Source: a virus. Taken from it: a stretch of 59,653 bases of DNA. Shown one piece after another: positions 1-59,653 of this stretch; position 1 is the stretch's first letter; each line of letters opens with the position of its first letter. The DNA lies in the IMG/VR virus record IMGVR_UViG_3300030685_000027, positions 1 through 59,653 of that record; one strand, written 5' to 3'. The position numbers and the translations under genes were made by a program. The notes under the pieces were generated by a model, which had not been told where the DNA came from, made no database searches, and saw nothing but the letters and a program-made list of their open reading frames with translations.

Positions 1-561
1 TAATGCCCATACTAATGTAGAAGGTGACTTTTCGATATCGTCTAAGATGAATGGAATTGCTTCTTTGCCCATAGCTAGAATTTTCTGAAAAAATTCATTT
101 TCTATTATCTTTGTTGTCGAAGATAAGAAACGAGTCTGTTCTTTCCATCTTTTGATATATGATGGGCATGTATCAGTTCCTTTGTATGTATGACTAGAAG
201 GTATCAAGTCCCAAGATATGATATCGTGTATGATTGTTTCATGGACATTTGTTATGCCAACTGCTCGTATACCCAATTCACATAGATTACTATTAAACAG
301 TTCATTTGCTAATTTGCCCTTTTCACTGTTCAAAAACTCTATGTGACCGAATATTTTCATGTCTTCTGATGAAATATCAGTTATTGCATGTGTAGCATTA
401 CCTAAGTGTATTTCACAAGTGTCTGGATGTCCTAATTCACCAATACATAGACTATTTTCTCTATTTAAGAATTTATCTATTGCAGTATTAACAGATTCTT
501 CATTCACGTTATACCATCGTGTTGAATTAAAATCTGTAAGCAAAACTTTATTTTTGTTCAT
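1..561 (-). CDS. Prohead-protease-like protein lacking catalytic Ser, fused to a prophage-type WAL domain (3' part cut by window edge)
   Basis: Read by translating the minus strand from an ATG at 561; the frame is open to base 1, so at least 187 residues are present and the C-terminus is outside the window. Residues about 40-105 follow the layout of the T4 gp21/S80 prohead protease family: a GELGHP motif (His as in GELDHP) and a later ELGIRAVG segment. Active members have SxR where this protein has GIR, so the nucleophile appears lost. Residues about 110-187 look like a separate conserved prophage domain (ILAMGKEAIPFIL followed by LVWAL) of unknown function. The start overlaps the upstream gene by 14 bases. 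It could be a structural scaffold or a protease decoy. The family call is by motif only. Confidence 0.6.
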   Translation of the reverse strand, partial: MNKNKVLLTDFNSTRWYNVNEESVNTAIDKFLNRENSLCIGELGHPDTCEIHLGNATHAITDISSEDMKIFGHIEFLNSEKGKLANELFNSNLCELGIRAVGITNVHETIIHDIISWDLIPSSHTYKGTDTCPSYIKRWKEQTRFLSSTTKIIENEFFQKILAMGKEAIPFILDDIEKSPSTLVWAL

Positions 562-817
562 TTTGCAGTCTATCTATTTCTGCAGCAATAAGTGCTCCAG
601 CAACTGTTAATTGTTCAATTTTAGTTTTATTAACTATCTTTTCTCTGAATTTAGTAGTCCATTGCCATGGCCATTCAAATATTTGTTGATCTATGCAGAA
701 CAAAGCGGCTTTAATAAGCTCGCCTTGTTTATAGTCTTCATCATTCTGAAGATTCCAATTGTGTTTTACAATCTGTTCTTCACGTTCTTCTGATATTAAT
801 TCGCTTCCCTTTTTCAT
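548..817 (-). CDS. Conserved phage protein, GALIAAEIDRL family
   Basis: An 89-residue protein of a type common in tailed phages. An N-terminal charged helix (ISEEREEQIVKHNW) is followed by GELIKAALFCI, a tryptophan-rich WPWQW segment and the terminal helix LTVAGALIAAEIDRL. That order of motifs is familiar from phage proteins of unknown role, sometimes found near nucleotide-metabolism genes. It overlaps both neighbours by a few bases, suggesting translational coupling with the deoxyribosyltransferase-like gene upstream. No catalytic residues can be named. Confidence 0.75.
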   Translation of the reverse strand: MKKGSELISEEREEQIVKHNWNLQNDEDYKQGELIKAALFCIDQQIFEWPWQWTTKFREKIVNKTKIEQLTVAGALIAAEIDRLQNEQK

Positions 818-1197
818 AAATTTGTACCGTTTACTCTATCTTCTATTTCATTCAATCTTTCATCTTTGACATACTTTATGCCATAGTGTGCACATAAATC
901 TTTCAATGAAAAATAGATAGGGATATTATTTTCTTTTGCTACTTTTTCTTCTTCGTCTGCTCCACGACTTTTACCTGGTAGTCTTAGCATGCAATCTGCT
1001 ACTTTTAACCATTCAAAATCCCATTGTAACCATTCATCATCTGTTCTTGGATAAAACATGTGATGAAAATGTGCATAAAGTGGGTTAAAAGGCGCAAAAC
1101 CTAACCTCGATAATTCTTCAAACTTATCTATTTGTCTTCTTACATTTAATGCTGAATCGCCTAATGTATAAGGACTTGCTACGTAAACTCTAATCAT
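814..1197 (-). CDS. Nucleoside 2-deoxyribosyltransferase-like protein (DUF1937/DUF4406 type)
   Basis: A 127-residue single-domain protein. It begins with IRVYVASPYTLG, the nucleotide-binding start of the NDT-like fold. It then has a PFNPLYAHFHH segment, a WDFEWLKVADCML strand-helix and LPGKSRGADEEEKVA, which matches the DUF1937 pattern of a glycine loop followed by an acidic helix. Members of this superfamily cleave or transfer the N-glycosidic bond of nucleosides or nucleotides, or bind related ligands; the substrate here is unknown. It lies directly downstream of gp46 and is the first of three NDT-fold proteins in the window. Confidence 0.75.
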   Translation of the reverse strand: MIRVYVASPYTLGDSALNVRRQIDKFEELSRLGFAPFNPLYAHFHHMFYPRTDDEWLQWDFEWLKVADCMLRLPGKSRGADEEEKVAKENNIPIYFSLKDLCAHYGIKYVKDERLNEIEDRVNGTNL

Positions 1198-1198
1198 A

Positions 1199-2872
1199 TT
1201 ATTCTACTGCTTCTATTGTAAATGATGAGAAACCTTTACTTTTCTCGATTTCTATTTTATAGTCAAATTCTGTTGAAGTTAAAGGATAGTGAGAAATTAC
1301 AAAAGTGTTCAATTCTAAATCTCTAACAGTTTCTCTTAGAATCTTCAAAATATGATATATCCCATCTCCGTCGATTGATGAAAATATCTCATCTAAGAAA
1401 ATTATGTTCATTCCCGGGTATTTCAACTTCATTAATTTCACTATTGAAAGTAAAACTGCAAAGTCAACCTTTTTTGATTCACCGGTACTTAATGTGTCAG
1501 GACTAACTTCTATACCAAAATGTGATATATGTGAGTTAAATTCTTCATCAAAAAGTATACGATGTTCAATACCAAGCATATTTATTAAACGTTGAATCTC
1601 AGTATTTAGAGAGGGTAAGATAGAACGAATTGCCATCTGTTTTATACCTTTTTCGCCAAGTATTTCATCTACTAATGAAAAGAAATTTACTTTCTTTTCA
1701 GACATGAATTTGTTTTTACCAGACTGTTGGATATTCATCTTTGCCTCTTCAGCGATCTTCTTAAGTGATTGAGTCTGTTCAGATACATCACTGCCATTCT
1801 CTAAGATTATTCTAAGCTCATTATTTACACCTTTCAACTGTGTTTCAGCAGATGAAAGTTGTTTCATTACTGAATTTTTAGCTTGATCTATCTTCTCGTA
1901 AATTCCGTCTATTCTGGTTTGATGTTCTCTTAATGCATCTATTCGTTTTAGACATCCAGTAAGATTCTCTTCTATAACTTTCTGATTATCTTTGTGGAAA
2001 TCAGTAGTTAAATCTGAAGCACAAACCGGACATTGAGAATTTTCATAGAGTTTAATTTGCTGTGTAAGTTCTTTTTTATACTGCAATTCACCTGATAGAC
2101 TCTTATCTATAGCTCGTTTCGTTTCTTTAGCTTTCCCTATCTTGGAATTTATTTCACTTTCTTTTGCATGCGATCTATCAATATACTCTTCAAGCTTTAT
2201 TTTTTGCTCTTTTAATAATTCAACTTTTTCACCTCTTGATTCCAAGATACGTTTAGCAAGATTATTCAATTCATCTTCAGAACTTTTAAGTGTTTTACCA
2301 AATGCTGTAGCAGTTGCTCCTAATTGTTCTATCTCATCTTTAAGTCGCTTGGTTTGCTGTTTAAGCAAGTCTCGCATTTTATTTAGAATCTGCAAACCGA
2401 ATATCTTATCGATAATTGCTCGTTTATCAAAGTTTGACATTTTGACAAATGATTTGAAATCATTGATAGATAATGAAAGAGTATTAGAGAATACGTAAAA
2501 TGGCATTTCTAATAGTTCTTCTTCTAAAAAGTCTTGAACAGATCGTTTTCCAGCTTTATCGATGTGTTTACCGTCTAAGAATAGTCTGAAATATCCTGGC
2601 TCTAGTCCTCTTTCAATAGTAACCAAACCTCTTCGAGTCTGAAGATCAATTTTTATCTCTGTATGCTTATTTAATCGGTTCGGAATATCTTTCATCTTTT
2701 TAGTTTCAAGCTTTCCGAATATTCCGAACTTTATAACGTCTGATAATGTAGATTTTCCATGACCGTTCTTACCTACTACTAAAGAAAATCCTGCTTTATC
2801 TGGCATTTCTATAACTTGTAGCTTGTTGCCATAACTACCAAAATTTCTAAATTCACAACGTAATATTTTCAT
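1199..2872 (-). CDS. 46: gp46-like recombination endonuclease subunit (SbcC/Rad50 family ATPase)
   Basis: 557 residues, close to T4 gp46 (560). The Walker A motif GKNGHGKST is at residues 34-42. Long coiled-coil arms flank a zinc-hook CPVC at 281-284. The ABC signature LSTGES lies near 460 and Walker B IIFLDEIFSSID near 488-499. With gp47 it forms the Mre11/Rad50-type complex that resects DNA ends for recombination-dependent replication. The two genes are separated here by one small gene (2869-3402), which overlaps gp46 by four bases. All catalytic motifs look intact. Confidence 0.95.
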   Translation of the reverse strand: MKILRCEFRNFGSYGNKLQVIEMPDKAGFSLVVGKNGHGKSTLSDVIKFGIFGKLETKKMKDIPNRLNKHTEIKIDLQTRRGLVTIERGLEPGYFRLFLDGKHIDKAGKRSVQDFLEEELLEMPFYVFSNTLSLSINDFKSFVKMSNFDKRAIIDKIFGLQILNKMRDLLKQQTKRLKDEIEQLGATATAFGKTLKSSEDELNNLAKRILESRGEKVELLKEQKIKLEEYIDRSHAKESEINSKIGKAKETKRAIDKSLSGELQYKKELTQQIKLYENSQCPVCASDLTTDFHKDNQKVIEENLTGCLKRIDALREHQTRIDGIYEKIDQAKNSVMKQLSSAETQLKGVNNELRIILENGSDVSEQTQSLKKIAEEAKMNIQQSGKNKFMSEKKVNFFSLVDEILGEKGIKQMAIRSILPSLNTEIQRLINMLGIEHRILFDEEFNSHISHFGIEVSPDTLSTGESKKVDFAVLLSIVKLMKLKYPGMNIIFLDEIFSSIDGDGIYHILKILRETVRDLELNTFVISHYPLTSTEFDYKIEIEKSKGFSSFTIEAVE

Positions 2873-3402
2873 AGTCCAAATTTTTTGCCAACAATAAATC
2901 CTCTTTTCTTATGTGTAAATTCTTCCCAGTTCATACCAGAGTTTTTCCAACTATCAGCTATTTCTCTATCAGCCAATTTGAACGATAGTATGTTATCGGG
3001 TAAGAATTGTGTCGCCATTAAGTCGATTCTCATACCCAGATAACCATTCTCAAGATCGTTTACATCAGATAAAGATATATGATCTTCATTGTCTTTGATA
3101 ATCATGGTGATTTCTATTGAATCACCAAAATCGAGGAAATACCCATATAGTATGTGATTTCCTTTTCTCTGATAACGATGTTCATCATTTTCATTCATTG
3201 AACTTTGTCCTAGAATATTGTAGCCTATGTTATCTTTCGGTAAAAAACTAGCTATTATAGACATTCCATCATCTAAGTTTATTTCACGTTGCACATCTGG
3301 GGTAATGGACGTTTTTATGACATCATTTTTTCTATCTACACCTCTTGTTCCAAATTTTTTAATCTGGGCTTCTATGTATAGTAACTGTTCTTGTTTAGTC
3401 AT
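2869..3402 (-). CDS. RG-KKFG family protein inserted between gp46 and gp47
   Basis: 177 residues of unknown function. It overlaps gp46 downstream (ATGA type) and gp47 upstream (8 bases), so the three are co-translated. Its last residues, RGFIVGKKFGL, match the C-terminal signature RGxxx[GS]KK[FY]G[FL] of four other genes in this window (36294, 36797, 49860, 51834). Before it come a W-containing helix and a beta-rich body. Its place inside the recombination operon could mean a partner role with gp46/47, or simply dispersal of a duplicating gene. No enzyme motif was found. Confidence 0.75.
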   Translation of the reverse strand: MTKQEQLLYIEAQIKKFGTRGVDRKNDVIKTSITPDVQREINLDDGMSIIASFLPKDNIGYNILGQSSMNENDEHRYQRKGNHILYGYFLDFGDSIEITMIIKDNEDHISLSDVNDLENGYLGMRIDLMATQFLPDNILSFKLADREIADSWKNSGMNWEEFTHKKRGFIVGKKFGL

Positions 3403-4516
3403 CTAATATATTTTCATTTAGTACTGAATAGTGTAGTTTTTTGATTGTAGTTAGTAGTAAGTTCTTTAACTTTTCATCATGTGATGATGCATTAATAGCT
3501 TTTTCTGCTAATGTAAGTAAATCAAAATTTTCAACTTCACATTCTTCACTTATGACGTAACCTTGATCGTCAACATCTGAGGTACGCGGAATAAATTCTA
3601 ATCGTCTATACGTATTCTCTAAATCTTCTGAAAAGGCACTAAAAGGGAAAAGCATAGACCATTTCGGGTGTACTAAAATGTCTACGAAATTGTTCATGAA
3701 CATCTTGTTTATATCTTCTATTTCCATTTCTAGGACTTTTTCAAATAAGATTCTTACGAACTTAGGTGAATAATCGTTAGATGTAAATTCTTCAACATCA
3801 GTTTCGAAATCGAGTTTCCAAATTCCTTTATCGTTTCCTATGTCAGATCTCGTTAACTGATAGGGACATCCTACCATCCTGAAATTTCTGCTTAATTGTG
3901 AATAGTGAATATGACCACTATATACACGTTTAAACTTATTCAGTAAATCTAATTGTATACCACCTTCTGATGCAGTATATTTACCCATCTTTAAGCCTTT
4001 TACTTCTGTATGACAGAATAGATAATCTGCATTGTTACCTTCAATAGTAGCAATTTCGTCTTCTACAGATTTTCTCCATGGCATTAAAAGTAATCTTTTT
4101 CCACCAGCAATTATAACTTCTGGTTCTTCAAAGATAAAGACATTAGGAATCCATTTTAAGCTCTTACTTGAATTGACTTCATTGGAATCTTTTCTGTACA
4201 AATCGTGATTTCCCAGTATGATAACAACTGGCATAATCTGTGCTAATTTCTCAAAAATTGAAACAGCTTCATTCAGTACAAGTAAGTTTAAAGAATGTCT
4301 TGAATCGAATACATCTCCACAGTGCATAATAAAATCACCAGGTTTGTAGTCTTTAGTGATAAGTGGAATAAAAAAGTTATCGAAATAATTCTTTATTATA
4401 TCGAGCCATTCAATGGATGAATTTCTAACACCTAGATGTGTATCCGTTACTATGAAAGCTCGTTTTAACTCTGGAAGTCTTTTACGATGTTCATAAATAT
4501 CAAAATTATGACTCAT
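3395..4516 (-). CDS. 47: gp47-like recombination nuclease subunit (SbcD/Mre11 family)
   Basis: 373 residues with the calcineurin-type metallophosphoesterase motifs in order: DTHLG at 25-29, GDVFD at 67-71, GNHD at 102-105 and SGHIH near 197. These residues bind two metal ions that cut DNA. It partners gp46 in end resection and recombination-dependent replication. The C-terminal third is the variable capping/partner-binding region. It overlaps the 78-residue gene upstream by 11 bases. Confidence 0.93.
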   Translation of the reverse strand: MSHNFDIYEHRKRLPELKRAFIVTDTHLGVRNSSIEWLDIIKNYFDNFFIPLITKDYKPGDFIMHCGDVFDSRHSLNLLVLNEAVSIFEKLAQIMPVVIILGNHDLYRKDSNEVNSSKSLKWIPNVFIFEEPEVIIAGGKRLLLMPWRKSVEDEIATIEGNNADYLFCHTEVKGLKMGKYTASEGGIQLDLLNKFKRVYSGHIHYSQLSRNFRMVGCPYQLTRSDIGNDKGIWKLDFETDVEEFTSNDYSPKFVRILFEKVLEMEIEDINKMFMNNFVDILVHPKWSMLFPFSAFSEDLENTYRRLEFIPRTSDVDDQGYVISEECEVENFDLLTLAEKAINASSHDEKLKNLLLTTIKKLHYSVLNENILDD

Positions 4517-4742
4517 ATTTTCGTATTGTTATTATGTATAGATGTTTCCCAGATTCTTTATCTTTACGATTTTCACTGATATCTATTGGGAAACATAAAC
4601 TTTTTTTATCTTTACCGACTATTATCGGTCCATGATTTCCTGAGTATTCATTTAGTTGTTCTGCAATCATTACAAATTCTTCAGTAAATTTTACTATCTC
4701 TTCTGTAAATGTTTCTTCATCAACGTATTTGAATTTTTTCAT
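4506..4742 (-). CDS. Hypothetical protein, 78 aa
   Basis: Small acidic N-terminal helix (EETFTEEIVKFTEEFVMIA) followed by a beta-rich C-terminal half (GPIIVGKDKKSLCFPID). The stop overlaps the gp47 start, and the gene lies three bases downstream of the homing endonuclease gene, so it belongs to the same leftward operon. I do not recognise the family. Confidence 0.65.
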   Translation of the reverse strand: MKKFKYVDEETFTEEIVKFTEEFVMIAEQLNEYSGNHGPIIVGKDKKSLCFPIDISENRKDKESGKHLYIITIRKYES

Positions 4743-4745
4743 TTT

Positions 4746-5444
4746 TTATTTGTTCATTTTACAATTGCTAAAATGATGTCGTTGCATTGCTCCAGTCCCT
4801 CCTATTTTTCCACAATGTGGACATTCTATTTTAGCTTTCGGTTTACGCATATTCTGCTTATGTTCTTCCGTTAACTTTTTGCCAGTCATAGTAGCTATCA
4901 TTTTTAGCTTTGTTGCCTCGGAAAGTTTTTTTCCTGACATTCTAGCAGATAGATTAGCTCTGAATTTATCACTTTTATTAACCCATGGTTTCTTAGTACC
5001 CTTTTGCGCCTCTGAAATATTCTTTCGATGTTCATCAGACTTTTGCACTCCTTTAGCAGCATTACTCATACGTTGTCTTGTTTCTAGAGTTCTTTCCCAT
5101 TCAGCCATTTTTTTACGTGATTCTAATGTATAACGTTTCCCAGTGGTTCCAGATGAGTAAGATCCTCCTTTTGCTATATTCATGCACAATGAGTCTTCTA
5201 AAAGTTCTTCATTTACTATCTCCCTTTCTCTATCAGATAAAGATGATCTATCAGATAAAAATTCTAAGACTTCTTTAACATGATTATCTATTCCATATTT
5301 CTTCAGAGATCTGTATATATGCAGTCCAGAACCCATATATCCATCATCAAGATTAGATGTAGAATGCATGCCTATATAATATTTACCCGTGATATTGCAA
5401 GTTATTTTATAGATATAGTGATAACTATGTGGTTTTCTTGGCAT
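4746..5444 (-). CDS. GIY-YIG homing endonuclease with NUMOD3 repeats, free-standing
   Basis: 232 residues. The N-terminal GIY-YIG nuclease domain (YIYKITCNITGKYYIG, then YRSLKKYGI and a later NEELL Glu helix) is followed by NUMOD3-type DNA-binding repeats: KKMAEWERT, SDEHRKNISEAQKG and LTEEHKQNMRKP. A C-terminal zinc finger has CPHCG and HHFSNC. Both neighbouring genes appear complete, so it is a free-standing mobile endonuclease between genes rather than an intron ORF. Such enzymes spread into phages lacking the insertion. A TATATATA stretch 9 bases upstream may provide a promoter. Confidence 0.9.
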   Translation of the reverse strand: MPRKPHSYHYIYKITCNITGKYYIGMHSTSNLDDGYMGSGLHIYRSLKKYGIDNHVKEVLEFLSDRSSLSDREREIVNEELLEDSLCMNIAKGGSYSSGTTGKRYTLESRKKMAEWERTLETRQRMSNAAKGVQKSDEHRKNISEAQKGTKKPWVNKSDKFRANLSARMSGKKLSEATKLKMIATMTGKKLTEEHKQNMRKPKAKIECPHCGKIGGTGAMQRHHFSNCKMNK

Positions 5445-5483
5445 TTTTTATTCTATATATAAGCTTAAAGAACAAAATAAGCT

Positions 5484-5993
5484 CTAGAATAATTTTCGTT
5501 GTCCTCTCTTTTTTAGAATGCCGAATTTATTATCTAATTCTCTAACGAGGACTTCTCTGTATACCGCTGGGATATTTTCATAAAAAACTTCATAAGACAT
5601 ACTGAAATATTCTGCTATAATAGTAAAAAATTCAGTTTCTGTAAGTTCATCTTTTTTGAAACAATCCCTCATTGAAATATACAATCGTGGTATCATTTGT
5701 TTAGGAACTTTCTTTTTTGCTCCTAGAATAGTGCCGATTTCTGAAGTTTTGAAAAATGCATCAACTTTTTCCATATTTTGCATTTTCTCAAAATAGTTAT
5801 TAGAATCATAATAACTTTCCATGTTGTTATCGATATACTCTTGATCTACTTTAGGAGGACCGTATTCTTCAAATTCTAAATTTCCTGTATTATAGTCATT
5901 TTGAAATATCTTATCGGTTTTTAGTGGATTTACTCGTATATCTTCTGCGGGTTCTTCATCCACAAAATCTTCTTCGAAAAGGGCCTTGCTCAT
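5484..5993 (-). CDS. Possible late-transcription co-activator (gp33-like) with clamp-binding tail
   Basis: 169 residues with an acidic, low-complexity N-terminus and a helical C-terminal half. The segment FFTIIAEYFSMSYEVF resembles the T4 gp33 segment around EEFGMSYLEA, as I remember it. The last residues, GQRKLF, look like a sliding-clamp-binding peptide, as does the end of the polymerase C-half (STQLF). T4 gp33 bridges RNA polymerase and the clamp to activate late promoters, and this window has both a clamp and a repeated late-promoter-like motif. The similarity is short, so the assignment is tentative. Otherwise it is a hypothetical protein. Confidence 0.4.
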   Translation of the reverse strand: MSKALFEEDFVDEEPAEDIRVNPLKTDKIFQNDYNTGNLEFEEYGPPKVDQEYIDNNMESYYDSNNYFEKMQNMEKVDAFFKTSEIGTILGAKKKVPKQMIPRLYISMRDCFKKDELTETEFFTIIAEYFSMSYEVFYENIPAVYREVLVRELDNKFGILKKRGQRKLF

Positions 5994-7070
5994 TTATTGT
6001 AATTTTTTTATTGCATCTTCTAATGTATCTTCTAACGTATTACTGATTTCAAGTTTTTTGGCACGCATTCTAATGTAGCGTTCACCTGAAAATTCCGGTT
6101 CTATACCGACAGTTAAAGTTTCATTATTCCCTTTTGATAGCCATTCTGCTAACTCAAATCTTGTAGTCTGTGCATATGCTCTAGTTGGGTTAAAATTTTC
6201 TTGCTTAGCTAACCAAAAAAGTATTACACCTTTTTTATTTGCCATGTTTAGATGTTTTGTTTCCCAATTAACTTGTACATCATATTTGAATTCTCCAGCT
6301 TCATAATTTCGTCTAGGTGATGCAATTTGAAAAGTTTTGTCTCCTCTATTTGCATTCAACCAATCAATCGCTTTGGATTGCCAATCTGGAGCATCTTGGA
6401 TTGGTCCTGCTAAGAATATCGTATATAAATTAGGATCGCCAGCAGTACCAGGAATAATAACGTTAGGTTTAGTATTAATATCTGTTTTTTCTAGTTTTAA
6501 TGATGGTTTATATGTCATATTACATTCTAGTTCTCCTGCAAATACGTTTTGATCATAAAACTTTTTAATACCGTTTATAGAAAATGCTATCTGGTCTTCT
6601 GATACTGGAGTAAAATGATTAGCATCGGTTCCAACATTTATCATGTTACGTTGTACTTTCCATAGGCCGTGTATATGACCGACAATATTGAAAAAGTCTG
6701 GTCTACCATTTACTGGATAGTGGTTCATGTAACACGATTCTCCTTTTACACCTATGAATCCGTCTGATGCTACATATTCAAAATACTGTTCTAACAGAGC
6801 ATCTGATACATCAAATTTTGCTGTTGCTGCTTCATCGTAATTACCCTTTATGAGTATTTTACGACCATTGCAGAGCTTCATTTTGTCAAGTCCTGCTTTA
6901 GATAATGCTACATCACCTATTACGATTACATAGTCATCTTTTGTTACTAATTTGTTCCAATTTTCTATGATGTGGTTATCCACTTCTTCTTTTGTCTTGA
7001 AAAGAATATCTCTTCCGAATAGATTTAATCTATCGTCATCAAAATGTAAGTCACTTGTAAAATATCTCAT
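5994..7070 (-). CDS. Metallophosphoesterase fused to a nucleoside deoxyribosyltransferase-like domain
   Basis: 358 residues with two domains. Residues 1-150 have calcineurin-like motifs: SDLHF (6-10), GDV (62-64), KGNYDE (85-90), NHYP (126-129) and GHIHG (141-145). The usual GNHD is GNYD, so one catalytic His is replaced. Residues about 215-330 begin IFLAGPIQDAPDW, with a following FWL and TRFELAEW helix, matching the NDT/DUF4406-type fold. A single chain could therefore remove a base or ribosyl group and hydrolyse the phosphate. Substrates are unknown. The stop is immediately before the start of the gp33-like gene. Confidence 0.8.
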   Translation of the reverse strand: MRYFTSDLHFDDDRLNLFGRDILFKTKEEVDNHIIENWNKLVTKDDYVIVIGDVALSKAGLDKMKLCNGRKILIKGNYDEAATAKFDVSDALLEQYFEYVASDGFIGVKGESCYMNHYPVNGRPDFFNIVGHIHGLWKVQRNMINVGTDANHFTPVSEDQIAFSINGIKKFYDQNVFAGELECNMTYKPSLKLEKTDINTKPNVIIPGTAGDPNLYTIFLAGPIQDAPDWQSKAIDWLNANRGDKTFQIASPRRNYEAGEFKYDVQVNWETKHLNMANKKGVILFWLAKQENFNPTRAYAQTTRFELAEWLSKGNNETLTVGIEPEFSGERYIRMRAKKLEISNTLEDTLEDAIKKLQ

Positions 7071-7510
7071 TTTATTTTTCCTTTTTCAAATTTATCACTC
7101 TCTAAGTATACCAGAGATGTATAGAAATCATCCATTACATTCCCCATTAATGAATTAAAGTAATTATGGTTTATACTTCCGGTTTCATTCTGAATATTGG
7201 CTTTAACTCCATCATCGTCAATTTCAAAAATTCTATACTTATTTGGATCAAGCTTTGGAATAATATGATATTCCTCATCATCGGCATCTATTTTTGGATT
7301 GCTTTGTACTGCATGTGCCAAGATGCCGTTATTTAATGCATATAGAAGAAACATATCTACTGAATCAATTATGCAATTGTCATTTTCTAAAAGAAAATTG
7401 TACATTCTATTCTTTTCGTCTTCTATTTTATCTGCAAAAGTCAAAGAATTATTGAACCATTTTACTGTCTTGCCAGATGAAACATCTCCTATCTCAAATC
7501 GTATTTTCAT
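7067..7510 (-). CDS. Hypothetical protein, 147 aa
   Basis: Acidic protein with a beta-rich start (KIRFEIGDVSSGKTVKWF) and a mixed middle containing DEEYHIIPKLDPNKYRIF. It overlaps the metallophosphoesterase fusion by four bases (ATGA) and the SLOG-like gene by 17 bases, so it is in a compact three-gene unit with two predicted nucleotide-processing proteins. No recognised family. Confidence 0.65.
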   Translation of the reverse strand: MKIRFEIGDVSSGKTVKWFNNSLTFADKIEDEKNRMYNFLLENDNCIIDSVDMFLLYALNNGILAHAVQSNPKIDADDEEYHIIPKLDPNKYRIFEIDDDGVKANIQNETGSINHNYFNSLMGNVMDDFYTSLVYLESDKFEKGKIK

Positions 7511-8090
7511 GTTCTTCTATTTTAATCTTACCGTTAATCATTTTAATATCGTGTATTGTCTTTGAGTAGCAATCTACAATTGCAAATTGTCCGTTACTCT
7601 GTATTTCTCTGGTTCCTATACCAGCAAAGTTTTTAGTTAGTGAAGGGGTGTCACATTCTATGAAATGCTTGCTTGCAGAAGAAAAAAAGTACCATTTAGA
7701 ATCTGACTGATTAAATACGTAAGTTGGATGTTCAACTATTATTGACATTGCAACTGCCCAACCAGTACCACCTCCTACAATATTTGTATTCAAATCTAAG
7801 CTATTTGCTATAGCAAATGTAGCTTCAGAATACTTTATTTGACACCAATTTCTTGCTAACAAATTCATATAGTTGTCTGGCCTACGATGAAGAATACTAT
7901 TAGCTTTCTTTACCATTGCTTTACCTTCAATGAAATCTGCAGTGTTTATCTCAAAGTTACCAAATGGAGTTTTTGTATTGAGATAATAGTGATTGATATT
8001 ATCGGGTAAAAGACCAGCTTTTTGGCCTATTTGATCCCATGCTCTATCAGAACCGATTGCTCCTCCTGAATGTAAAACAAAATTATTCAT
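7494..8090 (-). CDS. SLOG-like Rossmann-fold protein
   Basis: 198 residues. It opens with FVLHSGGAIGSDRAWD, the glycine-rich nucleotide-binding loop typical of the SLOG/DprA/LOG superfamily. Later it has an IVGGGTGWAVAMSI glycine motif after a KYSEATFAIANS strand, and FAGIGTREI further on. Proteins of this fold bind or cleave nucleotide-derived ligands and occur in phage and defence contexts. The ligand here cannot be told. It sits beside an NDT fusion and overlaps the membrane protease gene by eight bases. Confidence 0.7.
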   Translation of the reverse strand: MNNFVLHSGGAIGSDRAWDQIGQKAGLLPDNINHYYLNTKTPFGNFEINTADFIEGKAMVKKANSILHRRPDNYMNLLARNWCQIKYSEATFAIANSLDLNTNIVGGGTGWAVAMSIIVEHPTYVFNQSDSKWYFFSSASKHFIECDTPSLTKNFAGIGTREIQSNGQFAIVDCYSKTIHDIKMINGKIKIEEHENTI

Positions 8091-8613
8091 AGAGAATAGT
8101 TCGAATTTTAGTTGCTAAAAAAGATTGTCTGTCAAATGCATCTATTTCCCATGGTCTATTTTCATAAGCTATAATATGCCCGTCATAAATTGAATCATTC
8201 CATAATACTAGCATATCATTTTTTATGATCAGATTTTTATTTCTGTATTGTGAGACGTGTATAAGTTCATGGGATAGTACATCTATAGATTTTTGTCTGC
8301 TATAATCACGAATATAGATATAGTATGAGCCGCTGAATTCTACTACGTATGCATCAAATTCTATGCCCGCTTCTGTATTATTAGTAGACATTGGCAAAAT
8401 TACAACATTCAAGTTTTTTAGATTCAGTGACTTGAGGCCTGCATAGACGATAGTATCTAAATACTTTTCTTTAGTACCATTTACTATCGTATTTTCTGTA
8501 TCTATTGTTACTTTATTGAAGTATTTTTCTTTGGCTGTTATAGCCAAATATAGCAGGTAAATTGAAAGTATCGATAATAGAACTATCGATATGATTATTA
8601 AAGTCTTTTTCAT
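8083..8613 (-). CDS. Membrane-anchored zinc metallopeptidase-like protein
   Basis: 176 residues. Residues 4-27 form one hydrophobic segment after MKK, a signal anchor that would place the rest outside the cytoplasmic membrane. The HELIH zinc motif is at 125-129, followed by NRPWEIDAF (Glu near 166) as a likely third ligand, an arrangement seen in small gluzincin-type peptidases. No cell-wall-binding domain is visible, so a role in lysis, envelope remodelling or processing a host envelope protein is possible. It overlaps the helicase stop by one base. Confidence 0.7.
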   Translation of the reverse strand: MKKTLIIISIVLLSILSIYLLYLAITAKEKYFNKVTIDTENTIVNGTKEKYLDTIVYAGLKSLNLKNLNVVILPMSTNNTEAGIEFDAYVVEFSGSYYIYIRDYSRQKSIDVLSHELIHVSQYRNKNLIIKNDMLVLWNDSIYDGHIIAYENRPWEIDAFDRQSFLATKIRTILYE

Positions 8614-9923
8614 TATAGCCCTCCTTCGATAATTTGTGAGTTCAAATCTTCCAATATTCGCATATAATCGTAGTTGATAGTAAATCGTTTCTTAGAACCT
8701 TTATATCCTTCATCTCTATTTACAAGATTTTTGAAATAATATTCATTATTCATTAACATCATACTATCTTGAATAATACCGAACATTGAGTCGACCGTGT
8801 GTATAAGACCAGCAGATTCAGAAATTTGTTCAATTGTAACATCTGATGCATCGTATGCACCTCTATTAAACTGAGTAGCTGTCAAAATAGTCCAGTTATT
8901 TCTCATTGCCATGGCACGTAAATCTTCAGCAATCTGTTTAATCTTCATATAAGTATTTTCCGTATTTGGATTTCTCCAGTTACGCATAATATTTATATAG
9001 TCGAGAACTATCAGCTTAAACTTTATGCCTTTTAGTTCTTCCATTCTTTTTAGCCAATTTTCAACGTCTATAACGGAAGCAGTTGATGTAGGAAACTCTT
9101 TTACTTTCAAAGCTCCAGGTGTACCAAACATACTATTTGATGACACATTGGCAAGTCTTTTCTTTATTTCTGCACCGTCTTCAGCTATAGTTGCATATTC
9201 TTGCATTTTAATTCCTAATAGATTAGCACCCAATCTCTTGATTACTTTTCTATCTGCCATCTCAAATGAAATATATGCTGTGTTATATCCATTTCGTACA
9301 CCTTGTGAAGCTAAATTGGCTAACCAAATTGACTTACCAATCTTAGGCTGTCCAGCTAATACGATTAAAGTTTTTGGAGTATAACCACCACCTAGAACTG
9401 TATCGATATACTCGTATCCAGATGAGAACGTTTCATTCTTAAATTGTCTGTGTGATTCAGGATTTGAAAAATCCAAACCTTCATCAAATTTAAAGTCTAC
9501 ATTATTTCTATCTGATATGATAGATTTTGCAGTCTGTACTACATCTTTTACGTTTTCAGTATCTACTTTTGCAGTCTTAAGATATTGTACCAAATCTATA
9601 ACAGATGCATCTAGATTTTTATATTCTATCCATGCTTCTGCTGATTCTGCAAGCCAAGTCTCTTCATATTGAGACATGTTAATCTCATATATAGCATCAA
9701 TACGTTCATTTGGCAATCTTTCATCTAATCCCTTTAGTTTTGCAAGTTCTTTTATCTGAGATGCCGTTGGAGCTTTATGATACCGTTCTCTAAATTCTTT
9801 TCGAATATCGAAAACCTCTTTTAATGCTGGTATAGAAAAGAAGCGTGAAGATACAATTCCTTCTAATTCAGGACGTTGATCTATATAGTGATAAAAAATT
9901 TTTTCTAAATGTTGTGATTGCAT
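8613..9923 (-). CDS. 41: gp41-like replicative DNA helicase (DnaB/RecA fold)
   Basis: 436 residues (T4 gp41 is 475). An N-terminal helical domain is followed by the RecA-like motor. Walker A GQPKIGKS lies near 190-197, Walker B-like FKLIVLDYINIM in the middle, and TATQFNRGAY is the H3-type segment. The phage enzyme unwinds the lagging-strand template and acts with the gp61 primase, encoded about 38 kb to the right. The gene heads the cluster that runs leftward through the peptidase and nucleotide genes. Confidence 0.92.
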   Translation of the reverse strand: MQSQHLEKIFYHYIDQRPELEGIVSSRFFSIPALKEVFDIRKEFRERYHKAPTASQIKELAKLKGLDERLPNERIDAIYEINMSQYEETWLAESAEAWIEYKNLDASVIDLVQYLKTAKVDTENVKDVVQTAKSIISDRNNVDFKFDEGLDFSNPESHRQFKNETFSSGYEYIDTVLGGGYTPKTLIVLAGQPKIGKSIWLANLASQGVRNGYNTAYISFEMADRKVIKRLGANLLGIKMQEYATIAEDGAEIKKRLANVSSNSMFGTPGALKVKEFPTSTASVIDVENWLKRMEELKGIKFKLIVLDYINIMRNWRNPNTENTYMKIKQIAEDLRAMAMRNNWTILTATQFNRGAYDASDVTIEQISESAGLIHTVDSMFGIIQDSMMLMNNEYYFKNLVNRDEGYKGSKKRFTINYDYMRILEDLNSQIIEGGL

Positions 9924-9965
9924 ATCTTATTGTTTATAAACCTTTTAGTGATGGGTTGAAAGAGT

Positions 9966-10250
9966 TCAAAATATATCGTTAAATGTATGTGAAATTAACG
10001 TATAGTATTTTCTTTTTCCGGCTCCAATTCGTTGTTTCAAAAAACCTTGAACTACAAGTGAGGTTAATAATTTGTCGATTTCATCTTCTTCTAGTTTCTT
10101 CTTAAATGCAGGTTTCATTCCTAGATCGGACCATTCTTCTGTCATTCTGCCTCTTTCATGTAGAAATGAGCATATATCGAAAAGTGCATCTTCTTCAGTA
10201 GGATAATACTCTGTAAGATGATGCACATTATATTTGTATTTTATTTTCAT
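9966..10250 (-). CDS. Hypothetical protein, 94 aa, possible winged helix
   Basis: Mostly helical N-terminus followed by DKLLTSLVVQGFLKQRIGAGKRKYYTLI, which reads like a recognition helix plus basic beta-wing of a winged-helix domain. The fold is inferred from pattern only. It is separated from the helicase gene by 42 bases and lies two bases downstream of the next small gene. Confidence 0.6.
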   Translation of the reverse strand: MKIKYKYNVHHLTEYYPTEEDALFDICSFLHERGRMTEEWSDLGMKPAFKKKLEEDEIDKLLTSLVVQGFLKQRIGAGKRKYYTLISHTFNDIF

Positions 10251-10252
10251 TG

Positions 10253-10561
10253 TTAAAATGGTAAATTATTGTCGTCAGGTTGTTCTTTTTCCCATTTCCA
10301 TTCTATCTTAGTAACTGGGAATGGCATAACTTCTCTCCAAATTGGTTCATAAAAATAGATTCCTTCTGCGAAACCCCATTCAAACATGAAATATTTTCTA
10401 TCGGATTCACGTTGTACTATGACTGTTTGCCATTTACTATCAGGATCAAGTTTGCATGTTTCAATGTATTCATATACATCGCCATCTACTATCCAATGTC
10501 CATATGACTTTGCATAATCATCAATGTTATGCTTATCTACATGAAATATTTCTCGTTTCAT
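10253..10561 (-). CDS. Hypothetical protein, 102 aa
   Basis: Aromatic-rich small protein (HWIVDGDVYEYIE, then KYFMFEWGFAEGIYFYEPIW) with an acidic C-terminus ending DDNNLPF. It is probably a compact beta-sheet protein. It lies in a row of four small leftward genes between the helicase and uvsX. Family unknown. Confidence 0.65.
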   Translation of the reverse strand: MKREIFHVDKHNIDDYAKSYGHWIVDGDVYEYIETCKLDPDSKWQTVIVQRESDRKYFMFEWGFAEGIYFYEPIWREVMPFPVTKIEWKWEKEQPDDNNLPF

Positions 10562-10563
10562 GG

Positions 10564-10782
10564 TTACAAGTTATTTACTAGGTCTTCTAGTTGTTGTGGT
10601 AATGGTTCTCTACTATTCAATAACTCAAAACAAATTTCAGGTGATTGAGAAGCTACAATGAATGTGTAATAGTCATTGCTAAAATTGGGTTTTTCAGCAA
10701 TTGCTCGTAGCAATTCTTCTTTTATCTCTACAGCTTTAGATGGAGAGACATTAGGTAATCTAATAATCAGTATAGGTTTCAT
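10564..10782 (-). CDS. Hypothetical protein, 72 aa
   Basis: Begins KPILIIRLPNVSPSKAVEIKEELLRAI, a beta-alpha start, and ends with an acidic helix. It overlaps the next gene upstream by four bases (ATGA). Family unknown. Confidence 0.6.
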   Translation of the reverse strand: MKPILIIRLPNVSPSKAVEIKEELLRAIAEKPNFSNDYYTFIVASQSPEICFELLNSREPLPQQLEDLVNNL

Positions 10783-11039
10783 ATTTGATCATATATTTTT
10801 GGGTTTACAATTATCCGGGATTGCCCAGATTCATGATAGATGTGAGCAAGTTGATTAAGAACTATGATGTCTGAGTCGTAACCTTCATCATGAATCTTTT
10901 CAAAAGCTTCTATTAACTCTTCTTTATCTTGTGCATTAGGAACGATTATTTTAAATTGCGTCCACTGTACATTCTGATATTCTTCTTTAGTTAATGGTTT
11001 ATTGTCTTTTTTTAATTTGTAATCACTATATTTTCTCAT
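10779..11039 (-). CDS. Hypothetical protein, 86 aa
   Basis: Charged protein with QFKIIVPNAQDKEELIEAFEKIHD and DIIVLNQLAHIYHE, suggesting an alternating alpha/beta domain. It lies just after the uvsX terminator hairpin, so it may start a new transcript. Family unknown. Confidence 0.6.
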   Translation of the reverse strand: MRKYSDYKLKKDNKPLTKEEYQNVQWTQFKIIVPNAQDKEELIEAFEKIHDEGYDSDIIVLNQLAHIYHESGQSRIIVNPKIYDQI

Positions 11040-11049
11040 AATGTAAAAG

Positions 11050-11076
11050 TGGTGCTAACCGTTTTGATTAGCACCA
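11050..11076 (-). terminator. Hairpin terminator after uvsX
   Basis: Perfect 9-bp inverted repeat (TGGTGCTAA and its complement) with a 9-base loop, in the 43 bases between uvsX and the next gene downstream. On the minus strand the stem is followed by ACTTTTA, a weak U tract. Confidence 0.7.
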
Positions 11077-11082
11077 TTATTT

Positions 11083-12345
11083 TTATTCTGCTGATTCTTC
11101 TTCGTTTTCTGAATCATCTCCTAATCCAAGTTCTTCAGCTAAGTCATCCTCATCTGATACATATTTAGGCAATTCAAACATTGGTTTAATGATCTCGTCA
11201 TCTAACTTATGTAGAATCTCATCAGGCCATACCTCTGCTCTAAAGATACCTGAACCTTTAATCGTTTTACCCAAATGCTTTACTGCAAAAGTATTAGCTT
11301 TTGGATCAGCTTCGTAAATGTAGTTTCCGGTCTTTGTACGTTCGATTTTAGGTTTTCCTCTGTACATTTTAGGAGTTACACCGTCTTCTTCAAAAATAGG
11401 AGTTTCGATAATTTCTTCGATAAGTTTACCTCTTCCTATTCCGCAACATTCCCATGTAGCATAGTTCTCAAGACCTACGTAAGGATTCATACCTTTGTAG
11501 AATGAAATATGGAACTTAACTGCAATAGGTTTTGCAAATCTGTTCTTGAAAGGTTTCGATGTAACAATGATACCAGTTTTTGAAGCAACTTCTGCTCCGG
11601 CATCTGCTCCTGAATCATCCTTCAATTGTGCTTTTCCTAGTTGCAAAATGATAGAAGCATTATAGATTGCTCCACCACCACCAGAAATGATCTGAGATGG
11701 GAAATAAGAACCTACTGCATCATAAGTGTGATTTGTCATGATAAGTGGAATCTTAAATTCAGCTAGATCTGTGGTTATAACGCGGAACATTGAACGTAGA
11801 TTTTGTTGTTTAGTCATATCTCGTTTGTCTGAACCTGAAAGCGCATCATTAGATTCTTTTTCTGTTGCAAGGTTACCTAATGAATCGATAACGAACATGA
11901 TCTTTGGTAGTTCTAAACCTTTTTTCTTTTGTTCTCTTAAAGTTGCACATAGATTCATAACGATATGTCTTGTATGCAAAACAGTTTTTAGAGGTTGGTA
12001 ACGAACTTTAGATGGATCGATACCGAAGTTTTCCATTGTACCCATATCGATAGCGGTTTCAGAGTCACCGTATATGACATAATACCCCATTTTAATAGCT
12101 TCTCGTACTACATTTAGTGCCAAGAATGTTTTACCAGTTCCAGAAGGGCCGGTAAACATTATACCTCTATTTCCTGGAGCTCCTTTGAATAATGATCCAC
12201 CGATTTGCGCATTTAATACATAATTGCCTGTTGGAATCCACTCACTAATTTTAGAAAATTCATTCTCGGTCATTACTGATCCGAGGCCATCGACTTTAGA
12301 CATTGCCTTGTCTAAATCGTCAAATGAAAAAGTTCCTTTTGCCAT
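11083..12345 (-). CDS. uvsX: UvsX-like RecA family recombinase
   Basis: 420 residues (T4 UvsX is 391). Walker A GPSGTGKT is at 66-73 and Walker B-like KIMFVIDSLGN near 150-160. A L2-like region is rich in Gly (SGGGGAIYNASI). It forms filaments on single-stranded DNA and drives strand invasion for recombination-dependent replication and repair, with UvsY and gp32, also encoded here. The C-terminal tail is very acidic (EENEEESAE type), as in RecA proteins. It is followed by a hairpin terminator and preceded by a divergent regulatory region shared with a lipoprotein gene. Confidence 0.93.
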   Translation of the reverse strand: MAKGTFSFDDLDKAMSKVDGLGSVMTENEFSKISEWIPTGNYVLNAQIGGSLFKGAPGNRGIMFTGPSGTGKTFLALNVVREAIKMGYYVIYGDSETAIDMGTMENFGIDPSKVRYQPLKTVLHTRHIVMNLCATLREQKKKGLELPKIMFVIDSLGNLATEKESNDALSGSDKRDMTKQQNLRSMFRVITTDLAEFKIPLIMTNHTYDAVGSYFPSQIISGGGGAIYNASIILQLGKAQLKDDSGADAGAEVASKTGIIVTSKPFKNRFAKPIAVKFHISFYKGMNPYVGLENYATWECCGIGRGKLIEEIIETPIFEEDGVTPKMYRGKPKIERTKTGNYIYEADPKANTFAVKHLGKTIKGSGIFRAEVWPDEILHKLDDEIIKPMFELPKYVSDEDDLAEELGLGDDSENEEESAE

Positions 12346-12439
12346 TTAATCTTTATTATTTTAGTATTACTTTTAGAGTAGATAATCAATAAGTTCTTTA
12401 TAACCGAAAAAGTTGCCACCATTGAATATATAAGAAAAG

Positions 12440-12477
12440 ATGTTTTAAAACATATGCATCAAAACTTTTTATGATGC
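12440..12477. promoter_or_regulatory. Palindrome plus hairpin in the uvsX/lipoprotein divergent region
   Basis: A perfect 14-base palindrome ATGTTTTAAAACAT at 12440-12453 is followed by a 6-bp hairpin GCATCA/TGATGC at 12456-12477. They lie between divergent genes starting at 12345 and 12519. The palindrome is a candidate operator; the hairpin could shape the leader of the lipoprotein mRNA. The remainder of the 173-base gap is plain AT-rich sequence. Confidence 0.4.
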
Positions 12478-12518
12478 AGGCTAATAATTATGATTAAACA
12501 TCAAAAAATAAAACGAAA

Positions 12519-12809
12519 ATGAAAAAATTAACTATTTATGCAATGTCTTTGATTATCTTATCTGGATGTGCATTTAATCAAAAGAATTCTCCTAAAGAAG
12601 TCACTTTAACTAGCAAAAATTACGCTATTAATGACAAAGACAAAATCATGCTAATAGATTCTACTTGCTATTCATATGAAAATATGTCAGCAGTTATTTT
12701 TCCTGGGAAAAAACGTGGAATTGCAATTGAAACACATGATAGTGTAGGAAATGCAATGGTTGTTACAGTAATAACAACTGAATCAGAAAAATTACTTGTT
12801 ATGCGATGA
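12519..12809 (+). CDS. Small lipoprotein, rightward single-gene unit
   Basis: 96 residues. MKK, a hydrophobic stretch and LSGC form a clear lipoprotein signal with Cys at residue 17. The mature part is a small beta-rich domain (about 80 residues). It is one of only two rightward genes, with its own upstream gap and strong terminator, the profile of a moron-type gene expressed separately. Phage lipoproteins of this size often block superinfection by masking a receptor, but that is family-level precedent only. The leader has no Shine-Dalgarno; the start follows AAAATAAAACGAAA. Confidence 0.85.
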   Translation: MKKLTIYAMSLIILSGCAFNQKNSPKEVTLTSKNYAINDKDKIMLIDSTCYSYENMSAVIFPGKKRGIAIETHDSVGNAMVVTVITTESEKLLVMR

Positions 12810-12831
12810 AATCAGTAGAAATACACACTAT

Positions 12832-12873
12832 AAAGGGAGAGTCAATTATAAAAATTTGACTCTCCCTTTTTTT
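12832..12873 (+). terminator. Strong rho-independent terminator after the lipoprotein gene
   Basis: Perfect 14-bp inverted repeat (12832-12845 with 12856-12869) followed by a run of T. It lies between convergent genes and overlaps the stop of the leftward 73-residue gene, so it may stop transcription from both sides. Confidence 0.9.
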
Positions 12874-13093
12874 AGACTTCAACTATATTCGATTGGAAGT
12901 TATTTATGACTTTTTGCCTCCATTTTTGTAAGTTATCGATTTGTTCATCGAATTCTGCAAAAAACTCGGTAGATTCTGAAATTTTTAAGGTCATATCGTT
13001 TTGTACAATACAATTAAAACATGACATTTTACTCATTATCGATTTATATTCGTTAAATAAGTCTTCTGTATCGTGTACGTCTATTACTTTCAT
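12872..13093 (-). CDS. Hypothetical protein, 73 aa
   Basis: Helical, acidic protein with one MSCFNC cysteine pair and a C-terminal helix IDNLQKWRQKVINNF. It is the last gene of the leftward group 12.9-18.4 kb, ending on the bidirectional terminator. Family unknown. Confidence 0.55.
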   Translation of the reverse strand: MKVIDVHDTEDLFNEYKSIMSKMSCFNCIVQNDMTLKISESTEFFAEFDEQIDNLQKWRQKVINNFQSNIVEV

Positions 13094-13097
13094 GTTG

Positions 13098-13511
13098 CTA
13101 TTTCTTTCTAAATATCAGTTCACTTTCTTCATTATTTACAAAATCTGCAATATCTTTGAATTTTGTGAAATATTGACCACCATTTGTTTGTACCATTTTT
13201 CCTACCTTTGTCAAGCTCTTATGTTGATCTGAATCAAATTCTAACTCACCATAGTCACCAAAGCAAAAAATTGTCTTTTCTGGGCGCTTATTTGAGTCAT
13301 CAATAACTTCTGCTATTGAGTACACTCCTTTCATTTCTGGTGTTATAACATATAAACAAAAATCGCAAGATTCACGTTCTCTTAATTCTTCTTCATAAGC
13401 TTCTTCTGTCCATTCTTCTACTACTGGATTAAAGTAGTCTATTTTTAGCATGGGAATTAACTCGTCACGCCATGTACTGTCATTGCAGGTACCTCCTAAA
13501 AATACTCTCAT
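13098..13511 (-). CDS. Nucleoside 2-deoxyribosyltransferase-like protein
   Basis: 137 residues. VFLGGTCNDSTWRDELIP is the glycine-rich first strand-loop of the NDT family. YFNPVVEEWTEEAYEEE follows the NPVV pattern of that family. CDFCLYVITPEMKGVYSIAEVIDDS contains the acidic helix that normally holds the catalytic Glu. This is the most typical NDT of the three in the window. It could exchange or remove bases of deoxynucleosides, or act on a signalling nucleotide. It overlaps the upstream gene by four bases. Confidence 0.8.
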   Translation of the reverse strand: MRVFLGGTCNDSTWRDELIPMLKIDYFNPVVEEWTEEAYEEELRERESCDFCLYVITPEMKGVYSIAEVIDDSNKRPEKTIFCFGDYGELEFDSDQHKSLTKVGKMVQTNGGQYFTKFKDIADFVNNEESELIFRKK

Positions 13512-13738
13512 ATTTCTCTATTTATCATTTTTTCAAAATTTTCTTTATACTGTTCTCTATCTGCTTCTGATTCGAATGTCATAGGAATCAGATCGGGTTC
13601 TCGTCCTTCACGTAAACTATCTATCATTTCTTCATTAATAGTCTTTCTTATTTCTCTAGCTAATACAGTAGATAGTACGTCACCTACATCCATGCCGTAA
13701 TGTGTAAATTGTTCTTCCATGTCATATCGTATCACCAT
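13508..13738 (-). CDS. Hypothetical protein, 76 aa
   Basis: Helical protein with EIRKTINEEMIDSLREGREPD in the middle and FESEADREQYKENFEKM at the end. Its stop overlaps the NDT-like gene start (ATGA), suggesting co-translation. The start codon lies directly after the stop of the 48-residue gene. Family unknown. Confidence 0.6.
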   Translation of the reverse strand: MVIRYDMEEQFTHYGMDVGDVLSTVLAREIRKTINEEMIDSLREGREPDLIPMTFESEADREQYKENFEKMINREI

Positions 13739-13885
13739 TTACGTGGTGACAAGGTTTTTTCCATTGTAGCTGTCTAAAATTTCAAGTTTTAGTTTTTTCG
13801 CTTCTAATACTTTTCCCTTTGTCTTTAGACGATCATATTCTTTCCAACGTTCATCGTCGGATATTTTAAGCTTCTTCGTTTTCAT
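13739..13885 (-). CDS. Small basic protein, 48 aa
   Basis: Translated by hand from an ATG at 13885, whose A overlaps the TAA stop of the upstream gene (TAATG); the stop abuts the next start. The product starts MKTKKLKISDDERWKEYDRL and is lysine-rich and helical throughout. Snug fitting between two genes and codon usage like its neighbours support a real gene. Function unknown. Confidence 0.6.
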   Translation of the reverse strand: MKTKKLKISDDERWKEYDRLKTKGKVLEAKKLKLEILDSYNGKNLVTT

Positions 13886-14202
13886 TAGAATAGCCGTAAA
13901 GGGTCTTTAAAATCTTTAAACTGGTCTGGAGCTACATAGTACATGCCTATTTTATAGTCAGCATAAGAAACTGTCTTTAGTTGATAATAGACTTTTATCG
14001 TATCGTCATCTGGTATCATCCAGAAATAAAAATAAGGGACGTTTGTGTCCTCTATTTTATTTCCAAATTTACTGTGAAGGTTTGGAATTATCTGTGATTC
14101 AGAAAACTCTACATAAGCTCCTCTACCGCCATGTACTACTCTGGTAAATTCATGAGCAAATAAATTGCCATTTATTGTGATTAATTCTTGTTTAGTGCTC
14201 AT
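13885..14202 (-). CDS. Hypothetical protein, 105 aa
   Basis: Beta-rich protein with GGRGAYVEFSESQIIPNLHSKFG and a PYFYFWMIPDDDTIKVYYQL strand pair. The stop overlaps the start of the 48-residue gene by one base, and it overlaps the glycosyltransferase gene by four bases. Family unknown. Confidence 0.6.
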   Translation of the reverse strand: MSTKQELITINGNLFAHEFTRVVHGGRGAYVEFSESQIIPNLHSKFGNKIEDTNVPYFYFWMIPDDDTIKVYYQLKTVSYADYKIGMYYVAPDQFKDFKDPLRLF

Positions 14203-15467
14203 TGTAAGTTAAATAAGTTACGACCAAACTTTTTATTGAATTTTCTTGCCATTTCAGTGGTTAGATACTGTTTTCGAGATTCATCTTCTGTATCTAATGT
14301 CTGACTACCAAGATGGGTTACAGATGATGTCGATATCAAATAGTGTTTTATACCGGAATTCAATAACTGTTCTCTATAGCTATCGTCAGCACACCAAAAT
14401 TCAAAATCTTCATCGAAACCACTTATTTTATCCCAAACTTTTCGTTTTAGACAGATACACCATCCACTGATATGTTTTCCAGTTTCATATCCCATGATTG
14501 CTCCATACATATCTCTTTGTAGAAGATTTTTTGGACATTTAGGTGACATACTATCATATCCATATTTGAGCAATTGAGTAGCCCATGAATCGTTAAATAT
14601 CAAGTCATTATTACATACACAAACGTATTCACTTTTGCCTTCTGCAATTCCTATATTAGCAAACTTGTTATAGTTAAACTTGCCTTCTGGGTGAATAGTT
14701 TTTACTTTATCGTAAGTAACACCCTTTATAGATTCTACAACTATTACATTGAATAATCCTGCTCTATCTGAAGCATATAGACTTTTAATGCAGTCTTCAG
14801 TTAATTTCTTAAATGCATCAGTTTTTGCATAAGACAGTATGACAATGTCTATAGTACTATTATCATATTCGACTATCTTATTTTGTATGATGTTATCTGT
14901 ATCAATAGGCTCCATTGTCAATTCTAACTCATCATACGAAAATTTGAAAAAATAGAGAGCTTCATAGATATTAAACTCTGTACGAATTTTACTTTTTACG
15001 TATGTAATATAGTCGGGGCGATTTACAGCATTCTTTACTATGTCACGTTTTATGCACATTAAATGATTAGGTGATCCGTATAATGATACTACCTTATCGT
15101 TCACTATTTCTTCTTTGAGCTCTTCATTATCATAGTTCATCGATAAGAAACATGGTACTATTTCATCTTCATTTATATGCTGATCTATGACAAAGTTTAT
15201 AACGTCAACATCTTTAGAAGTGGCATCGTACAAAGAAGCAATATAGTTATCTGATACATCATCATTATCGTCAATAAATGCTACATATTTCCCAGTAGAC
15301 ATTTCTACTAATTGTCTACGCTTCTTACTTATTTCAACACGCTGATTGTCTAAGAGACAGATTATTTCAACGTCTTTATATTGTTCAGCCTGATCAGAGA
15401 TTTTCTGTATAAGAGTAAGTGTATTTGCTTTTGACGTTATACTACATACTAATATTGATAGTTTCAT
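14199..15467 (-). CDS. Tandem GT-A (family 2-like) glycosyltransferase
   Basis: The open frame extends to 15539, but the ATG at 15467 (MKLSILVCSI) is chosen: it overlaps the upstream TGA as ATGA and starts at the first beta strand of the fold, giving 422 residues. Two GT-A-like units are seen. The first, residues 1-190, has KLSILVCSI and YVAFIDDNDDVSDNYI (DxD-type). The second, from about 200, has IDIVILSYA, then VCVCNNDLIFND (D-containing metal site) and DEDFEFWCADDSYREQL. It probably transfers sugars to phage DNA, host surface or a phage protein; the target is unknown. Confidence 0.82.
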   Translation of the reverse strand: MKLSILVCSITSKANTLTLIQKISDQAEQYKDVEIICLLDNQRVEISKKRRQLVEMSTGKYVAFIDDNDDVSDNYIASLYDATSKDVDVINFVIDQHINEDEIVPCFLSMNYDNEELKEEIVNDKVVSLYGSPNHLMCIKRDIVKNAVNRPDYITYVKSKIRTEFNIYEALYFFKFSYDELELTMEPIDTDNIIQNKIVEYDNSTIDIVILSYAKTDAFKKLTEDCIKSLYASDRAGLFNVIVVESIKGVTYDKVKTIHPEGKFNYNKFANIGIAEGKSEYVCVCNNDLIFNDSWATQLLKYGYDSMSPKCPKNLLQRDMYGAIMGYETGKHISGWCICLKRKVWDKISGFDEDFEFWCADDSYREQLLNSGIKHYLISTSSVTHLGSQTLDTEDESRKQYLTTEMARKFNKKFGRNLFNLQ

Positions 15468-16336
15468 TTCTTCTTTTTCAATTTCTCTTTTAAAATATCG
15501 CTTAAATATACTAAAAGATTGTATTTTCTTTCGTCCCATTTTATCATTCTGTATATAAGAGGTTGTTCTTCAAATGAAGAAACTGCAATATTTTTATTGA
15601 GTACATAACGTCTTCTCATATGAACATCAACCACAGTCTCTATATCTTCAGCTTTATCTTTATCTTCTATTACTGCTATTACGCCATTGTACACAGAATT
15701 CTCAGAATATTTTACACCCATGATTATTGGTGCGTCCATCTTTGCATATAAATCTACAATAACGGATATACCATGTATATTTCCTATTACTTCAGTTCCA
15801 CTGAACTCGGTAGAATGTGTTGTGTTATAGTTAAAATTAGTATGACCTTCTATTATACATGCAGATTTTTTTGATACGATAACGAAATCGGCCAATTGTT
15901 GAGTATCTCTTAGTATTTTTTGTCTACACTTATGTATCTCTTTTACTATATCGTAAGACGTTACTATCTGAGTACGTGGTTCATACTTAAACCACTTGAA
16001 TAATTTAGCTTGTGTCGGTGTAAAATTTCTTCTATATGAATCTTCTGATAATCTATACAATTCTTGACCAATACGTTTTTCAAAATATGAATCCATTTCG
16101 GTTAGAATTACATGACTCACTTTTTGCTCCGGTATGATACCCATTCTAGTAAGATTGTTATAGTCAGTTTCGTGTATGACAGTATCAACTTTATATGGCT
16201 GCAGTTTAATGAGCTTAGATTTAATTTCTAACATTAACTGTGCATATTTGTAATTATACGCCCTATATATTGCTTCGTATCTGTTTAGATTACGAGGGTT
16301 TTTTTTTACACAAACAAAATCTGATAGTTTTTTCAT
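15464..16336 (-). CDS. Hypothetical protein, 290 aa, with weak major-capsid-like segment
   Basis: The N-terminal half is helical. Around residues 145-225, ADFVIVSKKSACIIEG, then VIGNIHGISVIVDLYA and APIIMGVKYSENSVYNGVI, follow the order seen in T4 gp23-type capsid proteins (strand with VS, then NGxxVYvDPYA, then a VGYKG-like strand). It is much shorter than gp23 (about 520) and is outside the visible structural genes. It may be a capsid-fold relative such as a vertex or inhibitor protein, or the likeness may be chance. It shares an ATGA overlap with the glycosyltransferase gene. Confidence 0.65.
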   Translation of the reverse strand: MKKLSDFVCVKKNPRNLNRYEAIYRAYNYKYAQLMLEIKSKLIKLQPYKVDTVIHETDYNNLTRMGIIPEQKVSHVILTEMDSYFEKRIGQELYRLSEDSYRRNFTPTQAKLFKWFKYEPRTQIVTSYDIVKEIHKCRQKILRDTQQLADFVIVSKKSACIIEGHTNFNYNTTHSTEFSGTEVIGNIHGISVIVDLYAKMDAPIIMGVKYSENSVYNGVIAVIEDKDKAEDIETVVDVHMRRRYVLNKNIAVSSFEEQPLIYRMIKWDERKYNLLVYLSDILKEKLKKKK

Positions 16337-16584
16337 TAGTTCATTCTTATTTTTTTCTTATTAACTAACGTATCTCTGAATAATACAGCAGAACTTATAA
16401 CGTCTTCAAATTCCATAGTTTGCCACACTACTAATGATTGCATAAATTCTACATCATTTGCCTCATCTCTGAGTACTGGATCGCCATCTTCTGCATCTAT
16501 CAAAGATATTCCGTGTTTGTGTAATTCTAAAACTATTCTTGCATACTTATCGAATGCATCCTCAAATCTTATTTTTTCACTCAT
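16336..16584 (-). CDS. Hypothetical protein, 82 aa
   Basis: Helical acidic protein (KIRFEDAFDKYARIVLELHKHGISLIDAEDG) with a second long helix. It overlaps the genes on both sides (1 and 8 bases). Family unknown. Confidence 0.6.
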   Translation of the reverse strand: MSEKIRFEDAFDKYARIVLELHKHGISLIDAEDGDPVLRDEANDVEFMQSLVVWQTMEFEDVISSAVLFRDTLVNKKKIRMN

Positions 16585-16831
16585 CCTTTAATTGTAATTT
16601 AGTATTCGCAATAGATTCTTCATTTATTACGATTTCATCTTCATACATGAAACCTTCACAGTCATGCTTATATGCATGCATAACTTCTGCATTTTTCTTG
16701 CACTGATCTATTGCTAGTTCACATGCTTCACGCATTGCAGCAATAGCATCTTCGACTTCAATATTATTGTTCCAAATCGATCCATTAGCTTTTAAGATTT
16801 CTCTTAAGTTTATTTCAATCTTTGTATTCAT
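16577..16831 (-). CDS. Hypothetical protein, 84 aa
   Basis: Starts with a KIEINLREILKANGSIW beta/alpha segment followed by a helix with Cys residues (EACELAIDQCKKNAEVM). It overlaps upstream by 17 bases and downstream by 8, consistent with a co-translated string of small genes after the polymerase C-half. Family unknown. Confidence 0.6.
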   Translation of the reverse strand: MNTKIEINLREILKANGSIWNNNIEVEDAIAAMREACELAIDQCKKNAEVMHAYKHDCEGFMYEDEIVINEESIANTKLQLKDE

Positions 16832-17186
16832 TTTCTGTAAAATTCTTTAATGATTCATCATTCATTGTCTCAATAGGATATTTCATAATATATGCATCCA
16901 TTATGATCTGTCTTCTGCTTGCTGCCGCCATAGATTCATAATTGTCTACACGATAAGATTGTAACCAAGCATCTTGGGTTTCTCTAACTTCTCTTACTAT
17001 GTCGTAAAATTTTTCAAGTTCTTCATCATTATCGAATTCTAATGTAAATGAACCATCATCGATTATATTAATCTTCTTTACGATGCCATCCTTTGAATGT
17101 TCTTTTATAAACTTTTCATACTCTAAACGAGTAGTTTTTGCTATTTCGTTTAGAGCTGCAGTCTTTTCAGATATATACGCTTTCAT
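16815..17186 (-). CDS. Hypothetical protein, 123 aa
   Basis: Helical N-terminus (EKTAALNEIAKTTRLEYEKFIKE), a short beta hairpin (INIIDDGSFTLEFDND) and further helices. Its ATG overlaps the stop of the polymerase C-terminal half by one base (TAATG), so it is translated with it. A polymerase-related role is possible only by location. Confidence 0.6.
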   Translation of the reverse strand: MKAYISEKTAALNEIAKTTRLEYEKFIKEHSKDGIVKKINIIDDGSFTLEFDNDEELEKFYDIVREVRETQDAWLQSYRVDNYESMAAASRRQIIMDAYIMKYPIETMNDESLKNFTENEYKD

Positions 17187-18367
17187 TAGAATAATTGTGT
17201 TGATGTTACAAGTTTTGCACTAATAGCTGAGAAGCCCATAGCTTCGACGAATCTATTTAATGGAGATATGATAGACTTGTTAAATTGAATATCGTGGTCG
17301 ATAGGAGGTGCAATTTCTATTGGGAACTGCCCAGGTTGAAAAGCAAATACATTTTCTTCGTCACGTTTACCTTTTGCCACATAGTACTTAACTTTATCAC
17401 CAGTTCTAATCAAAGGATATTTCCTTTTATACTTCGAGTTTGATACTGTAAAGTTATAGATAGCTGCAGCTCTAACGTGAATTGGACATCCTTTTTCTAG
17501 TACAAGTTTTTCTTTGTCTTGTAGTACAAACTTTTCATAATCTCCAATTGAAGATGCCATAGAAATCTCTTCGATATCTTTAAGCTTATATTCTTCTTTA
17601 TGTTTACGCAGAATACTTGTAAATTCACTGATAGAAAAATCACGTTTCTTGTCTAAGATATATCTTAACATAGACATTAATGTAGTTCTAACGTAAATAG
17701 ATGAAGAAGATTGAACAATTTCTACACCTTTTGCTGTTATATGACTTAAACTGTCAATATCGATACCTGGGTCTTTCCATATTGGATCATATACATACTT
17801 CTTTTTTCCTAACCAAATACCTGATGCTGATATTGCTTCAAGTTCAAAGTTTTGAATATTTGTAGTTCCTGATTTCTTGGCATATAGTTCAAAACACATG
17901 TTTAGATATTCCTTTAAGAATATGTCATATATTCTTTTTATGAAATCGGTTGGAGAACCTGGCCAGTTGCATTTTGATATGATCTCTTCGAATACAACAT
18001 AATTTGAATCCGTATCGATATAGAGAACTGGAGCTAAATCTATTTTTTGTACTTCAGTTATGCCGAGTTTTTCATGCAATTTAGTATCAAGATGCCAAAA
18101 CTCCATAAAGTATCTGTTGATTACCTTTTCGGAATATTTGATTAAATCTTGGCCTTGTAAAGTAACAGCTTCTGCTACTGCAGTATTATAGAAGATAAAC
18201 CATGGTGAACCAGTGGCTCCATAAACTGAATTAATGAAAATCTTTAAAGCCTGTTCACGGTTCATGTAGAAATTGGCTAAATCTTCCATTCTCTCTATTT
18301 CCGCTTCGAGTTCTTGTTTTGTTACGTTATTTGGGTCTATCTGACACCATTTTAAGTTTTCTATCAT
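17186..18367 (-). CDS. 43: Family B DNA polymerase, C-terminal half (fingers motif B, palm motif C, thumb)
   Basis: 393 residues equivalent to the last part of T4 gp43. The motif B helix EQALKIFINSVYG is at 38-50 and motif C YIDTDS at 116-121. A KKKYVY segment and thumb follow, with a terminal STQLF that resembles a clamp-binding peptide. It lacks the exonuclease and motif A, which are in the gene at 30000-31382. The N-terminus begins in the linker before motif B with no intein-like residues, so the two chains probably assemble without covalent joining. Intact catalytic motifs suggest function. Tight overlap with its downstream neighbour supports a real gene. Confidence 0.93.
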   Translation of the reverse strand: MIENLKWCQIDPNNVTKQELEAEIERMEDLANFYMNREQALKIFINSVYGATGSPWFIFYNTAVAEAVTLQGQDLIKYSEKVINRYFMEFWHLDTKLHEKLGITEVQKIDLAPVLYIDTDSNYVVFEEIISKCNWPGSPTDFIKRIYDIFLKEYLNMCFELYAKKSGTTNIQNFELEAISASGIWLGKKKYVYDPIWKDPGIDIDSLSHITAKGVEIVQSSSSIYVRTTLMSMLRYILDKKRDFSISEFTSILRKHKEEYKLKDIEEISMASSIGDYEKFVLQDKEKLVLEKGCPIHVRAAAIYNFTVSNSKYKRKYPLIRTGDKVKYYVAKGKRDEENVFAFQPGQFPIEIAPPIDHDIQFNKSIISPLNRFVEAMGFSAISAKLVTSTQLF

Positions 18368-18421
18368 TGTAAATTATTTTTCTCTATAGTTTTAGAGGGT
18401 AATTCATAAGGTTCATTATCG

Positions 18422-18532
18422 GTGCTATAACTAGACTCGAACTAGTAGTTTTGGAGTTTCCAAATTGGTATATTCCTAGAAATTATATGTTGACTATAAA
18501 TCCCGTTATTCAACTTTCACCACATATAGCAC
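18422..18532 (-). ncRNA. tRNA-like structured RNA between polymerase C-half and GT-D-like gene
   Basis: The 167-base gap holds an element with an 8-bp terminal stem (GTGCTATA/TATAGCAC). A T-arm-like hairpin, ACTAG TTCGAGT CTAGT, directly precedes the 3' strand, and a hairpin TTTGGA/TCCAAA sits like a long variable arm. A TTATA/TATAA stem with a 7-base loop (GTCAACA) is also present. The total of 111 bases and the lack of a normal D-arm fit poorly with a working tRNA, and no CCA is encoded. It may be a decayed or modified tRNA, or a tRNA mimic. Confidence 0.4.
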
Positions 18533-18534
18533 TG

Positions 18535-19497
18535 TTACTTATTTCGTTTTCCAAAATATGCATTTAAACTTTCGCCCTTCATACTTCTGCCGCCTTTCAG
18601 ACTTTGAATATCTTCATTTTCAAATGGATCGATTAGATAATCTAAGTTCAGACCAGCTTTTTCGTAGAAAAAGTCATCGTATCTATCTCCCCAAATATTG
18701 AAGAATACATTTATGATACCGCCCATGTAAATAGATTTTTTACCCATTGCTTTTATATGAGTGCCTAAGAACATTGAATATGAAGCGCATGATAAGAATG
18801 CGATGTCAAAATCGATCTCTTTAATATCGTTCAGTATACGTTGACACTCTTCGTGCCAATTATTTGTTGAAATATTGAGACTTTCTTTTGTATCAGATGG
18901 TGTGCTGTAAGTTATAGGTGTGTTATAAGTCAACAATTCAATATTAGGGAATTGATAGTTTAAATAAAGTTTGTCAATTCTCTCGAATTGATACTGTATA
19001 CTTTTAGAAAAAGGACTTATTATGAGAATTTTCTTGTCTTTGCCCCAAATGGAGAATGACTGTAGAAATGGCTTAATCTGTTCGATGAATGCGTATTGAT
19101 ACTTATCTTTTCCTATAGACATGTACTGTAAGAAGTTTTTATCTTCATGATTAAAGTTTCTTGTTTCAAACTGATATATGAGATGACTTCCTGCATATGA
19201 CATATCGTCTCCATCTTTGTAGAATGATATCATATCTTCGAGATATTTTCGGAAATTCTCTTTCCGCTCATCATGTGAACCAAAATCGAAATACCCATTA
19301 TAATGTCTTACAACGTCTAGTTTATGTTCTAACCATACTGGATTATCTATCAGATTTTTATTACTGAAATATTCTACTATAGCCATATAGTCCGAGCCTC
19401 CTATTCTACTGAAAAAATAGGGTCTATCTTTTGACATCAATGTCGTAAAATTTTCTATAGCTCTATCTGTATTGTAATCATTATAAATGTTATCCAT
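18535..19497 (-). CDS. GT-D-like glycosyltransferase-related protein
   Basis: 320 residues. The N-terminal PYFFSRIGGSDYMAIVEYF resembles the RFGDGE-type motif of GT-D fold proteins. The C-terminal block DIAFLSCASYSMFLGTHIKA then GKKSIYMGGIINVFFNIWGDR follows the familiar pattern in which an alternating strand-helix ends in GG.xQxxFGxxGxRW. Such proteins are found in polysaccharide clusters and in phages; the acceptor is unknown. Together with the 14.2-kb enzyme it gives the phage at least two sugar-transfer candidates. Confidence 0.7.
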   Translation of the reverse strand: MDNIYNDYNTDRAIENFTTLMSKDRPYFFSRIGGSDYMAIVEYFSNKNLIDNPVWLEHKLDVVRHYNGYFDFGSHDERKENFRKYLEDMISFYKDGDDMSYAGSHLIYQFETRNFNHEDKNFLQYMSIGKDKYQYAFIEQIKPFLQSFSIWGKDKKILIISPFSKSIQYQFERIDKLYLNYQFPNIELLTYNTPITYSTPSDTKESLNISTNNWHEECQRILNDIKEIDFDIAFLSCASYSMFLGTHIKAMGKKSIYMGGIINVFFNIWGDRYDDFFYEKAGLNLDYLIDPFENEDIQSLKGGRSMKGESLNAYFGKRNK

Positions 19498-19544
19498 GTT
19501 TTTTCTTTTATAGAAACTTTACCACTATAATTCTGTGAACACAC

Positions 19545-19573
19545 AAATGGCCACTAGAACTTAGTGGCCATTT
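19545..19573 (-). terminator. Hairpin terminator after the clamp operon
   Basis: Perfect 12-bp inverted repeat (AAATGGCCACTA) with a 5-base loop, seven bases past the stop of the leftward 100-residue gene. The trailing minus-strand sequence is TTTGTGTG, so the U tract is imperfect. Confidence 0.75.
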
Positions 19574-19579
19574 ATTTTG

Positions 19580-19882
19580 CTATCCTACGATTACGCTTAA
19601 ATTATAAGATGTTTCAGACAATGAAGTATTAACGTTCTCTATTCTATATGCTAAAGAATGTAATGCCTCCATAAAATTATTCGAATTAACGGTCTCAATA
19701 GGAGCCATTGCTCCTCGTAAATCTTTCAACATAGCAACTTTATCGCTGATATTAATAGCTAATTTTTCATTTGTTTCAATAGCATAAACTAAACGATTTA
19801 CCAATTTAACAAATTCTGGTAATTCTATTTCGGCATTTTCTTTCAATTGTTTAGTATTCTGTGTTCCAGTTTGATTATTCAT
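19580..19882 (-). CDS. Hypothetical protein, 100 aa, coiled-coil
   Basis: Helical protein with heptad-like spacing (LPEFVKLVNRLVYAIETNEKLA, then MEALHSLAYRIENVNTSL). It lies 17 bases downstream of the sliding clamp gene and ends the operon before a hairpin terminator. A partner role with the clamp is possible only by location. Family unknown. Confidence 0.65.
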   Translation of the reverse strand: MNNQTGTQNTKQLKENAEIELPEFVKLVNRLVYAIETNEKLAINISDKVAMLKDLRGAMAPIETVNSNNFMEALHSLAYRIENVNTSLSETSYNLSVIVG

Positions 19883-19898
19883 AGTAAGTAAAGTTTTT

Positions 19899-20630
19899 TT
19901 ATTCTACTTTTCCGATAGCGATAGTACTATCTGATTCTAATGATTTGAAAATAACTTTGTTTTCAAGAATGAAAACTTCACTATCTTCTTTATCTACGAA
20001 TCCAAAGTGTGTCTTATAAAAGGTGATAGTTGTATCTTCTTTTACAGTTACACCTGGCAAATTCAAATCAAAAGCTTTACCTGCGAAAAAGATTTCTCCT
20101 CCTGTTGAGTAAATTTTAAGACTGTCATTATCAGAGTCAATAGAACATAATGAAGAGATTTTAGTAAGTGTATCTTTATCGATACGGAAACTGAAAATAG
20201 CTGATGAAGTATCAGTAATTTTAGCTGCCAAGTCTTTATCGATATACTTGAATAGAGAAGGACTGGCACTTGGAAAGTTGAATTTCAAACTCTTATTGTA
20301 AATCTTAAGCTGTGTAGCAGTTTCTTCACCACCGACTTTTTCAGATGTTACCTCGAATTTTACATCATTTTCACCAAGATGCTTGAATGTCTGAATAAAA
20401 TTATCTACCGCAAACATACCGATTTTTACATCAGTAGCTTTTATAGGATTGAAAATTTCGGTCAAATCAGTTGATGAAATTTTTACAACAGCTTTATCTG
20501 GTGTATGAGTTTTTGCAATAAACTTGTTATTGCTGATTTCTAAGAGAAGAGTTTTCTCTATCGATGAGAACCTCTTCAAATATGCGGAGAAGTTCGCAGT
20601 AGAATGTAAATCTAAGATTTGTTTTGACAT
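19899..20630 (-). CDS. 45: gp45-like DNA polymerase sliding clamp
   Basis: 243 residues (T4 gp45 is 228), built of beta strands and helices in two repeated halves. The C-terminal strand KVIFKSLESDSTIAIGKVE matches the end of T4-type clamps. The ring tethers polymerase to DNA and, in T4, also activates late transcription. Two other proteins here end in clamp-binding-like peptides (STQLF and GQRKLF). The clamp-loader genes are not in this window. Confidence 0.88.
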   Translation of the reverse strand: MSKQILDLHSTANFSAYLKRFSSIEKTLLLEISNNKFIAKTHTPDKAVVKISSTDLTEIFNPIKATDVKIGMFAVDNFIQTFKHLGENDVKFEVTSEKVGGEETATQLKIYNKSLKFNFPSASPSLFKYIDKDLAAKITDTSSAIFSFRIDKDTLTKISSLCSIDSDNDSLKIYSTGGEIFFAGKAFDLNLPGVTVKEDTTITFYKTHFGFVDKEDSEVFILENKVIFKSLESDSTIAIGKVE

Positions 20631-20667
20631 GTGTTATACGTTTTGCTTTCTAAATTTCTTTTAATCT

Positions 20668-21000
20668 TTAGATTGTAGTAGTGGTTTCTAAAGGTTCGGT
20701 CGGAATTGGATCGATTACTAATGATTCAATAACTGTATCGAATGCCACATACGGATCAGCACAATTATTATTCTTATAAAGACTTTTTTCAGAAGTTTTC
20801 ACTCCTCGTCTTGTCGATGGAAACACTTCTAATGTATTTCCATATAATGGCATAAAATAGGACACGATTACATAGTAACTTTTTTCTACTTGAAATACCC
20901 ATGCTTTTACACGTGTACTGGTATCTACTGTATGTAAGTTTTCTCTTATCGATAGTATTTTTTCATCTCTCGTTGGTAATGCTTTGACTTTTTTCGCCAT
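20668..21000 (-). CDS. Hypothetical protein, 110 aa
   Basis: Basic N-terminus (MAKKVKALPTRDEKILSIREN) followed by a beta-rich domain (VKAWVFQVEKSYYVIVSYFMPLYG) and a Thr-rich tail. It starts within the end of the UVR-motif gene (38-base overlap) and precedes the clamp gene. Family unknown. Confidence 0.6.
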   Translation of the reverse strand: MAKKVKALPTRDEKILSIRENLHTVDTSTRVKAWVFQVEKSYYVIVSYFMPLYGNTLEVFPSTRRGVKTSEKSLYKNNNCADPYVAFDTVIESLVIDPIPTEPLETTTTI

Positions 21001-21394
21001 TTTCTATTGGGTTTTTAATTTTTTGTATTTCATCTCTTATATTTACACACTTTTCATACTCTTCTTTTTCAAGATAATATTTGAGCATATCTTCAAGTGT
21101 TCGTAATTTTGCTTCATCTGTTACTGGAGTTATAGATAGATTTGTATCGTCATAAAATGCTGGGTTATTATCTATAAAGTAAGTATCATATGCAATGTCC
21201 ATTAAATAACTATCCAGCTCTTTTCGCACTTTCGCTGAAAGAAACTCGATAGGCATGTATAGAAAAATCGATATATCTTTTCCGCTATTCTTTGCATCAA
21301 AAAAGGCGTTTTCAACTTGTTCCTGATGCATTTTCATTATATCATCCTTTCCCATACCTTTGTCATCATCTTCTGAGTAATCGTCGTTAAACAT
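20963..21394 (-). CDS. UVR-motif protein, 143 aa
   Basis: The acidic N-terminal part is of unknown fold. Residues about 95-125, LEDMLKYYLEKEEYEKCVNI followed by RDEIQKIK, form a UVR motif like those in UvrB/UvrC and in McsA-type proteins, where it mediates protein pairing. The gene lies between topoisomerase gp52 and the clamp. It could recruit a host UvrB/C-like factor; this is inference. Confidence 0.65.
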   Translation of the reverse strand: MFNDDYSEDDDKGMGKDDIMKMHQEQVENAFFDAKNSGKDISIFLYMPIEFLSAKVRKELDSYLMDIAYDTYFIDNNPAFYDDTNLSITPVTDEAKLRTLEDMLKYYLEKEEYEKCVNIRDEIQKIKNPIENGEKSQSITNER

Positions 21395-21415
21395 AATAGT
21401 CGTTTAAATAATACC

Positions 21416-22834
21416 TTAATCTTCAGATTCTGGTTCCTCAACATCTTCTGGTTGAATACCGAATACTTCTATGCCATCAATTTCATCTTCTTCTCCCATA
21501 AATAAATCCACTGATCTATTTTTTACTGATTTACTCTTTTGTGGCATAACAGATTTCATCTGTTCATATAAAGCACTTATCTTTATTTTATTTGCTTTCT
21601 CGTCAGAAATTTCTTTCAGAGTTTCTTTAATTCTAGTCTGAGTACGTTTCAAACTTTCTTGTGAAAGATCACGTAAAACAATTCGTTCTAGTCTTGACTT
21701 TATCTTTGAAACGTATTGTTCTAAAAAGACATCTATTTCGGGTTCTGGACGTTTTTTAGCTAACATGAACTTTAAATAATCTTCTTTGGCACTAAGGAAT
21801 GCCAATTCATCAGTATACAATGAAAGATCGTAATCAGAACGTAATAGTCTTACATATTCTCTATGAACTTTGTATTCATTCAGATAATCAGTTATGTCAG
21901 AGTATTCTACTACAGTACCGTCTTTAACAAAGACTAATGTTTCTGTAACGATTAGTTTTGTCATCTTGACTGTACGTGTCTTAAATTCTTCCCAATCTAC
22001 ACCACCTTTGTGTTTGAGTGTAATGTCTATGATATCAGAACTATCGTTCTGTATAGAAAATTCTGCTTTACTGTTATTTGTATAATTTGAAAGCTTCTTG
22101 ATGAAAGATTCATATTTCATCATAGGTGGAATTTCAGTTATACGTACAGTCTTCAGTTTTTCATCGATTTCTGAATTACCTTCTAACAGCCAAGATTTGT
22201 TTCCATCTCCGAATTTTGAAACTTTTCCAGTAAATCCTTTGAAAAAAGGTGTAAGATCAGCTTTCTTATTGTTATCTAAGAATTTTTTAAGTTCTTCAAG
22301 GTTTCTCGATAATACAGTAGTTTTGTAACCTACTGCAATACCCATAATATTCGTGAGAAGTCCAATAGGAATTTCAACTTTTAGCCATTCCCATTGATCG
22401 TTATCGTTCTTAGAGTTTAAGACCGTATTCTTACTTATTATTTCACTAATGAGTGAGTTCATCTTTACTGATGTATACCTTGCAGCTGAAGCTTCTGGAT
22501 TCACAGGCGTTCCAAAGAAACCATCGCCGAAAAGTAATTGTTCTCCACATGCAAATGGTCTTGCTATTTTATTTATTGCACCTTGTAATGATGCATCACC
22601 GTGGTGGTATCCGTCTGATATACAAGAACCTACGAGTGAAATAGTTTTATTGAACGTTTTAGGAGCATTCATTAAGATTACACGTTGCACATTTGTTAAT
22701 GCATCATAAAATCCTGGAATACCTCTATGCTCTAATACATAAAGAGCATAATTTCTAAAGTTAATATCTATTTGCTTCGATATGGTAAGTGGAAATTCCC
22801 GTGTATTCCTTTGTATTTCTATTTTTTTTGCCAT
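21416..22834 (-). CDS. 52: gp52-like type II DNA topoisomerase, DNA-cleaving (GyrA/ParC-like) subunit
   Basis: 472 residues (T4 gp52 is 442). The active-site tyrosine is Y120 in AARYTSVKM, preceded by the GDGFFGTP region. GLLTNIMGIAVGYKT and later coiled-coil segments follow the ParC/GyrA order. It pairs with the ATPase subunit encoded at 24519-26306 and acts in replication initiation and supercoil removal. The TTTGTTAT promoter-like motif upstream is shared with the ATPase subunit gene. The acidic C-terminal tail (EDVEEPESED) is probably unstructured. Confidence 0.93.
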   Translation of the reverse strand: MAKKIEIQRNTREFPLTISKQIDINFRNYALYVLEHRGIPGFYDALTNVQRVILMNAPKTFNKTISLVGSCISDGYHHGDASLQGAINKIARPFACGEQLLFGDGFFGTPVNPEASAARYTSVKMNSLISEIISKNTVLNSKNDNDQWEWLKVEIPIGLLTNIMGIAVGYKTTVLSRNLEELKKFLDNNKKADLTPFFKGFTGKVSKFGDGNKSWLLEGNSEIDEKLKTVRITEIPPMMKYESFIKKLSNYTNNSKAEFSIQNDSSDIIDITLKHKGGVDWEEFKTRTVKMTKLIVTETLVFVKDGTVVEYSDITDYLNEYKVHREYVRLLRSDYDLSLYTDELAFLSAKEDYLKFMLAKKRPEPEIDVFLEQYVSKIKSRLERIVLRDLSQESLKRTQTRIKETLKEISDEKANKIKISALYEQMKSVMPQKSKSVKNRSVDLFMGEEDEIDGIEVFGIQPEDVEEPESED

Positions 22835-22857
22835 ATTTATTATTTAGTTGTTTATAG

Positions 22858-22865
22858 ATAACAAA
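22858..22865 (-). promoter_or_regulatory. Early-type promoter motif TTTGTTAT before gp52
   Basis: The motif ends 23 bases before the ATG. The same octamer at similar spacing precedes the gp39-like, macro-domain and (as TATGTTAT) the pol-beta-like genes. Confidence 0.4.
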
Positions 22866-22886
22866 AATATGATGTTCTAGAAAAGA

Positions 22887-22915
22887 AAAAGGAGCTATTT
22901 TAGGTAGCTCCTTTT
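22887..22915 (-). terminator. Hairpin terminator downstream of the DUF5856-like gene
   Basis: Perfect 11-bp inverted repeat (AAAAGGAGCTA) with a 7-base loop; the minus strand continues TTTTTCTTTT, a good U tract. It separates the 22.9-26.3 kb operon from gp52. Confidence 0.85.
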
Positions 22916-22935
22916 ATTATTGTCAAACAACTATG

Positions 22936-23307
22936 TTATTGTAATGTTAAAAGATATTTTAATTTGTCTATAAGAGCTTTAATCTCATCGACGATATTGG
23001 ATATTTCGGTATCAACTTGTTTATCTAATCCGCAAGACCAAATTTCTAAAGAAAAGAAATTCTGTATGTCAATAAAGAATACATTTATCTTCAAATTACT
23101 GTAATCTGATACCTGAATAGAATCAATACCTCCAAGTGAAATTCTACCATATTTTCCTTGTATAGCTTCAATTAATCTATCGATTACTGAGTCTACATCT
23201 TCATAGAATGAACCAAATGCCATATGCTCTGCATATCTCATTGTTTGCCAGTGTAAAATTCTCGTTTCTGCTTGCAGCTGTAAGCATTTCAAGACGATTT
23301 TTTTCAT
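22936..23307 (-). CDS. DUF5856-like phage protein, four-helix type
   Basis: 123 residues. LQAETRILHWQTMRYAEHMAFGSFY with VDSVIDRLIEAIQGKYGRI matches the conserved phage family I know as DUF5856, whose layout resembles a Dps/ferritin-like helical bundle (HWqT..yaeH..fg..Y). Whether metal is bound is unknown. The gene ends the topoisomerase ATPase operon before a strong terminator. Confidence 0.75.
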   Translation of the reverse strand: MKKIVLKCLQLQAETRILHWQTMRYAEHMAFGSFYEDVDSVIDRLIEAIQGKYGRISLGGIDSIQVSDYSNLKINVFFIDIQNFFSLEIWSCGLDKQVDTEISNIVDEIKALIDKLKYLLTLQ

Positions 23308-23318
23308 TTCATTTTAAG

Positions 23319-24167
23319 TCATTTTAGCTTATTGATATATTTCAACTTGTTGTTGTATATCTTATTTGTTGTAATATTTGTGTCCTCTATTTTACCGTCG
23401 ATATCATTCTGAAGTTTTATGTCAGATTGTTTGAAACGCATATCTTGATTAGCGACTACTGCTTTAACTTGTGCCACTGTATGTAATTTAGTAGCTTGTA
23501 AAACTAAATCATCTACTGGTGCATCATTATAAAGATCACAGGCTTCTAAGTAATTGTCTAAGATTACATTAAGATTATTCTCATTAGGAATTTCTATTGT
23601 ACTATGAAAAGTTTCTTTGCCATTAATAGTGGTTGTTACAGTAATTCCTGATATTCTATTATGAGGAACTCTAACGATATAGCACAAAACAGATGTCATA
23701 TCGTCATTTGGTTGTGTAGATTTTATATCGAATACGTAGTCACCGTCTTCTTTACGAATAGCTGAAACTTTTGATACACTCTCTGATGCTTGAGCAAATA
23801 AGTGAAATTTCTCACATAGCTCTTTCGGATTATAGGGATTGTGTATTGCATTATCATCTACCATTTCTGATTCTTTAATAGCATAGATGAAATTCATTAC
23901 TTTTTTAATGATCACTTCGTCTGTACTATTATCGCAATTTATCGTATGTTCATTACCATTTCTTACAACTTCTATAATAGAAGATGATAGATTGCAAGTA
24001 ACTTTTAACATGTCTCCACTTCGAGTTTCAAATGAAAATGTACGAGAATCTGCTACAGACTTAATACTTGAAACATGTTCTGTATCTTCCGATGTAGCAA
24101 TTAATCCATGTATCTTCTCGATAAGCTCTTGAATTTTAAAGTGCTCGAACAATACTGTAAATCTCAT
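23319..24167 (-). CDS. Hypothetical protein, 282 aa
   Basis: Mixed alpha/beta protein with two similar-looking halves, each containing a helix, a charged beta hairpin and VSxIxxxxD-type strands (EHVSSIKSVADSRTFSFE and ESVSKVSAIRKEDGDYVFD). This suggests an ancient internal duplication. The C-terminal 40 residues are Asn/Lys-rich. ATGA overlap with the upstream 41-residue gene. Family unknown. Confidence 0.65.
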   Translation of the reverse strand: MRFTVLFEHFKIQELIEKIHGLIATSEDTEHVSSIKSVADSRTFSFETRSGDMLKVTCNLSSSIIEVVRNGNEHTINCDNSTDEVIIKKVMNFIYAIKESEMVDDNAIHNPYNPKELCEKFHLFAQASESVSKVSAIRKEDGDYVFDIKSTQPNDDMTSVLCYIVRVPHNRISGITVTTTINGKETFHSTIEIPNENNLNVILDNYLEACDLYNDAPVDDLVLQATKLHTVAQVKAVVANQDMRFKQSDIKLQNDIDGKIEDTNITTNKIYNNKLKYINKLK

Positions 24168-24289
24168 TTCTTTCTCTTTTTTAATCGAGCTCTGTATAGC
24201 TCTTCTCTTGGAAGTATATCGTTAAGGAGTATAAGTTTAGCTCTTCTCATCTGTTCCTCTATTGTTATTCCCGTAATAATAGTCCTCAT
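24164..24289 (-). CDS. Small basic protein, 41 aa
   Basis: Translated by hand from ATG at 24289. Both ends use ATGA overlaps, with the 82-residue gene upstream and the 282-residue gene downstream, so the frame fits exactly between them. The product begins MRTIITGITIEEQMRRAKLI and ends with a run of Arg/Lys. Function unknown; perhaps nucleic-acid binding. Confidence 0.6.
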   Translation of the reverse strand: MRTIITGITIEEQMRRAKLILLNDILPREELYRARLKKRKK

Positions 24290-24534
24290 TTTTTCAATTG
24301 TGAAATTGAATCTTGGTCTACTACATAATATGACTCATCATATTCTCCCATATTACCACTAAACTGTGTAATACGTTTAAGTTTGACAGCTTCTGCTACA
24401 TCAATAAGTGCTTGATTGTATGCATCTTTTTGAACTAGCTCTATCAATATAGTAGCTTGATTAGTATCTAAACTTACAAGAGGTAAGAAGAACTGAGGTG
24501 TTTTCATATGATTATATATCAGTTTTGCAACCAT
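24286..24534 (-). CDS. Hypothetical protein, 82 aa
   Basis: Small protein with LVSLDTNQATILIELVQKDAYNQALIDVAEAV in its centre. It starts inside the end of the topoisomerase ATPase gene (16-base overlap) and ends on an ATGA junction. Family unknown. Confidence 0.6.
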   Translation of the reverse strand: MVAKLIYNHMKTPQFFLPLVSLDTNQATILIELVQKDAYNQALIDVAEAVKLKRITQFSGNMGEYDESYYVVDQDSISQLKK

Positions 24535-26306
24535 TTTTTACGTAATCCAGCATTTGAACCGAATGCAATGTCCATCATCTTACTGCTGTTTTTGTCTTCT
24601 GTGATCTTTAAGAGTCTCATATCTCCGAATACATGTTCCCAATCTTCACGTGATAATGATCCCAATCCTTTTAGATATCGTACAGCAGCAGGTTTTTTCA
24701 ACCTAGAATATGCTTCGAATTCTTTCATTGTGAAAAAATACTTCTTCTTTTTTGCTTCATCTACTGATAAAAGAGGGGTTTGCAATATGAATAGTTTCCC
24801 TTGTAGGATAACGTTTGGAAACCATTTGAAGAATAAGTTTATGACCAAAGATGCAATATGACCAAGACCATCAGGGTCAGCATCTGCTGATATGACGATT
24901 CTTTCATATTTACAGTTCCTATCGTTATCAGGTTCGATGCCTAAAATGTTCATCAAATCTATGATTTCCATGTTAGATGTCAAGTCTGATAATCTTCTAG
25001 CATTTTTTATCTTTCCCTTTAATGCATACACTGCATCAATTTTAGGGTCTCTTTTCTGTAAAATTGAACCCATAGCAGAACCTCCTTCTACAATATAGAG
25101 ATTCTTTGTTTTCATAGAAGGTGGAAAATACTTATCTGATATTTTAGACTTTTGAACACGTTTCTTAGTTTTCAAGTTACGCATATCTGAATCTCTTTCT
25201 GCTTCTGATATTTTACGTAAAATGTTATCGTAAATAGATGAGTTTCTAATTTCTCTTTTTATTCCAGGGAAGAAATTCTTTTCGAGGAGTGGAGATAATT
25301 CATTTCTAGAAGTAACAAATCTTGTCTTATTTTGATCACCGAAACTTACATATTTAGGTGGAAGATTTAACATGATAAACGATTCGTAAAATCTACCAGC
25401 TAATGGATTTTCATATACACTATTTACGTGGTCGAGTAATATACGTTGGTGAATTCCTGTACATTGTGCACTGTTAACAAAAGATACTGATCCACCTTGT
25501 GGATAACTTTCCCATAAGAAGAATGATCCGTATCTGTTTTCTACAGTGATAACGTCATCTGGTAAAAATTTGGCATTAACGTCAAGTGGTTGATCGTCAT
25601 AGAAACAAAGAAACTCTAGGTTGCTTATTTCCGGGTCATGCTTTTTCAAAAACTGTTTGAATAGCATGAGAGTATGAATATATTCTTTATCCCATTTACA
25701 ATTTTTGAACTTATCTTTACGAGGAGTAAAGGAAATTACAGTTCCGGTTTCATCTTTGGGCTTCTTTGGTGTATTAACAGTATTAACGCTTATGAATTTT
25801 TCCCAAGTTTGTTCGTATATCTCTTCAGCATTAACTGTTCTGATAGTAAAGTTATCGGCTAACATATTAACTACTGATGCGCCTACACCATTTGTTCCGA
25901 GTAAACTTTCAGCAGTTGTGTCATTATAGAAATTCGAACCTGCTCTAAGCATAGTCATTGCAGTTTCTACGTTTGATACTCCAGTTTTTTCATTTAGATG
26001 GGAAGCATTTATAAAACCACCTCCTGTATCTACTACTTTTACACGATTATCTTTACTGTAGAAATGAATTTCGATTCGCTTCATGAGACCTTTTTGACGT
26101 TTAGCTTCATCGAATGCATTATCGAGAATTTCATTCATCATTTTGTAAAATCCTACTGATATTTCTTTTATATCGTTTATGATCTTATCGTCTCTTACTA
26201 TTTGTACTTTCTCTTCTGACGCTTCAAGAGAACCCACATACATGGTAGGTCTAGTTAAAACGTGTTCAAAATCTGATAATGCAATAATTTTTTTATTCGC
26301 AGTCAT
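24519..26306 (-). CDS. 39: gp39-like type II DNA topoisomerase ATPase subunit (GyrB/ParE-like), unsplit
   Basis: 595 residues. The GHKL ATP site has E59 and N63 in MNEILDNAFDEA, VDTGGGF and GTNGVGASVVN. The Toprim part has IVEGGSAMGSI and SADADPDGLGH. In T4 the corresponding protein is split into gp39 and gp60; here ATPase, transducer and Toprim are in one chain. It pairs with the gp52-like subunit. All key residues look intact. Confidence 0.93.
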   Translation of the reverse strand: MTANKKIIALSDFEHVLTRPTMYVGSLEASEEKVQIVRDDKIINDIKEISVGFYKMMNEILDNAFDEAKRQKGLMKRIEIHFYSKDNRVKVVDTGGGFINASHLNEKTGVSNVETAMTMLRAGSNFYNDTTAESLLGTNGVGASVVNMLADNFTIRTVNAEEIYEQTWEKFISVNTVNTPKKPKDETGTVISFTPRKDKFKNCKWDKEYIHTLMLFKQFLKKHDPEISNLEFLCFYDDQPLDVNAKFLPDDVITVENRYGSFFLWESYPQGGSVSFVNSAQCTGIHQRILLDHVNSVYENPLAGRFYESFIMLNLPPKYVSFGDQNKTRFVTSRNELSPLLEKNFFPGIKREIRNSSIYDNILRKISEAERDSDMRNLKTKKRVQKSKISDKYFPPSMKTKNLYIVEGGSAMGSILQKRDPKIDAVYALKGKIKNARRLSDLTSNMEIIDLMNILGIEPDNDRNCKYERIVISADADPDGLGHIASLVINLFFKWFPNVILQGKLFILQTPLLSVDEAKKKKYFFTMKEFEAYSRLKKPAAVRYLKGLGSLSREDWEHVFGDMRLLKITEDKNSSKMMDIAFGSNAGLRKKWLQN

Positions 26307-26328
26307 AATTATTTATTTGTATTGAAAT

Positions 26329-26336
26329 ATAACAAA
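26329..26336 (-). promoter_or_regulatory. Early-type promoter motif TTTGTTAT before gp39
   Basis: The octamer on the minus strand ends 22 bases before the ATG; see the matching sites at 22858, 29715 and 44462. The rest of the 145-base gap holds only the inverted repeat at 26406-26434. Confidence 0.4.
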
Positions 26337-26405
26337 AAATGAATATGCGTAAACATTTTTGTAATTCAAATTTTTATATTCAGAACATTAAAATGGTTCA
26401 TATGA

Positions 26406-26434
26406 CATTGGGAGAATTATTAATTCTCCCAATG
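26406..26434 (-). terminator. Inverted repeat after the 26.4-29.1 kb operon
   Basis: Perfect 14-bp arms (CATTGGGAGAATTA and complement) with nearly no loop, 18 bases past the stop at 26452. There is no U tract on the minus strand, so termination is likely but not certain. Confidence 0.6.
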
Positions 26435-26451
26435 TATTTCATAACGTGTTC

Positions 26452-26907
26452 TTATTTACTGTAAACAAGAAAGTGATCATTTAAATCAACTACTCCTTTT
26501 CTTTTTCGTAGTCCGTATTTTTTCACATCTCCAATAGCTTCTTCTATTTCCTTTGTGTCAATATATCTATCATTATTTAATGATGCTATTGCATAGAATA
26601 TATCGGCAGTTTTAGCCATGTCATCAGAATCGATTTCTAGAAATTCTTTTACCCATTCTGCATCATCTACTTCACGTATTTTTCCGTGTTCAAGAGTATA
26701 AATGCCTAATTCTTCTCCGTCATCGTCTTGTAATATAATCTGAAAATCAAAGTCTGGAAATTTCCCTTTCATAATTTCCAATGTACTGTCGACAAATTTA
26801 TAGTTCACGACATCAGAAACTGTAGCAGAGAATTTAGTTGTGATATATGACTTTGGTGCTTGAAAAGCTTCATTTATAAAAGCCTCGAAGAGCTTAACAT
26901 GTTTCAT
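26452..26907 (-). CDS. Putative internal capsid protein with capsid-targeting N-terminus
   Basis: The frame opens at 26925, but the ATG at 26907 gives MKHVKLFEAFINE followed by Ala. This has the same length and pattern as six other genes, M..[FY]xx[FY][ILV][NSA]E, the T4 type of capsid-targeting peptide cut by the prohead protease after the Glu. The mature domain (about 138 residues) is alpha/beta with an acidic centre (QDDDGEELGIYTLE). The upstream gene ends in an ATGA overlap with the longer start, so either start is possible. Function of the body unknown. Confidence 0.7.
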   Translation of the reverse strand: MKHVKLFEAFINEAFQAPKSYITTKFSATVSDVVNYKFVDSTLEIMKGKFPDFDFQIILQDDDGEELGIYTLEHGKIREVDDAEWVKEFLEIDSDDMAKTADIFYAIASLNNDRYIDTKEIEEAIGDVKKYGLRKRKGVVDLNDHFLVYSK

Positions 26908-26921
26908 AGTATTTCTTTTTT

Positions 26922-27761
26922 TCATAAATTAACGTCTAGCTCTCTAATTTGTTCACCTTTTTCTTTGATGACTTTACCAATGTTTGTTATATTGACAGTA
27001 TCATACCACAAAGGCGTTTTGGTCTTGCTATTCAATGATACGTACAGTCCATTTAAACCTACATATTGAACCAAAGATTTTCCATCGTATTGGATTCTAT
27101 TCGCAATAAGATTTCCGTCTTTATATGACAGTCTATAGAGATCATCATTAAGCTTGACCATGTTAGAATTTGTCTCTTTACGTTCAAGATTATTTACACC
27201 TTTGATATATGCAGCGTATAGATTTCGTTTACCGTTATCTAATTTATTGCCGTATATTAGTACTACACCTCCAGTTGTATAACTTACACTTTCTAATAAA
27301 TGATCGTAAGTATCTAACGCTCTGATAATCTTTTTATTTCCTTGATATTCACGTCTAATAGACTTTGAAATTTCAAGATTCATTTTCACGAGCAAATCTC
27401 CTGATTCCCATGATTGGTCAGTATCACCAATATCTTCTGGTTTAAAGTCACTTGCCCATGCCATAATAGCTTCATCATCTACATCTTCATACTCTTCTTC
27501 ATCATCTCTATCGCGTACAGCTTTTAGAGTATATTTATGAAGTTCTTCATCAGCTATATACGCAGCATAAAGTTGATGATCATCTAAATTTTTAAGGATA
27601 GCAAGAGACTTGTAATCACTTACTACAACTTTAAATTTTATACGATCAGCATTCTTTTTGTCCTCTATCCAATCTTCATCTCTTGAAAATTCAATTTCGG
27701 GTTCTAACCATGGCTCATCATGTTTTTCTGAGATGAAGTTATCGAATGTTTTAAGTTTCAT
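26922..27761 (-). CDS. Putative internal capsid protein with capsid-targeting N-terminus
   Basis: 279 residues starting MKLKTFDNFISE followed by Lys, matching the shared capsid-targeting pattern. The body is acidic first (DDEEEYEDVDDEAIMAW) and beta-rich later, with GGVVLIYGNKLDNGKRNLYAAYIKG. AAYI-type strands occur twice (LYAAYIADEE and LYAAYIKGVN), suggesting a repeated unit. No enzyme motif is seen. Co-transcribed with similar genes on both sides. Confidence 0.7.
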   Translation of the reverse strand: MKLKTFDNFISEKHDEPWLEPEIEFSRDEDWIEDKKNADRIKFKVVVSDYKSLAILKNLDDHQLYAAYIADEELHKYTLKAVRDRDDEEEYEDVDDEAIMAWASDFKPEDIGDTDQSWESGDLLVKMNLEISKSIRREYQGNKKIIRALDTYDHLLESVSYTTGGVVLIYGNKLDNGKRNLYAAYIKGVNNLERKETNSNMVKLNDDLYRLSYKDGNLIANRIQYDGKSLVQYVGLNGLYVSLNSKTKTPLWYDTVNITNIGKVIKEKGEQIRELDVNL

Positions 27762-28047
27762 TATAATGAAAAAATTTGTCGAATCTTATTAGTTGATAAT
27801 GCGAGCCATGTTCTGGATAGATGAATACTCCAGATTTATTGACCATAATAACATCGTAGAAATTAAATTCTATCTTTTCTGGTACCATATCTCTTATAGT
27901 ACGAACACATGAACATTTATGACCTAATACACCACAGTGATTACCATGAAGTATAGTTACTAGCTTAGTTTTCAGCTGTTCATCAGTTAATAGAAATAAA
28001 TCTTCAAATATGCTTTGTCCACACTCGGCATCTTTCAAATCTTCCAT
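27751..28047 (-). CDS. Hypothetical protein, 98 aa, Cys/His-rich
   Basis: Contains HGNHCGVLGHKCSCVRT, a possible zinc-binding knuckle, then IEFNFYDVIMVNKSGVFIYPEHG. It overlaps the downstream capsid-type gene by 11 bases. It does not carry the capsid-targeting N-terminus. Family unknown. Confidence 0.6.
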   Translation of the reverse strand: MEDLKDAECGQSIFEDLFLLTDEQLKTKLVTILHGNHCGVLGHKCSCVRTIRDMVPEKIEFNFYDVIMVNKSGVFIYPEHGSHYQLIRFDKFFHYNET

Positions 28048-28052
28048 AGTTG

Positions 28053-28295
28053 TTACGAATTGCGTATCATGTCAACGAATACTGTGTATCTATTTGTTTC
28101 TTCTCCTTCTTTACCGTCTGGTGATTTAAATGAATATTTGACTAATACATCTGGTGTAATTGCATTTGCATCAATGTAGATATCCTTAACAGATAATTTG
28201 CTGCCTTTTTTCGAAACATACATTTTGCCTGATTCTATTAATCCAAATCCCTCTGTTTCATAGAGCTTGCCTATGTTATTTGCGTAAGTTTTCAT
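28053..28295 (-). CDS. Hypothetical protein, 80 aa
   Basis: Begins MKTYANNIGKLYETEGFG, which partly resembles the capsid-targeting pattern (KLYETE) but lacks the [FY][ILV]xE end. The remainder is a small beta-rich domain (KMYVSKKGSKLSVKDIYID). It lies within the run of capsid-type genes. Function unknown. Confidence 0.6.
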   Translation of the reverse strand: MKTYANNIGKLYETEGFGLIESGKMYVSKKGSKLSVKDIYIDANAITPDVLVKYSFKSPDGKEGEETNRYTVFVDMIRNS

Positions 28296-28310
28296 TCGTA
28301 TTTTTATTTT

Positions 28311-29144
28311 TTATTCTTCGTCTTCGTCTTGAAGCATTTGAGCTGCCATAAAGATGTCTTTTAATAGATCGATGTCTTTTATGTCTCTTCTTTTTGCATA
28401 TTCTTCACATTCTTGGTATGAATCTGGTAATTCAGCACCATAGAAATCGAACATGTCTTGTGCCATATCGTCTATATCATCTTTTGATTCAAAAAGATTA
28501 TCTACGATAAAGTAATCTAAACTTTCATTTTGTTTAGAGCCTGATGCAAGTTCAGTATTTTTCTTTAACCAGTTAAGTGCTCTACCTGCACTATATTTTA
28601 GAATCTTTATGAATTTTTCTGCCATTTCATCGATAGTAAAATCAGTATCAGCTTTCAGTTTATAACCATAATCATTGTCATTAACTTTGATGAAATACTG
28701 ATCGTTTTTAACCCCGACTGGTACTACTTTAAATTCTTTTACAGATTCTGATTCATTAAGCAGTTTCAATATCTTTTCAAGCTCTATCTTTTTACCGAAT
28801 AGTCTTGAAATCTTACCTACTATTGCCCATTCACCTTCAATGTTTTCAATTTTATATGACTCGGTAAGTGAAGGAGAACTTTTAGCTTTCCATGCTGAAT
28901 CTAATTGTTTTTTAGCATCAGTTACTTTAGTGCTATCTACATTTAGTCTTTTAAACCATTTATCTTCACCGTACTTTTTATCTAAGAGAGCTGATACCTG
29001 ATCATCTGACATAGCAGATGTTATACCCAACTCAGCATCCTTTTTTATATCTATCCTGTACTGATCTCCAGTACTAGGAATGAGGATTACATTAACAAAT
29101 TCTGCTTCATTAATGTAATCCTCATATAACTTCACATATCCCAT
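28311..29144 (-). CDS. Putative internal capsid protein with capsid-targeting N-terminus
   Basis: 277 residues. MGYVKLYEDYINE followed by Ala fits the shared capsid-targeting pattern. The long acidic body contains a beta-rich centre (YFIKVNDNDYGYKLKADTD) and a C-terminal helix ending in DEDEE. A GATATATA late-promoter-like site lies 19 bases upstream of the start, so this gene probably heads the late operon running to 26452. Confidence 0.7.
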   Translation of the reverse strand: MGYVKLYEDYINEAEFVNVILIPSTGDQYRIDIKKDAELGITSAMSDDQVSALLDKKYGEDKWFKRLNVDSTKVTDAKKQLDSAWKAKSSPSLTESYKIENIEGEWAIVGKISRLFGKKIELEKILKLLNESESVKEFKVVPVGVKNDQYFIKVNDNDYGYKLKADTDFTIDEMAEKFIKILKYSAGRALNWLKKNTELASGSKQNESLDYFIVDNLFESKDDIDDMAQDMFDFYGAELPDSYQECEEYAKRRDIKDIDLLKDIFMAAQMLQDEDEE

Positions 29145-29163
29145 TGATATAATTTATTTTGAA

Positions 29164-29171
29164 TATATATC
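29164..29171 (-). promoter_or_regulatory. Late-promoter-like GATATATA site
   Basis: Minus-strand GATATATA ends 19 bases before the ATG of the capsid-type gene at 29144. One of eight such sites. Confidence 0.5.
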
Positions 29172-29189
29172 TTGCTGTGCAAATTGTTG

Positions 29190-29693
29190 CTAAAGAAGAA
29201 TAACTGTTGTATCTACTCCTTTTTCGACTAGTTCATCTTTTATAATTTGTTCGATGATATCCCAATTTCCACCTGCTAGGCCTGCTCCTATTTTTGGTAG
29301 TTGTACACTGTAATTTTCATACAATGCTTCTTGACAGATAGTTTGCATTCCTTTTCGAATTGCATCATATCTAATTGGAGCATTTCCAAATTCATCAAAG
29401 CCAATGCTTCTTTGACCCAGAATATTTACTATATACCCTTCATCGATTTTTACGAATTGAGCTTCTCCAAGTTTCCATTCTACAGGTAAATCTCTATCGT
29501 CTACATAAGATATTCCTAGAAAAGAGGTATTGTACCATCTTCTATATTCTTCTCTTGATTGTGGATATCTATTTGCAAGTGGAATAACGAAACCAGCTCC
29601 CCAACCTCCAATATCGTTGCAACAATGAGTAATAATTACTCTTTCAGAAAGAGGTAATGTTGCATCACCTGTAATGTATTTAAGTTGATTCAT
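29190..29693 (-). CDS. Macro-domain protein (ADP-ribose / ADP-ribosyl binding)
   Basis: 167 residues forming a single macro domain. ITGDATLPLSERVIITHCCND starts the fold, GGWGAGFVIPLANRYP is the substrate loop, and LPKIGAGLAGGNWDII is the glycine-rich phosphate loop. The layout resembles Poa1p/TARG1-type members, which hydrolyse ADP-ribose 1''-phosphate or remove ADP-ribose from proteins or DNA. In a phage it could reverse host ADP-ribosylation-based defence or recycle ADP-ribose made by NAD cleavage; this is inference. The TTTGTTAT motif lies 21 bases upstream. Confidence 0.85.
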   Translation of the reverse strand: MNQLKYITGDATLPLSERVIITHCCNDIGGWGAGFVIPLANRYPQSREEYRRWYNTSFLGISYVDDRDLPVEWKLGEAQFVKIDEGYIVNILGQRSIGFDEFGNAPIRYDAIRKGMQTICQEALYENYSVQLPKIGAGLAGGNWDIIEQIIKDELVEKGVDTTVILL

Positions 29694-29714
29694 ATAGAAT
29701 GTGTTTATTTTAAA

Positions 29715-29722
29715 ATAACAAA
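29715..29722 (-). promoter_or_regulatory. Early-type promoter motif TTTGTTAT before the macro-domain gene
   Basis: The octamer is 21 bases from the ATG, matching the spacing seen at 22858, 26329 and 44462. Confidence 0.4.
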
Positions 29723-29739
29723 TCTTTATTCTGAATAAA

Positions 29740-30003
29740 CTATTCTACCAATTTCTTTTTATACACATCAAATCTATCTATATGTCGTGGAAGCTCGCTA
29801 GTCAATAGTTTGAATAAACTGTATACTCCTGCTTCGTATGGTTCAAGATACGTTTTGCCTAAATTTTTGTAATAGACTTCCAAAAATTGTTTTGTACCGT
29901 AACATGGTATGGCACAGAGTGCTCTTGCTTCATCTTCCGATAAAGTAAGAGTCACTGTTAATTTCAATTCAGATGTTGATTTTATGCTTGAAGTTTCCAT
30001 CAT
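29740..30003 (-). CDS. Hypothetical protein, 87 aa
   Basis: Begins with a Ser/Thr-rich strand (KSTSELKLTVTLTL) then SEDEARALCAIPCYGTKQFLEVYYKNLG, a helix with two Cys. This style of LTLSEDEA-type protein recurs in phages without known function. It overlaps the polymerase N-half stop by four bases (ATGA) and lies downstream of it. Confidence 0.6.
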   Translation of the reverse strand: MMETSSIKSTSELKLTVTLTLSEDEARALCAIPCYGTKQFLEVYYKNLGKTYLEPYEAGVYSLFKLLTSELPRHIDRFDVYKKKLVE

Positions 30004-31382
30004 TTTTCCTTTAGTAATTGTTTTAGTTGATCAACTTCTTTTTCTATAGCAAATCCACATTTTTTAGCTTCTTTACGTAATCCATAAAAGTTAGCAAGCA
30101 TGGCTCTCATTAATGAATCTTTAGAATTATCGAATACTGCACCTGAAGCAGTTTTGATCCAATTTTTGTCTTCTGGAATATCTATTCCTTTTCCCATAAA
30201 TGATTCTGGAGATATATTCCATTGTCTCATAGTAGAAGGATATAGTGATGCAAAGTCAAAAGTAGCTAAATATTGAAATAGTCCTTTTTTAGGGTCTTTT
30301 ACATATGCACCTTCAAATGATTGATCTTTCGATCCTTTTTTCACTTCTGCTATAACTCTTTTTCGTTTGTAGAACTCTCTAATCATGATAGCTTCTGTCA
30401 TCCAAATCGGTGAGAATGCTTTTTGAGATTCTACTTGTGTAACATTTCCTAACATTAAGAAAGTTTGAAGAGTCTTAATTTTTCTGTCAATTTGATACAC
30501 CAAGTAAGTATCGACAGCATTGTAAAACATGTAAGTTTCTGGATCGTTATGATACAAATCCATAAGTGATCCGTTATATTGAATTTTCTGAATACCCAAT
30601 ACTGCTTTACCTACGGTGTCAAGTTTAAAGTTATCTTTAATCTTTACTACTCTATCCCATTTCTTATACAAGTCCAAATAATCGACAACGATTTTATGCT
30701 GTGGTAATTGATCGTCGCCTTTCATTGTTCTACTTGGTGAACATGTAGAAGGATCAATATTCAATCTTTTACATCTGTTAATCAAGAACTTCCAGTCAAA
30801 GTTTATAAAGTTCCATCCTGTAATAAGTGGGGCTTCTCTGAACCATTTACCGAATAATGTTATCAGTAATTCAGACTCTGATTTGAAATGAATATATTGA
30901 ATTGATGCATTTGGATCGTAATCTTTTAAATGTTCTCTATATCGTCTTTCGATATTCTGTTGTTGCTGAATAGTTAACTCTTTTGTTCCAAGTACAGTAG
31001 TGGCACCTCTTGAATTTACTAATGCTACTGCGGTAACTTTAGTAGCTGCTATAGCAGGATCGGGAAAATCATCTTCAACTTCAACCTCGATATCACAAAA
31101 CCATGATTCAGGAGCATTAAATTCGTATATTTCTTTCAGATATTCTGGACCTAAAGCAGTCATAAATTCTTCAATTCTGAATCTATTTAGCCAGTTAGCT
31201 CTAGTTTTCTTTACGGGCTTACCATCCCATGTATGATAGTAAGGATCTGCTCTTTCGGAACCTGCTAGTTCCCATTTGTACTTTTCAGTTCGTGGAATAG
31301 CAATATCTTTAAATGCTACTTTACCGTCTTTACCGAAATGTGATACTCTTAATGTATCATTTATTTGTTCTATATCGATCAT
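30000..31382 (-). CDS. 43: Family B DNA polymerase, N-terminal half (exonuclease and palm motif A)
   Basis: 460 residues equivalent to the first part of T4 gp43. The exonuclease motifs are FCDIEVE (D97, E99), WNFINFDWKF near 202 and YNAVDTYLVYQI near 288. The palm motif A DFASLYPSTMRQWN lies near 373-387. The chain ends soon after, in a helical segment KEVDQLKQLLKEK with no intein-like residues. Motifs B and C are on a separate gene at 17186-18367. The two must associate to form an active polymerase. Both ends are tightly packed (ATGA with the 87-residue gene), so a sequencing error is unlikely. Confidence 0.93.
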   Translation of the reverse strand: MIDIEQINDTLRVSHFGKDGKVAFKDIAIPRTEKYKWELAGSERADPYYHTWDGKPVKKTRANWLNRFRIEEFMTALGPEYLKEIYEFNAPESWFCDIEVEVEDDFPDPAIAATKVTAVALVNSRGATTVLGTKELTIQQQQNIERRYREHLKDYDPNASIQYIHFKSESELLITLFGKWFREAPLITGWNFINFDWKFLINRCKRLNIDPSTCSPSRTMKGDDQLPQHKIVVDYLDLYKKWDRVVKIKDNFKLDTVGKAVLGIQKIQYNGSLMDLYHNDPETYMFYNAVDTYLVYQIDRKIKTLQTFLMLGNVTQVESQKAFSPIWMTEAIMIREFYKRKRVIAEVKKGSKDQSFEGAYVKDPKKGLFQYLATFDFASLYPSTMRQWNISPESFMGKGIDIPEDKNWIKTASGAVFDNSKDSLMRAMLANFYGLRKEAKKCGFAIEKEVDQLKQLLKEK

Positions 31383-31390
31383 CTTAAAAA

Positions 31391-31834
31391 TTATTTAGTA
31401 CCTGTTGAACCGAAACCACCTGCTCCTCTTTCTGAAGATTGGCCTGCATATAATTCTGCGAGTGAAGTAGATTCTTCTATATCGTCATATGCAACATCTA
31501 ATAAAAGGAATTGTACAATTTTATCTCCAGGTTCTATTGTTATTGGCGAATCTGATAGATTTGTAAGATGTAAATGTACTTCACCTTCATAATCTTCATC
31601 TACTACACATGCACCTACTTGTAATTTCTTTTTAGTAGCAACACCAGATTTGTTGAATGCAACAAGTGCTTTACCAGTTGGAACATTTACATGTATTCCA
31701 CTTGGAATATTTATGTCTTTGTGTGGAAATACTACTACAGGGATGAAATCATTAGGCACAAAAAAATCTAATCCAGCGGATTGTTTAGTACCACGACGTG
31801 GTGTTTTTACGTCTTTTACTTTAAATATCTTCAT
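31391..31834 (-). CDS. dut: dUTPase (trimeric, dUTP diphosphatase)
   Basis: 147 residues with the five trimeric dUTPase motifs in order: AGLDFFVP, FNKSGVATKK, GACVVDEDYEGEV, EPGDKIVQFLLL and the C-terminal RGAGGFGSTG. It converts dUTP to dUMP and PPi, preventing uracil incorporation and supplying dTMP precursors. It lies eight bases upstream of the polymerase N-half. Confidence 0.95.
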   Translation of the reverse strand: MKIFKVKDVKTPRRGTKQSAGLDFFVPNDFIPVVVFPHKDINIPSGIHVNVPTGKALVAFNKSGVATKKKLQVGACVVDEDYEGEVHLHLTNLSDSPITIEPGDKIVQFLLLDVAYDDIEESTSLAELYAGQSSERGAGGFGSTGTK

Positions 31835-31890
31835 ATATTAATCATTTTGCCTTTTTAGTAATTTTATTCAATATGTTCTGAAAACACACA

Positions 31891-31917
31891 AAAGGGACAC
31901 TGGATTAGTGTCCCTTT
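31891..31917 (-). terminator. Hairpin terminator between capsid-type gene and dUTPase
   Basis: Perfect 11-bp inverted repeat (AAAGGGACACT) with a 5-base loop; minus strand continues TTTTGTGTGTTTT. It lies in the 134-base gap past the stop at 31969. Confidence 0.8.
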
Positions 31918-31968
31918 CTTGAAAAAGCCCTCTAAGTGTGCATCAAAATGAGAGGCATAGAAAGCGTT

Positions 31969-32454
31969 TTATGATTTTTTGAATACCAATTTAGCTTTTG
32001 TAGATAAACCTGTCAAAAGTTTTGCCAATTCTTTACCTGGCTCACCAAGTTCTCCATCTTCTAATTTAAGAAGAATTCCTTTTAGTATTAAGTAAGATAC
32101 TCCACCTATTACAGCACCTGCTGCGGTAGCGGTTAATGCAACCAGCGAATTTGTCAATAGACTAGTTAGAGCAGCTACATCTTCATTAGCTTCTACTTCT
32201 ACTTGTTCACCTTTACTTGCTAATTCTTTAATCCAAGAAGCAAATTTCTTACCTTTATCTCCAAGTTTTCCTGCTTCAAGTTGTTTGAATGCTTCATTAG
32301 CAGACTTTGCAGCAGCAATTGATATACCAGCAGCAGCTGTACCAGTAACAATACTCTTAATAATTGGAACAACTTTGTCAACTAACGCGCTTTCATTAAG
32401 TGCTTCGTTATTAAGATTTTCATTTACGAAATCATCGTATCTTTTAATTTTCAT
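31969..32454 (-). CDS. Putative internal capsid protein with two hydrophobic segments and an internal repeat
   Basis: 161 residues. MKIKRYDDFVNE fits the capsid-targeting pattern. Residues about 32-50 and 96-125 are hydrophobic, Ala/Gly-rich and long enough to cross a membrane. Each is followed by a similar charged block (QLEAGKLGDKGKKFASWI and KLEDGELGEPGKELAKLL), so the mature protein is a duplication. A capsid-packed membrane-active protein could help DNA entry or alter the host membrane; this is a prediction. It is followed by a terminator and preceded by the four-hairpin element. Confidence 0.7.
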   Translation of the reverse strand: MKIKRYDDFVNENLNNEALNESALVDKVVPIIKSIVTGTAAAGISIAAAKSANEAFKQLEAGKLGDKGKKFASWIKELASKGEQVEVEANEDVAALTSLLTNSLVALTATAAGAVIGGVSYLILKGILLKLEDGELGEPGKELAKLLTGLSTKAKLVFKKS

Positions 32455-32560
32455 TTTTTGTAACTTTTATTTTGTTATTTCAGAACTTTTGCCGACGATG
32501 AATACAATAATTATCGGATCATTTAGTGGTAAAGTATGCTATTTAAGACTTAGATAATAA

Positions 32561-32646
32561 ACCCAATCTCGTAAATTGGGTACGCATCTTAAGGCAATGC
32601 GATTGAGAGAACAAGTCTCATGCCACGTCCTTTACTCTTTGAGTAA
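32561..32646. ncRNA. Array of four tight hairpins in an intergenic gap
   Basis: In the 203-base gap between genes ending at 32658 and starting at 32454, four hairpins follow one another. They are 7 bp with a 7-base loop (32561-32581), 5 bp with a 9-base loop (32583-32601), 5 bp with a 7-base loop (32604-32620) and 6 bp with a 3-base loop (32632-32646). It has no T tract like a simple terminator. The order recalls tRNA arms, but no acceptor stem or T loop was found. It could be a structured RNA, leader or packaging/replication signal; the strand is uncertain. Confidence 0.5.
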
Positions 32647-32657
32647 TGACAATTAAA

Positions 32658-32894
32658 TCAGAGCTCTACGAATTCTATTGGAACTTTAATTTCCCAAGCA
32701 GTAGTTTCGTATGTCTTATATGTTTTACTCCAATCTTTCAGATTGATTACACGTTGTACTGCTACTACATAAAGCGGTGTTACGCTAAATGTAATTGTTC
32801 CACCTCTTACATTGACAACTTTTCTGTTTATCAAAGTCAAATCTTCTTCAAGAAATGGAAAATGTTCTTTTGTTATCGTTGCTCTCAGTTTCAT
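32658..32894 (-). CDS. Hypothetical protein, 78 aa
   Basis: All-beta-looking small protein (KLRATITKEHFPFLEEDLTL, then GGTITFSVTPLYVVAVQ). It overlaps the DUF3008-like gene by one base upstream and is followed by the four-hairpin gap. Family unknown. Confidence 0.6.
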   Translation of the reverse strand: MKLRATITKEHFPFLEEDLTLINRKVVNVRGGTITFSVTPLYVVAVQRVINLKDWSKTYKTYETTAWEIKVPIEFVEL

Positions 32895-33373
32895 TATGAT
32901 ATAGGTGCTATGCCTGATCCTTCTTTACTAGCTTTACCAGTTAAGTTTTGACCGTGGCCGTTTTGTGTGTTATTATCGTGAGTTTTGTAATTGATAAGTT
33001 TCAAGAATCCTTCAAAGTCATAAATTCTACGTTCATGTTTTGCTTTCTTCTCAAGTGGCAACTTAAATGTAGAAGGTGTGAATCTAGGATATTTCTTTTC
33101 AGCCTTTTCGATACCTGGAGTTCCTCCTTGATAATCGTCTGGAGTTAATCCTTCATTCATCGATTCCAGAAATTTTTCAGCGGCAAATTCAATAGCTTCT
33201 GTTACTTCTTCTGGTAGTCCTTCATGTTTTGTTCCAGCCATTCTTTCTAATTCTTCTTCTGACATTGAATCAGCTAAAGCTTTTATTCCTTTTGGACAAT
33301 CTTTGGATTCTCCTCTTTTACATGCTAGTGCCCATCCGAAAAGACGTTGTTGAGATTTTGATTTACTTGGCAT
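32894..33373 (-). CDS. Conserved phage protein with PSKSKSQQRLFGWALA N-terminus (DUF3008-like)
   Basis: 159 residues. The start MPSKSKSQQRLFGWALACKR with later LADSMSEEELERMAGTKHEGLPEEV is a signature I recognise from many phage proteins of unknown function. The C-terminal half has YPRFTPSTFKLPLEKK and an Asn/His/Gly-rich end. It lies among capsid-type genes. Confidence 0.75.
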   Translation of the reverse strand: MPSKSKSQQRLFGWALACKRGESKDCPKGIKALADSMSEEELERMAGTKHEGLPEEVTEAIEFAAEKFLESMNEGLTPDDYQGGTPGIEKAEKKYPRFTPSTFKLPLEKKAKHERRIYDFEGFLKLINYKTHDNNTQNGHGQNLTGKASKEGSGIAPIS

Positions 33374-33409
33374 CTTAGTTAATATTTTTATTTGTATGGT
33401 ATCTCTCCA

Positions 33410-33946
33410 CTATAATTGTCGAATTATGAGTTCTTCATCTGCTATAACATCAAATTCTGGTCGAAGTATAGTGAGTAACATTCCGAGAATATTCTTCTTT
33501 AAATCTGGAAGTAAAGTCGTCTCATCAAATTTCATACCGGCAGACTTAAGTGCAACTCTAGTAATTTTCAAATCTTCTAGTGAAACAGCAAAGTCTGTAC
33601 TTTCTTTATCATAATCATTAGGGTTATTATTATCAAACTCAGGTTGTCCCTTATATTTAACAATAAAATGCACTTCTAATTCATATTCTTGGTTATCGAT
33701 TGCTACTTGTATGTAATAAGTACATTTCGATTCTTTTTCTTCTTCTTGAGTTTGCAAATTCAGGAAAACTGGCCATGAACGTTTTTCCTGCATAAAGACT
33801 ATATTGTCCTGTTCTCTATCAGGCATTACAAACTTTGAATAGTTTCTGTTGATTTCACTAGCTACCATTGATACAGTAGATGAATCACTCATGATATTCT
33901 TTTCTGCTTCTGCTAAATAATCTTTATACGATAAAATTTTTCTCAC
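33410..33946 (-). CDS. Putative internal capsid protein with capsid-targeting N-terminus
   Basis: 178 residues, GTG start at 33946. MRKILSYKDYLAE followed by Ala is the closest of the set to the T4 internal-protein N-terminus. The mature part is a beta-rich, acidic protein (CTYYIQVAIDNQEYELEVHF). A GATATATA site lies 21 bases before the GTG. Function of the body unknown. Confidence 0.7.
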   Translation of the reverse strand: MRKILSYKDYLAEAEKNIMSDSSTVSMVASEINRNYSKFVMPDREQDNIVFMQEKRSWPVFLNLQTQEEEKESKCTYYIQVAIDNQEYELEVHFIVKYKGQPEFDNNNPNDYDKESTDFAVSLEDLKITRVALKSAGMKFDETTLLPDLKKNILGMLLTILRPEFDVIADEELIIRQL

Positions 33947-33967
33947 AATTATCTTTTAATTTCAAAC

Positions 33968-33976
33968 TATATATCA
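33968..33976 (-). promoter_or_regulatory. Late-promoter-like TGATATATA site
   Basis: Minus-strand TGATATATA ends 21 bases before the GTG start of the capsid-type gene at 33946. Confidence 0.5.
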
Positions 33977-33983
33977 ACATGCA

Positions 33984-34412
33984 CTAAAATGTTGCTGAAT
34001 GTAATACTTCTTGCATCATACTATCTTGTGCATTATATCCTTTTCTTGCAATAGTGAATTTCTGTAAAGCAGGTGTGACAATTGTTATTCTATCTGCTCT
34101 GAATAATCTCCATCCTGGTACTAATCTAGGGTTTATTTTCCCAGATCTACTGTATCCTCTGATCAGCCATGCTCTTACGAGTGTATTCCCATGTTTATCT
34201 ACGCCTATAGCATAAGGTTCTATAACTCTTATACCGGGAAGTATCTTAGAATTCGGTTCACCTCTATAATCAATTGTACATACAAATTTATTCGTTACTG
34301 CATCATTCAATTTTGTCATGTTTGATCCATAGTCTTCATTTATTTGCATATCGTAAGAATTTGAATTTACGAACTCATTTATAAATTCATCATAGTCTGC
34401 TACATGTTTCAT
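33984..34412 (-). CDS. WYL-like domain protein with capsid-targeting N-terminus
   Basis: 142 residues. MKHVADYDEFINE followed by Phe matches the capsid-targeting pattern, and a second possible cut site follows at MQINE. Residues about 40-125 read like a WYL domain: VCTIDYRG, IRVIEPYAIGVDKHGNTLVRAWLI, then GWRLFRADRITIV. WYL domains sense ligands or nucleic acids in transcription and defence regulators. A capsid-delivered WYL domain would be notable. It overlaps the ligase-like gene upstream by four bases. Confidence 0.7.
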   Translation of the reverse strand: MKHVADYDEFINEFVNSNSYDMQINEDYGSNMTKLNDAVTNKFVCTIDYRGEPNSKILPGIRVIEPYAIGVDKHGNTLVRAWLIRGYSRSGKINPRLVPGWRLFRADRITIVTPALQKFTIARKGYNAQDSMMQEVLHSATF

Positions 34413-36265
34413 ATATTCTGATCTTTTAAATCTTTACGTAATTTATAGTAGTAGTTATGTACTATAGGCGGACAAATTGACTTAAATGCATGATAGTCAT
34501 CTCCTCTTAATGCTTTAAGTGGTATTTCTGTACCAAAATAATCTTGTGCATCTACGTATTCAGGTTTCATTCCTGTTTGCATTACAAAGTCATTATAGTA
34601 GTTTTCTTCTCCGCAAAAGTGTGTAGGTAAACATTCTCTAGTCTTTAATGCCGAATCGATTTCTGAATAGTCAGGTCTTGTACATAAGATTAATCCTTCT
34701 AAATAGTCTTTGTTATTATTTAAGAAATCTGAAGATAGACTCTTATAAGTATCTAATGTTGTGAAAGGGTTACCTATCATTACAAGAAATGTCTTCTGAT
34801 TAGTACGTTCTTTCATATCTCTTAATGCAGTTACTATCCCATTATGATAAGGTGCAGTTTTCGAAACCATAACCGATACTGATTTTCCACCATTTGGTAA
34901 TGAAGGAGAACTTAAATTTTTCAGTAGTGTAATAAAAGATACCTCTTTCTCGACAGTTTTTTCTGCTGGAGTTTCTGCTACTGGAATATTTTCAAGAGGT
35001 TGAGTGCCTTGGAATCCATCTTCGTGAATACGTATCCCATATTCTTCCCATCTGTCACTTTCACTTGACATGAAAATATCTCTGAAATCATTAAAAGCTA
35101 AAAGACTTTCAGATATTCCAATGTTGATATAATCAGCTATTTTATCAACTAACTTATTATGATACCAAATAAGCTCTTGTTTAAAGAATCCGAATGGTTT
35201 CTTTTTATGTGTTCGCATAGAAGCTAGCATTATCTTAAATAAATCTCTATTCAAAGAGCTTTTTCTAAGTAACTCTACAGCTTCATTGTTTTTTACAAAA
35301 TTGAAGTTTACACCAGCTTCTGCTCTAGTAAGGAATGCTGGCATTTCAAAATCTATTTCTCCACTAAAATTATTCTTGTAATAAGAAGATTTGCAAAATG
35401 ATACAAATGCACGAGAAATGAATTCGATATATCTATCTTCAAATGTCTTCTGCTTTAAGTCTATTTTACTGAAATTTAAAGTCTGGAAAAATTCTTGGAA
35501 CATTACAAGCGTTAAACTGTAAATATCAGAAGGTTTATCGTCTTTCTTATCTACCTTCTCATTTTGATACACTGGATTCATAATCTTCAAAGGATTTTCT
35601 CCATCAAATTTGAATACTAATGCTTCAATGTCTCTATCAAGGGTGTTTTGCATGAATGATTTTCCCATGCCTGGAACTAATACATTCAAGAAATATGCAG
35701 CGAAGTTTTCAATTTTAAATTTTTTCAGAATCTCATCTTGTGGAGTATTCAGATAGTCTAAAATTTTATCTAATTGTTCTTTGTTCAACTTTCCTTTGAA
35801 TAAAATAGGAGAAGGTTCAACTTCTAAATAATCAGCCCATTTATTCAACGTTTCTTTATCGGAAATTATATCGATTACTTTACCATTCGGATCTCTTACT
35901 GTGATATCTGTCAGAACTAAATTATTCTTTGGCATCCTTTCGTATGCTGTTCTGACAGGATTTAAGTTTGGGAAATATTCAAATCCAAATCTCCAACCAG
36001 ACGGAATGCCGGCTAATTTCTCATCAGTAAAAGATGAGAAATGAGAGATTGCTTTCTCATAATATCTTGCAAGTGTTCTATCTATTTTCGTAATAGGAGC
36101 AGAATCATTTCTTTTGAAAAATTTGAATTCATCGGCATCATTCAACTCTGCAGAAAAGCGTGAACCGTCAAGCTGTTCTTCACATGTTAAGTCTTTATCT
36201 AATAATTTTTCTACATATTTAGGATCTTTTTTATAAAGATCGTATAAATGATTTATACCTGCCAT
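34409..36265 (-). CDS. Ligase-like / nucleotidylyltransferase fusion with substituted nucleotidyl lysine
   Basis: 618 residues. The N-terminal domain follows the ATP-dependent nucleic-acid ligase order. Motif I is EEQLDGSRF with Gln at residue 31 where Lys is normally adenylated; motif III is FGFEYF (93-98), motif IV EALVFKF near 214-220 and motif V PLKIM with Lys near 227. The C-terminal 150 residues (from about 455) contain VMVSKTAPYHNGIVTAL and VMIGNP, like an HxGH-type nucleotidylyltransferase (NMNAT/cytidylyltransferase fold). It is related in plan to the 504-residue gene at 41526. The ligase half may be a binding or receiver domain. It starts 20 bases after a late-promoter-like site. 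Confidence 0.75.
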   Translation of the reverse strand: MAGINHLYDLYKKDPKYVEKLLDKDLTCEEQLDGSRFSAELNDADEFKFFKRNDSAPITKIDRTLARYYEKAISHFSSFTDEKLAGIPSGWRFGFEYFPNLNPVRTAYERMPKNNLVLTDITVRDPNGKVIDIISDKETLNKWADYLEVEPSPILFKGKLNKEQLDKILDYLNTPQDEILKKFKIENFAAYFLNVLVPGMGKSFMQNTLDRDIEALVFKFDGENPLKIMNPVYQNEKVDKKDDKPSDIYSLTLVMFQEFFQTLNFSKIDLKQKTFEDRYIEFISRAFVSFCKSSYYKNNFSGEIDFEMPAFLTRAEAGVNFNFVKNNEAVELLRKSSLNRDLFKIMLASMRTHKKKPFGFFKQELIWYHNKLVDKIADYINIGISESLLAFNDFRDIFMSSESDRWEEYGIRIHEDGFQGTQPLENIPVAETPAEKTVEKEVSFITLLKNLSSPSLPNGGKSVSVMVSKTAPYHNGIVTALRDMKERTNQKTFLVMIGNPFTTLDTYKSLSSDFLNNNKDYLEGLILCTRPDYSEIDSALKTRECLPTHFCGEENYYNDFVMQTGMKPEYVDAQDYFGTEIPLKALRGDDYHAFKSICPPIVHNYYYKLRKDLKDQNI

Positions 36266-36285
36266 TTTTTCTTATTTTATTATGA

Positions 36286-36296
36286 TTTATATATCA
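36286..36296 (-). promoter_or_regulatory. Late-promoter-like TGATATATAAA site
   Basis: Minus-strand TGATATATAAA begins on the TGA stop of the paralogous gene at 36294 and ends 20 bases before the ATG of the ligase-like fusion gene. Confidence 0.5.
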
Positions 36297-36794
36297 AAAT
36301 CCGTACTTCTTTCCCATAATCATGCCTCTAAATGCATGTCCACCTCTTATTAGCCATTCATTAAAGCTTATGTCTTTTCCTATCCCTGAATGAATCCATT
36401 TTCTAAATTCTAGATTTTGAATAATATCAGTGAATGGTTTAACGAGTTTTATTATATCTTTTTCTGCAGCTGATCCATAAAATGGATGTGGATCAGGTAT
36501 AACTTTACCATCCTTTAATATCGATAATACCCTTTCTGAATTAGAAATCGTCTTACCGTTTTCATCATATTGATATACTTCTACTTGTACAATAGTATGA
36601 TCTGTATAGATATATGCTCCATTAAATTTAACTTTGAATTTATGTTTATCATCTAATTCTTGTTCTAAAATAATAGCACTATCTTTTGGTACAACATTAG
36701 TAAAATTGGACTCTACATAAGAAAACTTAAATTTATCTTCAAGTATAATTTTTTTATACGGTTTTAGCTTATTGTCAGCTTCTGGTTTATTCAT
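36294..36794 (-). CDS. RG-KKYG family protein (tandem copy A)
   Basis: 166 residues, ending FRGMIMGKKYGF. It is clearly a duplicate of the next gene upstream: both share ILEQ, KFKVKF-like strands, IKLVKPFTDIIQNLEFRKWI and the terminal signature. The body looks like one alpha/beta domain with a W-containing C-terminal helix. The stop directly carries the late-promoter-like site. Function unknown; see the family at 2869, 49860 and 51834. Confidence 0.75.
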   Translation of the reverse strand: MNKPEADNKLKPYKKIILEDKFKFSYVESNFTNVVPKDSAIILEQELDDKHKFKVKFNGAYIYTDHTIVQVEVYQYDENGKTISNSERVLSILKDGKVIPDPHPFYGSAAEKDIIKLVKPFTDIIQNLEFRKWIHSGIGKDISFNEWLIRGGHAFRGMIMGKKYGF

Positions 36795-36796
36795 AT

Positions 36797-37273
36797 TTAA
36801 AATCCATATTTCTTTCCCATAATCCTACCTCTAAATGTATGACTACCTTTCTTTACCCAATCAGTAAAACTTACTTCTTTAGCTATACCAGATTGAATCC
36901 ACTTTCTAACTTCTAGATTTTGTATAGCATCAGTAAATGGCTTAACTAATCTTATCATATCATTTGATGTCTCAAATTTGCATGATGGATCAGATGTGAC
37001 TTTGCCGTCTGCTGATATGATCAGATCTCTGTCAGAGTTGGGATATATCTGGCCTCCTTCATTATAATGAACCAAGTAAAGTTCTACAACTGTGTGACCA
37101 TCTATGTATATTTTAGCTGCAGAAAATTTAACTCTAAATTTACGTCTATTATGATCTAACGCTTGTTCTAAAATAGTAGCAACTTCTCTAGGCACTGCAT
37201 TAATAGTACTTGCTTCTATACAGAGAAATTTAGTATTGTCATTAAGTATAAGCGGTTTACCTTCTAAAAACAT
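36797..37273 (-). CDS. RG-KKYG family protein (tandem copy B)
   Basis: 158 residues, ending FRGRIMGKKYGF. It shares with copy A the order ILEQALD, FRVKFSAAKIYID, MIRLVKPFTDAIQNLEVRKWI and SFTDWV. Two bases separate the pair. A GATATATA site ends nine bases before the ATG. The lack of an N-terminal targeting peptide sets this family apart from the capsid-type genes. No known domain recognised. Confidence 0.75.
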   Translation of the reverse strand: MFLEGKPLILNDNTKFLCIEASTINAVPREVATILEQALDHNRRKFRVKFSAAKIYIDGHTVVELYLVHYNEGGQIYPNSDRDLIISADGKVTSDPSCKFETSNDMIRLVKPFTDAIQNLEVRKWIQSGIAKEVSFTDWVKKGSHTFRGRIMGKKYGF

Positions 37274-37282
37274 AGTTTCTTC

Positions 37283-37291
37283 TATATATCA
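37283..37291 (-). promoter_or_regulatory. Late-promoter-like TGATATATA site
   Basis: Minus-strand TGATATATA ends nine bases before the ATG at 37273 and overlaps the stop of the methyltransferase gene (TGA). The short spacing makes it the weakest of the set. Confidence 0.4.
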
Positions 37292-38491
37292 AAATAGTGC
37301 TGTTATCTCTTTAGATTTTAGTTGTTCTAATTCAATCTTTTGTTGAATATTATCTTGATGCAAAAACTTTACACCAGAGTCTTCTAACTCTCCATTTATG
37401 TATTTGATAACTTCAGTAGTCCAATCTGCAGAAGTCATAGAGGGCACGTTTTGAAAAATCTTACCTGGTGCTTCTGTTGGTATTTTCATATCGATAGGAA
37501 GACCCATAAGATGTGCTAATTCTCTATATGTCATAAATCTATCTTCAAATGGGTGGATCATATTCATTCTAGCTCCTGTCAATGCTCCTGTATATTCGGC
37601 TGGTATAAATGGACTGAAATCCCAATAGTTCTTTCCGATCTCTCTTTTATGTTTAGCATGTTTAGCTCTATTATAAGCCTCTTCAGAATAATCATCACTA
37701 TTCTTCACGAATTCTAAATAGTCATCTATTTTACCGCTTAATAGTACTACATCCATTAACGATTTTCCCATTTTTAGTACATGTGAACGCCAGTCGTCTC
37801 CATGTTCATGTCTAAGCCACTGATATAGCGGATCTTTAACTAGAGCTAAAGTTTTAGTTTCAACTTCATCTGTATCTAGCCAAGCAACGGGCATTTGCAT
37901 AAAATATTCTTTAAGTGTAGGTAATGCTCTACTGTACCAATTTAGAATAGGAGCATTTGTACCTTTCCAGAAAAAGTAAAATGTACGTTGTCTTTTCTGT
38001 GGAACCCCGTGCAATGTACTAGAAGTTCTAAGTAATGACATAGAATATCCATTACGTTCACTTATTTCTCTTAAACGTTCAGCTACGGGTAATCCAGTAA
38101 CACCATAAAGAGCTGGAGCATTTTCTCCCCAAAATACTTTCGGTTTTATCTGTTCAAGAACAAACTCAGCAGTCTTATACATCCATTCATTTTGGGGAGC
38201 ATTAGCACCTCTAGATGCAGCAGAATTTAATTGAGAAAGACCAGCACAAGGACATAATGCACTGATAAAATCAACTTCAGGTAATGAAGTATCTGTAGGT
38301 AACAGATTAGTCTCAGGATCAATAGTGTGATAAGGTACTTCAGGCATGTAATCTGTAAGAATCTTATCGTTTCCTAAGAATGGAGGGTAACTGAGAATGA
38401 ACTCTGGTTTTTGACCGTGTGTGGCCTTCTGTGCTCCTAAGATCATACCGCCGATAAGCGGTACTATAGCTGCATATTTAATTTCTCCCAT
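37289..38491 (-). CDS. C5 cytosine DNA methyltransferase
   Basis: 400 residues. Motif IV is CPCAGLSQLN with the catalytic Cys at about 82 (usual form PCQGFS), motif VI GENAPAL (E123, N124) and motif VIII GVPQKRQRTFYF. The N-terminal IVPLIGGMILGA is the AdoMet-binding motif I. A target-recognition region and MGLPI-type motif near the C-terminus follow. It likely protects phage DNA from host restriction. No partner endonuclease gene is seen. Confidence 0.88.
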   Translation of the reverse strand: MGEIKYAAIVPLIGGMILGAQKATHGQKPEFILSYPPFLGNDKILTDYMPEVPYHTIDPETNLLPTDTSLPEVDFISALCPCAGLSQLNSAASRGANAPQNEWMYKTAEFVLEQIKPKVFWGENAPALYGVTGLPVAERLREISERNGYSMSLLRTSSTLHGVPQKRQRTFYFFWKGTNAPILNWYSRALPTLKEYFMQMPVAWLDTDEVETKTLALVKDPLYQWLRHEHGDDWRSHVLKMGKSLMDVVLLSGKIDDYLEFVKNSDDYSEEAYNRAKHAKHKREIGKNYWDFSPFIPAEYTGALTGARMNMIHPFEDRFMTYRELAHLMGLPIDMKIPTEAPGKIFQNVPSMTSADWTTEVIKYINGELEDSGVKFLHQDNIQQKIELEQLKSKEITALF

Positions 38492-38625
38492 GAATATGGT
38501 TTATTTTAAGTTATTAGATGTCTGTTGAAAAAGTTTAGACATATCTGTACATGTATCATATAAAAACAACTATACAATATCAATACGATATGTTTCTAAT
38601 TCATACATTGTTTTCATATTGAATA

Positions 38626-38633
38626 GATATATA
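38626..38633 (+). promoter_or_regulatory. Late-promoter-like GATATATA site for the endolysin gene
   Basis: Plus-strand GATATATA followed by A, 23 bases before the ATG. This is the only rightward copy of the repeated site. The rest of the 165-base gap shows no other gene. Confidence 0.5.
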
Positions 38634-38656
38634 AATTATAAATAAAACTAAATACT

Positions 38657-39298
38657 ATGGCAGAAACATTAAAAATCGATAAACTGAAGGGTATTATTCC
38701 TGATTCAGTTTTAGCAGAAATTCCAATAACAGCTGAAAAGTTCAATATAACAACTAATCTAAGATTAGCACATTTTTTATCTCAATGTGCTCATGAAAGT
38801 GGTGGTTTTTCAGTCGTAAAAGAAAATTTAAACTATTCTGAAGATAGAATGGTACAGATATTCAAACATGACTTTGACGTTAATCATGATAAAGTAATAT
38901 CTGATTCAGAAAAGAAAAAAGCTAAAGAGTTAGCAGGACAACCAGATAAGATAGGCAATTTCGTATATGCTAATCAGAATGGAAATGGAAATGAAGCAAG
39001 TGGAGACGGATACAAATATTCAGGAAGAGGATATATCCAACTTACAGGAAGAGTCAACTATGCAGAATTTGATAAATTAGTCACTGAAGACATCATGGAA
39101 TCTCCAGGATTAGTAGCTACTAAATATCCGTTATCATCTGCAGCTTTTTATTTCAGTAAGAACAATCTGTGGAAAATATGCGATCAAGGTGCTACAAATA
39201 ATGTAGTAATACAATTAACTAAACGTATAAACGGTGGTACGATTGGACTAGATGATCGATTGGCAAGATTTAAAAAGTATTATGACATACTCAAATAA
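38657..39298 (+). CDS. GH19-type endolysin (chitinase/lysozyme-like) with an EF-hand-like loop
   Basis: 213 residues. The GH19 landmarks are AHESGGF (catalytic Glu about 47), VYANQNGNGNEASGDGYKY with the second acidic region, and GRGYIQLTGRVNY. It cleaves peptidoglycan glycan strands to release progeny. Inserted at residues 74-85 is DVNHDKVISDSE, a canonical EF-hand calcium-binding loop, so activity may depend on calcium. No signal peptide or membrane segment is seen, so it would need a holin. It is the only late gene read rightward and has its own terminator. Confidence 0.9.
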   Translation: MAETLKIDKLKGIIPDSVLAEIPITAEKFNITTNLRLAHFLSQCAHESGGFSVVKENLNYSEDRMVQIFKHDFDVNHDKVISDSEKKKAKELAGQPDKIGNFVYANQNGNGNEASGDGYKYSGRGYIQLTGRVNYAEFDKLVTEDIMESPGLVATKYPLSSAAFYFSKNNLWKICDQGATNNVVIQLTKRINGGTIGLDDRLARFKKYYDILK

Positions 39299-39329
39299 AA
39301 AGGGACGGAAATTAAATTTCCGTCCCTTT
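39299..39329 (+). terminator. Strong hairpin terminator between endolysin and the convergent gene
   Basis: Perfect 15-bp inverted repeat with a one-base centre (core AAAGGGACGG), beginning right at the endolysin stop. On the plus strand it is followed by GTTTTAG. It probably ends transcription from both directions. Confidence 0.85.
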
Positions 39330-39332
39330 GTT

Positions 39333-40214
39333 TTAGATATTATCTAGTTCAATAAGAATACTATCTTCTGTTATTTCAGAAGCTTCTTTACCTATCGTTT
39401 TTATGATTGTATCTAAAGTAAGATCACAATAGTCATCTATCCAATCATCTATGAAATAGAGGTTTCTAGAGTTTTTTATTACACCGAACAGAATAGGATC
39501 TTTTTTCTTTTCTTTTTCTGCATTAGTATCAGCACTTGCCGATCCGAGAGGATCGTAATGTAATATGACATAGTTGTCGAAGACATTTAATGTATCAGCG
39601 GCCTTCTTCTTTTTTGAAACAGACTCAGGAATAACTTTTACGAAATTCTTGATATACGTTAGACATAATCCAGTTCTATATTTATCGTGAACAGAAGCTT
39701 TACTATGAAAAGCTACAATATCTGCTTCTGTTAAATATTTCTTACCATATTTTGCTACACTTAATGTCAATTCATATTTTAGAGTTTCCGCAAATGCTTC
39801 AATCTTTTCTACTAGTGCCACTTGATTATTATCTTTCGCATTCTGTAGTACAGTATCATATTTATTCAGAACTTCCTCAATAGTGGATTTTTCAAGCTCA
39901 CGTACATTATTCTTGATCGAATCGAAGAATGACTTGATATGGTTAAACTTCGATATTTTATGCAGTTTAGCATCAAAATTATGTCCATACATTTTTCTGT
40001 AGAGCCATATCTTAAACTTCAGATATACCGTAGGAGCATTGGCATAGAGATACTTGAGATACTCCAAATGTGAATCTTCAGTTAATCTATTTACATTTGA
40101 AGATATAACTCCCCAAGTATTTACTGATGTAGGATTTTCTCGATCTTTATACTTCGGTAAATTGAAATCGACTTCTATGTTATTTAGAAGTGTTATACGA
40201 TTATTTGCTATCAT
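39333..40214 (-). CDS. Hypothetical protein, 293 aa, probably structural
   Basis: Helical first half (KFNHIKSFFDSIKNNVRELE), then NYVILHYDP, DPILFGVIKNSRNLYFIDDWIDDYC as a possible beta-hairpin. YVILHYDP with DPILFG resembles phage proteins of unknown role. It overlaps the 260-residue gene upstream by 14 bases. Function unknown. Confidence 0.65.
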   Translation of the reverse strand: MIANNRITLLNNIEVDFNLPKYKDRENPTSVNTWGVISSNVNRLTEDSHLEYLKYLYANAPTVYLKFKIWLYRKMYGHNFDAKLHKISKFNHIKSFFDSIKNNVRELEKSTIEEVLNKYDTVLQNAKDNNQVALVEKIEAFAETLKYELTLSVAKYGKKYLTEADIVAFHSKASVHDKYRTGLCLTYIKNFVKVIPESVSKKKKAADTLNVFDNYVILHYDPLGSASADTNAEKEKKKDPILFGVIKNSRNLYFIDDWIDDYCDLTLDTIIKTIGKEASEITEDSILIELDNI

Positions 40215-40983
40215 CTTTATCTGGTAAAACTGTTAAACTTAAAATCTTTATTAATTCTTCACGTTTTATATCGGACACATATTCTATTTCGATACCGTCG
40301 AAATCCGGTACTGCTTCCTTTTTCCAAGGACTAGGAAAATAAAGCTTATGACTATCACCTTTAGAATCTGTAGCTTCTATAATTGTCGTTCCGCCATCTC
40401 TGTATCTAGAAAAAGAAGTTATTTTCCATTCTTGAACAGACTTATCTATCACTATTTGTAAACGTTGATTGTTATAATCAAAATTGAAGGCAGGATAATC
40501 GATTACCCCATAGCCATTTAGTTCAAATGGAAGATTGAAACAATATGAAATACCTCTTACATCAGTAGGAAGTTTTAAATACTTGCACTGATAAATCGGA
40601 AAAACTGTATCTAAATCTGTAACGACTTGTAAAAAATCAAAGGCAGAAAAAGTTTTCAAAAATGCATACGTGTCAGAAACATGTAGAGATATTTTACGTT
40701 TATATGTAGCATCTTCCCATACATTTTCGATAACATAGTTCTCCTGATTTCCACATTTACCTTTATAATGAGCACCGGAGGTTCCACCAAACATCTCAAT
40801 AAAATGCTCAGTTCCTGGATATTTAATATAGACACGTCTATTTCCTCGAACTATTAATATATCGAAATATAGATCAGAAGCATCGGAATATGTAAAAAAA
40901 CCCGATGCTTGTTTTCTATCCATACTTCTATACAATGTCACCTTTTCACCAAAATCGGCTATAGTGCCAAACTTTTCTTCCAT
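40201..40983 (-). CDS. Hypothetical protein, 260 aa
   Basis: Beta-rich protein with DILIVRGNRRVYIKYPG, HFIEMFGGTSGAHYKG and later GGTTIIEATDSKGDSHKLYF. It overlaps the downstream 293-residue gene by 14 bases and follows thioredoxin by two bases. No family recognised. Confidence 0.65.
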   Translation of the reverse strand: MEEKFGTIADFGEKVTLYRSMDRKQASGFFTYSDASDLYFDILIVRGNRRVYIKYPGTEHFIEMFGGTSGAHYKGKCGNQENYVIENVWEDATYKRKISLHVSDTYAFLKTFSAFDFLQVVTDLDTVFPIYQCKYLKLPTDVRGISYCFNLPFELNGYGVIDYPAFNFDYNNQRLQIVIDKSVQEWKITSFSRYRDGGTTIIEATDSKGDSHKLYFPSPWKKEAVPDFDGIEIEYVSDIKREELIKILSLTVLPDKDDSK

Positions 40984-40985
40984 GA

Positions 40986-41288
40986 TTACTTAGAAAAAAC
41001 CGTTAATAAAGCTTCTTTACTTTGCATCCCTATTTTCTTGTCTATTTCTACACCATCTTTGAAACAAATTAATGTAGGAATATTTCTAACATTAAACTTC
41101 TTTAAAAGGGCAGTATTTGAAATGTCATCTACGTTAATTTTAACCACTTTGATACCAGCTTCTTTAGATAACTCATCTAAAATAGGTGAAATTGTCTTAC
41201 AAGGACCACACCAAGTAGCCCAAAAATCTACTATTACGTTACCCTTTTCGGTATCTTCTAAAAATTGTTTCATTACTTCTTCTTTCAT
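40986..41288 (-). CDS. Thioredoxin
   Basis: 100 residues with the active-site motif WCGPCK (Cys27, Cys30) after VIVDFWAT, and the cis-Pro segment NVRNIPTLICFKDG. It reduces disulfides and can serve as hydrogen donor for ribonucleotide reductase. It overlaps the 103-residue gene by four bases (ATGA). Confidence 0.95.
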   Translation of the reverse strand: MKEEVMKQFLEDTEKGNVIVDFWATWCGPCKTISPILDELSKEAGIKVVKINVDDISNTALLKKFNVRNIPTLICFKDGVEIDKKIGMQSKEALLTVFSK

Positions 41289-41596
41289 ATTATCGGTATT
41301 TTTGTATATTGTGTTTTTATATTCTTGAAAATGAAAAAATTCGGATATCTATCCATTAATTGCCAGAATGCTTCTATTGTATCTTTACTTTCATAAAAAT
41401 TGTCTAGAAAAACTATTTCATCAGGATTGCGTCTTCCTCGTAAATTTCCCATACACGTTATGTAATAAATTGCATCATCTGTATATTCTAACGTGGTCAT
41501 ATACCGATAAAAATCAGAGACATTTTTAGCTAATACAAATATTGTTTTCTGTGTACAAGGATTGCAAGCTTTCATAGAATATCCATGTTTGTTCAT
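41285..41596 (-). CDS. Hypothetical protein, 103 aa
   Basis: Contains KTIFVLAKNVSDFYRYMTTLEY then AIYYITCMGNLRG, an alpha/beta protein. It overlaps the ligase-like fusion by 71 bases from the ATG at 41596; the ATG at 41575 or a later start would reduce this. The start is therefore uncertain. Family unknown. Confidence 0.6.
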   Translation of the reverse strand: MNKHGYSMKACNPCTQKTIFVLAKNVSDFYRYMTTLEYTDDAIYYITCMGNLRGRRNPDEIVFLDNFYESKDTIEAFWQLMDRYPNFFIFKNIKTQYTKIPII

Positions 41597-43040
41597 CAGT
41601 ATATTTTTTAAAAGTTTCTATATCTTTGTCTGCAAGTGCTTTTCGAAGTTTAGTAGCTGATACATCATCTTCTCTTACAAATTCTATAACTTGTATCTCA
41701 GGGTTATTTAAGAGTTGATTTCTGTATGTTTCGATTCTATCAGATCCTGCTGCTACTTTCGATATTACAAGAGTCGACGTATTAATAGCAGTTATAATAT
41801 TGCCAGTAGATACTTCTATTACTTCTACACCTACAGGGAATACGTATTCTATAATTTCTTTTATCGTTTCGAAACTAAAAGGATTATTTTTCTGTTCAGA
41901 TTTTTTGCCTTTTACTATAGCCACACATACTCCTTTTGACTTTAATAACAGATTCTTGATTATGTTTATATGTATAGAGGTTGGAGGTTGCATTCTACCA
42001 ATGAATAGAGTATTCGTGTTATCATCATGTTTATGAATATATAAGTATTTTAAAACATGAAAGAAATCTTCTCTAATTTGGAAATTCGTCTTTTTCGAAT
42101 GAAAAGGCAGATCTTGCTTTCTCATATAAGCTAAACTAGAAAGTATAGCTAAACATTTCTCCGGATTTTGAATATCTGTATGTATTGCAAAATCTTCAAA
42201 TGTCTTATTTGCTAGTGCCTTCAATTTAAGAAAATAAAGATTTTCTTCATCTTTTGGCATTTCATATTTATCTTTTATAGTTGCTCTATGGATTTTATCG
42301 TATTGGTCATCTTGAACAAATTTGTAATATTCATTCCCTTTCTGTAATACCACCCCTTCTATTTTGCCACCATAAGCTGACGGCAAGTCAAGTAGATATT
42401 TCCTGATAGCAGTTATTTTCGATAAATTAGTTATAGAGACACCATGAGGTAATAGATGATTAGTATGAAACTTAAAATTCTTAAAAAATACTTTAGGAGT
42501 ATCACATCCTATAAGAGCTGCATATTCTTTATTATTTATAGTTTCCATCTGATTTGGAAAAGTGGTAACATAACCAAATCGCGCTATAGCTGAGGAATTA
42601 GCATACCCTAAAAGTATAAGTTTATGAAGCTTTTTATATTCTCTAGAAATAGTAGGTTTTCTTACCACATATTCAAAAAAGAATTCAGTATTTTGAGGAA
42701 GCATCGATAAATATTTCTCTGACTTTCTAAGTAATTCAAATATGTAATAGAATTGTGCATCTCCTATAGATTCGTTTTCAATATCTAATTTAAGAATGCC
42801 AAACAAATATTCTGACATATCTTCTGGATATAGAATCATCTTTTTATAAGAGATGACAAAATTAGAAAACAGATCTTCAGCATTCCATGGTGCATACTTT
42901 CTGTACATATTTATTTTTATACCGTCTATCTTTTCAGATATAGTATCGAATTCTTCATCTAAGAATTTTTCAGCTTTTTCTTCATTGTCTATCACTTTCA
43001 TTACGTTTTTGATAGACAAATCTAACATACCTTTAATCAT
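41526..43040 (-). CDS. Nucleic-acid ligase-like domain fused to nucleotidylyltransferase
   Basis: 504 residues. The ligase domain has motif I SEKIDG with Lys37 as the expected adenylation site, motif III FFFEYV (120-125), motif IV EGVV (228-231) and motif V YYKFV (Lys240). Residues about 334-504 form a nucleotidylyltransferase fold: FIGRMQPPTSIH (HxGH-like) and SATKLRKAL, which corresponds to the ISSTxIR motif. It could join RNA ends and add or remove a nucleotidyl group, or act on NAD-like metabolites. It shares its plan with the 618-residue gene at 34409. It lies next to a pol-beta-type nucleotidyltransferase. Confidence 0.8.
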   Translation of the reverse strand: MIKGMLDLSIKNVMKVIDNEEKAEKFLDEEFDTISEKIDGIKINMYRKYAPWNAEDLFSNFVISYKKMILYPEDMSEYLFGILKLDIENESIGDAQFYYIFELLRKSEKYLSMLPQNTEFFFEYVVRKPTISREYKKLHKLILLGYANSSAIARFGYVTTFPNQMETINNKEYAALIGCDTPKVFFKNFKFHTNHLLPHGVSITNLSKITAIRKYLLDLPSAYGGKIEGVVLQKGNEYYKFVQDDQYDKIHRATIKDKYEMPKDEENLYFLKLKALANKTFEDFAIHTDIQNPEKCLAILSSLAYMRKQDLPFHSKKTNFQIREDFFHVLKYLYIHKHDDNTNTLFIGRMQPPTSIHINIIKNLLLKSKGVCVAIVKGKKSEQKNNPFSFETIKEIIEYVFPVGVEVIEVSTGNIITAINTSTLVISKVAAGSDRIETYRNQLLNNPEIQVIEFVREDDVSATKLRKALADKDIETFKKYTDEQTWIFYESLQSLYTENNICIS

Positions 43041-43248
43041 TCAATTCGTTCTTTAAATCTGTTTTTAGCTGCAATCTTTGTTGTTTATTCTCTAATCTTT
43101 TCAAATATGTGATCATTCTACATTGTGAACAGTTGCATTTTAATGAATGTGTTTTACTTAACTGGTTCAGTGATTTATATGTAAGTTTCAATGCATCCCA
43201 ACGTTTTCCACGTTTTTGTGCATGCAATATGTCATTATATCTTAGCAT
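43033..43248 (-). CDS. Hypothetical protein, 71 aa, CxCxxC motif
   Basis: Basic, helical small protein with KCNCSQCRM, a possible zinc-binding knuckle, followed by a coiled-coil-like tail. It overlaps the ligase-like gene by eight bases and the nucleotidyltransferase gene by 14 bases, so the three form one translational unit. Possible nucleic-acid-binding partner; function unknown. Confidence 0.65.
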   Translation of the reverse strand: MLRYNDILHAQKRGKRWDALKLTYKSLNQLSKTHSLKCNCSQCRMITYLKRLENKQQRLQLKTDLKNELND

Positions 43249-44440
43249 TATCTTGATAATATTTTTTTCTTAAAGTTAGTACTATATCGTAATATTCATC
43301 ATGCAAATAGAAAAATTTATTCATTAACGCTATCCAAAGCTTGTCTTTTATTTTTCGATCTAGCTCCAAGTCCTCTTTTTCTAGTAGTTGTGCATGTGTT
43401 CCAAAAAGATTTTCATGTACAATAAACATGAAACATTTTGCTATATCTTCTCTTAATAGACGTTTCTTCATAAAATCTAATAGACCTATAACTGAATAGA
43501 AGTCTTCTATCTCTTCTTTACTAACTTCTAGAATACATGTGTCATTTCCGGGTTTATAGATATCGAAGACACTATCAACTAATCCATATACGATTTCACT
43601 CACAGCTGTTGTATAAGTAGAATTCTCGACTGGAATCTCTTGAATAACTAATTTTCCATCTTTATATACATTATAGCCATTCTTATCTATCATGGGAGCG
43701 TATTTTTGACGTAATCCTTTGTCAACAGAAAATGCTAACATTCTCGGAACTAAATCAGCTTTCTTACCCGTACATAATTTTATATTGTCTGGTGTAGATG
43801 ATTTAGTAGCAACAACTGCATTTGGATTAGAAGATAATGCTCGAACAAGATTTATAAGTAAGAATTTATGATGAACACCTTTGAATCCAAGACATATGTC
43901 TTCCCATGAAGAACTATGAGAAAATAATGTCCATTCTGTAGGTTCATTTTTCTCCATATCCCACTCATTCGATTCAAAGTCTATCTGAATGTTAACCTTA
44001 TCTTTGCCAGATTTGTATTCGAATACTGACAGAAAAGTAGTATTGAAATTATTGCGGTCTTGTCCAAGATATGTTATGCCTTCTACTAATGTTTCACCTT
44101 CAAGGCTTTGTAACAATTCAGCAAGATCAGTATAATAATCTTTTGGAAATGCAATGTCTATATCACCGATTATGGGTTTATGCTTTATGAAATCTTGATC
44201 TGTGATTTCAGAGTTGAATAAGTGTTTTGAACTACCTGTAAAAACTAATGCTTCAGTTAAGTCTTCGAACTTCCAAATAAATACGCCGTAATTCTTAAAG
44301 AATTCAACATTTATATACGAAAAAAGACCCAACATACGTCGAGTCAATTCTGTTCTATTGAACATGGTCAGATCTACTTTTTCGGCATAACCTTTAATAT
44401 CTCCTGTTTGTCTATCTATTATTCTTGAATTTCCACCCAT
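43235..44440 (-). CDS. Pol-beta-type nucleotidyltransferase-like protein
   Basis: 401 residues. VFTGSSKHLFN (GS at 69-70) followed by IIGDIDIAFPKD (D93, D95) gives the GS...DxD motif of the pol-beta nucleotidyltransferase superfamily. IQIDFES near 150 is a plausible third acidic site. The C-terminal half is helical. Members transfer nucleotides to RNA, proteins or small molecules; the substrate is unknown. It lies upstream of the ligase fusion and has the early-type TTTGTTAT-like motif 21 bases before its ATG. Confidence 0.7.
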   Translation of the reverse strand: MGGNSRIIDRQTGDIKGYAEKVDLTMFNRTELTRRMLGLFSYINVEFFKNYGVFIWKFEDLTEALVFTGSSKHLFNSEITDQDFIKHKPIIGDIDIAFPKDYYTDLAELLQSLEGETLVEGITYLGQDRNNFNTTFLSVFEYKSGKDKVNIQIDFESNEWDMEKNEPTEWTLFSHSSSWEDICLGFKGVHHKFLLINLVRALSSNPNAVVATKSSTPDNIKLCTGKKADLVPRMLAFSVDKGLRQKYAPMIDKNGYNVYKDGKLVIQEIPVENSTYTTAVSEIVYGLVDSVFDIYKPGNDTCILEVSKEEIEDFYSVIGLLDFMKKRLLREDIAKCFMFIVHENLFGTHAQLLEKEDLELDRKIKDKLWIALMNKFFYLHDEYYDIVLTLRKKYYQDNAKI

Positions 44441-44461
44441 TTCTATTTCATTTTTGATAAA

Positions 44462-44469
44462 ATAACATA
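44462..44469 (-). promoter_or_regulatory. Early-type promoter motif (TATGTTAT) before the nucleotidyltransferase gene
   Basis: The octamer is 21 bases from the ATG, with the same GTTATTTTA core as the sites at 22858, 26329 and 29715. Confidence 0.35.
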
Positions 44470-44488
44470 AAAATGATCAAAAGATAAA

Positions 44489-45328
44489 TTATCTATCTCT
44501 TAATTTTTTCAATGCTGACGGAAAACTATCTAACGGTATAGATACAAATTCTTTTGAAATTTCTTGTTTGTCACTATCCAGAATAGTTAAGCTAAGTCCT
44601 TTTACACCACGTATATTTTCTTCTGAGTTTAAATCACTAGGAGATGTGGTAGCTCTGATATAGTACGTATCTTTATTGAAAGACCAATACGCAAATTCAG
44701 ATGGAGAATCAATAGTTTGTCCTTTTATATCGAAAGGACCTTTGGCATCAGACAAATACTTTTTAATCAAATCGTCATACGTCTTAATAATCTGACTGTA
44801 ATCCATACTATCATAGAAAGTATCTGATTTTCCGGTTCTTGTGTAATAGAATAATGACTCTAATACGATCGCATACATTTTCGATATATCGTATAGATAT
44901 TTCATGATGGTAGCACGTAGAGACTTATCTAATGTAGCAAAGTTATTCTTCAAGAAATCATGTTCAGACAACTTAAGTTGATTCTGTTGATCTTCAGTTA
45001 AAGTAGTACTAAGTTCACTTATGTTATTCAACGATAATTCTAGTGGAAATAAATTGCCGAATTTGTATGGCAGTTTCTCTGCTCTCTTTATGAGATTGTA
45101 AATAGCTAGAGGACTTTTTGAATTAATAGCATTATTTAAGTCATGATAAAGATTAACGTAAGTGTCCATGTCATCTGGAATGGGAACTACTGAAAATTGA
45201 CGATCTACATTATCTATATTGACAATAAACTTACCTTCACCCATGTCATTAACTGTATATTCTTCGAATTGATCACTCAATGGCATTTTATCTTCATTGA
45301 GGAACTCATTAAATTTCAGTAATTTCAT
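44489..45328 (-). CDS. Putative internal capsid protein with capsid-targeting N-terminus
   Basis: The frame opens at 45352, but its first codons are the promoter-like site, so the ATG at 45328 (MKLLKFNEFLNED) is chosen, giving 279 residues. It fits the capsid-targeting pattern, with Glu before Asp as cleavage site. The body is helical, rich in acidic residues, and contains DSMDYSQIIKTYDDLIKKY. A GATATATA site lies 14 bases upstream. Function unknown. Confidence 0.7.
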   Translation of the reverse strand: MKLLKFNEFLNEDKMPLSDQFEEYTVNDMGEGKFIVNIDNVDRQFSVVPIPDDMDTYVNLYHDLNNAINSKSPLAIYNLIKRAEKLPYKFGNLFPLELSLNNISELSTTLTEDQQNQLKLSEHDFLKNNFATLDKSLRATIMKYLYDISKMYAIVLESLFYYTRTGKSDTFYDSMDYSQIIKTYDDLIKKYLSDAKGPFDIKGQTIDSPSEFAYWSFNKDTYYIRATTSPSDLNSEENIRGVKGLSLTILDSDKQEISKEFVSIPLDSFPSALKKLRDR

Positions 45329-45342
45329 ATTAGATTTTTTCT

Positions 45343-45351
45343 TATATATCA
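45343..45351 (-). promoter_or_regulatory. Late-promoter-like TGATATATA site
   Basis: Minus-strand TGATATATA ends 14 bases before the chosen ATG at 45328, immediately after the UvsW stop. Confidence 0.5.
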
Positions 45352-46872
45352 TTACAATGAAACATTATGCATTGAAATCTCTTCAGTATACTGCTTATAG
45401 AATTCTAGTCTTGCTTTACCATGCTTGAGTAGATAATTGTCACTCTGTTTATCAGATTTTGTTTGCCAAGATAAATCATCAACTATATCGACAATATTTA
45501 CCTTTTCTTTTCCATCTAATAATCTCATTCCTCTACCGATAGACTGTTTAATGATTATTTCTGATCTGTATGATTCAATGAATACGATATTATGAATGTT
45601 CTTTATCGATATACCAGTGGAGAATGTAGTAAATGAAGCAATAAGAATTTTATTGTCTCCATTCTCCATATCTTTCTTGTAATATTCTCTGTGGTCTTTA
45701 CTTACACCGCCATCTACATAATAACAAACTTTTTCAGTTTCTTCTCTTAATGCATCATAGATAGATCTGCCATAGTTATCTTTTATATTAGAGAACATGA
45801 CTAACGTATTCTTAGAAGTTTTAGCTAATAAGTCTATGATAAATCTTGTACGTCCTTTATGTTGTACAACTATCTTCTTTTCTAATGCTAATAACTGACT
45901 ACCGTCTAATTGAGCCTTCGATTTTCTTAACTCGTAAAGTTTTTCCCGTATTTCAGTGTTCTTATAGTTAAGTTTTATGATTTTTACTTTTACAGGAGTA
46001 GCATATCCCTCATCGAATAGGAATTTTGGTGAAATAGTATTGACCAAAGGACCTAAATATGCAGTTATCGTATAATAGTCAGCAGAATTATCTACACATA
46101 ATGTACCAGTAAGACCAAATCTAACTCTGGAGTCTTTACATTTGTCCAATACATTTTTAACTGATACAGTTTTTCCTTGGTGAGCTTCATCAACACATAC
46201 TACGTCAATTCCTTTGTAGTAATCGATGGTTTTTCTAGACAAAGATTGGAAGGTACCAACTATTATATCAGCGCTTGGATCATTATCTTTAGCTCCACCG
46301 TATACCATCCTAATTTGCATATCGATTTTGCCATTATTATACTCGTCAAAGTCATCATTTAATTGCATTACAAGCGTAACATTAGGTACAATAATGAGCA
46401 TTTTATTTAGCTGACCGATACTTTTCAAATAACCGTAGACTAAGAAAGTGATAAGTGTCTTTCCAGATGATGTTGCAATTTCAGAAGAAGTGATTCTGTG
46501 CTTCATGATTGCAATAGCCGCATCTAATTGATAGTCTCTAGGCTGATATTTATTGCCTTCGAAATGTTTTGTTGACCAATCTTTGAAGCGTTGAGCATCA
46601 AATTCTGAATCAACTATTTTATCTAAACCGTATATTTCAACAGGATAACCAAACTGCTCACCGATAATGAATAGTTCATTCCACAACCCAATCTGAATAT
46701 ATCCATCCTTTATGAAAGAGATAGATCCATCCCACAACTTTTTCTTCACTAGCGGGTTATAGAAATGTCCTCTGATCTTTTTCTTTAAACTGTGATGCAA
46801 TTGCTCAAGTTCTAAATCAGTAGCTTCTATTAATCTTAAAAATTTACAGTTTTCGGTTACATTAAATTTCAT
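45352..46872 (-). CDS. uvsW: UvsW-like DNA/RNA helicase
   Basis: 506 residues (T4 UvsW is 503). Motif I ATSSGKT, motif II VDEAHQG, the SF2 helicase order and motif VI QSIGRGMRLLDG are present, and an N-terminal substrate-binding domain precedes them. In T4, UvsW processes branched DNA and removes R-loops, switching replication from origin- to recombination-dependent. It lies next to UvsY, as in T4. Confidence 0.93.
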   Translation of the reverse strand: MKFNVTENCKFLRLIEATDLELEQLHHSLKKKIRGHFYNPLVKKKLWDGSISFIKDGYIQIGLWNELFIIGEQFGYPVEIYGLDKIVDSEFDAQRFKDWSTKHFEGNKYQPRDYQLDAAIAIMKHRITSSEIATSSGKTLITFLVYGYLKSIGQLNKMLIIVPNVTLVMQLNDDFDEYNNGKIDMQIRMVYGGAKDNDPSADIIVGTFQSLSRKTIDYYKGIDVVCVDEAHQGKTVSVKNVLDKCKDSRVRFGLTGTLCVDNSADYYTITAYLGPLVNTISPKFLFDEGYATPVKVKIIKLNYKNTEIREKLYELRKSKAQLDGSQLLALEKKIVVQHKGRTRFIIDLLAKTSKNTLVMFSNIKDNYGRSIYDALREETEKVCYYVDGGVSKDHREYYKKDMENGDNKILIASFTTFSTGISIKNIHNIVFIESYRSEIIIKQSIGRGMRLLDGKEKVNIVDIVDDLSWQTKSDKQSDNYLLKHGKARLEFYKQYTEEISMHNVSL

Positions 46873-46884
46873 TCAATAAGAATC

Positions 46885-47349
46885 TTATTTTAATCCTGCT
46901 TTATAGTTTTCAATATCTATTCTGTGTTTAACTCCAAATATCATATTATCGATAGTCTTTATTGTCTCTCTGAAGTATTCAATATGATTGCTTACAGTAT
47001 CTGTTTTATATTTCACTGCCGATATTGCATTATCTGCCATTTTCATACGTTCTTTGTCATTATAGCGTATATCTGCATTCTCTAAGTTATCGTATGCTTT
47101 TTTCCAAGCCTCTAACATAACTTTCTTAAGCTTAGTATGTATGCTCATAAGCTTGAACATATATTCTAATGCTATCTGTCGATCTGAATAAAGAATGACT
47201 TGCACTTCTGCCATATCTTCTATTTTTCTAAATCTTGCGGATGTGTCTTTTAGTTTTTCCATCCATTCTATTCTTTCATCTGCAAAGACATCAGCAAATG
47301 ATTTTTCAGAAGAGCTCTGATTTTGATTTTCTTGAGGTAAGTTCGACAT
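46885..47349 (-). CDS. uvsY: UvsY-like recombination mediator
   Basis: 154 residues, mostly helical. The end AIKTIDNMIFGVKHRIDIENYKAGLK-like region (last 25 residues) matches the T4 UvsY C-terminus KHI.D...FEAG, and the SDRQIALEYMF region precedes it. UvsY loads UvsX on gp32-covered DNA. It is next to uvsW, as in T4. Assignment is based on C-terminal pattern, length and position. Confidence 0.78.
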   Translation of the reverse strand: MSNLPQENQNQSSSEKSFADVFADERIEWMEKLKDTSARFRKIEDMAEVQVILYSDRQIALEYMFKLMSIHTKLKKVMLEAWKKAYDNLENADIRYNDKERMKMADNAISAVKYKTDTVSNHIEYFRETIKTIDNMIFGVKHRIDIENYKAGLK

Positions 47350-47533
47350 GTTGTATTATTGGTTCAGATTTAACTTTTAATTTAGGCTCAGAAAAACTCA
47401 TTTCAAGTTCTGTATATTCTATTTCTAGAGAATCACAGTTAAATGCTACAACTGTAGCTATTTTATCTTCCATAATCATGTCAATATGATCAGGTTTATA
47501 GTCTTCCGTTATTCCTAAAATGTACTCTTTCAT
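47306..47533 (-). CDS. Hypothetical protein, 75 aa
   Basis: The ATG at 47533 overlaps the primase stop (TAATG), which is why this start is preferred to one three codons earlier. The protein is acidic with DHIDMIMEDKIATVVAFNCDSLEIEY and a basic C-terminal tail (TSRKSKSELF). It overlaps uvsY by 44 bases. Function unknown. Confidence 0.6.
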   Translation of the reverse strand: MKEYILGITEDYKPDHIDMIMEDKIATVVAFNCDSLEIEYTELEMSFSEPKLKVKSEPIIQHVELTSRKSKSELF

Positions 47534-48684
47534 TATATCCAAATAATATCGTATCGTGAGCTTTCGTCATCCTTAGCATTACCACTAAAGTAATTGACTA
47601 GAGGTTTTATCTTGAGATTGTGACGTTTTATCATGATAAGTAAATCATTTAAGTCTTTTATTTTAGATGCGTATTCATAAAGTTCATTTTCTTCTATGAA
47701 CTTTTTCCAGAGAAATACTGGATAGCCTTCATTCATCTTTTTCATAGCCCATTCTTTACCTGTCTTATCATTGTCGTAAAAATAACGTATTTCATCTATT
47801 TCGAATGGAAAATCGTTCTTAGCTGAACATACACCAACTGAATTTGGAAAAATGAAACTATCTAATGGACCTTCAAATACCGTGATATATCGACCTAAAT
47901 CTATATTCATGATACCGAATGTGGTAGATATTGTATCTAACTTTTCGAGCAATTCTGGGTCACCATCACTTAATCCAACATATTCTCGAACTTTTGATGC
48001 TTTATAAGTTATATACGGTGCCTTCTTATTGAACGTCTTTATTTGAAATCCCAGAATTCTAGTACCGTCAGCAGTTAAGTTCATTACATAAAGTTGTCCT
48101 GTTTTAGGATCGAATGCAAATTTATGAAAATCTTTCTGCAAGCGTTGTTCTAAATATCTTTGTATTCTAGAACCTCTAATTTCTTGTAAGCGTAATGTTT
48201 TCACAAAATATTCACGAGAAACTGTCAAATTCATAGCTTCTTCTGAGAATAGATTATCTACACTTTGAAATATACGTATCTTTTTACCTGAGACTGAATT
48301 ATTGCTCTCTTTATTTTTTCTTCTAAGATACATTAACTCATCAGCATTATAGTCGTTGAGTTCGCCGTAATCTTTCAGTAATTGAACTACTGATACATGT
48401 GCATCGCAACTACCGTTGAAGCAATGAAAGTTAGCAGAATCTAAGAATATATTCCCACGTTTCTTTGAAGGAGATTGTACAGAATCACCACAGTATGGAC
48501 AAGCTATTGCTAGTCTGTCAGTATACATTTTTACACCGTGTTTAACGTTATCTGCAAATCGTCTATTTACTATATTGCGTAATGATTTTTCTATTTTTCG
48601 CCATAAAGATACATCATCGAAAGGTTGTTCGACATCCATAGGTGTAAAAGAAAAAACTAAATTCGTTTGCTCGATATTTTCCAT
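47533..48684 (-). CDS. 61: gp61-like DNA primase (DnaG-type)
   Basis: The ATG at 48684 is preferred over an earlier one at 48714, because the longer frame would overlap a strong terminator hairpin. The product is 383 residues (T4 gp61 is 342). The zinc finger is CPYC then CFNGSC, followed by a Toprim region with VFEGPLDSFIF and RYFYDNDKTG (acidic metal site). It makes primers for lagging-strand synthesis with the gp41 helicase. Genes for both are in this window but well apart. Confidence 0.9.
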   Translation of the reverse strand: MENIEQTNLVFSFTPMDVEQPFDDVSLWRKIEKSLRNIVNRRFADNVKHGVKMYTDRLAIACPYCGDSVQSPSKKRGNIFLDSANFHCFNGSCDAHVSVVQLLKDYGELNDYNADELMYLRRKNKESNNSVSGKKIRIFQSVDNLFSEEAMNLTVSREYFVKTLRLQEIRGSRIQRYLEQRLQKDFHKFAFDPKTGQLYVMNLTADGTRILGFQIKTFNKKAPYITYKASKVREYVGLSDGDPELLEKLDTISTTFGIMNIDLGRYITVFEGPLDSFIFPNSVGVCSAKNDFPFEIDEIRYFYDNDKTGKEWAMKKMNEGYPVFLWKKFIEENELYEYASKIKDLNDLLIMIKRHNLKIKPLVNYFSGNAKDDESSRYDIIWI

Positions 48685-48702
48685 AAAATAAGTGTATAGA
48701 GA

Positions 48703-48736
48703 AAAAAAGAGCATAAATTTCTTTATGCTCTTTTTT
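48703..48736 (-). terminator. Strong hairpin terminator after gp32
   Basis: 15-bp perfect inverted repeat (core AGAGCATAAA) with a 4-base loop and a T-rich minus-strand tail, between gp32 and the primase. Confidence 0.9.
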
Positions 48737-48757
48737 AGAATATTTCAGAATTAAAAA

Positions 48758-49696
48758 TTAAAGTCCTGCGTATAAATCTTTTTCAAAATCTCCGCCTTCT
48801 TCCAATCCATCGAAGTTAATGTTATTGATATCGAAAGGTTTTTCGTCTACAGTAGAAGGAGTTAAATCGATGTCTACTGAAGGTCTTGAAGTTCTTGATG
48901 CAGAAGCAGATTCTCTAGCAATATTTTCTGATGTTCTCATTGAAGGAACAGTATTTTCAATAATGCTTTTAACTTTGCTGTGAGTGTCATCATCCCATTC
49001 TCTGTAATCGTACATTGAAAGGTCAGGTGAAGCAGTTTTTAAGTGTTCAAAGAATGCTCGCATTGATTCTTGCGTGCCTTCTATTTGTTTACTATTCATT
49101 ATTGCTGGAAATGCATCACCAATGAATTTCGAAAGATCGTAGTTGTTAAACCCAGCATTCAATGTAACGTGAAGTGCCATTGGTCTACCTTTAATTAGGT
49201 CGAATGGATTGTATGGTTGGCCATACTCTGGTTGCAATTCTGATTGAATTATTGCATTTAATTTTTGACCAAATTTCAAAATCTTGATTTTACCGACCAT
49301 TTCAGGACGTTGATCATCTTTTAAGATTTGAATTAATGCATAATAATTTTCTCTTCTCTTAAACTTATCTGAGAGTTTTTGTTCTGCTACAGATTGAGAT
49401 TTCTTAAGCTTCCAGAAAGTATCTTGTAATACAGATTTCTGGTTGATAGTAGAAGGACAGTCGACAGAGAAACCGTCTCCAGTCAATGGATCTTCTAGCC
49501 AATAAGAGAATTTTTTGATCTTTGATTTTTTGGGGTCTTTCCAAAAAGGGATGAATCTGATTAAAGCTTTGTACGTGTTGTCTTTACCGTCTTTAGCGTT
49601 TGGTTTGTAAAGGTCAGATTCCTTTGATGTGGTTTTTTCGACGAAGTCTTGTGAGTCGAGATTGAAAATGTCTTGAAAGTTTTCCATAATGCCCAT
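48758..49696 (-). CDS. 32: gp32-like single-stranded DNA-binding protein
   Basis: 312 residues (T4 gp32 is 301). The N-terminal helical part (MENFQDIFNLDSQDF) is followed by an OB-type core (ALIRFIPFWKDPKKSK) and an acidic C-terminal tail, as in gp32 where it binds partner proteins. The core has only one Cys (FSVDCPS), so the T4 zinc site of three Cys and one His is missing. It coats replication single strands and works with UvsX/UvsY and the helicase. Its position and length agree with the family. A second ATG three codons in is also possible. Confidence 0.85.
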   Translation of the reverse strand: MGIMENFQDIFNLDSQDFVEKTTSKESDLYKPNAKDGKDNTYKALIRFIPFWKDPKKSKIKKFSYWLEDPLTGDGFSVDCPSTINQKSVLQDTFWKLKKSQSVAEQKLSDKFKRRENYYALIQILKDDQRPEMVGKIKILKFGQKLNAIIQSELQPEYGQPYNPFDLIKGRPMALHVTLNAGFNNYDLSKFIGDAFPAIMNSKQIEGTQESMRAFFEHLKTASPDLSMYDYREWDDDTHSKVKSIIENTVPSMRTSENIARESASASRTSRPSVDIDLTPSTVDEKPFDINNINFDGLEEGGDFEKDLYAGL

Positions 49697-49859
49697 TTAA
49701 TTAATTTGTTGTTTTACATTTATTCTAGAATGCCTAAAAAAATGTTCTGATTTGCTCGTTTAGTTGAAAATCATCTAACTTAATGACTTTCTTTTAGGTG
49801 AATAATTAATTGATTTGTTTATATATTAGTGTTATTTTAAAAAAAGTTCTCTATTTTAT

Positions 49860-50369
49860 TCAAAACCCAAATTTTTTACTTAGAAGTATTCCTCTATGGT
49901 CATGTCTATCTTTAAGTGAAGTGAATACACTCCAACCATTCTTTTGCATACGTTCTATTCTTAACTTCCACGCCTTTATAATCGAGTCTAATGCATTATC
50001 TATATCGTCAGTAGTAAGTGTAGGTTTTGTTAAATCTGTGATTTTTTCGCCACAGCTAGTATATCCACCCGTTTGTATACCGTCTTTGTGGCCATTCATT
50101 ATTTTACCTCTTGGTGTAAGCCATACTACCCATGGATTATTGGGTAGATTATATGGATCATATGTCCAAGGTATCTTCGAGTTTGTAGATTTAATTTCTT
50201 CACCTGTAAAAGCTATGAAATCCTGATTGATAGTAAATAAGAATGAACAATTATCTATTTGTCTTTTAGTAGACGTTAAGTTTATTCCCATATCAGTCAG
50301 AGCTTTAAACTTAGGTCTAGCTTCTATAATTGCTAGAATACTATTCTCTTTCTCAATTTCTAATTTCAT
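49860..50369 (-). CDS. RG-KKFG family protein, 169 aa
   Basis: Ends HRGILLSKKFGF, matching the shared C-terminal signature. An internal AWKLRIERMQKNGWSVF helix and NNPWVVWLTPRGKIMNGHKDG segment are seen. The family body is variable and only the C-terminus is conserved. It overlaps the 31-residue gene at its start (ATGA). The 163-base gap downstream, before gp32, holds only AT-rich sequence with AATATATAAA near 49820. Function unknown. Confidence 0.7.
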   Translation of the reverse strand: MKLEIEKENSILAIIEARPKFKALTDMGINLTSTKRQIDNCSFLFTINQDFIAFTGEEIKSTNSKIPWTYDPYNLPNNPWVVWLTPRGKIMNGHKDGIQTGGYTSCGEKITDLTKPTLTTDDIDNALDSIIKAWKLRIERMQKNGWSVFTSLKDRHDHRGILLSKKFGF

Positions 50370-50461
50370 GATCTAATTGTATAATTTGCATCAACGTTAA
50401 ACCAAATCTTATCCCATGTAATATAGTCGTGATCGTTATCAATGAGATAAAGCGGTTCCAT
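50366..50461 (-). CDS. Small protein, 31 aa
   Basis: Translated by hand from ATG at 50461, which overlaps the end of the AdoMetDC-like gene, to a TGA sharing an ATGA with the next gene. The product begins MEPLYLIDNDHDYITWDKIW. The overlaps argue for a coupled gene, but the size is near the limit for a real coding region. Confidence 0.4.
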   Translation of the reverse strand: MEPLYLIDNDHDYITWDKIWFNVDANYTIRS

Positions 50462-50846
50462 TTGTACCTGTTTTTTGTAATGAAAGCGTTGAATTTCTGT
50501 CTATTAGCATCCAATCGTATTCTATTAAGTCCATTTCATTTAGCCATGAAATAACAATATCTACATCATATTGTTTACATGAATATAGATCGAATTGAAA
50601 TAAAGGTTCTTCAAGTTTATCCCACACATGTAGGGATGAATGTGATGTAGAAAGACAAACTATACCCGTTATGCCCTCATTTCCCAAATCGTTTACGTAG
50701 ATAGACCACGGAGCCATTAAGATTTCCATGTCTACTAGTTCAACTAAAGATTTAAACCAGAGGTTTAACTTTAATGGATCGATAATTGGGTTTCTCATAG
50801 TTCCACGTACTAAAAGATGTTGATGAAATGGGACAAAAGCTTTCAT
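50439..50846 (-). CDS. S-adenosylmethionine decarboxylase-like protein
   Basis: 135 residues. CLSTSHSSLHVWDKLEE followed by FDLYSCKQYD corresponds to the AdoMetDC motif ESHxSxHTxPE then DxFTCG. The Glu before the pyruvoyl-forming Ser is Thr here; the later Cys (proton donor) and His residues are kept. The phage role could be polyamine supply or AdoMet depletion. It is placed next to a RuvC-like gene. Confidence 0.7.
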   Translation of the reverse strand: MKAFVPFHQHLLVRGTMRNPIIDPLKLNLWFKSLVELVDMEILMAPWSIYVNDLGNEGITGIVCLSTSHSSLHVWDKLEEPLFQFDLYSCKQYDVDIVISWLNEMDLIEYDWMLIDRNSTLSLQKTGTNGTALSH

Positions 50847-51467
50847 TTAAATGCTAGTAAATTTTTCGTATGTACATTTCTGTATATAATATGAGTCGAC
50901 AATGTCATCGACAGGTTTTTTAGTTCTATCAATCTCTCCTGAATGTAATCCTTTCCAAAAGAAAGTATGCGTAACATTATTATCTTCCGTTAAATTCATG
51001 AAAAATTCCATGATAAGCTCTTTATTCGCATTTCCTTTACCTGCCATTTTCTTTACATTTCCTGGCGAAAATACACAAAATTTATCTTTACCGTACTTTT
51101 TTACTATTGCGGTACGTACTGCATATCCGTATCCTACAATGTCTATGAATGAGTTTCCACTTGAACCGTATGAGAATCCTTCTATTCCTACTCCATCAGC
51201 TTCATCTGGTAAATGAGAAATTATCCATTCTGCATATTCCATAGCATCATTAGCTTTCCAAACTTCAGATTCTGAATATTCCATTTTAGCTGGTTGTACA
51301 CTAGGGTAAAAATAAATTTCTACCCCTCTATCTTTCATAGTTGTATAGTGAGTAGCTATTTTCCCTTTGTCTTGACCACGTATAAAAGAGAGAAATCTGT
51401 ATCCATCAGAAGTCTGTATACAAACACCAGGTGAATTTTTTGACATATCTATTCCGATGTATGTCAT
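50847..51467 (-). CDS. RuvC-like Holliday-junction nuclease
   Basis: 206 residues. The N-terminal YIGIDMSKNSPGVCI carries the first Asp of an RNase-H-like fold, GVGIEGFSYG the second acidic site, and KPVDDIVDSYYI the last Asp pair. That arrangement matches RuvC-type resolvases, which cut four-way junctions before packaging. T4 uses the unrelated gp49. It overlaps the downstream start of the 112-residue gene by four bases. Confidence 0.8.
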   Translation of the reverse strand: MTYIGIDMSKNSPGVCIQTSDGYRFLSFIRGQDKGKIATHYTTMKDRGVEIYFYPSVQPAKMEYSESEVWKANDAMEYAEWIISHLPDEADGVGIEGFSYGSSGNSFIDIVGYGYAVRTAIVKKYGKDKFCVFSPGNVKKMAGKGNANKELIMEFFMNLTEDNNVTHTFFWKGLHSGEIDRTKKPVDDIVDSYYIQKCTYEKFTSI

Positions 51468-51802
51468 TTAGAGCCAATATGTTTTGCTATAGCTGATCCT
51501 AGTGCTGTACTCACAAGTCTAGATGTAAGCATATCGTATATGATACCTTTATCTACTCCTAGAGCTGAAGCTATAACTTTACCTATAGCTGGTCCTACTA
51601 TAAATCCTGTTACTCCACCAAAGATTCTGCCTAATATTCCTTCATCCAATTCAGATATTTTCTTATCTCCAAACTCTTTTAGAACTTCTGACAGTTCTTG
51701 TTTTTCAGATTCGTTAAGAAATTGAAATTCATCTTCGTTGATAACGATATATTCATTGAGAGTTTTTTCTTCTCTCATTTCATTAAACGTTTTCATTTGC
51801 AT
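51464..51802 (-). CDS. Small protein with hydrophobic segments, possibly capsid-targeted
   Basis: 112 residues from ATG at 51802 (or 51796, MKTFNEM). The N-terminus MKTFNEMREEKTLNEYIVINE loosely resembles the capsid-targeting pattern with a longer pro-region. Then come an acidic helix and Gly/Ala-rich hydrophobic stretches (IFGGVTGFIVGPAIGKVIASAL and STALGSAIAKHIG), enough for membrane insertion. A GATATATA site is 16 bases upstream. Function unknown. Confidence 0.6.
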   Translation of the reverse strand: MQMKTFNEMREEKTLNEYIVINEDEFQFLNESEKQELSEVLKEFGDKKISELDEGILGRIFGGVTGFIVGPAIGKVIASALGVDKGIIYDMLTSRLVSTALGSAIAKHIGSK

Positions 51803-51818
51803 TATATTTAATTTTTAG

Positions 51819-51826
51819 TATATATC
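51819..51826 (-). promoter_or_regulatory. Late-promoter-like GATATATA site
   Basis: Minus-strand GATATATA ends 16 bases before the ATG at 51802, just past the stop of the paralogous gene at 51834. Confidence 0.5.
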
Positions 51827-51833
51827 TATAATG

Positions 51834-52298
51834 TCAAAACCCATATTTCTTGCTTAATGCAGCTCCTCTATATTCATGCATAGCCCATGATTTTCCTTTT
51901 TCTGTCCAATCATTTAACGTACATCTATTTGCTACTCCAGACAGATACCATTGAATCTCATCGGAATTTCTGATATAGTTAATCAGTGGTCTAAGTTTTT
52001 CTGTCATAAGATTTGTTTTATGCCCCATATTGACTGCGACAGTAATCAATTTATCATTCTTTATATCTATACGATATTGTCGAGTTATTAATTCATTTTC
52101 CATAACTTGTATCACAAGTGTAGAATGTACACCTTGCTGATCAGTTTCATACTGTATATTATACAAAGCACCGCCGCCCTCTTTGACATATCTATTAATT
52201 TCTTCATAATATTTACTCCCATACTCTTCGAAAGTTATCAAATAGAAATCATGTTCATAAATATCTTTCTGTACTTTATCTTTCCAATTTTCACTCAT
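51834..52298 (-). CDS. RG-KKYG family protein, 154 aa
   Basis: Ends YRGAALSKKYGF after a W-rich helix (IQWYLSGVANRCTLNDWTEKG), parallel to the tandem pair at 36294-37273 (xxWIxSGIxxxxSFxxW). The N-terminal half is beta-rich. It lies two genes downstream of a baseplate-type gene and is followed by a late-promoter-like site. Function unknown; the position among structural genes suggests late expression. Confidence 0.75.
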   Translation of the reverse strand: MSENWKDKVQKDIYEHDFYLITFEEYGSKYYEEINRYVKEGGGALYNIQYETDQQGVHSTLVIQVMENELITRQYRIDIKNDKLITVAVNMGHKTNLMTEKLRPLINYIRNSDEIQWYLSGVANRCTLNDWTEKGKSWAMHEYRGAALSKKYGF

Positions 52299-52846
52299 CA
52301 GTCTAAATCTACATTTATTTTAAATTGATTATACTTGAATGTCATTCCAAAGGTTTTAAATTCATATCCTACTGATGCATATGACATGTCTATTGAATCT
52401 ATGTTAAGAATGAACGGTTGAACAAAATTGACACTTACTAATTGATATCCATCCCTGTCTAGAAAACGAAGATTCATATCGGGTGAATATTCAGGTGTCT
52501 TCTTTGTCATCTGCATATTCTCCATGAATTGTTCAAAAAGAATCCAGTAGTTTAAGTATCCGTCAGCTAATTTAAAGTTTACAGTAAATTCTTTCGATAT
52601 TAATCGTTCAATATCGAAAGATTGTCTGTAATACTGTGGTACTTTATCCAATGTTTGTTCTACTGGTGTAGCACTAACTTGAGGAAAAGTTACAGATTGT
52701 ATTGTATGACTTAAATATGTAGATATAGTATCGAAAGGTGTTGGCAATCTCTTTAGATAAAAGCTATATTTGTCTTCAAGCTTATCACTTATAAATCCTT
52801 TCGGTAAAGTAAATACGAATGCATTATTTTTTGCGTTAAGTATCAT
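52298..52846 (-). CDS. Tail-tube/baseplate-type structural protein
   Basis: 182 residues, beta-rich. PTPFDTISTYLSHTIQSVTFP resembles the tail-tube N-terminal region, and LRFLDRDGYQLVSVNFVQP followed by DSIDMSYASVGYEFKTFGMTFKYN is similar to the last strands of T4 gp19-like tube and tube-initiator proteins. Which of these it is cannot be told. It shares its last base with the start of the paralogous gene. Confidence 0.6.
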   Translation of the reverse strand: MILNAKNNAFVFTLPKGFISDKLEDKYSFYLKRLPTPFDTISTYLSHTIQSVTFPQVSATPVEQTLDKVPQYYRQSFDIERLISKEFTVNFKLADGYLNYWILFEQFMENMQMTKKTPEYSPDMNLRFLDRDGYQLVSVNFVQPFILNIDSIDMSYASVGYEFKTFGMTFKYNQFKINVDLD

Positions 52847-52847
52847 A

Positions 52848-54815
52848 TTAAGTAGTTGTTATTGGTGATATAGCCATCATGCTTTGTGCGTTATCATCTG
52901 TCGTGAAACCTGGTATCACTGGATTTATGACTTGTGTATTAGAACTAGTTTGTACTGTAGCAACATTCATTTGATTTATCTGAGAAAGTATAGAATTGCT
53001 TGAAGTAGCTATATTTAGGTTTGTATCAATTGTCTGGGTTGTAGCAGTACTATTTATAGTAGCTAAATCTTTTAGAGTTATAGCTTGTGATCCAATAGAT
53101 GTGATTCTACTTGCTTCATTAGTCATATTATCGTCAGTTTGTACAGTGCCAGAATAAAGCTTTATATTTTCTGATGTATTAGTAGTACTAAGAATATAGA
53201 ATGATTTTGTAGAACCAGTTGTTAGACCAATTCTTGTTTTCACATTTGCATCTATTTTAAATACGACTTCTCCATGATATTTATCGTTTTCTGTAGTACT
53301 TGGCAATGCAGGAATTGTAAATAGCTTGCCGTATATATCTTCAAATGCTATACTTACGTCCAATTTAGAAAGATCGACATCATCTAATGAATTTGTTTTT
53401 GATACTAATTGGTGAATTGAAAATTTAAAGTATTGATCAAAGTTACCCAAATAGATTCTAGCATATCCTTGACCGAAGAATACATCATTCGCATTAAAGT
53501 TTGGACTAAGAGGATTTGCTCCTTCAGCTAACACATTCTTTGATCCAACAAATAGATTTTTACTGTCATAATATACAGGTACATAGATCGTATTAAATTG
53601 AGTGGTGCTAGAAGCAGCATATTCAATTTTTTGTCCGCTATACACTTTGTTATAGACTTTTAATGGAGATGTAACATTACTTAATGCAATTCTTTCCATA
53701 TTCTTTCCATACTTCTTTGGATTATACGATGTAGTTGCAGCCTTTTTTATTATCTGGAATGCATTTTCAGTATTGTAAATACGTGCAGTATACTCAATAG
53801 AAAAAGAAGGTGATACATCGGCATATTTCAAAATTGGTCTGAATGTGTAAGGTGCATCAAAACCTGTACTTTGCATATTAGTAAATGAGAATGTATTAAC
53901 AAATTCAAATCCTACTTGCTCTATAATGTCTATCTGATTTATGACTACATAATTTCCTCCTTGTGAATTTAAGTCAAAAATAAGTTCTTCTATGAATGAT
54001 CCATTATTAGTCGGATAAAACTCAAAGTAATCACCGTCTGCAGCTTCTTTTACTATAGCAGATACTGAATTATAGATGTCATCCTGTCTAATTGTTACAG
54101 TATAAGCAGCATTAGTCTTAAAATATGTTATGCCATTTTTCTTACTAATAGAATCAATTTCTGTAGCTTTTACATAAATGTTACTGTTTATCAAGAATCC
54201 ATTTCCATCTGATGAATATTGTCCTCCGATTGAATTTTTATTCGCAGGATTAGCATAATAGTCATCATTTGCTACTTTAACTGAGGGTATAAGAATATCG
54301 ATGTAACGATCATATACACGATCAGTCATATAGAATGGTGTTGCATTAAACAGGATACGATCTGTACTTTTCAAAACAAAACTGCTAGTCAGATTAGCCA
54401 TCTTACTAGTTTTAGCTTCTCTTACATATGATTGAAGTAGTAATCCTTCTACATTATCAAAATTATATCCGCTCTGTATATGGAATCTTACAGTATCATA
54501 TACAACATTTAAAGATGATAGAATTGGTGTAAGATCAGTGAATGTCATTTTAGCATCCTGAGAAATATAGGGAACTGGAACATCTCTATCTAGAGACACC
54601 CAGTTTGCACCACTAAGATTTGTACCAGTGTTATCTAGTACATTTCCAGTGACGTTTTTAGATGCATGTCCATTTAGGAATGTTCGTTCTCCTGTATACT
54701 CATTAGTCAATCTTGACAATTTTACAGATGATGCTGCGTAAGTGCTTGTTGCATCACCGTAAATATATTCAAGAAGAATATATGGTGAAAGTTGTAAGAG
54801 CGTTGATGATCTCAT
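52848..54815 (-). CDS. Large beta-rich structural protein, probable baseplate or tail component
   Basis: 655 residues, mostly Ser/Thr/Asn-rich beta strands, with no catalytic motif. The context between the spanin-like gene and tail-tube-like gene, plus length, suggests a baseplate wedge, tail or whisker protein. No T4 homologue can be named with confidence. It overlaps the spanin-like gene by one base and lies two bases from the next gene. Confidence 0.65.
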   Translation of the reverse strand: MRSSTLLQLSPYILLEYIYGDATSTYAASSVKLSRLTNEYTGERTFLNGHASKNVTGNVLDNTGTNLSGANWVSLDRDVPVPYISQDAKMTFTDLTPILSSLNVVYDTVRFHIQSGYNFDNVEGLLLQSYVREAKTSKMANLTSSFVLKSTDRILFNATPFYMTDRVYDRYIDILIPSVKVANDDYYANPANKNSIGGQYSSDGNGFLINSNIYVKATEIDSISKKNGITYFKTNAAYTVTIRQDDIYNSVSAIVKEAADGDYFEFYPTNNGSFIEELIFDLNSQGGNYVVINQIDIIEQVGFEFVNTFSFTNMQSTGFDAPYTFRPILKYADVSPSFSIEYTARIYNTENAFQIIKKAATTSYNPKKYGKNMERIALSNVTSPLKVYNKVYSGQKIEYAASSTTQFNTIYVPVYYDSKNLFVGSKNVLAEGANPLSPNFNANDVFFGQGYARIYLGNFDQYFKFSIHQLVSKTNSLDDVDLSKLDVSIAFEDIYGKLFTIPALPSTTENDKYHGEVVFKIDANVKTRIGLTTGSTKSFYILSTTNTSENIKLYSGTVQTDDNMTNEASRITSIGSQAITLKDLATINSTATTQTIDTNLNIATSSNSILSQINQMNVATVQTSSNTQVINPVIPGFTTDDNAQSMMAISPITTT

Positions 54816-55591
54816 TAAAACTGTATCTTTTTTGGTGTATAATTTATACCTATGCCGACATATATAACTGGCATCATTCTTGTTGAAAATGGATCATATC
54901 CTAAGCCTGCGCCGACTGAATAACCGAATCCCCAGTTTTTTCTTGCTTCCATTCTCATAGATGATGGCAAATCTTCTCCTCTAATTACTCCTCCTTTTAT
55001 GTCAGTTATTATGATGCTTTTATTTGGAGATTCTACGATTAATTTCATAGCTCCTTTTTCTTCTTGAAATCTTGCAAATAATTCCATAGCAGATTCTCTT
55101 CTATATGTAACATCACCTGTTGTCAAAATTGGATGTATATCAGATTTGTTAGGAGAATCAATCTTCTTATTTATGATACTGTATGGTACGCTTGCATAAA
55201 ACTTAACGTAATTATTCTTATTGTATACAGTAGAATCAGCCATTAAAATATTCCCGGTTGAATCAGACGTAGAAACGACTGTACTAGGTATCTTTTTATT
55301 TGTAAGTTCAACTATCTTAGCATCTAATACTGCTACAGTGCCTTTTAGCTTATAGTTTTCACCAGCAAGTTCTTGTATAGTGGCTTTGTCTTTTTTAATA
55401 TCGAACACGTACCCATTGATCTTTGTTACTAAGTTGCCATTACTAGCAACGTATTTAGATATTGTATCATTTTGTGCCGTGAGATTTTGATTAAGACGTG
55501 TAATTTCTCGATCTTTATCTTTATTAGTCTGACATTGTCTAAGAAATAATAATGACATTATTACTGCGAATATTAAAAAATAAGTTTTCAT
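54815..55591 (-). CDS. Possible unimolecular spanin-like membrane protein
   Basis: 258 residues. The first 17 residues after MK form a hydrophobic signal anchor (FLIFAVIMSLLFL), followed by a long coiled-coil (REITRLNQNLTAQNDTISKY) and a C-terminal part with alternating strands (FGYSVGAGLGYDPFSTRM then IYVGIGINY) ending in Phe, an outer-membrane-protein type end. Such a bridge between inner and outer membrane is the plan of a spanin. No lipobox is visible. An alternative is a structural anchored protein. Confidence 0.55.
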   Translation of the reverse strand: MKTYFLIFAVIMSLLFLRQCQTNKDKDREITRLNQNLTAQNDTISKYVASNGNLVTKINGYVFDIKKDKATIQELAGENYKLKGTVAVLDAKIVELTNKKIPSTVVSTSDSTGNILMADSTVYNKNNYVKFYASVPYSIINKKIDSPNKSDIHPILTTGDVTYRRESAMELFARFQEEKGAMKLIVESPNKSIIITDIKGGVIRGEDLPSSMRMEARKNWGFGYSVGAGLGYDPFSTRMMPVIYVGIGINYTPKKIQF

Positions 55592-55605
55592 AATTTATTT
55601 AATTT

Positions 55606-58600
55606 TTATAAGATTATGTAATTGTACATGCTATCTGATGTTATATTCAAAGAATTTATATATACTGCTACTATATTAGATCCTGATCCTAGGCCATATG
55701 CATTAGCTGATGTATCGCCATAGTTAATTGTGATAAATTCAGTAGATGTTGAAGAATCATCATATGTCACATTTACATGTGCTTCGATATTACTGTTAAC
55801 GAAGAATGTACTATATACTTGTACACTATCTGGGCCTGTCTGGGCAACATTTATGTAGTTATCTACTATTGCGGCAGTTGTAGTAAAGGTTTGTTCTGCA
55901 CCAAAGCTTGTGCCAGTTGTATTAGTAGCAAATGCTTTAATATAGTATGTAGTTTCTACTGTCAATCCTGATAACGTTACGAAGAATGATCCTAATCCTG
56001 AACCTCCGGGTACTACAGTATCTGACATAGTAGGATTACCAGTAGTATTAACTACGAATCCTTTAGCTGATACAGTAGAACCACCATCATCTGATACGTT
56101 ACCATTTGCTATTGCGCTTTCTGCTAATACAGTCGTAGCAGCATAAGTAAATACAGTAGGAGGAGTATATGTAGGAGTAGCTAAAGTTAGAGTTCCTGTT
56201 TTTATGATCCATTTCATAGATGCAAATGGGCTCAAGTTATTGTGTGTCATGTCATTACCTACTGAAGTTGTAGTAATTGCACTACCTCCAGATATACCAC
56301 CTTCTGGTCCAGATTGACTACCTGTACCATCTATCGTTTCCAATCTTATGCCATTTACTGTGTGTATATGAGCTGGTGTTTGTTCAATACGTAATCCTTG
56401 ATTTATTACACCTCCTACATATCCAATCTTAGCTGTATGCATTATACATGTAGCATTATTAGCCGAACCCTGTATAATAGTACCAACTATACCATCTGCA
56501 AAACCTGCTTGTGAATCTAAAAGTTCTATAGCAGTAATAATACCTCCACTAACTGTAAGATGCGCCTTTGGATACGTTCCACCATATGATATGTTACCTA
56601 CCGTGGCTGAACCTGTTGCATATCCTGTTCCTCCATTTACTAAAGTTAAACTTACAACTCTGGTTGGGTCTGCTACAGTAGGAGCTCCCATTGGTGGAAT
56701 ATATGGCAGTCTAAATGCATGTGAATAAAGTCCTGCTCCGAATCCATAAGGTGAGCTATCACCTCCTATTGCGTCAAATAAAGCCTGATTACCCGGTGCT
56801 CCATAACTTGGATGCTGGAAGAGTGTTGTGTTTTCACATTCATGCCATCCAGTAGGTATTACAGGACCAGGCCATGCAACTATTACACCAACCGGTGTTT
56901 TATCTGTTCCGGCTGCTAGTTCTGCATCGACTTCATCTTTAGTATAAGTTTCGGTCTTAGCATAAGTTTCGGTCTTAGCATACGTGTCTTTGAATCTAAG
57001 TTTTACTGCATTAGCAAAGTCAATGAGCCATTTTAATGATTCATTAGTTGCTATATTATGTTCATCTATTAGTGGCGCCAATAAAGTTGGATCAGTTACT
57101 AAGTCATCTAGAGATGCAATAAGATTTGCAGCATCTGTTGTAGTATCTGGAACTGTAGCTTTTGACACATCTACTTTATTGGGAGTATCGGGTAATGAAT
57201 AAGTATTCAATAAATCTCCTCCGGATGTTACTAATACATTATTCTGATATTCTGTAAGATACACTAATTTATTAAGTTGGAAATCACCGTTAGATAGTAC
57301 AGTTAATGCTGTATCAAACGTATTAGTTACTATACTTAATAAGTCTTTACCTCCTGTTAGTGCATAATTACCAACAATATTTAGCATAGCATCTGTAAAA
57401 GTATCTGTTGGTGTAGATGTATTAGTAATACCTCCTATTACAACAGAGCCTTGATACGTTTTAGCTTTTGTGTTATTTCCGCCGTAGAATCTTATGATAT
57501 CGTTCCACCAAGTGTCTTCTTTAGTTCTATTTTGTATGCTAAATATAGAGCTTGTGTCATTTACTTCGGTATTCACTAATCTGAAACCAGATGCTTGAAT
57601 AGGATTACCTCCATGCGAACCAAGCCATTCTATTGGTACACCATTTCCTAAACCGATACCTGATGTCTTATCGTTAAAGTTAAATGTATAATCTGCACCG
57701 ATAACTAAATCCGGTAATTTATTTGCATTACTTTCTATAAGATTGGCAGAATTTAAAAGAATTTTCACAGAATCATTAGATACTGTGCCTTTTTTGAATA
57801 AAACACTGCCGTCTAATAACCAAGTATCACTTTTTGTAGATTGTGTGTTACCAGTTGTAGAATTTATATTGAGTCCGGTAACAGAATCTTTTACTGAATT
57901 CCAAAGTACAGAACCTGCATTGTTTGTTCCATCTGTGTCAAAATACCATGTTCCGTTAGCTGCTACATTTCTTCTTGCATTGAATCCAATATATGAATCA
58001 GCCCAACCATCTGTTAGAGAAGCTGGTATTTGTCCCATACTTACTCTACCATGTGTGATTGTACCTACTTCTAAACTTGCTACACCATCTTCGTTACCTA
58101 CACTTAATCTACCTGTAGGTGCACTATCGATACCTGGAAGTACGTTCATATGTAAAACAGCATGATCAATTGAATTTTCTAATCCGAATATTTTTACACC
58201 TTCATAATTAGGAGATATGTCGAAATTCCAAATTTTATTAATAGCATTCTGATGTCTACCTAAAGATAGTGATAGTCTAGCAGCTGAACCAGCTGTTTTT
58301 CCATCAATGTTTAAAATTGTAGTAGCATCATAAGGGTTAAATACAGACTGATTACCGAATACGTTCAATCTATCTAATAGAGTTTCACCTAAAACTGCTC
58401 CTATACCTGTATTGTTATGAGTATCAGAATATAAAGATGTAGTATCATGAGCATCTGTGTTCAACTTTACTGCAAAATACTTATTTGGGGTATATCCAAG
58501 AGGAAGACCCGCATCTTTAATATTGAATAATAAGCTTGATGCATCAAATACTGATTCTAGAGAAATATATGCTCCAGCATATTTACCTTGTTTTTCTACA

Positions 58601-59256
58601 TTATTATCTGCGGTAATCTGTGATGGTACACCTCCTACTGTATGCGTATTAATAAGTCTTATTTGCTGTCCAGGGTTGGCAAAAGCTGCTAACCAATCAC
58701 TTGCTGGAGAAGGTTTTAAGAAATTAGCTAAATCTAATGTGTCTAAAGTAGAATAGATTGTACCTTCTATACTCGAGGTTGCAATATCTGCAAATAAGAT
58801 TCTCTGTGCTCTACTTATAGAAGGAGTTAATGCTTTCTCAGATTGTGATCCCGATCCTGCAGCATACGTTATATTGAAAAAACTATTTGATGTATCGATA
58901 CTAGATTCTTGAACCCAGCCATCTTGTGCATCAGTAGTTTTAACCCATGTTATGATCTCACCGTTGAATGTATTAGTCTGTATATAGATGTCGTTTATTC
59001 TAGGTGGTGGAACTAAATCCAATCTATCGTTTGGTGCTGTTATACCTGTGTAAGTATGTGTACCATTAGGGCCGGTTGGACCGATAGGACCTGTTGGACC
59101 AACTGGACCAGGATATCCCGGAGCTCCCAATAGACCTTTCTCACCGTCTGGGCCACCGCCATTTAACGCTATTTGTTGAAAGTTATAGTTTACTTTATTT
59201 ATTAGTGACGAATTATCATCACCAGATAATAATGGACGCAAATTTAATTGTGACAT
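55606..59256 (-). CDS. Large tail fibre with collagen-like, collar and FN3-like regions
   Basis: 1,216 residues. The N-terminus (about 34-65) is a collagen-like Gly-X-Y run. The middle is a repeated beta-helical or fibre region. KTETYAKTETYTKDEVDAEL is a short repeat typical of trimeric fibre stalks. GVIVAWPGPVIPTGWHECE with FRLPYIPPMGAP is a phage tail-collar domain (around 790-850). Residues about 1025-1120 (TVFTYAATTVLAES to EQTFTTTA) look like an FN3-like domain and the last 90 residues may be a receptor-binding tip. It probably forms host-recognition fibres. A late-promoter-like site lies 22 bases upstream. Confidence 0.85.
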   Translation of the reverse strand: MSQLNLRPLLSGDDNSSLINKVNYNFQQIALNGGGPDGEKGLLGAPGYPGPVGPTGPIGPTGPNGTHTYTGITAPNDRLDLVPPPRINDIYIQTNTFNGEIITWVKTTDAQDGWVQESSIDTSNSFFNITYAAGSGSQSEKALTPSISRAQRILFADIATSSIEGTIYSTLDTLDLANFLKPSPASDWLAAFANPGQQIRLINTHTVGGVPSQITADNNVEKQGKYAGAYISLESVFDASSLLFNIKDAGLPLGYTPNKYFAVKLNTDAHDTTSLYSDTHNNTGIGAVLGETLLDRLNVFGNQSVFNPYDATTILNIDGKTAGSAARLSLSLGRHQNAINKIWNFDISPNYEGVKIFGLENSIDHAVLHMNVLPGIDSAPTGRLSVGNEDGVASLEVGTITHGRVSMGQIPASLTDGWADSYIGFNARRNVAANGTWYFDTDGTNNAGSVLWNSVKDSVTGLNINSTTGNTQSTKSDTWLLDGSVLFKKGTVSNDSVKILLNSANLIESNANKLPDLVIGADYTFNFNDKTSGIGLGNGVPIEWLGSHGGNPIQASGFRLVNTEVNDTSSIFSIQNRTKEDTWWNDIIRFYGGNNTKAKTYQGSVVIGGITNTSTPTDTFTDAMLNIVGNYALTGGKDLLSIVTNTFDTALTVLSNGDFQLNKLVYLTEYQNNVLVTSGGDLLNTYSLPDTPNKVDVSKATVPDTTTDAANLIASLDDLVTDPTLLAPLIDEHNIATNESLKWLIDFANAVKLRFKDTYAKTETYAKTETYTKDEVDAELAAGTDKTPVGVIVAWPGPVIPTGWHECENTTLFQHPSYGAPGNQALFDAIGGDSSPYGFGAGLYSHAFRLPYIPPMGAPTVADPTRVVSLTLVNGGTGYATGSATVGNISYGGTYPKAHLTVSGGIITAIELLDSQAGFADGIVGTIIQGSANNATCIMHTAKIGYVGGVINQGLRIEQTPAHIHTVNGIRLETIDGTGSQSGPEGGISGGSAITTTSVGNDMTHNNLSPFASMKWIIKTGTLTLATPTYTPPTVFTYAATTVLAESAIANGNVSDDGGSTVSAKGFVVNTTGNPTMSDTVVPGGSGLGSFFVTLSGLTVETTYYIKAFATNTTGTSFGAEQTFTTTAAIVDNYINVAQTGPDSVQVYSTFFVNSNIEAHVNVTYDDSSTSTEFITINYGDTSANAYGLGSGSNIVAVYINSLNITSDSMYNYIIL

Positions 59257-59278
59257 TTGACGTGTTTTTTTCTTTTTT

Positions 59279-59286
59279 TATATATC
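59279..59286 (-). promoter_or_regulatory. Late-promoter-like GATATATA site before the tail-fibre gene
   Basis: Minus-strand GATATATA ends 22 bases before the ATG at 59256, in the 53-base gap after the gene to the right. Confidence 0.5.
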
Positions 59287-59309
59287 GTTTCGTGCAATGG
59301 GTTGACATA

Positions 59310-59653
59310 CTATATACGCTTAACGTTTATACCAAACCCTACTGATGTATAAAATCTTGTGTCAGGTGTAAATTCTAAAGTTATATTCATATCGTTACTG
59401 ATACTAACTTTTAGATCTTTTTTCACTTGATATTTTTTCAAAAGCTCTATTTTAGATAAAGTCTTATCGTTCATACTTTCTATAACAGGTCTTTCATTTT
59501 CACTAGGTATAGTACCCTTGTTACCTGTTTCTAATAGATAGAAGTTTACATTACTTATATCGTATACTGGCAGAATATTCTTCTGTAAATAATCTATACA
59601 TTTGCTTTCTACTTCATCTGGACTTATAATGTTTGCATTTTTCTGTGCAATGT
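59310..59653 (-). CDS. Hypothetical structural protein, C-terminal part (5' end outside window)
   Basis: Translated by hand from the window edge; the frame is open to a TAG at 59310-59312, giving at least 113 residues. The visible part has an alpha-helical stretch (SPDEVESKCIDYLQKNILPVYD), a Lys-rich middle and a C-terminal beta strand SVGFGINVKRI. It is directly upstream of the tail-fibre gene and probably a tail or baseplate component; no family recognised. Confidence 0.6.
   Translation of the reverse strand, partial: IAQKNANIISPDEVESKCIDYLQKNILPVYDISNVNFYLLETGNKGTIPSENERPVIESMNDKTLSKIELLKKYQVKKDLKVSISNDMNITLEFTPDTRFYTSVGFGINVKRI

Follow-up and report, generated by a model that had tools for sequence, protein, structure and literature searches.

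Internal head proteins of T4 and other phages

The closest described counterparts of the genes considered here are the three tagged proteins of phage T4, IPI, IPII and IPIII, in which a short N-terminal tag (MKTYQEFIAEA type) with four key positions and a Glu at the cut site stands in front of unrelated bodies. To our knowledge, it is unclear to date how this ten-residue tag recognises the prohead core. Suppressor substitution in IPIII has shown that capsid targeting depends on residues 4 (Tyr) and 7 (Phe) and processing on residues 8 (Ile) and 10 (Glu); the T4 protease requires L/I-x-E only (PMC9026906). There are precedents for what such cargo does on arrival, since IPI acts against GmrSD restriction and IPIII is needed on strain ECOR17 (PMC9391042).

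A second system is found in phages phiKZ and SPN3US, whose head ejection proteins are inner-head cargo cut after x-x-E by a relative of gp21 (PMC5694885). The locus described below resembles this system in its putative inner-head cargo, in the gp21-related protease of its lineage and in the Glu at the cut site. However, the phiKZ/SPN3US propeptides are mostly longer than 100 residues, with A/S-x-E, whereas the tags described here have 12-13 residues, end in [ILV]xE and are not long propeptides of that kind. In addition, phiKZ/SPN3US have no confirmed equivalent of the T4 scaffold gp22.

Tagged genes in the window

The stretch of DNA that was analysed (the window) is a 59.7-kb fragment (59,653 nucleotides) from an uncultured virus whose replication genes are of the T4 type. 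The DNA polymerases nearest to its own are those of the published huge phages LR756500 (38% identity) and LR756504 and of the Lak phages of Prevotella. An earlier note on this DNA had named seven genes, at 26452, 26922, 28311, 31969, 33410, 33984 and 44489, as sharing a T4-type capsid-targeting N-terminus. All seven are present as named, on the minus strand throughout, and their tags can be read in the translations: 12-13 residues of the form M(4-5)[FY]xx[FY][ILV]xE, with a Glu closing each tag at residue 12 or 13. The core of the pattern originally given, M..[FY]xx[FY][ILV][NSA]E, stands, but its spacing had to be corrected, as four or five residues, not two, separate the Met from the first aromatic. 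The proposed match to T4 internal-protein N-termini is borne out, in that the window tags keep exactly positions 4, 7, 8 and 10 of IPIII at equal spacing, that is, its targeting and processing residues. Aromatics thus occupy the two targeting positions and [LI]xE closes the tag.

Two of the genes need an internal ATG in place of the start first assigned. Gene 26452-26925, a putative cargo gene (157 aa) whose body has no family match, carries the tag MKHVKLFEAFINE (26869-26907) when read from Met7, the preferred start; gene 44489-45352 (287 aa, body of unknown function) likewise carries MKLLKFNEFLNE (45293-45328) when read from Met9. The latter gene also falls outside the interval 26452-34412 to which the set had been assigned, and the other six fall inside. 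The remaining five starts hold, one of them being a GTG. Putative cargo gene 26922-27761 (279 aa; tag MKLKTFDNFISE, 27726-27761) again has a body of unknown function, and the only copy of it found elsewhere is 100% identical. Gene 28311-29144 (277 aa; tag MGYVKLYEDYINE, 29106-29144) is a putative cargo gene whose homologues in relatives mostly carry a tag as well, such as MKHVKLFEDFLNE; a reading of the homologue in locus L014 as untagged was rejected, because alignment reveals an internal start, MKHLKLFEQFINEAKKF, from which it is tagged. The AlphaFold model of this family has a mean pLDDT of 50. Searches for close relatives with the 26922, 28311 and 44489 genes yielded near-identical contigs only.

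The other three are likewise putative cargo genes. The product of 31969-32454 (161 aa; tag MKIKRYDDFVNE, 32419-32454) has hydrophobic and Gly/Ala-rich segments, and its family matches, SseC-like and hemolysin-like, are weak only. Gene 33410-33946 (178 aa) is the one with the GTG start (tag VRKILSYKDYLAE, 33908-33946), and its homologues in L002, L003 and L004 are likewise tagged. Gene 33984-34412 (142 aa; tag MKHVADYDEFINE, 34374-34412) has a WYL-like domain slightly below the Pfam cut-off, and this near-threshold domain is the window's own recognisable tagged body. As the earlier note had claimed, the bodies are mutually unrelated, with no pair matching at E<=1; the same tag therefore stands on unrelated bodies, as in T4.

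A probable eighth member is gene 51464-51802, also on the minus strand (112 aa, C-terminal half hydrophobic and Gly-rich). Its own tag, MKTFNEMREE (51767-51796), is degenerate, and the assignment is made because homologues in relatives bear full tags (MRTFSEYINES, MQTFNEFIGEK).

Excess of the motif over chance

The pattern [FY]xx[FY][ILVMF]xE occurs near the N-terminus in seven of the 81 window ORFs, with the motif starting at residue 6-7, against 0.33 expected from the remainder of the proteins. By a looser test, which counts eight window ORFs, 1000 shuffles of the N-termini averaged 0.60 matches, with 5 as the highest value; none of them equalled the observed window count. The extra ORF in the looser test, 16815, was rejected as a tagged gene, its match near residue 22 being a chance one. 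Several other candidates were set aside as false positives: two topoisomerase segments (YALYVIESRGIP, YAQYVVEHRAIP), the repetitive ORFs 9299, 15563 and 18068 of G012, and 83296 of G004, the latter a near-identical 140-kb contig that overlaps the window and covers two thirds of it. The negative controls (the first 100 kb of RaK2 and the head region of MaF61) contained no strict tag. With the shuffle-test pattern, neither G014 nor T4 rose above shuffles, the sole matches in the T4 control scan being ipII and ipIII.

Spread among related huge phages

The tag is general in the huge-phage lineage to which the window belongs. Contig G004 adds two further strict tags: an AAA+ ATPase begins with MRFKKFDDFVNEN and a protein of 126 aa with MKLKSFSEYIKED. 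The VWA-domain partner adjoining this ATPase has the variant start LLFEDFNRFS...AVLE. T4 has three tagged proteins, whereas LR756500 (462 kb) has about 20; its pattern matches number 22-23, one topoisomerase false positive included, versus 3.7 in shuffles. Among 3154 unique ORFs from the loci of relatives, the motif was counted 7, 15, 12, 53 and 12 times at zero-based offsets 3 to 7, and about once per offset at other positions.

The tagged bodies that can be recognised in relatives include a DUF2201/VWA protein, AAA+ ATPases, a PNK-type 3'-phosphatase, a RimK-like ATP-grasp protein, a cupin, leucine-rich repeats, DUF5661 and DUF3008. The presence of enzymes among them is a difference from T4. 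Most genes of uncultured huge phages lack annotation; here the tag yields candidate injected proteins from sequence alone, and it points to enzymes with a possible role at the very start of infection. An example of a tag-type peptide is MKHVADYDEFINEFVNS, for which the cut is predicted after the Glu.

Tag and body behave like separate modules. In 300-kb contigs of another phage lineage, whose S77 protease is unfused, the WYL-like body of gene 33984 follows a start of another kind, MKLYNTFKSLILEVAS, which is conserved just as well, and the WYL homologue of the Flavobacterium phage MaF61 is without a tag. A T4-type late promoter is an accessory trait of T4 late genes and not a property of the tag itself; this promoter (TATAAATA) is not enriched upstream of the tagged genes, and the promoter type of the phage may differ.

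A protease-scaffold with tandem copies of the tag core

Proteases of the T4 gp21 family (PF03420, S77) were sought in relatives without use of the motif, and were located within ORFs of about 600-800 aa. The N-terminal part of this fusion matches the T4 prohead protease structure 5jbl (E=3.2e-5). The part after the protease carries the tag core, YxxY[LIV]AE, in tandem and at an exact 14-residue spacing (363 intervals over 65 distinct ORFs), with up to 15 copies in all and 11-13 copies in LR756504, LR756501 and LR745206. The units of LR756500 are worn, and their Glu is often gone, which argues against cleavage at every repeat as a universal feature. AlphaFold renders the repeats as long helices at low confidence (pLDDT 58), and a comparison of the scaffold model with the PDB gave a weak match to a designed coiled coil (E=0.007).

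This predicted protease-scaffold with its tandem tag core is new relative to T4, in which the protease is not fused to such repeats and gp22 gave no match when scanned with a similar but somewhat looser pattern. The putative prohead scaffold of MaF61 (as annotated, 1404 aa) is like the fusion of the relatives in being large, in its protease-like beginning and in its place in the head region, but it is without the 14-residue repeats. In the open-access papers searched, neither these scaffold repeats nor a set of several tagged proteins in huge phages was found described. At the four core positions the tags match the scaffold repeats; elsewhere the likeness is only modest. The view that the tags are simple copies of scaffold units was rejected on account of this modest similarity at non-core positions, and what is claimed is a shared core, not copying.

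The lineage thus encodes, as T4 does, both a gp21-type (S77) protease and a gp23-type capsid protein, and in relatives the capsid gene lies downstream of the protease-scaffold; in G009 and G011 a tagged gene stands between the two. The N-terminal arm of the relatives' capsid proteins, about 45 residues long, keeps [LIM]NE near residue 7 and a second site, [LM]xE, around residue 43 in the majority of the 61 sequences compared, as putative prohead-protease sites would. The recovered contigs do not include the protease, scaffold and capsid genes of the window phage itself: a search of G004 (140 kb, two thirds of the window covered) gave neither an S77 protease nor a full capsid gene, and the gp23 match in the window and G004 is weak, extending over 49 residues only. 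For this reason the match between tag and protease is drawn from relatives, whose head genes, we infer from sequence, those of the window phage resemble.

Proposed cargo loading and alternative explanations

The reading favoured here, with a probability of roughly 80%, is that the shared N-terminus is a T4-type capsid-targeting propeptide that loads unrelated proteins into the prohead, where they would be docked, cut and later injected. We infer docking, packaging, cleavage and injection from T4, and the steps might be as follows. The two aromatics would anchor the cargo in the helical core of the scaffold, probably by imitation of one 14-residue scaffold unit (YxxY[LIV]AE), and the shell would close around the docked cargo. 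The gp21-type protease would then cut scaffold, capsid arm and tags after [LIVM]xE, and the freed cargo would remain in the head and enter the host along with the DNA.

A scaffold built as a tandem array of the tag core leads to a direct hypothesis, namely that the tag equals one scaffold unit. In this more tentative extension, which we hold at slightly under even odds, the cargo tag mimics a single unit, N-terminally tagged proteins co-assemble with the scaffold and are freed by the protease that dismantles it, and dozens are loaded per virion. It is the four-residue core shared by tags and repeats, by itself, that suggests association with the scaffold through the tag. If the extension is true, the dozens of proteins in each virion would include AAA+/VWA pairs, ATP-grasp proteins and nucleotide-processing enzymes.

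The motif might instead be merely a prohead-protease site, the proteins being processed head or core components with their targeting information elsewhere in each protein. The capsid proteins of relatives provide some support for this, as their N-terminal arm also has [LIM]xE sites. Moreover, L/I-x-E suffices for the T4 protease (PMC9026906). However, the aromatic pair, which is dispensable for cleavage in T4, is conserved in the tags besides the cleavage residues. The variant tags MAKHVKTFSSFIRMNENE and MSKIRSIFNYSDFLKNRSVLES keep the pair [FY]xx[FY] while [LIV]xE is displaced downstream, which would fit a separation of targeting from cutting. The bodies, in addition, resemble enzymes and regulators and not shell parts. 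A cleavage site without a targeting role is accordingly unlikely, at perhaps one chance in eight.

The position of the genes bears on a second alternative, in which the N-termini are a docking helix for some other phage complex, such as one for replication or at the membrane, and would neither enter the head nor be cut. The window cluster does sit among replication genes (DNA polymerase, dUTPase) and not among head genes, but the T4 IP genes are likewise located away from the T4 head genes. The head modules of G009 and G011 include a tagged gene, between those for the protease-scaffold and the major capsid protein, and the scaffold carries the same core; a docking helix of this kind is thus quite improbable, about half as probable as the bare cleavage site. 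Recent duplication of one gene start, with no present function, would fit LR756500, which has several near-identical starts (MKYILEYEEFLLE) and five related leucine-rich bodies in one cluster, but it is very improbable given that the window tags vary at most non-core positions while keeping the core, that homologues across divergent phages retain the core, and that the bodies of 70 tagged proteins, drawn from nine contigs, form 53 clusters (overlapping copies from the window and G004 being grouped together).

Capsid targeting by a T4-type propeptide remains the preferred reading for the tagged genes, and one untagged neighbour may be mentioned beside them. Amid these genes lies one for a DUF3008 protein (32894-33373, minus strand), which itself has no N-terminal tag. 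In G005 and G012 a homologue of it adjoins the capsid gene; in G008 a DUF3008 domain lies within a tagged protein.

Targeting-like N-termini and shared C-terminal tails

Many proteins encoded in the window and in G004, a near-identical 140-kb contig that overlaps it, have a common C-terminal tail of approximate form [KR]RGxx[LI][GS]KK[FY]GF-COOH on bodies that are mostly dissimilar. ORFs with tails of this kind lie at window positions 2869-3402, 36294-36794, 36797-37273, 49860-50369 and 51834-52298, all on the minus strand. About 20 G004 ORFs bear such a tail, and an FGF-like C-terminal end is found in 23 of the 232 G004 ORFs versus 1.4 expected; the tail is nearly absent from most genomes compared. 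In a relative, ORF 7540-8058 of L004 combines the capsid-targeting-like N-terminal tag with a GRKYGL C-terminal end on one protein.

A different common tail, NADDFGF(F/L)DN, is carried by about 15 proteins of the related 462-kb huge phage LR756500 (for example, those encoded at 13446-14282, 198758-199531 and 322613-322996), eight of which also have the N-terminal tag. The tails of the two lineages share the FGF core.

The WYL-like body, encoded with the tag at 33984-34412 of the window, is preceded by MKLYNTFKSLILEVAS in another, 300-kb phage lineage (loci L218-L254, contig G014), and a few further G014 ORFs have similar starts (MKLIGTIKSILVEE, MKLINTIIRIVNEE). This type of start is perhaps a targeting sequence specific to that lineage.

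A possible packaged and injected pair consists of a MoxR-like AAA+ ATPase gene adjoining a DUF2201/VWA gene, with the strict tag or its variant on one or both partners, in G004 (43609-46814), LR756500 (200318-203494) and the contig G012 (175592-179408); the LR756500 ATPase and the G012 VWA partner were assigned from position and N-terminus only.

Other window genes

The family-B DNA polymerase is made up of two minus-strand genes about 12 kb apart (17186-18367 and 30000-31382), and that of LR756500 is divided in the same manner. A family search with the large protein of 34409-36265 (minus strand) gave no match. Also on the minus strand are a transposase-like protein within the phage genome (39333-40214; phrog_10081, E=1.5e-13) and a large protein with a C-terminal cytidylyltransferase-like domain (41526-43040).
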